From positions 1 through 33,326 of the forward strand of contig JAEUQX010000008.1 of assembly GCA_016788625.1 (NCBI GenBank): a DNA stretch of 33,326 nt. The letters run 5' to 3'. Shown here in pieces: positions 1 to 33,326 of the stretch. The notes under the pieces were generated by a model. That model was given only the letters and a program-made list of their open reading frames with translations. It had not been told where the DNA came from and ran no database searches. Position 1 is the stretch's first letter. Each line of letters opens with the position of its first letter. Made by a program: the position numbers and the translations under genes. Source of the DNA: Anaerolineae bacterium. Its GTDB lineage: Bacteria; Chloroflexota; Anaerolineae; Aggregatilineales; Phototrophicaceae.

Positions 1-1
1 T

Positions 2-1465
2 ATGTCGGCACTGGCATCCGGTGATCTTTCCAACAACTGGATCAAAGTATCGCGGCGCTGGACCTTAGTGGCCTGGCTGTTCCTGACGCTGGGTCTGGTG
101 CTTGGCGGGCGCTGGGCTTATGACGTGTTAGGGTGGGGCGGTTATTGGGGCTGGGATCCGGTTGAGAATGCGGCTTTCCTGCCCTGGTTGATCGGTACAG
201 CGTTTTTGCACAGTGTGATGATCCAGGAAAAACGCGGCATGTTGAAGCTGTGGAATATGTTCCTGGTCATCGGTACCTTCAGCGCCGTTATTTTTGGGAC
301 GTTCGCGACACGCAGCGGGTTGGTCGAAAGCGTTCACAGCTTTGCTCGCAGCGGCATCGGTTTTCCGATGTTCCTGTTCTGGTTTGCGGTGACGTTTGTG
401 TCCGTCTCACTGTTGTTGTGGCGGCACCGCCAGGGCAAGCTGGCTGATGAGCATCGTTTCACCAACATCCTCGGTCGCGAGACGCTGTTTGTCGTGAATA
501 ACATCGTCTTTCTGGCGCTGTTCATCGCGATCTTCTGGGGCAGCTTTGGCGCGCCAATCATCTCTGAACTGGTGATGAACACCAACATCACGCTTGGCAT
601 TGATTACTTCATGAGCGTGACGCCGCCGCTGTTCGCCATCATGTACATCCTGATGGGTGTTGCGCCGGTCTCTGCCTGGGGCGTAACGTCGTTGATGCGT
701 ATGGGGCGGGCGATGCTGATCCCGGTTGTTTTCACACTACTTTCACTGGTTGTGATCATGCTGACGGGTATGACCGAAGCCGGGGCACTTCTGGCCTATG
801 GCATCGTCTTGCTGGCGGGTTGGGTCGCTATCTTCGAGACCTATCGCGGCATGATGGCGCGCCAGAAAACGCAGCAGGAAAGCCTGTTCCGCTCGTTCTT
901 GATGCTGCTGCAGCGCAACCCGCGCCGTTACGGCGGCTACATGATCCATCTGGGTATCACCGTTATCGGCCTGGGTGTCATCGGCAGCACGCTGTTCCAG
1001 ATGGAAACGCAGCAGACGCTGGGAGTGGGCGAGTCGCTGGAAATTGGCGGCTATACGATGCGTTATGACCAACTGCTGGGGAACCAGATTGCCGACGATG
1101 GCCGCGTGATGGACATTGCCGAGGTGACGGTGCTGCGCGGTGGTAACGAGATTGCCACGCTGCGCCCACGCCGCGATTTCTTCCCGCAGAACGATGGAAT
1201 GCAGTCGATGACGATTGCCGGGGCGCACAGCACGTTGGAGAACGACTTCTATGTCCTGCTCGTGAACTGGGAACCGATCAACCAGAACGAAGCAACTTTT
1301 AAAGTCTACATCAACCCGCTCATCAATCTGATCTGGTGGGGCAGCTTTGTGCTGATCCTCGGTACAGTGCTGGCTACCTGGCCGCGTGAGGTGCTTCCGG
1401 CGCGTGTGCGCAGCCCGGAAGCGGCGATGGTGGGCACACCGGCCCGCAAGGGAGGCCGCGCATGA
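2..1465 (+). CDS. ccmF: Cytochrome c heme lyase subunit CcmF (3' part, start outside window)
   Basis: CcmF is the integral membrane synthetase that ligates heme to apocytochrome c at the outer face of the cytoplasmic membrane. The visible 487 residues are very hydrophobic. They carry the WWD heme-handling signature (GGYWGWDPVENAAFLPWL, about residues 46-63), several further membrane helices and, near residues 305-325, a RRYGGYMIHLG segment with a conserved His before another helix. A long extracytoplasmic loop (about 335-440) and a final helix close the protein, as is usual in the family. CcmF is normally about 630-680 residues and the frame is open to the left edge, so the N-terminal third lies outside the window and the ATG at base 2 is internal. 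The stop overlaps the next start (ATGA), so ccmF and ccmH are probably translationally coupled. Confidence 0.95.
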   Translation: MSALASGDLSNNWIKVSRRWTLVAWLFLTLGLVLGGRWAYDVLGWGGYWGWDPVENAAFLPWLIGTAFLHSVMIQEKRGMLKLWNMFLVIGTFSAVIFGTFATRSGLVESVHSFARSGIGFPMFLFWFAVTFVSVSLLLWRHRQGKLADEHRFTNILGRETLFVVNNIVFLALFIAIFWGSFGAPIISELVMNTNITLGIDYFMSVTPPLFAIMYILMGVAPVSAWGVTSLMRMGRAMLIPVVFTLLSLVVIMLTGMTEAGALLAYGIVLLAGWVAIFETYRGMMARQKTQQESLFRSFLMLLQRNPRRYGGYMIHLGITVIGLGVIGSTLFQMETQQTLGVGESLEIGGYTMRYDQLLGNQIADDGRVMDIAEVTVLRGGNEIATLRPRRDFFPQNDGMQSMTIAGAHSTLENDFYVLLVNWEPINQNEATFKVYINPLINLIWWGSFVLILGTVLATWPREVLPARVRSPEAAMVGTPARKGGRA

Positions 1466-1917
1466 AAGCGATGTTTTGGCTGCTTCTGGTGGCGCTGCTC
1501 TTAGTGGCAGCACCGGTTCTGGCGCAGGAAGATGTCGTGACGGACGATGAAGTGAATGCCATCGCCCAGAAGTTGTACTGCCCCGTTTGCGAGAACATCC
1601 CATTGGATGCGTGCGGCACGGCAGCTTGCGATGACTGGCGCAACGAGATTCGCTTGCAGTTGGAATCGGGCATGACTGAGGAACAGATTATCAACGATTT
1701 CGTGACGCGCTTCGGAGACCGTGTTGTGGGTACTCCTCAGGATCCCGCGTTACGGGCGCTTTCGCTCGTTACACCCTATCTGTTCATTGTCGCAGGTGCG
1801 ATTGTGGGCCTGACCTTTGTGCTGCGCCGCCGTTCACGTTCCTCAACTCCTGCTGCGCCTGCTGTCGGCACGAATTCCCCATACTATGACCAGTTACAGA
1901 AAGACCTGGAAGGTTAG
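1462..1917 (+). CDS. ccmH: Cytochrome c biogenesis protein CcmH (CcmL-type apocytochrome thiol reductase)
   Basis: CcmH keeps the CxxCH cysteines of apocytochromes reduced and presents them to CcmF. The 151-residue protein has a signal or anchor helix (1-21), then a small helical domain with the redox motif LYCPVC (C40, C43), and a second helix (about 97-121) followed by a basic cytoplasmic tail. The classical motif is LRCxxCQN. Here Arg is replaced by Tyr, and two extra cysteines follow (C51 and C56, ACGTAAC). I associate that variant with Chloroflexota and Deinococcota CcmH proteins. The gene overlaps ccmF by 4 nt and is followed 2 nt later by the thioredoxin gene, so it sits within the ccm operon. 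Confidence 0.93.
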   Translation: MKAMFWLLLVALLLVAAPVLAQEDVVTDDEVNAIAQKLYCPVCENIPLDACGTAACDDWRNEIRLQLESGMTEEQIINDFVTRFGDRVVGTPQDPALRALSLVTPYLFIVAGAIVGLTFVLRRRSRSSTPAAPAVGTNSPYYDQLQKDLEG

Positions 1918-1919
1918 CG

Positions 1920-2495
1920 ATGGAACAGTCAGTACATCTCCCGGAAGCGAACGCAGAACCGGAAAGCCCACGGGGACGCTTTGGCCTTGGTTCCATCGTC
2001 CTGCTGGTTAGTATTGTCGTTGCTGCGGTCATTTTTGGCCTGGCACTCTCGCGACAAAACCAGACACAGCCCACCAACGGCGCCGCTCCGGATTTCAGCT
2101 TCACTACTTTCGAGGGTGAAAGTTTCAAACTCTCGGATTTCAAGGACAAGGTAGTGGTTATCAACTTCTGGGCCAGTTGGTGTGGTCCGTGTCGCGATGA
2201 AGCAGGGGAACTGCAATCGGCCTGGGAATACTATCAGCCGCGTGGTGATGTAGTGTTCCTTGGTATCGCCTATGCCGATAATGGGCCGCGTTCGCTCGAG
2301 TTTATCGAGGAGTTCGGCATCACGTATCTCAACGCCCCTGACATCGGTACCCGAATCTCCGAAGACTACAATATCCTCGGCGTGCCGGAGACGTTCATCA
2401 TTGATCAGCGCGGTCAGGTCGCGAAGTTTATCTACGCGGGAGTGACACAGGAGTCACTTCAGGCAGTCATTGATCCACTGCTGGTGAAGGGATAA
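1920..2495 (+). CDS. Membrane-anchored thioredoxin-like protein, CcmG/ResA/TlpA family
   Basis: This is a thiol-disulfide oxidoreductase that passes reductant to CcmH or apocytochrome c outside the membrane. It has 191 residues: a cytoplasmic N-tail, one transmembrane anchor (about 22-43), then a redoxin/AhpC-TSA-type domain. The domain begins APDFSF, carries the active-site motif WCGPC (87-91) after VVINFWAS, and has the cis-proline segment GVPET (154-158), which is typical of CcmG/ResA proteins. The start ATG lies 2 nt after the ccmH stop. Neighbours on both sides are cytochrome c maturation genes, so a maturation role is more likely than a general TlpA role. The exact subfamily (CcmG or ResA) cannot be settled by eye. 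Confidence 0.92.
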   Translation: MEQSVHLPEANAEPESPRGRFGLGSIVLLVSIVVAAVIFGLALSRQNQTQPTNGAAPDFSFTTFEGESFKLSDFKDKVVVINFWASWCGPCRDEAGELQSAWEYYQPRGDVVFLGIAYADNGPRSLEFIEEFGITYLNAPDIGTRISEDYNILGVPETFIIDQRGQVAKFIYAGVTQESLQAVIDPLLVKG

Positions 2496-2500
2496 AGCGC

Positions 2501-2929
2501 ATGAGTTCAGCAGGTCTTGTCTTATCACTGGTAGTTGTCGTGTTGACGGTAGCTTTTCTGGCGCTGCCGCTGATCCGTGCACGTCGCGCCGCCGCGTCGC
2601 CGTCTGAGCTTCTGCACCAGCAGCAGCGGGCACAGTTGTTGAATGCATATGAGCGTGTGCTGCTCACCATCCGTGAGCTGGATGAAGACTTCCACACAGG
2701 TAAGCTGTCTGAGGAAGTCTATACCAGCGAGCGCGCCGTTTGGTCTGAACAGGGTGTAACGTTGCTGCAATCGCTGGAGCGGCTGAACGGCCAACCGTCG
2801 ACACGTTCCGCTGAGGTTCCGCGCACAACAGAGCAGGGAACACAGATCGACAAAGAACTGGATGATGCGGTTGAACAGGTTATTGCTAACTACGTCAAAT
2901 CACGGCGTGGCAGCGGCGCGGGAAGGTGA
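2501..2929 (+). CDS. Small single-pass membrane protein, CcmI-like N-terminal type
   Basis: The 142-residue protein has one N-terminal membrane helix (about 5-24), a short basic stretch (RARR) and a charged helical domain outside it. Residues 57-79 carry a LDEDFHTGKLSEEVY motif inside a predicted amphipathic helix. This resembles the heptad-rich region after the first helix of CcmI, the apocytochrome c chaperone (typically LEADLAAGRLSEEEY-like). No TPR domain follows, so it would match only the CcmI-1 part. The gene is 5 nt after the thioredoxin gene, with GAAGGGA upstream as ribosome site, and 3 nt before the cytochrome gene. The next protein ends with a related motif. The role in cytochrome c maturation is inferred from context and this resemblance. 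Confidence 0.7.
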   Translation: MSSAGLVLSLVVVVLTVAFLALPLIRARRAAASPSELLHQQQRAQLLNAYERVLLTIRELDEDFHTGKLSEEVYTSERAVWSEQGVTLLQSLERLNGQPSTRSAEVPRTTEQGTQIDKELDDAVEQVIANYVKSRRGSGAGR

Positions 2930-2932
2930 GAT

Positions 2933-4516
2933 GTGAAGCGGTCAGGTTTGCTCAAGCTGTTTTTGCCACTGCTGGTTGTATTGGTGGCGGCCTGTGAAGG
3001 GCTGGCTGGTGAACCAGCAGTGGTGGGGACTTTGCCAGTGTCTCGACCGTTGGTTGATGAGTCGATTGTGACGACTCCTGAAGTAGTTGCCCCGCCCGAA
3101 GGTGAGGCTGATGTGGCGCTGGGCGCGCAGATATATGCCGCGAACTGCACCCGCTGCCATGGTCTGACGGGGCAGGGGGATGGTGAACTCGTGCAGCTCG
3201 GCCAGGTCGTGATGCCGATTGACTTTACCGACCCGGCCACCTCGGCAGGTGCGACGCCAGAGGAATGGTTCAGCATCATCACCAATGGCAGGCTCGATAA
3301 GCTTATGCCGCCGTGGGCGGATAAGCTCAGCGCGGATGAGCGTTGGGCTGTTACGATGTACCTCTTTACGCTGTCGCAAAATCCGCCGCAGGTTCAACCC
3401 CAGGTGGCGGGACTGATCACCGGGAATCTGGTAAGCGGTACGGCTGGGGCGGCGCTGCCAGTTGTGACAAATCTGCGCCTGCACGTTCTCAATCAGGAAT
3501 TCGCGCTGGAACAGACTTTGGATGGTCAGGTTGCCGATGATGGCAGCTTCCAGTTCTCGGATATTGCCGTACAGTCTGGCAACCACTATGTCGTCAGTGT
3601 TGAATCCAGCGGCGTGACGTTCGCCAGCGATATTCAATCGTTCTCCGACGGTGAGGCGGCTCTCAACATACCGGTCCCGGTGTATGAGTTCACGACTGAT
3701 TCAAGCGTGCTGCAAATCGACCGCCTGCTTTCACAGGTGGAGGTGGTCGAGGGCGATCTTCAGGTCGTTCAGCTACTTTCGATTGTCAACACTTCCGATC
3801 GTGCCTTCTACGATACAGAAACTTCTGCTTCGATCAGAATTGCTCTGCCGGAAGGCGCACAACCGCTCCAGTTTGGTGATGAGAGCCGTCGATTTTCCTA
3901 CTCTGCGGATGGGCGCGAGATCATTGATACCGCGCCTGTCATGCCAGGTGATGTGCATACAGTGCATCTCAGTTATGCCGTGCCCTATACCGGCAGCGCT
4001 GAGATTCAACAGGTGTTGGATTTCCCGCTGAACAATGGCTTTGAAGTGTTGGTTGCCCAGCCGGGTATCAGCGTCAGCGGAGCGAATGTTGCAGCGCTGG
4101 GTGCTGGTTTCGGCGGGATGATGTCGTTCGGTAATGCCGAGGCGCAGGTTGCTGGTACACCGATTACGTTTACTGTCAGTGGCGAAGTCGCCGTGACGAC
4201 AACGACAACAACGACGACAGCAGGGGGTGGCTCGTCCCAGCCTTCTCCAGTAGCCGTCATCCTGATCGCCTTGGGCGTTCTGGCGCTGGTAGCCGCGCTT
4301 GTGCTTTACCTGCGCGAACGTGGCCAGAACCGCACGTCCCCGCAGTCTGCTGCTCCAGGACAGGAGCGCATCAACGAGTTGGTCAAACAGATCGCTGATC
4401 TGGATATGGAACATCAAACAGGCAAGATCGCGAAGAAAATCTACGAGAAGCGGCGTATCGCTTTGAAGGCTGAACTGATGCGACTTGTCAAGCAATCCGA
4501 GCAGAATGCGACGTAA
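2933..4516 (+). CDS. Lipoprotein cytochrome c with beta-rich middle region and C-terminal membrane helix
   Basis: The 527-residue protein begins at GTG 2933, with GGAAGG 6 nt upstream and the previous stop 3 nt earlier. It has a signal peptide with lipobox VAAC (Cys21), then a class I monoheme cytochrome c domain (about 61-150) with CTRCH at 72-76 and the probable distal ligand Met125 in LMPPW. A long extracytoplasmic region (150-420) looks beta-rich and Ig/carboxypeptidase-regulatory-like but was not matched to a named family. An eight-Thr linker precedes a membrane helix (about 437-461). The cytoplasmic tail (479-527) contains LDMEHQTGKIAKKIY, closely resembling the preceding protein. It is probably an electron carrier, a maturation-linked sensor or an assembly factor; the function is unknown. 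Confidence 0.82.
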   Translation: MKRSGLLKLFLPLLVVLVAACEGLAGEPAVVGTLPVSRPLVDESIVTTPEVVAPPEGEADVALGAQIYAANCTRCHGLTGQGDGELVQLGQVVMPIDFTDPATSAGATPEEWFSIITNGRLDKLMPPWADKLSADERWAVTMYLFTLSQNPPQVQPQVAGLITGNLVSGTAGAALPVVTNLRLHVLNQEFALEQTLDGQVADDGSFQFSDIAVQSGNHYVVSVESSGVTFASDIQSFSDGEAALNIPVPVYEFTTDSSVLQIDRLLSQVEVVEGDLQVVQLLSIVNTSDRAFYDTETSASIRIALPEGAQPLQFGDESRRFSYSADGREIIDTAPVMPGDVHTVHLSYAVPYTGSAEIQQVLDFPLNNGFEVLVAQPGISVSGANVAALGAGFGGMMSFGNAEAQVAGTPITFTVSGEVAVTTTTTTTTAGGGSSQPSPVAVILIALGVLALVAALVLYLRERGQNRTSPQSAAPGQERINELVKQIADLDMEHQTGKIAKKIYEKRRIALKAELMRLVKQSEQNAT

Positions 4517-4546
4517 CAGCAGATGAGAGGGTTGCGAGGTGCTGTG

Positions 4547-6346
4547 ATGCTGTTGGTGACGAGGTTGTTCAGTGGGTTGCGAACCCGTTTGGTGGTCGCG
4601 TTTGTAGTTGTCATGCTTATTCCCGTGCTGGGGATCGGCGTCTATGGCTACTCATTCACGCATCAGATGCTTTCAGAGAAGACGCTGGAAACCTCGCTCA
4701 ATCAGGTTCAGTTGCAGGCACAGCATATCGTCCGCTCGCTGGCGCAGGCTCAGGGAGATGCACTGCATCTCTCTGAGTTGCCCAGCTTGACGGCTTTCCG
4801 ACGAGGCCAGGGTGGATTGGCGGCGGTTGAGCAGGATTTCTTGGTGCTGCTCTCGGTTCGTCCGGTCTATCAGAATCTGCGATATATCGATGAGACAGGG
4901 CGCGAGCTTGTGCGCGTAGATTCGGACGGTGAACGCGCGTTCGTGGTGGCCGCGGAGCAGCTGGCTGACCGCAGCCAAGCCTCGTATTTTCAGAACATCA
5001 TTCCTCTGCGAACAGCTTCCAGCTATGTATCCCCGTTTGCCTATGAGGGACTGGTAGATGGCGGTCCGGCTGTTGTGCATTTTGCGCTGCGGCTGCCGCC
5101 TGGTGATGGTTTGGTTCTTGTGGATATGTATGCCAGCGCCGTTCTCCAGAATCTTCCTGCCGACAGCGCTACCGAAGCCTGGGGTATGGTTGATCAGGAC
5201 GGTAAGTTCATGATGTTCCCGCAGAATTTCGAACAGGTCTCTGTAGAAAGGGACGACGGGACGCGCCAGATCGTACCAGAGTTGGACGCTATGCTTTCGG
5301 GGCGCGCGGGTACATTTGAGACGGGCGTTAGTGTGTACGCTTACCATACCATCTTTCCGTCATCCATGATGCCCAATCAGTTCTGGGTGCTGTATCGGGA
5401 CATGCCGAGTTCGGTGTTGTATGCCGAAATTGACCAGTTCTATGGTCGATCTGTCATATTTGTCGGGCTGGCATTGGTCACTGCAATCATGCTGGCACTG
5501 CTCATTGCGCGCAACATTGCGGCTCCAGTGCTGGATTTGCAGCGCAAACTTGCAGAGTTTGGTCATTCTGGAACGGCTCCTCAGGCGCCAACGGTGCTGC
5601 CATCTGGCGAGATCGGCGCGCTGACCCATACATTCTATGACATGGCACAGGAACTGGAGCGCAAACGTCGCGACGCGCGGTTGTTGATTGAACGCTTGAT
5701 TACGGCCCAGGAAGAAGAACGCAAACTCGTTGCTTACGACTTGCATGATGGCTTAATCCAGCAGATGGTTGGTGCTCGGCTGTATCTGACCCACTGTCGG
5801 CAGCATTGTCCGACGCCTGATGTAAATGGCTTTAAACGCGGTTGCGACGCGCTGAGTGAGGCAATTGTGGAAGGGCGGCGCATTATTGAAGGGCTGCGTC
5901 CTGCTACCCTCGATGACCTTGGGCTGAGCGCGGCGCTGGCTGAACTGGCGCAGTCAACAGCGGCAGCGGCAGGGTGGACACTTGATCTTGATCTGCGTCC
6001 ACTGTCACAGGAACCGGACAAGGTTGTCAGCGTTACGGTCTACCGTATCGCCCAGGAAGCACTGAACAATGCTCGTAAGCACGCGCAGGCAAAGCATGTG
6101 TGTTTCCGGCTTAGCAACGGTGAAGGTATTTCGCTGCGCGTGCAGGATGATGGTGTAGGTTTTGACACAGAACGAGTCATCCGCGAGGAACGAGGGTTTG
6201 GTATTACGACGATGCGCGAGCGCGCGGAACTGCTCAATGGATTCTGTGTATTGGACAGCAGACCCCAACAGGGAACAACGGTATCGGTATGGATCCCTTG
6301 GCAGTTGTCCGTCGCAGCGGTAGATGGAGCCAAGGCTCATGGATGA
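4547..6346 (+). CDS. Sensor histidine kinase, NarX/DegS-like (HisKA_3 type) with extracytoplasmic Cache-like sensor
   Basis: The frame opens at ATG 4523 (607 residues), but ATG 4547 has GCGAGGT 6 nt upstream and is the better start (599 residues). Numbering here is from 4523. Membrane helices at about 23-43 and 309-329 bracket an extracytoplasmic region that begins with RYIDETGRELVRVDS (120-134), typical of a dCache/PAS-like sensor. A HAMP-like linker (330-385) follows. The HisKA_3 H-box is DLHDGLIQQ with His408, and the HATPase_c domain has EALNNARKH (512-520), DDGVGF (542-547) and GFGITTMRER (558-567). It would autophosphorylate and signal to the response regulator, whose start overlaps its 3' end. 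Placement between the ccm genes and the multiheme operon suggests respiratory control; the ligand is unknown. Confidence 0.93.
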   Translation: MLLVTRLFSGLRTRLVVAFVVVMLIPVLGIGVYGYSFTHQMLSEKTLETSLNQVQLQAQHIVRSLAQAQGDALHLSELPSLTAFRRGQGGLAAVEQDFLVLLSVRPVYQNLRYIDETGRELVRVDSDGERAFVVAAEQLADRSQASYFQNIIPLRTASSYVSPFAYEGLVDGGPAVVHFALRLPPGDGLVLVDMYASAVLQNLPADSATEAWGMVDQDGKFMMFPQNFEQVSVERDDGTRQIVPELDAMLSGRAGTFETGVSVYAYHTIFPSSMMPNQFWVLYRDMPSSVLYAEIDQFYGRSVIFVGLALVTAIMLALLIARNIAAPVLDLQRKLAEFGHSGTAPQAPTVLPSGEIGALTHTFYDMAQELERKRRDARLLIERLITAQEEERKLVAYDLHDGLIQQMVGARLYLTHCRQHCPTPDVNGFKRGCDALSEAIVEGRRIIEGLRPATLDDLGLSAALAELAQSTAAAAGWTLDLDLRPLSQEPDKVVSVTVYRIAQEALNNARKHAQAKHVCFRLSNGEGISLRVQDDGVGFDTERVIREERGFGITTMRERAELLNGFCVLDSRPQQGTTVSVWIPWQLSVAAVDGAKAHG

Positions 6347-7007
6347 ACATTATTCTCAACTGGTGCGCGTCGCCCTGGTCGATGATCATGGCATCGTGCG
6401 GCAAGGTTTGCGGGCGCTATTTATGCAGTCCGGTTTCGATGTCGTTGCCGAAGGGGAGAATGGGTCACAGGCGCTGATCATCGCGCGGGAGTATCAGCCG
6501 GATGTGATGCTGCTGGACATTCGTATGAAGGACGGCGATGGGTTGCAGAGTCTGCCTGCCATTAAGGCTGCCGCGCCTCGCATGAGCGTCATTATGCTCA
6601 CAACATATGCCAATCCGGGCTATCTGGCGCGTGCCATTAGTGGCGGCGCGGCAGGCTACCTCTCGAAAGAGACCGATCCTGACCAGATTGTGCGGGCAGT
6701 GCGCGCGGCGGCGGCCGGTGATCAGCTGATTGATCGAAGTCTGTTGGAGGCAGCATTGGCACAGGCTGTCGATTTTTCGCCTCCGACCCCTGAACCGAAC
6801 GATATGCCCGTGGAAGCGCTGTCGGAACGCGAACGGGATGTTCTGCGCCTGATGGTCAGCGGCATGAACAACGCTGTGATTGCCGAAACCCTGAATATCA
6901 GCCTGCCAACTGTGAAGACCCATGTACAGCATATCTTTCAGAAACTGCATGTTTCAGATCGAACCCAGGCGGCACTGCTTGCTGTTCGCCTTGGTCTGGC
7001 GGTGTGA
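6339..7007 (+). CDS. NarL/FixJ-family response regulator (receiver + LuxR-type HTH)
   Basis: This is the cognate regulator of the kinase just upstream; the start codon overlaps the last codons of the kinase gene. The ATG at 6324 is possible, but ATG 6339 has GGAG 9 nt upstream and gives the usual short N-terminus (222 residues). Numbered from 6339, the receiver domain has acidic residues D15-D16, the phosphoacceptor D60 in LLDIRM, the switch Thr in LTTYA (about 88) and K110 in LSKE. The LuxR/GerE HTH covers about 159-222, with ALSERERDVLRLM and the recognition helix region SLPTVKTHVQHIF. All catalytic receiver residues are present. It probably binds the 215 nt leader of the following cytochrome operon. 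Confidence 0.95.
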   Translation: MDEHYSQLVRVALVDDHGIVRQGLRALFMQSGFDVVAEGENGSQALIIAREYQPDVMLLDIRMKDGDGLQSLPAIKAAAPRMSVIMLTTYANPGYLARAISGGAAGYLSKETDPDQIVRAVRAAAAGDQLIDRSLLEAALAQAVDFSPPTPEPNDMPVEALSERERDVLRLMVSGMNNAVIAETLNISLPTVKTHVQHIFQKLHVSDRTQAALLAVRLGLAV

Positions 7008-7069
7008 TCCGAGAATCATTCCAGAGGATGAAACGGAATCATCATGAGGACGGATTGCGTGCAGTATTG

Positions 7070-7099
7070 TGAGCGGGACAATTATGAGCGGGCGTTATG
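7070..7099 (+). repeat. Short tandem direct repeat in the cytochrome operon leader
   Basis: Two copies of TGAGCGGG (7070-7077 and 7085-7092) are spaced 15 bp start to start, and each is followed by a TTAT element (TGAGCGGGACAATTA, then TGAGCGGGCGTTATG). The second unit runs into an imperfect dyad GGCGTTA-TG-TAACGTC. Such paired half-sites fit a dimeric regulator such as the adjacent NarL-type protein, but this is inference from position and spacing only. Confidence 0.35.
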
Positions 7100-7158
7100 T
7101 AACGTCCGTTCCGACGGTCATTGCATTAGCCTGGGATGGCGTGAGTCCCCTGTCATCC

Positions 7159-7187
7159 TTGTGGGAGGCCATACAGACCTCCCACAA
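7159..7187 (+). promoter_or_regulatory. Perfect 10 bp stem-loop in the leader of the nonaheme cytochrome operon
   Basis: TTGTGGGAGG (7159-7168) and CCTCCCACAA (7178-7187) are perfect reverse complements separated by a 9 nt loop. The hairpin lies between the response regulator stop (7007) and the cytochrome start (7223). Only a broken U-rich stretch follows (UAUCUAUU), so it is a weak terminator at best. It may attenuate read-through from the ccm/two-component operon, or stabilise or control the cytochrome mRNA. Confidence 0.55.
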
Positions 7188-7222
7188 TATCTATTGCGGC
7201 TTTCTGTAAAGGTTGCCTCACG

Positions 7223-8839
7223 ATGCGAAGCATGAAAATAGGACTGCTGCTCTTTGTCGGATCAATCTTGATTGCTGCTGGTGTATTCATCTTGTCTGAT
7301 ACGCCAACGCTGGCGCAGGATGGCGACGACCGCGACTATATTGGTGCGGGCGAATGTGAATCGTGCCATCGTGATCTGTCGCGTAATCATGAAGACAGCG
7401 TTCACGCGCTGGCTTTGCAGCGCACTGACCGGGATAAGGATGCTATTCTGGGTGATTTTGCTCAGGGTAACGCCGAGCGTACCGTGCAACTTCCGGGCGA
7501 AGATGCTGCTCGCCCATTTACAGCGGATGACATCGCTTACGCAATCGGCTCAGGCCGTTACACACAGGCCTATGTAGTTGAGGTCGAGAATAACGTCTAT
7601 CAGGTGCTACCTGCGCGCTGGAATACGGTCACTCAATCTTGGGAAGCCTATTCGCTGGCCGCAAGCTGGCCCGACCCCGCCTATGACTTTGTTCAGAACT
7701 GCGCGGGCTGTCATGCAGTCGGCGTAAATGTTGAACGTGGTCGCTGGGAGGACGCCGGGGTTCTTTGCGAGGCTTGTCACGGCCCTGGTAGTGAACACGC
7801 CGATGTAGCGAGCGACGCCGGGCGAAGACCGGACGATGAGGAATTGGTCGAAATACGTGCAGCCATTGACCCCGGCACGGATCCGCAGGTGTGCGGACAG
7901 TGCCACAGTCGCGGCACTACGCCGGAAGGGTCACCCGCATATCCGGTAAATTATCGACCGGGCGGCGATTTGTTCGTTGACGGTGGATACACGCTTTACC
8001 TGCCAGATGATGGTGTCCATGGATACCCGTCTGGACATGCCAGCCAGCCCAACATGCAGTTCAATGAATGGTATGTGACGGGGCACGCTGCCGCGCTAAC
8101 CAGCCTGCTTGACTCTGGTGATGCTGCGGACGAATGCTTGAACTGCCACAGCGGCGATTACCGTTATGTGCAGCAGCTCATCGCTGTGGCTGCAGCGGGT
8201 GAACGCGCAGGGACACCCCCGGATGCGCTGACGCCTGAAACCGCGCGGTTTGGCATAACCTGTATCACTTGTCACGACCCTCACAGTGAGGAAGGACGCC
8301 CCTCCAATCTCGTCGAGGAAAGCTATACCTTGTGCGTAAGCTGCCACAGCAACGCCGGTTTTGTAGGAGGCATTCATCATCCCGTTCAGGAGATGTTCGA
8401 AGGCCTGCGTGTGGTTGATGAGGTTATATCACGTCCCAGTGACCACTTTACTGCCGAAGACGGCCCCGACTGCCAGACGTGTCATTTCCCACAAGTGCCA
8501 GTTGGGTCGTCAACTCGTGCCAGTCACGCATTGCTGCCAGTAATGCCCGGCGCTGCCATCAATCTGGAAGGGGTCATCGATAGCTGCACTGCCTGCCACG
8601 AAGGCCAGGTCGATGCTGCCTCGATGCAGCGGCTCATTGATGATATTCAGGCGTCCATGCGCTCACGCATCGAAGCGGCGCGCGCGCGCATTACCACGGC
8701 CACGCCGCCCTGGGTGATTACTGCGCTCGATTTTGTCGAGGGTGACGGCAGTTTTGGTGTTCACAACTATGCCTATGCGGACGACTTGCTCGATGCCGTT
8801 GATGCCGCACTAGGGTTGTTCCCGTCTGAGGAGAACTAA
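7223..8839 (+). CDS. Nonaheme cytochrome c (c554/NrfA-like multiheme protein), exported
   Basis: The 538-residue secreted protein has a signal peptide (1-31, ending TLAQ) and nine CxxCH heme sites at residues 45, 160, 182, 224, 305, 347, 371, 417 and 455. All are standard; no CxxCK or long-spaced catalytic heme motif was seen. The start segment YIGAGECESCHRDL...SVHALAL and the repeated H-A-A spacing resemble the cytochrome c554/c-prime multiheme group. The C-terminal helix and GSFGVHNYAYADDLL tail resemble the ending of NrfA-like proteins. AAAGG lies 10 nt before ATG 7223; ATG 7232 is the alternative. It is the first gene of a four-gene operon with a second nonaheme protein, an Fe-S protein and a HybB/NrfD protein. 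Probable role: extracytoplasmic electron transfer, or reduction of an unknown acceptor. No substrate is assignable. Confidence 0.9.
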   Translation: MRSMKIGLLLFVGSILIAAGVFILSDTPTLAQDGDDRDYIGAGECESCHRDLSRNHEDSVHALALQRTDRDKDAILGDFAQGNAERTVQLPGEDAARPFTADDIAYAIGSGRYTQAYVVEVENNVYQVLPARWNTVTQSWEAYSLAASWPDPAYDFVQNCAGCHAVGVNVERGRWEDAGVLCEACHGPGSEHADVASDAGRRPDDEELVEIRAAIDPGTDPQVCGQCHSRGTTPEGSPAYPVNYRPGGDLFVDGGYTLYLPDDGVHGYPSGHASQPNMQFNEWYVTGHAAALTSLLDSGDAADECLNCHSGDYRYVQQLIAVAAAGERAGTPPDALTPETARFGITCITCHDPHSEEGRPSNLVEESYTLCVSCHSNAGFVGGIHHPVQEMFEGLRVVDEVISRPSDHFTAEDGPDCQTCHFPQVPVGSSTRASHALLPVMPGAAINLEGVIDSCTACHEGQVDAASMQRLIDDIQASMRSRIEAARARITTATPPWVITALDFVEGDGSFGVHNYAYADDLLDAVDAALGLFPSEEN

Positions 8840-8841
8840 TC

Positions 8842-9936
8842 ATGACCTTCACGCGTCGTCGTCTCATCATCTTTTGTGCTGGTTTGGGTGTTACACTGCT
8901 GATGGCCGGGCTGCTGCCATTCATTGCCCTGGCCCAAGAGGCGACGCCCGAAGCCACCCCGCTACCACCAGGTTTCTACGACATAGAATCGATCTCGGCT
9001 ATTGAGCCGACGGGGAACAACAGCTATTGCGCTGTCTGTCATAGCCAACCGCTGCAAGTCGTGACTCTGACTGACGGTTACATCCTCAATTTGTACGTCA
9101 GCCCGGAGATCATCGCTAATTCGGTGCATGGCAGCAGCAGCGAGCAAGGCGCGCTGGGCTGTGTGGATTGCCACGGACAGGACTCATTCCCGCACAGCGG
9201 ACCGACGCCCGAAGATCAGCGCCTGTTTTCACTCTCCGGCATCACCATGTGTATCGGTTGTCATGTTGAACAGGCAGACGAATTGCAGCATGGTCTTCAT
9301 GAGCAGGCGATTGCGCGCGGCAACACATCAGCCGCAGTCTGCACGGATTGTCACGGCGCACATGATATTCGCGCTGTCGCCAGCTTCCCGGAACTCGTCG
9401 CGGGTGTTTGTGGCGACTGCCACGAGACTTCGCTCGCCGAGTGGCGCGCCAGCCCACATGTTGACATTGGGCCGCTGGATTGCGCGACCTGCCACTCGCC
9501 GCATACGCAGGCGATACGCGGCGGCGTGTCTACCACCGAGCTGTGCATCAATTGTCATAAAGAGATGCCCGAAGTGTGGGTGCATGTGCAGCATACTGAA
9601 GTTGACCCCGCCGTCGAATGTGCTGATTGCCACATGTACCAGGGAACCGAGCACGAGCTTGCAACGGTTGCTTCGCTGCCGTCTACAGAGTCGACTGGGC
9701 ACACAATGAACGTCGAGACAGTGCCGTGTACAACTTGTCATACGGAATTAGCACAAACCGTCGCTCTGGAAGCAACACCGCAGCCAGTGGTGGAGGAACC
9801 TCCGGTTGAAACTGTCGAGCAGGTTTCCGAGGGTGGAACAGGCGACTTCATCCAGCTACTCCAAGGTCTAATTCTGGGTCTTGGTTTTGGCGCAACGCTG
9901 GCGGCTGTTTTTGTCTCGCGTGGTAACCGCCGCTGA
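8842..9936 (+). CDS. Second nonaheme cytochrome c, C-terminally membrane-anchored
   Basis: The 364-residue protein has an N-terminal signal (1-31) followed by a low-complexity QEATPEATPLPPG linker. Nine CxxCH sites lie at residues 63, 107, 137, 167, 190, 214, 235, 260 and 296, a dense pattern of one heme per about 30 residues. A Pro/Glu/Val-rich spacer (308-333) and one C-terminal helix (about 336-358) ending in SRGNRR anchor it in the membrane. It resembles the NapC/NrfH-like and doubled-CXXCH families in density, though not obviously in fold. The ribosome site is GAGGAG just before the ATG, 2 nt after the previous stop, which indicates tight coupling. It is probably the membrane-proximal cytochrome that links the Fe-S/NrfD module to the larger soluble nonaheme protein. 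Confidence 0.9.
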   Translation: MTFTRRRLIIFCAGLGVTLLMAGLLPFIALAQEATPEATPLPPGFYDIESISAIEPTGNNSYCAVCHSQPLQVVTLTDGYILNLYVSPEIIANSVHGSSSEQGALGCVDCHGQDSFPHSGPTPEDQRLFSLSGITMCIGCHVEQADELQHGLHEQAIARGNTSAAVCTDCHGAHDIRAVASFPELVAGVCGDCHETSLAEWRASPHVDIGPLDCATCHSPHTQAIRGGVSTTELCINCHKEMPEVWVHVQHTEVDPAVECADCHMYQGTEHELATVASLPSTESTGHTMNVETVPCTTCHTELAQTVALEATPQPVVEEPPVETVEQVSEGGTGDFIQLLQGLILGLGFGATLAAVFVSRGNRR

Positions 9937-9964
9937 TTAGCAGAGAAGGGGCTTAGAGACCGTT

Positions 9965-10807
9965 ATGAGCGAGAATCCACAGGAACAACAACCCACGACA
10001 CTCCCTCCACAGCCGAGTAGCGGGATTATCTCACGGCGGGAATTCGTGGCACTGCTCGTCGGTACCGGGGCGACATTGGTCATGGCTGCAACGCTATCGG
10101 AACCGCTCGATTACTTTGCCCGCGATATTCTGACGCAGCGCGGGTCTGAAGAGGGGCATTCCAGGCATCGCTGGGGCATGGTGATCGACCTGCGCACTTG
10201 TATTGGCTGCGACTATTGTGTCTATGCCTGTCAGGCTACCAACGACACTGCCGACGATATGCGCTGGAACATTCGCATCACGGACGAAACGCCCAGGGGC
10301 GATACGTTCTATGTAACACGTCCCTGTCTGCATTGTCACCATGCGCCGTGTGTGCACGTGTGTCCGGTTGCCGCCACATATGCGCGCTCGGACGGTCTGG
10401 TGGTGATGGATTATGACAAGTGCATCGGTTGCCGCTACTGCCAGACGGCCTGCCCGTATGGGGCGCGCTCGTTCAACTGGCGTGAACGCAGCGATGTGAA
10501 TACACATACACCAGAGTGGGGGGCACCCGAAGTCCCGCGTCGTCCAAAGGGTGTGGTCGAGAAGTGTACTTTCTGCATTCATCGAATCGATGCGGGTCTC
10601 GCCAATGGTCTGATGCCCGGCGTAGATGTGGATGCGACGCCCGCCTGCATCAATATCTGCCCGGTTCATGCGCGGCACTTTGGTGATCTGAACGATCCCA
10701 ACAGTTCGGTGTCCCGCATCATTGCTTCGCAGCCTACGATACGACTGCGCGAAGATCTAGGTACTGACCCAAGTGTTTACTATATTCCGCCGGAGGGACT
10801 GGTCTGA
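9965..10807 (+). CDS. Tat-exported four-cluster ferredoxin subunit (HybA/NrfC/PsrB/CbcU type)
   Basis: The 280-residue protein opens with a twin-arginine signal, SRREFVALL (R24-R25), and a hydrophobic stretch. Sixteen cysteines then form four [4Fe-4S] sites: C79/82/85/89 (CIGCDYCVYAC), C121/124/129/133, C153/156/159/163 (CIGCRYCQTAC) and C201/204 with C228/232. This is the standard electron-wiring subunit of the CISM superfamily, located on the outer face of the membrane and partnered by an NrfD/HybB membrane subunit. The end (YYIPPEGLV) is typical for the family. The stop overlaps the next start (TGATG), so the two proteins are coupled. No molybdopterin or hydrogenase gene is adjacent; the electron partner appears to be the nonaheme cytochromes. 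Confidence 0.95.
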   Translation: MSENPQEQQPTTLPPQPSSGIISRREFVALLVGTGATLVMAATLSEPLDYFARDILTQRGSEEGHSRHRWGMVIDLRTCIGCDYCVYACQATNDTADDMRWNIRITDETPRGDTFYVTRPCLHCHHAPCVHVCPVAATYARSDGLVVMDYDKCIGCRYCQTACPYGARSFNWRERSDVNTHTPEWGAPEVPRRPKGVVEKCTFCIHRIDAGLANGLMPGVDVDATPACINICPVHARHFGDLNDPNSSVSRIIASQPTIRLREDLGTDPSVYYIPPEGLV

Positions 10808-12060
10808 TGGCTGCTGAAATGCATCTCGAAGAGCGTCCTTTTCGCCGCCTGGGGCTGCGGAAGGCGTCATTGCCTGTCAAACTATGGATTGTGCTGCTGG
10901 GGCTGTGTCTGATCATTGGCGTGGTGAGCGGCGTCTACGTGCTGGTGAACGGCCTGGGGGTAACGAACCTCAGCAATGCACTGCCCTGGGGATTGTGGAT
11001 TACCCTCGACCTCTCGTCAATCGGGCTTGGCGCAGGCGCGTTCACGCTCTCGGCTGCCGTTTACCTGCTCGGGCTGAAGCGGTTTGAAGCCATTGCTCGC
11101 GCTGCTGTCATGGTGGGACTGTTAGGGTACACCTCCGCGATGGCTGCTCTGTTCATCGATATTGGCCGCCCTGACCGCTTCTATCACCCGCTGATCTACT
11201 GGAACGTGCATTCGGTCCTGTGGGAAATCACGATGTGCGTCGTGCTGTATTCGACAGTCCTCGTGACAGAGCTGTTTCCAGTGGTGGTTGAAAGCAGCGC
11301 GCGATTGCGTCAGATCAAGTTCCTGCGGAGTCTGGCGCACAGACTGCACAGTTTCATGCCCGTTGTCGCGTTGCTCGGTGTTGGTCTTTCGATGCTGCAC
11401 CAGTCGTCGCTAGGTGCGACTTATGGCATTCTCACTGCGCGCCCAATCTGGTACTCGCCCAGCGCACCTGTGCTGTTTATTCTTTCTGCCGTGACGGCAG
11501 GCGTATCGCTGACGTTGCTGGTGACACTGCTATCGGGAAAGCTGCTGGCGAAGGAAATGATCCCGCCCGATATTGTCAGCGGCGTTGCGCGCTTGATCGG
11601 CTTCGCCTGCATCGCTTACCTCTACCTGAAGATGTGGAGCTGGGCGGCGACCAATTACTACAGCTATGTGCCCGAACAGCAGCTTGGCGCGGAAGTTCTG
11701 AAGCGCTATACGCCGTATGATTTCACCTTCTGGTTTGGTGAGGTTGTGTTTGGGGCACTGATCCCGGCGGTGATTTTTCTGTGGCGGCGCACCCGTCAGA
11801 ATCATAATGTTTTGATGCTGGCGGCCATCATGGTCATTGCTGGCCTTGTGATCAACCGCTGGAATATGACGCTTTCCGGGTTTGTCATCCCACTGGATTG
11901 GTCACCGGGTGTTCGCGACGTTTTCCCGATCAACTCATATGAACCTGCGCTGGTGGAGTGGGGGGTAGCCATTGGAATCGTCGCATACTCGTGGCTGGCG
12001 TACACATTGGCTGTTCGTTTTCTCAACATCTACCCTGATGCGCGCGATCTGCCGAAATAA
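10807..12060 (+). CDS. NrfD/HybB-family quinone-interacting membrane subunit
   Basis: The 417-residue polytopic protein has about ten membrane helices. Its N-terminal signature NALPWGLWITLD...GLGAGAF and the FIDIGRPDRFYHPL motif are characteristic of HybB/NrfD (PF03916-type) subunits, which exchange electrons between the quinone pool and a periplasmic Fe-S protein. The C-terminal segment SYEPALVEWGVAIGIVAYSWLAY also matches HybB-type endings. The start overlaps the stop of the Fe-S gene. With that subunit and two nonaheme cytochromes it should form a quinol:cytochrome complex. The direction (quinol oxidation or quinone reduction) and any proton pumping cannot be read from sequence. This is the last gene before an intrinsic terminator. 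Confidence 0.94.
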   Translation: MAAEMHLEERPFRRLGLRKASLPVKLWIVLLGLCLIIGVVSGVYVLVNGLGVTNLSNALPWGLWITLDLSSIGLGAGAFTLSAAVYLLGLKRFEAIARAAVMVGLLGYTSAMAALFIDIGRPDRFYHPLIYWNVHSVLWEITMCVVLYSTVLVTELFPVVVESSARLRQIKFLRSLAHRLHSFMPVVALLGVGLSMLHQSSLGATYGILTARPIWYSPSAPVLFILSAVTAGVSLTLLVTLLSGKLLAKEMIPPDIVSGVARLIGFACIAYLYLKMWSWAATNYYSYVPEQQLGAEVLKRYTPYDFTFWFGEVVFGALIPAVIFLWRRTRQNHNVLMLAAIMVIAGLVINRWNMTLSGFVIPLDWSPGVRDVFPINSYEPALVEWGVAIGIVAYSWLAYTLAVRFLNIYPDARDLPK

Positions 12061-12090
12061 GCGGCCGCAGTGCGCTGAAACCTGAATCAA

Positions 12091-12129
12091 AGAGGATTGC
12101 TCGCAACTTGCCAGCAATCCTCTCTTTTT
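12091..12129 (+). terminator. Intrinsic terminator of the multiheme/NrfD operon
   Basis: An 11 bp perfect stem, AGAGGATTGCT (12091-12101) with AGCAATCCTCT (12113-12123), encloses an 11 nt loop and is followed by TTTTT (12125-12129). It lies 30 nt after the NrfD stop and faces the end of the convergent sugar dehydrogenase gene. On the - strand the stem is followed by only three T, so it should act mainly on + strand transcription. Confidence 0.9.
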
Positions 12130-12151
12130 ACTATTCTGTCGACTGGTGAGG

Positions 12152-13270
12152 CTATCCGACAGGCGGACGCAGTCGGTACATACCGAAGATATTTGTGATA
12201 TAAATGAAACCATCTGGCCCCTGTGCGAGTTCGATCTGGCAGTGTTGTCCGTATGGAGCGCTGACCAGTTTTGGCTCACCATCAAAGGCTGTGTGATCTT
12301 CATTCAGACGGGCGCGGCGCAGTTCATTTTCTTTCCAGGTGCAATAGAACAACTGACCCTGCCAACCCGGAAATGCTTCACCCGTGTAGAACATGATTCC
12401 CGTCGGTGCTACCGTGGGTGTCCACGAAATCAGCGGCGGAAGACCTCCTGCCTGCCGGATACCGATCGGGTCATCGCACTTCACATCCTGCGTCCAGCCA
12501 TAATTGCCACCCATCACGATGCGGTTGATCTCATCGTCGCAGTCCGGCCCATTCTCTGTACCATAGAGGACGCTGGAATTCTCCGGGTCAAAGACGAATG
12601 AAAAGGTGTTGCGGACACCATAGGCAAATACGCTGTTCCCGATGAAGGGATTACCTGGAGCTGGCAGGAGCTGATTGTTGGCGATGATGAAGCGGTGGAT
12701 CTTACCGCCGATGTTGTTGATATCCTGGCTTACGTGGGCTGCACCGAGATCGCCAACGGCTACGTACAGGAATTTGTCGTCTGGCCCGAAGCGCAGGCGT
12801 CCGCCATTATGCATTGCCAGGTCATTATCGGGCAGGTCAATCTGCAATAGTGTCAGCGGATTGATGCCAACTCCATCCTGAAGGGTGTAGCGTACAACCA
12901 GATTGCTGGCTAACGGGTTGGCGACCGAGGCGGGTGCAGTGTAGAACACGTAGAAGAACCCGTTTTCGTCAAATGCAGGGTCCAGCGCCATGCTGAGCAG
13001 ACCTTGTTCGTTATCGGTCAGTACCTCAACCTGGATCACTGGCTCTTCCTGAATTGTTCCATCCGTGTTCATCATTCGAACACGACCATCGTCCTTTTCC
13101 GTCCAGAACATACGCCCATCGGAGGCCCACACAATCGAGGTGATCATGGGCTGCTCGATTACTTCTTCGATGATGTAGGCTGGGTTGTCGTCTGCTGGTT
13201 GTGCCAGCAGTGCCGCACCCGGCACGCATATCAGGAGGATGCTCACAACTGCAAATAGCAACTTGTTCAT
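12152..13270 (-). CDS. PQQ-dependent aldose sugar dehydrogenase family protein (GSDH/Asd-like), exported
   Basis: A signal peptide (ending LLAQ) precedes a six-bladed beta-propeller of the soluble glucose/sorbosone dehydrogenase family. Visible signatures are AMHNGGRLRFGPD (conserved His and FGPD), YVAVGD, GKIHRF, YGVRNTFSF, ENGPDCDDEINRI followed by GGNYGW, and APTGIMFYTG with FPGWQGQLF. The family oxidises aldoses outside the membrane using PQQ and passes electrons to a carrier. The usual Gly-Gly after ENGPD is Cys-Asp here. The longest frame opens with TTG at 13279, but ATG 13270 has AGG at a better distance and gives 372 residues. It follows the last glycosyltransferase by 10 nt, so it is probably co-transcribed with the glycan operon. 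No pqq biosynthesis gene is in the window; the substrate is unknown. Confidence 0.88.
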   Translation of the reverse strand: MNKLLFAVVSILLICVPGAALLAQPADDNPAYIIEEVIEQPMITSIVWASDGRMFWTEKDDGRVRMMNTDGTIQEEPVIQVEVLTDNEQGLLSMALDPAFDENGFFYVFYTAPASVANPLASNLVVRYTLQDGVGINPLTLLQIDLPDNDLAMHNGGRLRFGPDDKFLYVAVGDLGAAHVSQDINNIGGKIHRFIIANNQLLPAPGNPFIGNSVFAYGVRNTFSFVFDPENSSVLYGTENGPDCDDEINRIVMGGNYGWTQDVKCDDPIGIRQAGGLPPLISWTPTVAPTGIMFYTGEAFPGWQGQLFYCTWKENELRRARLNEDHTAFDGEPKLVSAPYGQHCQIELAQGPDGFIYITNIFGMYRLRPPVG

Positions 13271-13280
13271 GGGTTTCAAC

Positions 13281-14468
13281 CTATCTGCGACTTACAAGCC
13301 TGTCAATTATGGCGAAGTAGTTCGCCTTTTCTTTATCCCAATGATATTGTTCGAACACCCGCTTGGCATTGGCGGCCAGGGTCTTGAGTTTCTGGGGCGA
13401 CTGCGCCAGCTCAGCGATAGTGTTCGCCAGTCCTTCGATGTCTCCTGGCTCGAAATAGGCCAGGTCTTCATCGCGGAAGTAATTCTCGATAGTCGGTCTG
13501 CGCGAGACGAGGCAGGGGACACCTGCTGCTACACATTCGAGCAGCTTGAGGGGAAGGACATAGTCTGTATAGGGGTCATGCCGCGAAGATTCGACGCCAA
13601 GGTGTGCGCTGCGGTACAGCGTTGGCATCTCGCTCAAAGGCACAGGGGGGTGGAATTCGACCACACCTTCCAGCTTCAGTTCCTTGACGAGATTCTGTAG
13701 CTGGTCGGGATAGTCCCCCTCTTTATCCAGCTTGCCTACAATGCGAAAGTAGATGTTTGGTGCTTTTTCTCGTGCCAGCTTTACAGCCTTGATCACATCA
13801 TGCAGTTGATAACGTTCGGCAACCGTACCCGCGAAGATGAGCGTGAAGTGTTCCATTGAAGGTAGTTCCCGCTCTTCCAGATAGAAACGTTTATCCGGCA
13901 TGTTGCGGACGATGCCGATCTTCTCCGCGCGCATTCCTCGGCGCACAAAGATGTCCTTGAAGGATTGATCGACGGTGATCACCTGGTCGGCGTACCAGCA
14001 CGAAATACGTTCCTGGATTTCCAGAATGCGAATGATCGTGCCGCGTTCCAGATCATACTTCGACATGAAGAGTTCTGGCATAGGGTCGTGCAGATCTAGG
14101 ATCAGTTTGGAACCACGCATCCGCGCGATTACGCCCGTGAAGATGAGGAAATCGGGCATGTTGTGCGCGTGCACGATGTCGTAATGCTGCTTGAATTCGA
14201 GTTGGGTGAGCCGGATAGCGAACAGCACGAATGCCCAGATGTATTCCCAGATGTACCACAACTTGCCGCCTCGCCGTCTTTCAAAGCTGACGCGTTCAAT
14301 ATCAACATTGTTGACTCGCTCACGGACAGGTTCATCCGGGGCTTTCAGGCAGATGACCGTGACTTCGTGACCTTCTTGTGCTAAGGCCTCTGCGTAGCGA
14401 ATGATGCGCGCGTCCCGCAAATAATAGGCGTGCACGACCATTGCGACTCGTCGTTTTATTGTGCTCAT
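13281..14468 (-). CDS. Glycosyltransferase family 4 protein
   Basis: This is a GT-B fold glycosyltransferase of 395 residues. The N-terminal domain starts RRVAMVVHAYYLRDARIIR with the usual acceptor-side Rossmann strand, followed by DIVHAHNMPD and LILDLHDPMPEL. The C-terminal donor domain has LIFAGTVAERY, a conserved Arg-Lys pair region (FRIVGKLDKEG) and the sugar-nucleotide motif LPLKLLECVAAGVPCLV. The longest open frame adds 20 residues upstream, but ATG 14468 overlaps the stop of the preceding gene (ATGA) and is the natural coupled start. Donor and acceptor sugars cannot be predicted. It acts in the cytoplasm on the lipid-linked repeat unit. Confidence 0.9.
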   Translation of the reverse strand: MSTIKRRVAMVVHAYYLRDARIIRYAEALAQEGHEVTVICLKAPDEPVRERVNNVDIERVSFERRRGGKLWYIWEYIWAFVLFAIRLTQLEFKQHYDIVHAHNMPDFLIFTGVIARMRGSKLILDLHDPMPELFMSKYDLERGTIIRILEIQERISCWYADQVITVDQSFKDIFVRRGMRAEKIGIVRNMPDKRFYLEERELPSMEHFTLIFAGTVAERYQLHDVIKAVKLAREKAPNIYFRIVGKLDKEGDYPDQLQNLVKELKLEGVVEFHPPVPLSEMPTLYRSAHLGVESSRHDPYTDYVLPLKLLECVAAGVPCLVSRRPTIENYFRDEDLAYFEPGDIEGLANTIAELAQSPQKLKTLAANAKRVFEQYHWDKEKANYFAIIDRLVSRR

Positions 14469-15451
14469 GCTGGTTTTTTGTGTTTCGCTAGGACTCGTCG
14501 ATAGACTTCGATGGTGCGTTCGGCACAAGCTTCCAGGCTGAAGGGTAAAGCTTTCTCGCGCCCTCGCGTCAGCCTCTTGTTATCCGCGAATGCCAGTCGC
14601 AGCTTGGCCGCCATGTCGTTCGGCTCGCGCTCGCACATGTAGCAGCCTTCCACATCGCCGATATGCATCTTCACATCGGCTACATCGACTGAGACAATCG
14701 GCACATTACATGCAAGGGCTTCGCGGATGGTGCCGGGCGAGCCTTCGTACTCCGAAGCCATTGCCAGAACATCAGATGCATTCATGTATTCGGCGACCTG
14801 CTCAGAGGTCTTGCCGTAAATCACCAGCATTTCCGCGCCTTCGATCTGCTCCACCGCTGCCTTGATCACATCAGGGCGTTTGTGAAACACTCGCGTCGGG
14901 TTATAGGGGAATAGCACCAGCTTCTTGTCTTTGGGCAGTCCCAGTTTTTCCCTCATGCTCATCATGTCCATCGGCTTGAAGATGCCAACGTCGGTTCCGT
15001 AGGGAATCACATCCACCGGGTAATCATCGATCAGCGCCGCCATCTGCCCGCCCGGAACGATTACGGCGGAGACGAAGTGAACGAGCACCCGCGCGATCAG
15101 CCGTTCCCACTTGCGGTAGGCATCGGAACCCATCAGAGTCAGTACCAGTGGGCGGCGGAACTGGCAGCGCGCCACCACGCCGTGAAAGCCGTAATGCGCG
15201 TGGATGATGTCATATTTATCCAATTCACCGCGCAGCGACATCATAAAGAATTTTGCAGCAGCCTTGACGTAATTCCAGCGCGAAAACGTCCCGCCTATAG
15301 GGAAATAGTCGGCTTCATATCCGAGGCGTTCGACGCCTTGTTTGAGCTGGCGTGGGCAGACGTGTGCTACATCGTCGGCGTTCTGGATCGTCAGGGGAAC
15401 ATCTTTGTTCCCAATGACAACGTATAGGATGCGAAGTTTTTGTTCGGTCAC
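14465..15451 (-). CDS. Glycosyltransferase family 4 protein
   Basis: This is a GT-B glycosyltransferase. The N-terminal domain has LRILYVVIGNKD and YDIIHAHYGFHG. The donor domain has KKLVLFPYNPTRVFHKRPD and a clear E-x7-E motif, EGSPGTIREALACNVPIV, which binds the nucleotide sugar in GT4 enzymes. The frame can be extended to ATG 15517, but that would overlap the upstream gene by 70 nt. GTG 15451 forms a 4 nt GTGA overlap with the upstream stop and has AAAGG 8 nt before it, so it is chosen (328 residues). It overlaps the next gene by ATGA as well. Sugar specificity is unknown. Confidence 0.9.
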   Translation of the reverse strand: MTEQKLRILYVVIGNKDVPLTIQNADDVAHVCPRQLKQGVERLGYEADYFPIGGTFSRWNYVKAAAKFFMMSLRGELDKYDIIHAHYGFHGVVARCQFRRPLVLTLMGSDAYRKWERLIARVLVHFVSAVIVPGGQMAALIDDYPVDVIPYGTDVGIFKPMDMMSMREKLGLPKDKKLVLFPYNPTRVFHKRPDVIKAAVEQIEGAEMLVIYGKTSEQVAEYMNASDVLAMASEYEGSPGTIREALACNVPIVSVDVADVKMHIGDVEGCYMCEREPNDMAAKLRLAFADNKRLTRGREKALPFSLEACAERTIEVYRRVLAKHKKPA

Positions 15452-16635
15452 GTTCTGGCCTTTTCCGCGAGTCTTGATTCGATTAAATTTGAAATGGTTT
15501 CCAATCGGTTTTCCCACGTGTGCTGCTGGGCATAGGCGGAGCGCTGCCGCTGCTTTTCGGGCGTATCTTCCGCGATGGCTTGCTCCATTTTGGCGATGAA
15601 TCCCTCGGTGTCCCCGGCGCGATGCACATATTCCCCGTAAATATCCAGGGCGGGCAGGGGGGTGGCGATAACCGGTTTGCCAGCAGCCAGGTATTCCAGA
15701 GTTTTCAGTGGGTGCATATAGAGCGTGTGTTCATCTACGATGTAAGGGATGAGGCACAGGGACATTGATTTGAGATAGCGCGGCAGGTCTTCTGCAGGTT
15801 TGCGCCCCAGGAAACGCACATTCGGTAGCTTTTCCAACGGTTCGATGTTTACCCGTTCGCGCACGACCGGGCCAATAAATACCATTGTCCATTCGGGGTG
15901 ACGTTCAGCGGCAGTCGCCAGTGTCGTCACATCAATGCGCTGGTTAATCTGTCCCACTATGCCGATGACGGGTGGCTTTAGATCTGCCAGTTCCGGCATG
16001 GGCTGGCAGTTGGGATTGAGTGCTTCGGCAAAATGCGCCGCGTCAATTCCATGAGGGACATAATGGGTGTTTGGGTTGTAGGGGAGTTTGGTTTCGCGAA
16101 GATTGTCGGTGGTTGTCAGCACCAGATCGACGGCGGAGAGTAGTTCATGTTCGCGCGCACGCATTGCCTGAATGCGATTAGAGCGCTGTGCCATGCTGGG
16201 ATGGTCATCGGTGATGGCATAGAGCGCCATTTTTTCGCCTGCGTGTCCAACCATTTGACCCGCGTCGGGGTCATAAATCCACAGGATCGGGTCGCGAAAA
16301 TTGAGCTTCCGCATGGCTTGGTGCAGCCACTGTCCGCGCACGTATTGATTCAGCATGTTGACCGGTTTTTCGAAGCGCATCGGCAGCACTGGAGGGGGTG
16401 AGCCGATGAACAGGTTGTCGTCAATGCGACGAATGCTGTCCGACCACCAGCGCTTGATCTGCTTGCTCACGAACTCTCGTTGATTTGGGCTGAAATAGGA
16501 CAGGAAAGTGACAGGTCTTTCCACATAGAGAACCCGATTGTCACGGGAAAGCCGCTTCATGTATTGCATATTGCTCAACCACACGGCTTCCCAGAATGTC
16601 ATCGATATACAGACGATGTCTTGATTCTTAAGCAA
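15448..16635 (-). CDS. Glycosyltransferase family 1/4-like protein
   Basis: The 395-residue protein has a GT-B layout. The first half resembles the divergent N-domain of TuaH/WcaI-like transferases (IVCISMTFWEAVWLSNMQ, then VLYVERPV). The second half has VIGIVGQINQRID, VFIGPVV, RFLGRKPAEDLPRYL and the donor motif MHPLKTLEYLAAGKPVIAT. The start is TTG 16635, preceded by AAGGA 7 nt upstream; no ATG is better placed. The gene begins 18 nt after the flippase stop. It is a cytosolic glycosyltransferase of glycan assembly with unknown sugar. Confidence 0.87.
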   Translation of the reverse strand: MLKNQDIVCISMTFWEAVWLSNMQYMKRLSRDNRVLYVERPVTFLSYFSPNQREFVSKQIKRWWSDSIRRIDDNLFIGSPPPVLPMRFEKPVNMLNQYVRGQWLHQAMRKLNFRDPILWIYDPDAGQMVGHAGEKMALYAITDDHPSMAQRSNRIQAMRAREHELLSAVDLVLTTTDNLRETKLPYNPNTHYVPHGIDAAHFAEALNPNCQPMPELADLKPPVIGIVGQINQRIDVTTLATAAERHPEWTMVFIGPVVRERVNIEPLEKLPNVRFLGRKPAEDLPRYLKSMSLCLIPYIVDEHTLYMHPLKTLEYLAAGKPVIATPLPALDIYGEYVHRAGDTEGFIAKMEQAIAEDTPEKQRQRSAYAQQHTWENRLETISNLIESRLAEKART

Positions 16636-16653
16636 AGTACGTTCCTTAAATGC

Positions 16654-18114
16654 CTAGCCAGCAGTTTGCCGCGATGCTCGGCGAAATATCTTCTTTATCA
16701 GCGTTTCCTGCAAGTTGAGCATTTGGATGATGATCAGGCCTGCCATCATACAGAAGGCGGCGCCAGTTACAATGATAATGACTGTAATTGGTGCTTGCAA
16801 GGCTTTCAGAACGAGGAACAGGAGCACCATGCCCGCGCCTACCAGCAGAGGTTTGCGCAGGATGTTCTGTATCCGAAGTGAGAACAAGCGGTTTCTAACG
16901 ACGTAATAAAACTGTGCAGCCCCGCTCATCTCAACGATGAGAGCGGAAACCGCCGCGCCGATAGCCTGCAACGGGGGGATCAGTGCGATGCTGATCAACG
17001 CGCCGATCACTGTGTTGGAGACGACTGTTCGTAGATTGATGCGTTCATAGCCCTTTGCCATCATCACATAGCTTAGTGCGCGCGTGATAGAGAGGGGTAT
17101 CATCATCATTCCCGCGATGATCAGCGCGTTGCCAGCTTCGTAGAACTGGCGGTCGCGGTAGATGAACACCAGGAAGTCGCCGCCGATAAAGATGAAGCCG
17201 ATCAGCAGTGGCACTGCGACAACGAGCAGTACTGAAATAATCGTCTCCACCAACCTTTGCAGACGGTCGGTATCTTCCGAATTGACGCGGGCAAACGACG
17301 GCAGAGCAGCGACCACCAGACTCTGCGAGATGAGTTGGAACGGTTGCAGCAATTGTACAGTCGCGCCGTACAGACCGACGACAGTCTCGCCAGCCAAAAG
17401 CGACAGGAAAAACACCTGCATTCGCAGCTTAAATACCGAAACCCCTTCAATCGCGAGGAAGGTACGCACCTTTAGCAGGATTTCGCGGATGAACTGCCAA
17501 TCGATTGTCCACCGCAAGGGTGAGTTGATGCGAAGGATGAATGCCCATTCGATCAGCAAGATGATCCCCTCGGAAACGACCAGGATCAAGCCGACGACAT
17601 TGATGCTGTAGTTGAGCTTCAGGACAACAAACATTACGATCAGGCGCAGGATGTAAATCGGAACCGTGCTGATCGTGATGAGATGCATCCGTTCCTGCGC
17701 CTGGAAGATGGCTTCGGTGACGTTGGAAATGCCATAGGGAATGAGCGCGGCGCCAACAATCCAGCACAGAGTCTGGGTAGCTGGGCGGTAGGGTAGTAGA
17801 TATACCAGCAGGAACAGCGCGGTGTATGCTGTCAGGCTCAGGGCGATTTGTACCACTGTTCCGCTGACCAGATATGTTTGCAGCTTGTCCGGGGTCTTGG
17901 CGATTTCACGGGTCAGCAGGGTTTTGAGTCCCTGCGACGAGAGGGTCATGAAGATGAAATAAAACGTGAAGGCTAACGTATACTGACCTAGCTCATATGG
18001 CCCTAGAATACGCGCTATGGATACCGAGAGGATGAACGATGTTGCGTTTTGAGTGACCTGGTTCGCTAACAGTGCCAGAGAGTTTCCTACCAGTTTGCCA
18101 CGTGCGCTGCTCAC
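16654..18114 (-). CDS. Wzx-like polysaccharide flippase (MOP superfamily)
   Basis: The 486-residue protein has about 12-14 membrane helices and a short basic cytoplasmic start, and belongs to the polysaccharide biosynthesis/O-antigen flippase type (MOP superfamily). Typical elements are the N-terminal NSLALLANQVTQNATSFIL helix, LGPYELGQYTLAF, TREIAK and the helix 7-8 region with SFARVNSEDTDRLQRLV. It would move the undecaprenyl-linked repeat unit across the cytoplasmic membrane. The GTG start at 18114 overlaps the stop of the polymerase gene (GTGA). Together with the polymerase and the chain-length kinase it completes a Wzx/Wzy-dependent assembly set. Confidence 0.92.
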   Translation of the reverse strand: MSSARGKLVGNSLALLANQVTQNATSFILSVSIARILGPYELGQYTLAFTFYFIFMTLSSQGLKTLLTREIAKTPDKLQTYLVSGTVVQIALSLTAYTALFLLVYLLPYRPATQTLCWIVGAALIPYGISNVTEAIFQAQERMHLITISTVPIYILRLIVMFVVLKLNYSINVVGLILVVSEGIILLIEWAFILRINSPLRWTIDWQFIREILLKVRTFLAIEGVSVFKLRMQVFFLSLLAGETVVGLYGATVQLLQPFQLISQSLVVAALPSFARVNSEDTDRLQRLVETIISVLLVVAVPLLIGFIFIGGDFLVFIYRDRQFYEAGNALIIAGMMMIPLSITRALSYVMMAKGYERINLRTVVSNTVIGALISIALIPPLQAIGAAVSALIVEMSGAAQFYYVVRNRLFSLRIQNILRKPLLVGAGMVLLFLVLKALQAPITVIIIVTGAAFCMMAGLIIIQMLNLQETLIKKIFRRASRQTAG

Positions 18115-19577
18115 ACTCGAATGCCTTTGTTTGCTTTGGTTACGAGAGTACGATTGGGTGTGGCCTGAGTCATTTCGAGTTTCTGGATGCCCATCATCGC
18201 GGAAACTAGCGCTGCATCAATCCAGATGATCTGGATCAGGTTACGTGAGGAATAGATCTCGACTGTCATATGGATGCCGCCGCCGATCATGCTGGCAAAC
18301 AATCCCAACGCGACTATGCCGATGGTCCTGTCGCCTTTGCGAATAAGCCAGAACGCCTGCCATAACAGTGCAATCCGGAAGGCTGCGTATATCACAAACC
18401 CAATCGTGCCTGTCTCTGACCAGATTAACAACCAACCATTGTGAACCAAGTGCAACCATGCACCAAGCTGTTCGGCTTCAATATAGTCATGGAGGACAAT
18501 GCCAAAATTGTTGATGCCGACGCCTGTGACGGGATTGCGCCAAATCATGTTGCTGGCTATCTCGGCTAACGGCCCGCGCGCTTCTGCTGCGCCTCGATCA
18601 TCTTCAGTCAATCGAGTGATGATCTGACCTGAAACGAGCGCTCCCACGGCCGAGAGTATCAGTAGGGCAAGGATGAGCGCGCGAAGGCCAATCCAGCGTT
18701 TCCACACGCCGAGGACACCAATTATCACCAGACCAATGAGGGCTGCTGACCACGCGCCGCGCGATTCTGTAGCGACCAATGCGTGCGCAGTTATGATGGT
18801 CATGATGCCAATGCCAATGCGATACATTCGCGGGATCTTGAGGAGCAATGCCGCGAGCATGATCATAAGCATCTGCGCCAGAAATCCCCCTGCTCGATTT
18901 GGCGTAATCAGCGTTCCGGTAATGCGACCGATCCACATCGGGCTTTCACTCGCTGGTTCGATCACGCCGAATAGCTGGAGTTCCATGATCAGGAGTTGTA
19001 GCCCAATGGTGAACGTCAGCGAATACACTACAAAAAGAAGTGCTTCGCGATCTCTGATGTAATTCGAGAGGTAGAAAAACGTCAGGAACATGCCTGCGTA
19101 GATCCAGAACTGGAACACCGCTAAGTCAGGGCGTTTGGCGACACCAATTGATATGAGGACGGCAGCCAGGAAGATCAGCGCCAGCGCGCCGATAATGTCG
19201 AACCGCGTTTTTGGCGAAGTTGGACGATCTTTGCCTCGACGAATGTCGATGATCCACATCACATAGAGTGGAATGAGCGCCAGCAACGCAACCGAAATGT
19301 TGAAACCGCAGCTCGACAAGAAGTAATCGTCGTTGCAGGTTACGTGAAAATCAAGCGAAGTCGTGACGTCCGAGCAGATGACCAGTACGAGCAGACGTTT
19401 CAGATCGCGCGTGAGGAACATCACAATCACGCCTGCGAGGCCACCTACCAGCACGACGAACAGCCGCGTGGTGATGCCCAAGCCGGATATGGCGACGATG
19501 ATGCTGCCCAACAGCAGACCTACTGCGGAGGCCAACAGAAGCTGGGAAATCTGTGATTGCCGGCTCACCCACTGCAT
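18111..19577 (-). CDS. O-antigen polymerase/ligase-like membrane protein (Wzy/WaaL type)
   Basis: The 488-residue protein has about 12 membrane helices and a large extracytoplasmic loop late in the chain. Signatures of the Wzy_C/O-antigen ligase family include ATESRGAWSAALIGL, the loop motif NPVTGVGINNFGI and VHNGWLLIWSETG with conserved His and Glu. It would polymerise repeat units, or ligate finished glycan to an acceptor, on the outer face of the membrane. It lies between the Wzz-kinase gene (23 nt upstream) and the flippase, with which it overlaps by 4 nt. Polymerase and ligase cannot be told apart by sequence; operon content favours polymerase. Confidence 0.88.
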   Translation of the reverse strand: MQWVSRQSQISQLLLASAVGLLLGSIIVAISGLGITTRLFVVLVGGLAGVIVMFLTRDLKRLLVLVICSDVTTSLDFHVTCNDDYFLSSCGFNISVALLALIPLYVMWIIDIRRGKDRPTSPKTRFDIIGALALIFLAAVLISIGVAKRPDLAVFQFWIYAGMFLTFFYLSNYIRDREALLFVVYSLTFTIGLQLLIMELQLFGVIEPASESPMWIGRITGTLITPNRAGGFLAQMLMIMLAALLLKIPRMYRIGIGIMTIITAHALVATESRGAWSAALIGLVIIGVLGVWKRWIGLRALILALLILSAVGALVSGQIITRLTEDDRGAAEARGPLAEIASNMIWRNPVTGVGINNFGIVLHDYIEAEQLGAWLHLVHNGWLLIWSETGTIGFVIYAAFRIALLWQAFWLIRKGDRTIGIVALGLFASMIGGGIHMTVEIYSSRNLIQIIWIDAALVSAMMGIQKLEMTQATPNRTLVTKANKGIRV

Positions 19578-19600
19578 AGAAGTGCTTTCATCATATGCTA

Positions 19601-21127
19601 TCAGGTGGCGGTTGCTGTTGTGTAGTGATTCGCGCTGCCAGCACGCTCAGGGATGGCATTCAGAACGACGCCGATGGTACGTCCCTGGACTTCCTCGATT
19701 TGGCCGACGGTTGAGGTGAGATTGTCGCTGTTGGATTGCCCACTGCGGATGACATGAAGCACGCCATCAGCAATTGGTGCCAGCACGACAGGGTCAATCA
19801 CTGGCAGCAAAGCAGGCGTATCCAGTAACACAATATCGAACTTAGCAGCGAGTTCCTTCATCACATCTGCGGTGTACCCGGAAGACAGCAGGGCGGTGGG
19901 GTCTTCCGGCAGCGGGCCGCTGGAGAGGAGCTTCAGATTGGCGACCTTCGTCGATTGAATGGCTTCTGATAGGCTGACTTTCTTTTCCAGTACAGTACTT
20001 AGCCCGACGCTATTGGAAGTCTCGAAGATGCGGTGCTGTGCTGGGCGGCGAAGATCACAATCCACGACCAGCACGCGGAAGCCTAACTGTGAGACTGACA
20101 GTGCCAGATTTGAGACAATCGTTGACTTGCCTTCGTCTGGTTCGGCGCTGGTCACCAACACGGTTTTCAGCGGCATGTCTTTTTGCAGCGAGAAGATATT
20201 CACGCGCAATCGCCGGTAAGCCTCGCGCTGCAGGGGGGGCATACCTGTAAGTGTAACTTGACCCTTTCGCGCCTTATAGATCTCCGAAAGTACGGGAAGA
20301 TCAACCAGGTGCTGCACCTGGGCTGCCGTATAAATGCGTTTATCCAAGTTGCTCAGCAATAGGACGAGACCGACTCCGCCCAATATGCCGACAAGCGCCC
20401 CCAGTGCGATGTTCAGGGTGCGGCGTGGGCTTGATGGAAGTGTTGGGGCTTCGGCGGGTTCGATCAGACTGATCGAGTTAACGCGCAGGCTTTCCAGCAA
20501 CCGCGTCTGGTCATATTGTGCCAGGAGTGTCTCGAACGTTTGCTGCTTGATGACTGATTCGCGGTTGATCTCCGCGATGCGCGTCGTATTGCCGGGGTTG
20601 TTCGTCAATATCTCATTGTACTCAGTCTGCAGGTCGGCAATTTCCTGCTGTACCTGATCCATTTGTGCCTGAATGGCTGCGGATGCGCTGCTGCCACCCG
20701 CGATGCTGGCGTCAGTCTGTGCGATCAGCGTATTGGCGACGGTATTGGCAATCTGTGCCGCAGTCTCGGCATTCGAGTTATTGACCGTAATTCGAATGAG
20801 TTCGGTCTCTTCTAGAACGCGTACATCAATCAGGTCACCCAGTTGTGATGGACGCAGCGACAGTTGCAGTTGATCGTTTACCGATTGCAGGAGCGGTTGA
20901 CTGCGCGCAATAATGGCATAGGTGTTCATCACACGTATCGCATATTGTACGTCTGCACGTTCCGTCAGCGGATTGGGCGCAGATGCAACGCGAACCAGCG
21001 CGGATGCCGTGTATGTTGGCGTTATCACATAGCTACCGACTGCCGCAACTGCGACCGTCAGGATGAAGGTGAACACAATAACCCACTTACGCCGCCAGAG
21101 CGTATCCAGGAATTCCCGTATTTCCAC
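19601..21127 (-). CDS. Wzz-type chain-length regulator fused to BY-kinase-like ATPase
   Basis: The 508-residue protein starts with a Wzz domain (MEIREFLDTLWRRKW, helix 1 about 14-35), has an extracytoplasmic coiled coil (about 115-215) and a second helix (237-259). A cytoplasmic CpsD/Wzc-type ATPase follows with EAYRRLRVNIF (302-312), Walker A SAEPDEGKST (327-336), Walker A' LVVDCD (353-358) and Walker B IVLLDTP (432-438). The start is GTG 21127, with GGGAG 6 nt upstream. BY-kinases normally end in a tyrosine cluster, but here the C-terminus has only Tyr502 followed by a Thr/Ala tail. It controls chain length and probably cycles with the polymerase; loss of the Tyr cluster may mean altered regulation. 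Confidence 0.93.
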   Translation of the reverse strand: MEIREFLDTLWRRKWVIVFTFILTVAVAAVGSYVITPTYTASALVRVASAPNPLTERADVQYAIRVMNTYAIIARSQPLLQSVNDQLQLSLRPSQLGDLIDVRVLEETELIRITVNNSNAETAAQIANTVANTLIAQTDASIAGGSSASAAIQAQMDQVQQEIADLQTEYNEILTNNPGNTTRIAEINRESVIKQQTFETLLAQYDQTRLLESLRVNSISLIEPAEAPTLPSSPRRTLNIALGALVGILGGVGLVLLLSNLDKRIYTAAQVQHLVDLPVLSEIYKARKGQVTLTGMPPLQREAYRRLRVNIFSLQKDMPLKTVLVTSAEPDEGKSTIVSNLALSVSQLGFRVLVVDCDLRRPAQHRIFETSNSVGLSTVLEKKVSLSEAIQSTKVANLKLLSSGPLPEDPTALLSSGYTADVMKELAAKFDIVLLDTPALLPVIDPVVLAPIADGVLHVIRSGQSNSDNLTSTVGQIEEVQGRTIGVVLNAIPERAGSANHYTTATAT

Positions 21128-21149
21128 ACTCTACTCCCGTGATGTTGAT

Positions 21150-22598
21150 CTAGCTTACCGGGCAGTCTTGGATGCAGTACCGATAGACTGTTACGCCAGT
21201 AAAGCTTTTCTCGTCAAGCAACCGATAATTCGTTTCAAAGTCTTGCAGCACGACACCGCGTGGATCCGTCTGCCAGGGTCGGGATTCAACAACCCAAACA
21301 ATACTTGAATCCTGTGTAGCCTCATCAATCAACATGTCAAGGGGCTGGCTGGATAGCGTCGAGACCTGGCGATTGCTGCCATCGAAGTACCAATCAAATA
21401 CTTGGCCGACTGTTATTATCAGCAAGGTATCTTCCGGTTTGGCCGCCGTCTCGATGTAATCTGCTGCAGCCCGCACATCTTCCTTCGCGTACCGTTGATC
21501 GAAGTAGTGATTATACAATGATAGACCGCTGTAGAAAACCAGCACCACAAGGGCGGCGAGTCGCGGCAAACGGGGCAGGGCGCTGACGCCGATCGCGATG
21601 ATGAAAATCAGTGCTGGTAACGCCGCAATCACGTAGCGTGCGTTAAAAGTCATTGATGGACGAAGCAGCGGAATGACCGCCGCTATGATGACAGGCGCGA
21701 ACGCCCAGAGTATCAGCAGCACAGCCAGATTGCGATCTTTACGCCACTGTTTGACCATCCCCAGCACGGTGAGGAGGCCAACAACGATCCCAATTGGTGC
21801 GATCAGGAGGAGATAAGGTCGGATGACTGCCAGATCCAGCCCCCGCAATTCATTGACGCTGGGGCCGAGTGAGTAACCAGTCGTAAAGGCGTAGTAGGTA
21901 TAAAAAATATTGAAGACACTGAAGGGACGCCCTGTACCAATCTGCTTCGGCGGATAGTTGATCAGCACGATCACCCAGGGCAGGTAGCCTAACGCGATAA
22001 TGACATGTGCGATTATCCAGCCGCGCAGCAGGCTGCGATGGAAGAGCAACATGTGGAGGGTCAGGATGAATGGGATGAACGCGCTGTAAAGATGGGTATA
22101 GATTGCCAGCAGCGCACAAACAATATAGCCAATCCAATTTCCCGTTTGACCCTGCCGCCGTATGCGCAGGTAGAAAAATACGGTCAGCAGCGAAAACGCC
22201 AGCGCCTGACTATACATGCGCGCTTCCTGGGCGTGCCAGACCAGCATCGGCGAGAGGGCGACGAGCAGCGCCGCGATGAGTTGTGTTGTTCCTGGGAACA
22301 AGTCCTTGCCGATGAAATAGACTGCCGCAACGGCAACCAGACCTGCAAGCGTCGAAGACAGGCGCAGGACAAATTCCGATGTGGAAAAGGGCAGTAGTGC
22401 GGTCAGCGTGACGTAATACGTTGGCGGGTGTACATCAAAGCGGCTCAGGTCGCGTGCATAGGACAGCGACGCGGCCTCATCATACCAGAAATTAGGTGTA
22501 CCGAGCTGGAATAGACGCACGCCAATCGCAACCACGGCGATTGCGACGACGACTGCGAGCAGCGCGCGCTGGTTGCTGGAGGTGGAGTTTGTTGTCAT
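21150..22598 (-). CDS. GT39-like polytopic glycosyltransferase (GT-C fold)
   Basis: This membrane protein of 482 residues has about 10-12 helices. The first loop carries the GT-C acidic motif FWYDEAASLSYARDL, and the following HPPTYYV segment and WHAQEARMYSQALAF motif are typical of the dolichyl-phosphate-mannose mannosyltransferase/ArnT-like families. These use polyprenyl-phosphate sugars outside the membrane. The open frame extends to TTG 22628, but ATG 22598 has AAGGA 7 nt upstream and avoids overlap with the upstream gene (stop at 22609), so it is preferred. The C-terminal domain (last about 110 residues) is soluble and extracytoplasmic. It probably decorates the polymer or an acceptor protein. 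Confidence 0.88.
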   Translation of the reverse strand: MTTNSTSSNQRALLAVVVAIAVVAIGVRLFQLGTPNFWYDEAASLSYARDLSRFDVHPPTYYVTLTALLPFSTSEFVLRLSSTLAGLVAVAAVYFIGKDLFPGTTQLIAALLVALSPMLVWHAQEARMYSQALAFSLLTVFFYLRIRRQGQTGNWIGYIVCALLAIYTHLYSAFIPFILTLHMLLFHRSLLRGWIIAHVIIALGYLPWVIVLINYPPKQIGTGRPFSVFNIFYTYYAFTTGYSLGPSVNELRGLDLAVIRPYLLLIAPIGIVVGLLTVLGMVKQWRKDRNLAVLLILWAFAPVIIAAVIPLLRPSMTFNARYVIAALPALIFIIAIGVSALPRLPRLAALVVLVFYSGLSLYNHYFDQRYAKEDVRAAADYIETAAKPEDTLLIITVGQVFDWYFDGSNRQVSTLSSQPLDMLIDEATQDSSIVWVVESRPWQTDPRGVVLQDFETNYRLLDEKSFTGVTVYRYCIQDCPVS

Positions 22599-22608
22599 CC
22601 GTGCTTCC

Positions 22609-23976
22609 TTACTTCGCGCCCCGGCCAATGACCACCGCAGGAACGGTAAGGAAGATGATCTTGAGATCTGACCAGATCGAGCGCTTCTTTAGATACTCCA
22701 GATCAAGTTCTACCATCTGGTCAAGCGTACCGCGCCCGCGCAGCTTGATCTGCCAGTAACCAGTCATACCAGGGGTCGCATCCAGTCGTGCATAGTGCCA
22801 TTCTTCATAGGATTCAACCTCGTAGACGGGTACAGGGCGAGGCCCCACCAAGCTCATATCGCCTTTGACGACGTTAATCAACTGTGGCAGTTCATCCAGG
22901 CTGGTCGCGCGTAGAATGCGCCCAATACGGGTCACACGCGGGTCACGTTTCGGTTTCACGACTTCATTCGCAGACTTGCCTGCATTCAGCTTGCCATCTA
23001 CCCAGTTCTGCACCCACTCTTTGTGGAGTGCATCATTGCGTTTCTGATCATTATGCATCGTGCGGAACTTGTAGATCTTGAAGTTTGTCGTCAGCAGCAT
23101 AGGGCCTTTTTGAGAAGCCAGGAGCACCCGCTTGCCTGCGCGAACCTGTGTGAACATCGCCGGCCCTGGCGAGTCCAGCTTGATAAGGATAGCTATGAGC
23201 AGCAAAAGAGGAGAGAGGACAACCAGCCCAATGCTTGCCAGCACCAGATCCATGACGCGCTTGATCAGATTGTAGATCAGGTTCTCGCGCACTTTGATGC
23301 TCGATTGATCAATCCAGTGCTGAATGCTGCTGCGCCAAAGAATAGCACGCGGCGACACAATCAGAATTTTAAGGTCTAACCAGAGAGAACGGTTCTGAAC
23401 ATAGAGGATGTCGGTTTCCGCCATCTCTTCGATGGTGCCAATGTGACGGCGAGTAACCTGCCAGAGACCCGTAACGCCGGGTTTGGTGTCAAAGCGGCGT
23501 TCGTATTCCGGCGCAATGTTGCGTTCCAGTACATACGTAGGGATCGGACGCGGTCCGACGAGCGACATGTCTCCCCTAACAACATTGATGAGCTCGGGGA
23601 TCTCATCCAGGCTGATTTTCTGAAGCCAGCGCCCGACGCGGGTGAGACGTTTATCTGCCAGCCGGACAATTTCCGAGTCGTCTGTTTCATAGGTTGTGCG
23701 AAGACGGTACATCGTGAACGTCTCAACGCGCTCGATTAGCGGGCTGGCCCCTCGTGCGAGTCGTCTCCTAACGCGCTGTTCACCTACGAGTACAGGGCCT
23801 TTGGACGTGAGCCGGATGGCTAAAGCAGCGAGGAGTAACAATGGACTGAGTATGCCAAGAACTACAGAGGCTAAGGTGACATCAATCAAGCGCTTGAGCC
23901 GCTCAGATATCGCCGGTCTTTCCAGAACTTCAGCCTGTCGTATTTCGTGATCGGAATAGTCCAACTGTGTCTGCAT
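22609..23976 (-). CDS. Tandem double phosphoglycosyl transferase (two bacterial sugar transferase domains in one chain)
   Basis: The protein contains two complete monotopic phosphoglycosyl transferase (WcaJ/WbaP C-terminal/PglC type) domains. Numbered from the upstream ATG 23994, domain 1 spans about 34-220 and domain 2 about 245-456. Each has KR(L/V)(I/M)D at the start, a hydrophobic re-entrant helix with a Ser-Pro kink (S50-P51, S261-P262), the catalytic Asp-Glu in SLDE(I/L)P (D130-E131, D367-E368), the NVV(R/K)GDMSLVGPRP signature and a PG(V/M)TG(L/Y)WQ segment. Such enzymes transfer a phospho-sugar from UDP-sugar to undecaprenyl phosphate. ATG 23976 has AGGTGG upstream, whereas 23994 has none, so 455 residues is preferred. 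It is first in the operon and is the initiating enzyme. The usual architecture has one PGT domain. Confidence 0.93.
   Translation of the reverse strand: MQTQLDYSDHEIRQAEVLERPAISERLKRLIDVTLASVVLGILSPLLLLAALAIRLTSKGPVLVGEQRVRRRLARGASPLIERVETFTMYRLRTTYETDDSEIVRLADKRLTRVGRWLQKISLDEIPELINVVRGDMSLVGPRPIPTYVLERNIAPEYERRFDTKPGVTGLWQVTRRHIGTIEEMAETDILYVQNRSLWLDLKILIVSPRAILWRSSIQHWIDQSSIKVRENLIYNLIKRVMDLVLASIGLVVLSPLLLLIAILIKLDSPGPAMFTQVRAGKRVLLASQKGPMLLTTNFKIYKFRTMHNDQKRNDALHKEWVQNWVDGKLNAGKSANEVVKPKRDPRVTRIGRILRATSLDELPQLINVVKGDMSLVGPRPVPVYEVESYEEWHYARLDATPGMTGYWQIKLRGRGTLDQMVELDLEYLKKRSIWSDLKIIFLTVPAVVIGRGAK
22627..23895 (-). repeat. Internal protein-level duplication: two PGT domains
   Basis: The coding regions of domain 1 (about 23335-23895) and domain 2 (about 22627-23262) encode homologous phosphoglycosyl transferase domains with matching motifs in the same order, joined by a short linker of about 25 residues. 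Domain 2 has an insertion around residues 285-350 that domain 1 lacks. The two copies are diverged in sequence, so the duplication is old or is a fusion of paralogues. Confidence 0.85.
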
Positions 23977-24146
23977 TTGCCACCTATCTTTCATATATTG
24001 TGGCTGGGTCGCGATGTAATGAGGTTGAGTCTGTATGTTCCAAGTGATATGACTTGTAACAAACGTAAGTACGCGACCTTGCGAGTGACTAAAGACTAGT
24101 TTTCTGCGATGATGGCCTCGTGCGGTAAGTGTTGTAAGAGGTCGTT

Positions 24147-24171
24147 ATAATCTAACTCCGAGTTAGATTAT
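24147..24171. promoter_or_regulatory. 25 nt near-perfect palindrome, candidate operator
   Basis: ATAATCTAACTC (24147-24158) and GAGTTAGATTAT (24160-24171) are perfect 12 nt reverse complements around a single C. The site is AT-rich, has no U-tract and lies about 170 nt upstream of the glycan operon start. This fits a dimeric repressor site better than a terminator. On the - strand its right arm contains CATAAT, a possible -10 element. The regulator is not identified. Confidence 0.6.
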
Positions 24172-24248
24172 GGTGTAGTCACGGTAATAAATCTACCTTC
24201 ATTGTTACCACACTCCATTGGACAGGACTGATGTACTGTGATTGCGTA

Positions 24249-24278
24249 ACAGGGCGCAGACGCACGTCCACGCCCTGT
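24249..24278 (-). terminator. GC-rich hairpin after the nSTAND gene
   Basis: ACAGGGCG (24249-24256) and CGCCCTGT (24271-24278) form an 8 bp GC-rich stem with a 14 nt loop. On the - strand it starts 8 nt after the nSTAND stop codon. There is no U-tract after it, so termination would be weak or factor-assisted. Its position directly behind the stop is the main argument. Confidence 0.4.
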
Positions 24279-24285
24279 CGTTCTG

Positions 24286-27200
24286 CTATTGCGGAGCGGT
24301 GTCCTGGCAGGCCGCAGGTGGTAGCCCTGCCAGGAATGGAGTCAGTGTTTCGTCTGCGATGGGCGATGCTTCTGTCAGCTTGTCGCATGTTAGGCGCAGT
24401 AGATCGGCATCGGTCAGGGGCGGCTGCGCGTTGTTCAAATCGAGTATTACCTGGAAGTCCATGCTGAATACCCGATTGCTACCATCTACGAAATTCAGGC
24501 GCCGGCTGTCGGTATTGTAATTGTAGGCAAGCACATCCTCGGTCAGCGAGGCATACAACCGGCTAGGTGTCGTCTGCCAGATTTGCGCTGGACCGTTCAG
24601 AAAATCGAACAGCAGATAGTCGCCGTCGGCAAAGGCAAATGCGCGCGTTGCTACGTCGGGTAGCGTCACCAGCAACTCTACTTTGTCAACATCAACCTGC
24701 CAGATCTCTGCTTGCTCGGTCTCGTACATCACCACCAAAAACGTGCCACCCTTCAATGGAATGACATTGGTTACGCGGCTTTCCTTGGCTCCCAGCGTGC
24801 TGATGATGGTTGAATCAATGGCTGACCACACTTCCGCAGGTTGATTGCCCTCGTAACGCACCACGAAGTACACATCTCCCAGGATCGACAGACTGGCTTC
24901 CATGTTGCCGTTCAACTGCGCGGTACGGCGTCCCTCTGGCAGTGACCAAACCTCTGAAACGGTATTGTCGGTATAGTCTACGACCAGCACCTGCTGATCC
25001 GCAGCGAGTTCGTCCAGGTCAATGTTTGCCAGGTTGCCGTTCAGCGTGGCAACAGGCCCTAACGGATCGGTTTTCCAGAGTTCGCTCGCCGACCCATCTG
25101 CATAGCGCACGAAGAAGTATTGGCGATCCAGCACCGTATGACTGACATCAATATCGCCCCGGAAGGTGTATACGACTTCGATAGGCGGTTCCAGATTCCA
25201 GATTTGCGCGGGCTGTCCGCCTGCATACTGGGTGATGAAATACGGGTTTTCTTGAATAGTTGTTACCGTTGTGATGCGCCCGACTACCTGGGTCAACCGC
25301 TCAAACGGTTCTGTCCGCCATACTTCATCGAGTTCGCCATTCATGCGAAGGGCGAAAATGTCGTTGTCATAGAATACGGCGATGACATCATCAGCGCGCT
25401 GTTCAAGCTGCCCGGTTAGGGTGTTCCAGATGCCACCTTGCAGCGTGTTGTCGCTGTATGAGACGAAGAAGTAGCCGTTTGCCAGCGGGGTGGTCTGGTC
25501 AACATCACCCGTGAGTTCTGCGACCAGTTTGAGGGTGGCTGTTTCCCATACATCGCTGGGTGCTTCGTCTTCATAGCGCAGGATGAAGTAATTGCCGTCT
25601 TCGAGCGGGATGAAATTCGGGATTTCGATCTCTTCGGCTGCATTTGCAGGCGGCGCGACCTCTTTGGTCAACTGCGCACCAGCAGTGAGTGAGTCAGTAC
25701 TCCAGATTTCATCAGGTGTGTCGTCGGCATAGTCCACTACAAAAGCGCGCCCACCCGCGATTCCAATGACCTGCTCAACAGGCCCGTTGAGCTGCGTAAC
25801 CAATGTAGGCGGTGAGAGCTGCCAGAATTCATCGGGCGCTTCGGCGTAATCCAATACGACGAAGTTCGCGCCCAGGAACCAGCTCTGCACGATACCCAGA
25901 CTAAAGCTATAGGTTGCGTTGGCCTGGAGCGCAGCACGCATGGCTTCTCCCGCGCGCCCGTTGGTGCTGTCGGTCTCCTCAGAGAGCGCAATCGTGGCGG
26001 CCTCCGCGGCCAGGCGCAGCGCCAATTCGGAGTCGCTCCCCAGCAGTGCGTTGACATCGCGAAGCAGGGTGCTTGCCAGATAACGTCGAAGCTGTTGCTC
26101 AGCTTGAACAGCCGTCGACTGCGCCAGTACCTGGGCAGTGGCGGCCTGATTCAACGCAGCCTGCGCCGTGTTTTGCAACACGCTGGCCGCAGCAATGGCG
26201 GTAGCATTAGCGTCCTGCGAGTCTTGCAGTGCCTGGGCGGTGGCAGCGGCGTTGGCGGCGGCTGTCTCAGCGGCGGCCTGTGCGCTGGCAGCGGCCTCGG
26301 CTTGTGCCTGCGCGGTAGCGGCATCATCGCGCGCCTGTGCCTGACCCGTGGCGATGGCATCGCGTTCTTGAGCCAACTGGTCATTAATGGCAACAGCAGT
26401 GGCATATTCGCTTGTCGTATCGGCTTGCAGCGTCGAGAACGAGTCGCGTTCCTGTATTGTCCGCAGGCTGAACATGGCACCGAGCGCGATAATGATGCCG
26501 AACAGCGCCAGAAGTGCCGCGAGCAGCGCCAGTGTGCGTCTGCGGACGCTGCTTTGTCTGACCTGCTTAACTTCAATCGATTCACGCAGCTGGTTGCTCA
26601 ACTCTACATAATCGAGCAGTAGAGGTGAGGGAAGATGATCCGGATCACGTACCCAGGAGCGTGCTTCATCAAGCTGTGTGCCACGGAGCAGCGCTTCGTC
26701 CGTATATCCGCGTGCTATCCAGTCCTCTGCCTTGCGTTCCAGTGCATTTGCATAACGCAGGTTGGCAGCGTCATCTTCCAGCCAGGCCGCCAGACGTTTC
26801 CATTCCAGAGGCAGCGTTTCGTGTGAGGGGGCGATGGACAAATCGCCACTTTCGGGATCTAGGCGCTCGAACACAATCTGCGCGTCAATCAGTCGATTGA
26901 TGACCTCGGCCACTTCGTCCGGCTGTGCCCACGTGAACACAAAGCGGCTGCGCGGCAGGGCGCGGGCGATCGGATTGCCATCGTCAACGACTTCGACAAG
27001 CCAGGTCAGAATGCGCCGTGCGATGAGCTGCTGAATGGCGGTCAGGCTGGAATAGACATTCTCAAGGTGTCTCTCTAATCCTTCTCGTACGCCGCCGAGC
27101 GAATCATACTGTGCCAGGTCAAGTGGTTGGTTATCGTACAGCTTGCGTAAGGTGAACGACAGGCGTGGCATGACGCCGACTTCGCTGCCTTGTGCCACAT

Positions 27201-28188
27201 CCTGCGTGACGCGTTCGATTAAGCTGCGCTCGAAATGGGCACCGACAGCAAAAGCCGGGCGCGCGATGGCTTCAGCCAGGTCGCGGTCGTGCAGCGGCTG
27301 TACCGCGAAGAGATTCTTTTGCAGGAGTGAAGCCCATTTGGGGTACTCCTGCAAGCGGCGCTCGAAATCGGCCCGCAGCGCTACCACAACGACGCTGCCG
27401 TTTTCGTTGCTGGTGATGGCGATGTTTAACGCTTCAAGGAAATAAATCCGGTCAGCAAGTGAGAAGCGTGTGAAGACATTCTCGAAGGTATCCAGGATGA
27501 GCATGACACGCCGCTGCATCGTGCCAATTTCGCGCAGCACCTCGTCCAGCCCGCCCGCGCTTGTTGCCAGGCGGCGCGAAACCGAGTCGCTCGGGTCGAA
27601 GAAAGGTTGCAGATGCGCGGCCAATTCTTGAATAGGATTGTTTTCGAGCTTGATGTAGATAGGTAGCCACTGCTGATCCCTGTTCTGCAAGCTGGGAATC
27701 AGTCCGGCTTGAATGAGCGAGGTCTTGCCACTGCCGCCGGGGCCAACCAGGGCGATGACTTGGCCGCCATCAGCAATGTGTTGGTGCAAGCGTTCGACAA
27801 AGCCCTGACGACCGAAGAAATATGGCGCGTCAGCGGGCGAATAGGGGGCTAAACCCTTATACGGATTCATCTGCCGCTCGCGCGCCAGCGTCTGCAATCG
27901 TTCGAGCAGTGCGGCATAACCCTGATCATAATTGGTTGCCAGGTCAATGGTCTCGTTTGTCAAGGGGTCAGGAATGGGACAGGGCTGCAAAATGACGGGC
28001 ACATTGATGATTTCGGGTTGCAGTAAGTGTTCCCAAAATGATGAGGCGGCCGTCTGTGGCTCTAGCAGGATCAGATTCAAATCACGAGCTGCGTCCGCCC
28101 GTTGAGTAATTGCAATGCCAGATTGTTGCAGATCGCGCACCAGGCGGCGTGCTTGATCACTGACCAAGTGATTAATGTAGAGCAGCAT
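24286..28188 (-). CDS. nSTAND ATPase with TIR-like N-terminus, membrane helix, Ala-rich coiled coil and Trp-repeat C-terminus
   Basis: The 1300-residue protein has six parts. (1) Residues 1-105 look like a degenerate TIR domain (LLYINH start, LNLILLEPQTAASSFW, VPVILQPCPIP, YDQGYAALLERL). (2) An nSTAND NTPase opens with NPYKGLAPYSPADAPYFFGR (108-127), Walker A GPGGSGKTS (149-157), Walker B VMLILDTFE (228-236) and ALRADF (270-275). (3) A winged-helix-like part ends in SHETLPLEWKRLAAWL (455-470). (4) One membrane helix lies at about 552-573. (5) An Ala/Gln-rich coiled coil spans 583-705. (6) About 12 repeats of about 40 residues with a (E/Q)(V/I/L)W core span 772-1258, before a short Cys-containing tail. 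Relatives usually carry WD40 repeats there. It is probably a signalling or conflict-type ATPase; the ligand and output are unknown. Confidence 0.88.
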   Translation of the reverse strand: MLLYINHLVSDQARRLVRDLQQSGIAITQRADAARDLNLILLEPQTAASSFWEHLLQPEIINVPVILQPCPIPDPLTNETIDLATNYDQGYAALLERLQTLARERQMNPYKGLAPYSPADAPYFFGRQGFVERLHQHIADGGQVIALVGPGGSGKTSLIQAGLIPSLQNRDQQWLPIYIKLENNPIQELAAHLQPFFDPSDSVSRRLATSAGGLDEVLREIGTMQRRVMLILDTFENVFTRFSLADRIYFLEALNIAITSNENGSVVVVALRADFERRLQEYPKWASLLQKNLFAVQPLHDRDLAEAIARPAFAVGAHFERSLIERVTQDVAQGSEVGVMPRLSFTLRKLYDNQPLDLAQYDSLGGVREGLERHLENVYSSLTAIQQLIARRILTWLVEVVDDGNPIARALPRSRFVFTWAQPDEVAEVINRLIDAQIVFERLDPESGDLSIAPSHETLPLEWKRLAAWLEDDAANLRYANALERKAEDWIARGYTDEALLRGTQLDEARSWVRDPDHLPSPLLLDYVELSNQLRESIEVKQVRQSSVRRRTLALLAALLALFGIIIALGAMFSLRTIQERDSFSTLQADTTSEYATAVAINDQLAQERDAIATGQAQARDDAATAQAQAEAAASAQAAAETAAANAAATAQALQDSQDANATAIAAASVLQNTAQAALNQAATAQVLAQSTAVQAEQQLRRYLASTLLRDVNALLGSDSELALRLAAEAATIALSEETDSTNGRAGEAMRAALQANATYSFSLGIVQSWFLGANFVVLDYAEAPDEFWQLSPPTLVTQLNGPVEQVIGIAGGRAFVVDYADDTPDEIWSTDSLTAGAQLTKEVAPPANAAEEIEIPNFIPLEDGNYFILRYEDEAPSDVWETATLKLVAELTGDVDQTTPLANGYFFVSYSDNTLQGGIWNTLTGQLEQRADDVIAVFYDNDIFALRMNGELDEVWRTEPFERLTQVVGRITTVTTIQENPYFITQYAGGQPAQIWNLEPPIEVVYTFRGDIDVSHTVLDRQYFFVRYADGSASELWKTDPLGPVATLNGNLANIDLDELAADQQVLVVDYTDNTVSEVWSLPEGRRTAQLNGNMEASLSILGDVYFVVRYEGNQPAEVWSAIDSTIISTLGAKESRVTNVIPLKGGTFLVVMYETEQAEIWQVDVDKVELLVTLPDVATRAFAFADGDYLLFDFLNGPAQIWQTTPSRLYASLTEDVLAYNYNTDSRRLNFVDGSNRVFSMDFQVILDLNNAQPPLTDADLLRLTCDKLTEASPIADETLTPFLAGLPPAACQDTAPQ
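24415..25875 (-). repeat. About 12 tandem ~40-residue Trp-containing repeats
   Basis: Residues 772-1258 of the nSTAND protein repeat a pattern of YF(V/F)V.Y.(D/G)...(A/S)E(V/I/L)W, then a short loop and a (A/T).LNG-like strand. Examples are PDEIWSTDSL, SDVWETATL, DEVWRTEPF, AQIWNLEPP, SELWKTDPL, SEVWSLPEG, AEVWSAIDS, AEIWQVDVD and AQIWQTTPS. The units are diverged at protein level. They look like beta-propeller blades but lack the GH and WD dipeptides of classical WD40. Confidence 0.8.
26074..26442 (-). repeat. Low-complexity Ala/Gln/Thr-rich coiled-coil segment
   Basis: Residues 583-705 of the nSTAND protein consist largely of Ala, Gln, Thr, Asp and Glu (for example TAQAQAEAAASAQAAAETAA) directly after the membrane helix. 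This is a long helical stalk between the membrane and the repeat domain. It explains the spurious open frames on the opposite strand here. Confidence 0.8.
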
Positions 28189-28346
28189 TCACTTCATTCC
28201 TCAAGATAAGCCCAGAGCATGACCAAGGTTTCCAGTGCGAATTACAAATCTAAAGGATAGTTCATTCGCCAGTTCGACGCAAACGTAGTGATGTGAACTC
28301 GCTTTTGCCTAAAAGTGCGCCTACGCTATCGATAGAATCTGGTTTG

Positions 28347-29309
28347 TTATTCGAGTCGCACGCCATCTACACCCGTCGCGAGATCGACCACTGTTCCGCC
28401 CACCGCGTTGATTGCCTTCCGCACCGCAACCTGCTGATCGGTCGCTGCAATGGCGAACATGCAGTCGCCGCCGCCTGCCCCGGAGAGCTTCGCGCCATAT
28501 GCGCCTGCTTCGCGCGCTGCGTAGATAGGCAAGAAAAGTTGGGGAGTTGTAACTCCCAGGGCATCCAGCAGTCCCTGATGGATATTTGCCAGTTCACCCA
28601 GCGTTTGCCAATCACCCATGAGTAATGCTGTGTGAGCATTGTTGACCAGTTTGCCCATGAAATCGAACAGCTCCTCAATGTGAGCTGTGTGCCGCCCCCG
28701 CAGCCCTGCCACCTGACTGAGGTAATTCGTGGTGCTGACCTTCTCGCCGCTGTAACCGATCACCAACGGGAGTGCGGGTGTTTCCAACGGCTCGATCTGG
28801 CGAGGTTGCCGTTGATAGAGGAGTGTTCCGCCATACACAGCCGCAGCAACATCAATCCCTGAACCGGTTCGCTGCACATCCAGGACGGCGGCGTAGGCTA
28901 TCTCGAATACAGTACGCAGCTCCAGGGAGATGTCGAACAGTGCTGCCAGAGCGTGTACGGTCGCAGCGGAAACAGCCGACGAACTTCCCAGGCCATAGGT
29001 GATCTGTGGCCCATCTGTTGTGACGCGCAAGCCTTGTGGCCGGGCATGTCGCGAAAAGAACTGCCTTATAGCCGCTTCGACAAATGCGGTCGCCGGTTCA
29101 CTTCCGTCCAGCTTGTCGGATGTTGTGCGCCGCAAATGCCCTGCTGCGCGTAAGGTTGGCGTGCTGATTTCAATATCATTTCCCGCGCTTGTTTCAATGG
29201 CGACCTGGAAGCGAATATCGACCGCTGTCACAATGCAGGGGCGGTCATAGACAGCGGCGTGATCGCCAAAGAGAACCAGCTTGCCCGGTGCGGACGCTGT
29301 GACTTTCAT
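28347..29309 (-). CDS. mvk: Mevalonate kinase (GHMP superfamily)
   Basis: The enzyme phosphorylates mevalonate to mevalonate 5-phosphate in the isoprenoid pathway, in the cytoplasm. Its 320 residues show the three GHMP motifs. Motif 1 is APGKLVLFGDHAAVYDRP near the N-terminus (the usual GEHAVVY appears as GDHAAVY). Motif 2 is the ATP-binding GLGSSSAVSAA (about 106-116). Motif 3 is KLSGAGGGDCMFA near the C-terminus. A catalytic Asp is expected in TGSGIDVAAAVYGG. It is transcribed divergently from a mevalonate (di)phosphate decarboxylase, which supports the assignment over other GHMP kinases. A phosphomevalonate kinase is not in the window. Confidence 0.9.
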   Translation of the reverse strand: MKVTASAPGKLVLFGDHAAVYDRPCIVTAVDIRFQVAIETSAGNDIEISTPTLRAAGHLRRTTSDKLDGSEPATAFVEAAIRQFFSRHARPQGLRVTTDGPQITYGLGSSSAVSAATVHALAALFDISLELRTVFEIAYAAVLDVQRTGSGIDVAAAVYGGTLLYQRQPRQIEPLETPALPLVIGYSGEKVSTTNYLSQVAGLRGRHTAHIEELFDFMGKLVNNAHTALLMGDWQTLGELANIHQGLLDALGVTTPQLFLPIYAAREAGAYGAKLSGAGGGDCMFAIAATDQQVAVRKAINAVGGTVVDLATGVDGVRLE

Positions 29310-29423
29310 GCAGTTGCCCTCTCAGCAACAGCGTGCTTGCTTACGAATGGTTGTGGTATTCTACAAGCTGCATTTGAACTCCGGTAGATCATAAGCGTTG
29401 AGTGTCAACTCAGGAACAGTATC
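29310..29423. promoter_or_regulatory. Divergent promoter region of the mevalonate genes
   Basis: These 114 nt separate the start codons of mevalonate kinase (-) and the decarboxylase (+), so promoters for both must lie here or nearby. No convincing -35/-10 pair or long palindrome was seen. The inference rests on gene orientation. Confidence 0.5.
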
Positions 29424-30458
29424 ATGTCAAAAGCCACCGCTATCGCGCATCCTAACCTCGCTTTCCTCAAGTACTGGGGCAAACGCGATTCAACGCTGAA
29501 TATTCCCATTAACAACTCGATTTCGATGAATCTGGACGCTGTACAAACGGTGACGACCGTCGAGTTTAATGCAGCGTTCGCCAATGATGAGGTGGTTGTC
29601 CTGGAGCAGGGAGGGGGAGGCAGAGCGCGTTTCGATCAGCGGGTCTCGAAGCACCTCGACCGTTTGCGTTCACGCGCAGGTAGTTCCCTGCGCGCCAGGG
29701 TGATCACGCGCAACTCGTTCCCGGCTGGAACCGGGTTCGCGTCTTCAGCGTCCGGGTTTGCCGCGCTGACGATGGCTGGCTCGGCTGCGCTTGGCCTAGA
29801 TCTTTCTGAACGCGAATTGTCTATTCTATCACGTATGGGTTCAGGGTCGGCCAGTCGCTCAATCCCCGATGGCATCGTCGAATGGCTGGCGGGTGACAGC
29901 AGCGACACATCGTATGCACGGCAGCTTGTTCCGCCAGACTACTGGCAGTTGATTGATGTGGCGGTTCTTGTCTCGGCTGAGGAAAAGAAAGTCTCGTCCA
30001 GTGAGGGACACGAACTGGCGATGAATAGTCCATTCTGGCCTGTGCGCCTGGAAGCGCTGCCGGGCAAGTATGTGCGTATGTCTCAGGCCATCCACGACCG
30101 TGACTTCATCACTTTTGGCCGTGAACTAGAGTCCGAGGCCATGATGATGCACACCATCATGATGACCTCTGCTCACATGGACGGGGATGCCTGGCGATCT
30201 GGAATTTACTACTGGACAGGAGACACGTTGGCGCTTGTTCAGGCTGTGCAGGAGTGGCGCGCGGCAGGTTTACAGGTGTATTTCACCCTCGATGCCGGGC
30301 CGACTGTCCACTTGATCTGCCTGGAGACTGATCGCGAGGCAGTGGTCAGCGCTGTCAACATGCTGGCTGAACAATCAGGCCGCGCGCATTGGTCACTCAC
30401 AGTCAATCGCCCTGGTCTGGGGGCACGTCTGACCGATGCTCATCTTGAAGCTCGGTGA
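29424..30458 (+). CDS. mvaD: Mevalonate diphosphate or mevalonate 5-phosphate decarboxylase (MvaD family)
   Basis: This GHMP-family decarboxylase has 344 residues. Signatures are AHPNLAFLKYWGKRD (yeast Lys18 region), NNSISMNL, the phosphate loop FPAGTGFASSASGFAAL, SGSASRSIPDGIVEW with the conserved catalytic-site Arg, and FTLDAGPTVHLI with the catalytic Asp. The family makes isopentenyl diphosphate from diphosphomevalonate. In the Chloroflexota member Roseiflexus castenholzii a homologue instead decarboxylates mevalonate 5-phosphate, making isopentenyl phosphate for a separate kinase. Asn of the usual DAGPN motif is Thr here. The Arg in FDQRVSK aligns by eye with yeast Arg74. I cannot decide between the two activities. 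The gene ends 14 nt from the convergent kinase gene. Confidence 0.88.
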   Translation: MSKATAIAHPNLAFLKYWGKRDSTLNIPINNSISMNLDAVQTVTTVEFNAAFANDEVVVLEQGGGGRARFDQRVSKHLDRLRSRAGSSLRARVITRNSFPAGTGFASSASGFAALTMAGSAALGLDLSERELSILSRMGSGSASRSIPDGIVEWLAGDSSDTSYARQLVPPDYWQLIDVAVLVSAEEKKVSSSEGHELAMNSPFWPVRLEALPGKYVRMSQAIHDRDFITFGRELESEAMMMHTIMMTSAHMDGDAWRSGIYYWTGDTLALVQAVQEWRAAGLQVYFTLDAGPTVHLICLETDREAVVSAVNMLAEQSGRAHWSLTVNRPGLGARLTDAHLEAR

Positions 30459-30472
30459 GTGATTACAGCCTG

Positions 30473-31951
30473 TCATACCATCCGCGCGAAGACCGACTTG
30501 AGCGAAGGATACAGTTCGCGGAATAGGCCGTACTGTCGATCATAGTGCTCGCGCGTTGATGGGTTTGGCGTGAGAACTTGGTCAGGGGCTGTGATGTTCA
30601 CAGGCTGATAATCCGGCAGCCATCCCGCGCTCACCTGGGCTGCCTGTACCGCGCCGCGCACGCCGACAAAGGCGGCGTCCTGGGCGATGGTGACGGGGAT
30701 ATTCAGGACGTCGGCGAATAGTTGACACCATGCGGTTGAGCGACTGCCGCCTCCAGTCAGGGTGATGCGGTCTATGCGCTTACTTGCCAGCGCTGCCAAA
30801 GCGTGTCGATAGGCATAGACGACTCCCTCCAACACAGCGCGATACAGGTCAGCCATGCTGGTTTGTTGGCTGAGTCCGATGAATGCTCCGCGCGCGAGTG
30901 GGTCGCGTATGGGCGAGCGTTCGCCGTTCAGGTAGGGCAGGTAGATGAGCGCTGTGGCTGGCTGCTGTAACGCCGTGTTTATTGCGTCTGCATAGTCGCT
31001 GCTGCCCATCAGGGACTGCATCCAATCGAGGTTGCCGCCTGCGGTGAGGAGCGGGGCAACCTGTATGAAATAGTCCTGGCGCGGATGTGCCAGTGTGAAG
31101 ACGCCCTGCTGTGGATTTCCTGGCCGTGTGTCCGAGAAGGCAACCCAGCCGCTGCTGCCGATGTAGCCATATGCGTGACCCGGCTCGCCGCTTCCTGCCC
31201 CAATAGTCGTCGCTCCTGCATCACCTGGGCCAAGATGGACGGGGGTATCTTCAGGAAGATCAAGCGCATCTGCCGCTTGTTTGTGGAGGCCACCAATCTT
31301 CGCGCCGCCATTACGAACATCAGGGAACAAGTGGCGCATCTCGGCGAGATTCAGTGTTTTTAAAGTGCTATCGTCAAGAAGCTGGCGCGTGTGAAGGTTG
31401 AGCAGTCCGGTTGTAGCTGCGGTGGTCGTGTCCGCTGCGGCACGGCCTGTTAACTTGAAGGCCAGGAAGTCTGCCGCGCCGAAAAGCAGATGCTGACTGC
31501 TCTTGAATACTTGAGACTCGTGCCTCGCGAGCCAGAGCAGCTTAGCCGGGAAAGTGCTGGCATCCTGTTCGTTGCCTGTAAGCTGTTGTAAATACTCAGC
31601 ACCAGCGGCCTTGATGATGTCCTGCGCCTCGTCCTGTGCGCGCGTGTCACTGTAGAGCAGCACCATCCGTGTCGGGTTGCCATGTGCGTCGATCAGGATG
31701 ACATCCTGCATCTGACCGGTCAACGCGATGGCTGCAATGTCGCGATACGCGGGGTGCTGCCGGAGTTCACGTGTTGCATCTGCTGTGGCGCGCCACCAAT
31801 CAGCGGCATCCTGTTCGACCATGCCCTTACCGGGGGTGTGGGTGGGGTATTCGCGGTAGGCGCTCGCCAGGACTGCGGTTTGCCCATCAATGATTGCTGC
31901 TTTGACGCCCGATGTGCCGACATCGAAGGCCAACCATAATGCTGGTTTCAT
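30473..31951 (-). CDS. FGGY-family carbohydrate kinase, xylulokinase-like
   Basis: The 492-residue kinase has two actin-like domains. The N-terminal phosphate motif is LAFDVGTSGVKAAIID, followed by the catalytic-Asp region VEQDAADWW, then LTGQMQDVILID and LYSDTRAQDEA, which are typical of xylulose kinases. The FGGY signature is YLPYLNGERSPIRDPLARG, and the adenosine motif is ITLTGGGSRSTAWCQLFADVL. It phosphorylates a sugar such as D-xylulose in the cytoplasm. It follows a ribose/xylose-type ABC permease by 29 nt on the same strand, so the imported sugar is probably its substrate or precursor. Other FGGY substrates cannot be excluded. Confidence 0.87.
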   Translation of the reverse strand: MKPALWLAFDVGTSGVKAAIIDGQTAVLASAYREYPTHTPGKGMVEQDAADWWRATADATRELRQHPAYRDIAAIALTGQMQDVILIDAHGNPTRMVLLYSDTRAQDEAQDIIKAAGAEYLQQLTGNEQDASTFPAKLLWLARHESQVFKSSQHLLFGAADFLAFKLTGRAAADTTTAATTGLLNLHTRQLLDDSTLKTLNLAEMRHLFPDVRNGGAKIGGLHKQAADALDLPEDTPVHLGPGDAGATTIGAGSGEPGHAYGYIGSSGWVAFSDTRPGNPQQGVFTLAHPRQDYFIQVAPLLTAGGNLDWMQSLMGSSDYADAINTALQQPATALIYLPYLNGERSPIRDPLARGAFIGLSQQTSMADLYRAVLEGVVYAYRHALAALASKRIDRITLTGGGSRSTAWCQLFADVLNIPVTIAQDAAFVGVRGAVQAAQVSAGWLPDYQPVNITAPDQVLTPNPSTREHYDRQYGLFRELYPSLKSVFARMV

Positions 31952-31980
31952 GATCGTTCTAGTCTTTCTGGATTGCGATT

Positions 31981-32982
31981 CTAAGTACGTTTGGACAGGC
32001 TGCTCAGCGCGACGGCCAGCAGAATGATTACGCCGGTGAGTATCTGTTGAATGTAGGCATCAATGCCAATTTGGGTCAGACCATTAACCATCACGCCCAG
32101 GAATAACACCCCAAGGAAGGTTCCGAGTACATGCGGCTCGCCTTCCTCGCTGGTCGTCATGCCCAGGAACACTGCCGCAATGGCGGTGAGCATCAGGCCA
32201 TCACCTTGCTTGGGATTGGCTGATGCCAGACGGCTGGTCAACATGATGCCGCCGATAGCCGCGCCCAGCCCACTGACGACGAAGGCCATCATCCGCAGGA
32301 AGCGGACGCGCAGCCCACTGAAGCGCGCGGCTTCCATGTTGCCGCCCAGCATGTACAACCGCCGCCCGAATACGGTTTGTTCCATGACGACCCAAATCAC
32401 CGCTAGAACGCCGAGTGTTACCAGCGTCAGGAAGGGGAGGTCGATGATGACTTCGCCTACCAGACCGAGCGGGATGCCATCATTGCCGAAGGACACAAAT
32501 GCTTCTGGAATAATGCGTCCGAAAATCGTATTCCCGTCGCTGATCACCAACGCCAGGCCACCAAAAACAGTCATCGTGCTGAGCGTTGCCACGAATGGGG
32601 AGATTCCAATATAGGAGACCAGGAAGCCGTTGAGCAGTCCGCCGATAAGCCCCGTGAACAATCCTAGCAGGACGGCCTGTTCGATGGGGCGTTCTGCCTG
32701 AAAAGTCGTTGCGACGACGATGCCAACAAGGCTTGCCATCGTTCCGACGCTCAGGTCAAAGTCGCCGACAGCCATGACGACCGTCATCGTGAAGGCGATC
32801 ACACCGAGGATGCTGACCTGTTGGGTGATGTTCAACAGGTTACGCGGCGTCAGAAAGGTGTTGGGTAATTGAGTCCAAAAGATTGCAACCATCACCAGGA
32901 AGCCGATGAGTGTGCCGAAGGTCCGCAGCCAGCGCGGGAGAGCTAAGCCCTTGGATTTACGCTTGCGCTTGCTGCATATCAT
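31981..32982 (-). CDS. Sugar ABC transporter permease, RbsC/XylH type
   Basis: The permease belongs to the ribose/xylose branched (BPD_transp_2) family and has about 8-10 membrane helices. Recognisable segments are VVMAVGDFDLSVGTMASL, GFLVSYIGISPFVATLSTM and GRRLYMLGGNMEAARFSGL (the coupling region), and the protein ends LAVALSSLSKRT. The open frame begins at ATG 32997, but ATG 32982 has GGAG 9 nt upstream and is preferred (333 residues). It still overlaps the 3' end of the ATPase gene by 26 nt. It forms the membrane channel of a sugar importer. The solute-binding protein is not in the window. Confidence 0.92.
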   Translation of the reverse strand: MICSKRKRKSKGLALPRWLRTFGTLIGFLVMVAIFWTQLPNTFLTPRNLLNITQQVSILGVIAFTMTVVMAVGDFDLSVGTMASLVGIVVATTFQAERPIEQAVLLGLFTGLIGGLLNGFLVSYIGISPFVATLSTMTVFGGLALVISDGNTIFGRIIPEAFVSFGNDGIPLGLVGEVIIDLPFLTLVTLGVLAVIWVVMEQTVFGRRLYMLGGNMEAARFSGLRVRFLRMMAFVVSGLGAAIGGIMLTSRLASANPKQGDGLMLTAIAAVFLGMTTSEEGEPHVLGTFLGVLFLGVMVNGLTQIGIDAYIQQILTGVIILLAVALSSLSKRT

Positions 32983-33326
32983 CGCTGCTTTCTCCATAGC
33001 AATAGGCCAGTAACTGACCTTCGGTGAGGTTGGCGGTGTTCACGATGCGACTTAGGTGCCCGGCGTGCATGACCACGATGCGGTCTGCCATGCCGATCAG
33101 CTCCGGCAAGTCGGTTGAGGCGATCATGACACTCGTTCCCTGTGTGCTGATGTCTCGGATGAGTGCATAGATGTCGCTTTTCGCACCAATGTCGACGCCG
33201 CGTGTAGGTTCGTCTAACAGCAGGATGCGCGGCGCACGAACCAGGGTTCGGCCAAAGACGACTTTTTGCTGGTTCCCGCCGCTCAGATTTCGCACGATCT
33301 GGCGCGGGCTTCTGGCGCGCAGGCGC
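32957..33326 (-). CDS. Sugar ABC transporter ATP-binding protein, C-terminal part (start outside window)
   Basis: Only the last about 120 residues of a ribose/xylose-type (RbsA/XylG/MglA) ATPase are present; the gene runs off the right edge. Visible are the ABC signature NLSGGNQQKVVFG, Walker B ILLLDEPTRGVDIGAK, the switch His region (here ASTDLPELIGMADRI, with Thr-Asp where the usual motif is SSELPE) and the C-terminal tail. The segment corresponds to the second of two ABC domains normally fused in this family. It powers the permease encoded next, whose start lies inside the 3' end of this gene. Confidence 0.93.
   Translation of the reverse strand, partial: RLRARSPRQIVRNLSGGNQQKVVFGRTLVRAPRILLLDEPTRGVDIGAKSDIYALIRDISTQGTSVMIASTDLPELIGMADRIVVMHAGHLSRIVNTANLTEGQLLAYCYGESSDDMQQAQA

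Follow-up and report, generated by a model that had tools for sequence, protein, structure and literature searches.

An OcwA-type cytochrome in a four-gene operon

What would a bacterium do with four adjacent genes that encode two different nonaheme cytochromes, an exported Fe–S protein and a membrane quinone-site subunit, and which of the four, if any, is catalytic? The window analysed here is a 33,326-nucleotide stretch of an Anaerolineae bacterium genome (contig JAEUQX010000008.1), in which these genes, A to D, form an operon on the forward strand. Its features and those upstream of it are as follows.

2..1465, +: CcmF/NrfE heme-lyase subunit, cytochrome c maturation (PF16327/PF01578; TIGR00353, 265 bits); 5' end probably lost at the window edge
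1462..1917, +: CcmH/NrfF-like heme-lyase subunit with a CPVC motif (TIGR03147, 33 bits, under its cut-off)
1920..2495, +: CcmG-like thioredoxin (CGPC)
2501..2929, +: small membrane protein, tentatively named CcmI-like; without a family match, recurring in the Ccm clusters of relatives
2933..4516, +: secreted cytochrome c with one heme, a membrane anchor and a long C-terminal extension; recurrently linked with A-B-C-D loci
4523..6346, +: sensor histidine kinase in the membrane (HAMP, HisKA_3), paired with the NarL-type regulator
6324..7007, +: NarL-type response regulator (receiver plus LuxR/GerE), recurring next to A in relatives
7159..7187, no strand: perfect 10-bp inverted repeat inside the 215-nt gap 5' of A
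7223..8839, +: A, 538 aa, OcwA-type nonaheme c-type cytochrome with a signal peptide; probable terminal (catalytic) subunit
8842..9936, +: B, 364 aa, nonaheme cytochrome with a signal peptide and a C-terminal membrane helix; probable bridge from C-D to A
9965..10807, +: C, 280 aa, exported by Tat and bearing four [4Fe-4S]-type motifs; member of the DsrO/QrcC/TtrB/NrfC superfamily
10807..12060, +: D, 417 aa, NrfD-family integral membrane quinone-site subunit of the QrcD/HmcC/HybB type
12091..12129, +: intrinsic terminator, a 10-bp stem and then a T-run, ending the operon

The four genes are tightly packed, with 2 nt between A and B, 28 nt between B and C and a 1-nt overlap of C and D. A and B carry nine CxxCH sites each, 18 in the operon, against means of 0.02 (A) and 0.05 (B) and a maximum of 2 in shuffled-sequence controls. 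C has an N-terminal SRREF Tat motif and 16 cysteines in its four cluster motifs, and D matches PF03916 (NrfD) above cut-off (111 bits). The original prediction of two nonaheme cytochromes beside a Tat Fe–S protein and an NrfD-type subunit is therefore confirmed, as is the terminator behind them; its perfect stem (12091-12100/12114-12123) was identified from the sequence itself, since the automatic scan skips hairpins with a loop >8. The four-gene set as first described also stands, but the linked set is larger: the Ccm maturation genes, monoheme cytochrome, kinase and regulator lie directly upstream of A on the same strand, and such genes are also found beside relatives of the operon. The NarL-type regulator probably controls the operon, and the inverted repeat is a possible regulator site or hairpin.

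Protein A is homologous to a known reductase

The closest characterised protein to A is OcwA of Thermincola potens (PDB 6i5b), a nonaheme terminal reductase at the cell surface. The sequence match is full-length (phmmer E 1.2e-48, A residues 31-529), and the predicted structure of A (AF2, pLDDT 81) aligns with OcwA over 440 residues at 3.7 Å (VIA Z 28.2; Foldseek E 5e-32), with 28-31% identity in the structure alignments. Both proteins belong to the same length class and have nine CxxCH sites in the same order, c554-like plus NrfA-like, and both have three C-terminal helices. By fold, OcwA is followed by OmhA (Z 19.9), octaheme nitrite reductase (15.9) and NrfA (15.7), and more weakly by MccA (10), HAO (9) and c554 (5). 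OmhA of Carboxydothermus ferrireducens (PDB 6qvm) is homologous to A in its C-terminal part (E 2e-26) and has the HHP motif in common with it; unlike A, it has eleven hemes and is a cell-surface (S-layer) protein.

OcwA has open hemes at positions 2 and 5. It reduces Fe(III) oxide and electrodes as well as flavins/AQDS and hydroxylamine, and also nitrite, at a slow rate of 1 per min (PMC6703420). In A, H385 and H386 correspond to OcwA HH380/381, the histidine pair that covers open heme 5; across 40 aligned sequences the first is kept in 40 and the second in 37, and the other six distal histidines in common with OcwA are invariant. OcwA's heme-2 His-His, by contrast, is absent from A and from all relatives aligned, where a gap and Asn usually stand instead, and where OcwA has Met373 (chain index), which may be the Met of its heme-9 His-Met ligation, 39/40 sequences have His. 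A lacks CxxCK, all nine of its sites being CxxCH; relatives of A match PF02335 partially (about 20-35 bits), with no such match reported for A itself.

A is thus a homologue of the known reductase OcwA with the heme-5 site retained. Consequently, the earlier statement that the operon has no catalytic oxidoreductase fails: since A is itself homologous to a reductase, the operon holds a catalytic candidate. The c554/NrfA-like features and possible catalytic role first proposed for the larger cytochrome are supported, and the protein has a probable catalytic heme.

B as a probable bridge, C and D as a quinone module

B is less well defined. Its best PDB match is weak (NrfB 2ozy, E 6e-6) and its predicted structure is of low quality (pLDDT 52, pTM 0.34), while its C-terminus carries a hydrophobic segment. 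Neither A nor B matches the Desulfovibrio nine-heme cytochrome in sequence (PDB search, E<=1).

C and D qualify, at superfamily level, as an NrfC/NrfD-type quinone-linked module, namely an exported 4x[4Fe-4S] protein adjoining an NrfD-family membrane protein. C scores 214.8 bits against DsrO (cut-off 200), 172 against QrcC, 166 against ArrB, 148 against TtrB and 146 against NrfC; D scores highest against QrcD (265 of the 570 bits required of an equivalog), then HmcC (190), HybB (159) and NrfD proper (34). The NrfB, NrfC and NrfD equivalogs are not reached (22.5, 145.5 and 34.5 bits against cut-offs of 166.6, 377.6 and 347.6). Although C passes DsrO, membership in DsrMKJOP fails, as D reaches 48.5 bits for DsrP against 350 and the operon has no DsrMKJ. 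Residues D68, Y108, D118, S136, Y148 and R351 of D are invariant across 29 aligned D proteins; matched by spacing, the first five correspond to QrcD D70, Y110, D120, S138 and Y150, and R351 is the proposed counterpart of QrcD R358. By this measure, D retains the residues that make up a working quinone site.

A exchanges partners while B segregates with C-D

Among 400 genomes across Chloroflexota, strong matches to A occur only in the window's own class, Anaerolineae, and its relatives fall mainly in the window's order; a plasmid collection gave one weak match, in Granulicella. The search for the four-gene order returned 16 A-B-C-D loci and, in addition, two variants, so that three main layouts are seen: (I) A-B-C-D, (II) a 17-heme fusion of A with a B-like domain, accompanied by C-D, in 12 loci, and (III) A with a different partner, B', near an NrfH/NapC-type heptaheme cytochrome, in 15 loci. 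A second copy in the window's own genome has the NrfH/NapC-type partner, its heptaheme scoring 54.6 bits for NrfH and 33.5 bits for PF03264. HMM comparison shows the domain fused in layout (II) to be a homologue of B (E 1e-21 to 1e-31); these proteins are not simply A+B, as the fused part is a B-related octaheme domain that resembles mainly the later hemes of B.

A carries its own membrane anchor in 0/15 A-B-C-D loci and in 22/22 A-B' loci, and the fused layout is anchored in 11/11; the anchor of A is missing exactly where B-C-D is present. B segregates with C-D: a 100/100 branch of length 2.33 separates all C-D-linked B proteins from the rest. A does not follow this division. Its nearest relative (locus L023, 61% identity, clade 100/96) has B' and its own anchor and lacks C-D, which indicates that A exchanges partners and B does not. 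NrfA has two known quinol modules, NrfB(CD) and NrfH (PMC8840924; PMC8076601), and the two partner modules of A mirror them.

Comparison with known respiratory complexes

The operon resembles NrfABCD, the E. coli quinol:nitrite oxidoreductase, in its order (multiheme, multiheme, Fe–S, NrfD-family), in its nearby heme-lyase genes (compare NrfEFG) and NarL-type regulator, and in a catalytic head that, like NrfA, is served by either of two quinone modules (BCD or NrfH). It differs in that A is not NrfA, in the distance of B, C and D from NrfB/C/D, and in having 18 hemes versus 10. With QrcABCD, Hmc and NhcABCD of sulfate reducers it shares the superfamilies of C and D and, for Qrc, the quinone-site and proton-path residues of QrcD (by spacing); Nhc likewise includes a nine-heme cytochrome. 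Unlike Qrc, the operon has no gene for the molybdopterin-like QrcB, and both Qrc and Nhc have been assigned to run from cytochrome to quinone. MccACD sulfite reductase also combines a multiheme c reductase with Fe–S and NrfD-family subunits and no Mo subunit, and A and MccA have a common fold; A is nearer OcwA, and the additional nonaheme B sets the operon apart. The original choice of analogues therefore holds as regards the quinone-linked Hmc/Nhc/Qrc/Mcc/Nrf kind, but overlooked OcwA, the parallel with nrfABCD and its heme-lyase genes, the 17-heme fusions and the alternative NrfH/NapC-type partner. In the literature searched we found neither two nonaheme cytochromes combined with this quinone module nor a description of an A-B-C-D system in Chloroflexota.

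A proposed quinol-linked reductase and its alternatives

The role we favour, a terminal reductase as one of the two first proposed, is most likely quinol-dependent and Nrf-like in action yet not Nrf. More specifically, we consider it somewhat better than an even chance that these genes specify a quinone-linked reductase anchored in the membrane and built on the Nrf plan, with an OcwA-type nonaheme cytochrome standing in for the catalytic pentaheme NrfA and the acceptor reduced at heme 5. Menaquinol would be oxidised at the outer-face site of D, and its electrons would travel by way of C, with its four [4Fe-4S] clusters, and membrane-anchored B to A, each of the two cytochromes contributing nine hemes, and would leave at open heme 5 with its His-His over the distal face. 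The acceptor there may be small, such as nitrite, hydroxylamine or NO; alternatively, it may be a chelated metal or a shuttle close to the membrane. In contrast to OcwA, which is exported alone, A is encoded with B, C and D, and the anchor-less protein would be held at the membrane by B. We infer from this a physical complex at the outer membrane face with the electron order D-C-B-A; linkage and fusion favour such a complex, short of proof.

In support of the favoured reading, A occurs in other loci as a fusion with a B-related domain next to C-D, and Ccm heme-lyase genes and NarL-type regulation lie alongside. Against it, D and C are not NrfD and NrfC proper, D being nearest QrcD/HmcC/HybB, and Qrc and Hyd-2 are quinone-reducing (PMC13059093; PMC8076601); OcwA, moreover, is an extracellular cell-surface reductase with a very low rate on nitrite. 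Nitrite reduction by A would also be redundant, because a true NrfA (C740:2517-3851, 486 bits) is already present in the genome, and A as a replacement for NrfA was rejected on the same ground. Nitrate reduction as a partner process was rejected for want of a narG match in the genome, and so was a missing molybdoenzyme partner, the genome's only other NrfD match lying in a TtrABC-like cluster (C673) with its own Fe–S and Mo subunits.

The strongest competitor is extracellular electron transfer, in which quinol electrons reach minerals, humics, electrodes or partner cells with A as the exit cytochrome, the part played by OcwA in Thermincola. That OcwA and OmhA are both cell-surface ferric reductases speaks for this, as do the decaheme and larger cytochromes adjoining some relatives. 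However, in the main layouts the cytoplasmic membrane holds A or its partner, through the anchor of B, that of A beside B' or that of the fused protein; no porin, wall-spanning cytochrome or pilin genes are seen in the operon; and a pure wire would have no need of the almost strictly conserved heme-5 His-His. We therefore regard it as unlikely, if plausible.

Because the quinone site of D is QrcD-like, the module may instead run in reverse, as an electrogenic cytochrome-to-menaquinone oxidoreductase of the Qrc/Nhc kind, with quinone reduced by electrons that an outside donor supplies via A and B. QrcD is the best family of D, the residues of electrogenic quinone reduction in QrcD (D70, Y110, S138, Y150), together with D120, have the identically spaced, invariant counterparts described above, and OcwA can also oxidise hydroxylamine. 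We nevertheless judge this direction improbable, as the characterised relatives of A are assigned as reductases and the A-B module is elsewhere paired with NrfH/NapC-type proteins. The familiar role of such proteins is that of quinol dehydrogenases, but some members of the family run the opposite way.

Very improbable is a general quinol dehydrogenase B-C-D that also feeds the genome's lone NrfA, with A as a side branch: this NrfA has neither nrfH nor nrfBCD beside it and A occurs in 20/30 NrfA genomes of relatives (Fisher p 0.002, without correction for kinship), but 10 genomes have NrfA without A and 22 have A without NrfA, and A-B adjacency and fusion tie B to A, not to NrfA.

Significance

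Beyond the favoured quinol-linked reductase, we tentatively suggest, at somewhat less than an even chance, a new family of Anaerolineae respiratory complexes, with an OcwA-type head having one open heme, an adaptor nonaheme cytochrome that holds this head to the membrane, an exchangeable module (Qrc-like Fe–S/NrfD or NrfH/NapC-type) and a substrate other than nitrite. OcwA-type cytochromes, best known from Gram-positive iron reducers as isolated surface proteins, here gain a defined quinone module and a bridging cytochrome. The operon offers a complete, testable path from membrane to acceptor, and its natural fusions, such as L032:1763-4204, could be expressed as one 17-heme protein. The pairing of one type of catalytic head with either of two quinone modules provides a natural comparison, and the operon points to a concrete anaerobic respiration to seek in uncultured Anaerolineae.

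Operon architecture and neighborhood

The original prediction described a four-gene set with 18 CxxCH sites, four [4Fe-4S] sites and one membrane protein, closed by a terminator, and the genes lie where it had placed them.

Genes of the A-B-C-D operon
A, 7223-8839, + strand: c-type cytochrome with nine CxxCH
B, 8842-9936, + strand: c-type cytochrome with nine CxxCH
C, 9965-10807, + strand: Fe-S protein with a twin-arginine start and 16 Cys in four [4Fe-4S]-type motifs
D, 10807-12060, + strand: NrfD-family membrane protein

A and B are separated by 2 nt and B and C by 28 nt, C and D overlap by one base, and a 10-bp hairpin with a T-run 3′ of D supplies the terminator. Shuffled A and B contain on average 0.02 and 0.05 CxxCH (maximum two), versus the nine observed in each. 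On the same strand, 5′ of the operon, lie genes for CcmF, CcmH, CcmG, a small CcmI-like protein, a monoheme cytochrome, a HisKA_3 sensor kinase and a NarL-type regulator; a sugar-dehydrogenase-like gene in convergent orientation and a polysaccharide cluster lie 3′. The source assembly (Anaerolineae, Chloroflexota) comprises 6.6 Mb in 744 contigs, and relatives from the same family are labelled Aggregatilineales.

We note that a perfect 10-bp inverted repeat (TTGTGGGAGG/CCTCCCACAA) at 7159-7187, about 35 nt 5′ of the A start codon, may serve as a regulator site or act as an attenuator. The monoheme cytochrome (2933-4516) carries a membrane anchor and a long extension lacking heme, and it recurs next to A-B-C-D loci. 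The 1300-residue nSTAND1 NTPase protein adjoining the polysaccharide cluster (24286-28188) matches none of the PADLOC defence families.

Cytochrome A is a variant of OcwA

A matches OcwA, the nonaheme surface reductase of Thermincola potens and the closest characterized relative of A, over nearly its full length (E 1.2e-48). Homology and fold both group A with the OcwA-type cytochromes: its predicted structure (pLDDT 81, pTM 0.77) aligns to OcwA with Z 28.2 across 440 residues, followed by OmhA (19.9), octaheme nitrite reductases (about 15.9), NrfA (15.7), MccA (10), HAO (9) and c554 (5), the same kinship as published for OcwA. The c554/NrfA-like features first suspected in the larger cytochrome are supported.

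OcwA has open hemes 2 and 5 with a His-His pair over each; it passes electrons to iron oxide, shuttles, electrodes and hydroxylamine, acts on nitrite at a slow rate, and does not reduce sulfite (PMC6703420). In a 40-sequence alignment, where chain index + 29 gives the paper's numbering (His-His 252 and 351 = 281 and 380), the A family retains the heme-5 pair (H385 in 40/40, H386 in 37/40) and wholly lacks the heme-2 pair. All six other distal His of OcwA are retained, their assignment to particular hemes being judged from count and conservation, and one OcwA Met column is His in 39/40. Since the heme-2 pair is absent, A is a variant and not OcwA proper; judged from the alignment, it resembles an OcwA that has kept the NrfA-like site and changed the second one.

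The quinone module

C scores above the DsrO profile cut-off, followed by QrcC, ArrB, TtrB and NrfC, while the families nearest to D are QrcD, HmcC and HybB, with NrfD proper a distant one. D68, Y108, D118, S136, Y148 and R351 are invariant across 29 aligned D proteins, and the first five are spaced exactly as D70, Y110, D120, S138 and Y150 of QrcD, where mutating D70, Y110, S138 or Y150 abolishes Qrc function (PMC13059093). This conservation suggests that the quinone site of D is probably intact. The operon would work like Nrf, yet all four proteins fail the Nrf tests; it is not Nrf, nor is it Qrc, Dsr or Hmc. In agreement with the original prediction, the literature searched describes no complex with two nonaheme proteins on a C-D-type module.

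Distribution and a proposed adaptor role for B

Of 101 close relatives, 46 carry A, mainly members of one order, and among 400 genomes sampled across the phylum strong matches occur within the class only. In Chloroflexota, the A-B-C-D order is found at 16 loci, the window included, as counted from stretches around A loci, some of which overlap between collections. At 12 further loci A is fused to a B-related octaheme domain (B profile, E 1e-21 to 1e-31), followed by C-D. At 15 loci an NrfH/NapC-type heptaheme protein is encoded close to A, and almost all of these also have B′, the version of B found without C-D. Other layouts are A-B′ alone and, more rarely, a 9-heme protein with a NirT-like 9-heme and a 13-heme A protein; this trio is conserved in another family of the order (L034:3416-10133, L066, L069).

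One heptaheme locus belongs to the window's own genome (contig C172), which therefore holds both quinone-module variants; the protein matches PF03264 and NrfH, is divergent, and stands beside a second A-B′ pair (L046:293-5169). The two quinone modules of A parallel those of NrfA, which works with either NrfB(CD) or NrfH (PMC8840924; PMC8076601).

The B tree is split by quinone module with support 100/100, all 16 C-D-linked B on one side and 25 B′ on the other. The A tree has no such split: the closest relative of the window A (L023, 61% identical, clade 100/96) has B′ and no C-D. A C-terminal membrane segment, for which hydrophobicity is a simple proxy, occurs in A at 0/15 distinct A-B-C-D loci and 22/22 A-B′ loci (L023 included), and in 11/11 fused A proteins. 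All of these counts are of loci and not of independent events. The simplest reading of these patterns is an electron order D-C-B-A, in which B would be an adaptor matched to C-D and would hold A at the membrane.

Larger cytochromes accompany some A loci. A same-class genome from another family (G144) encodes an 18-heme tandem-A, a 22-heme B-like protein, a 32-heme cytochrome of 1248 residues and B′ (L086:5659-15500), possibly a long extracellular wire. A decaheme cytochrome of about 720 residues with two repeats (AFxHWDxE...CAKCH) and a weak DmsE-type family match often adjoins A loci (L027:843-3005, L030:5641-7845, L037:5333-7693 and others).

Probable role

The window's own genome encodes a true NrfA that stands alone (contig C740; L088:2517-3851), with an N-terminal hydrophobic segment, no adjoining nrfH or nrfBCD and no evident electron donor. 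It has no match to narG, and its TtrABC-like molybdoenzyme cluster (contig C673; L047:9646-15050; TtrA 500 bits against a 1750 cut-off) has its own Fe-S and NrfD proteins, with a dedicated sensor kinase and regulator lying 5′ of it. Consequently, nitrite does not stand out as the substrate, and there is no sign of a missing catalytic subunit. The supposed lack of a catalytic oxidoreductase does not hold up, as A, an OcwA homologue retaining the heme-5 His-His pair, is itself favored as the reductase.

Two main alternatives bear on this assignment. Extracellular electron transfer draws on the closest characterized relatives of A, which are surface ferric reductases. A reverse, Qrc-like flow is the other; known QrcD runs in the quinone-reducing direction, so the direction is not readable from D. 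The analysis shows the homology and fold of A, its conserved site, the intact quinone-site residues of D and the linkage of the modules; we infer a physical A-B-C-D complex, its direction and its substrate, and favor a terminal reductase that depends on quinol and acts at the open heme 5 of A.
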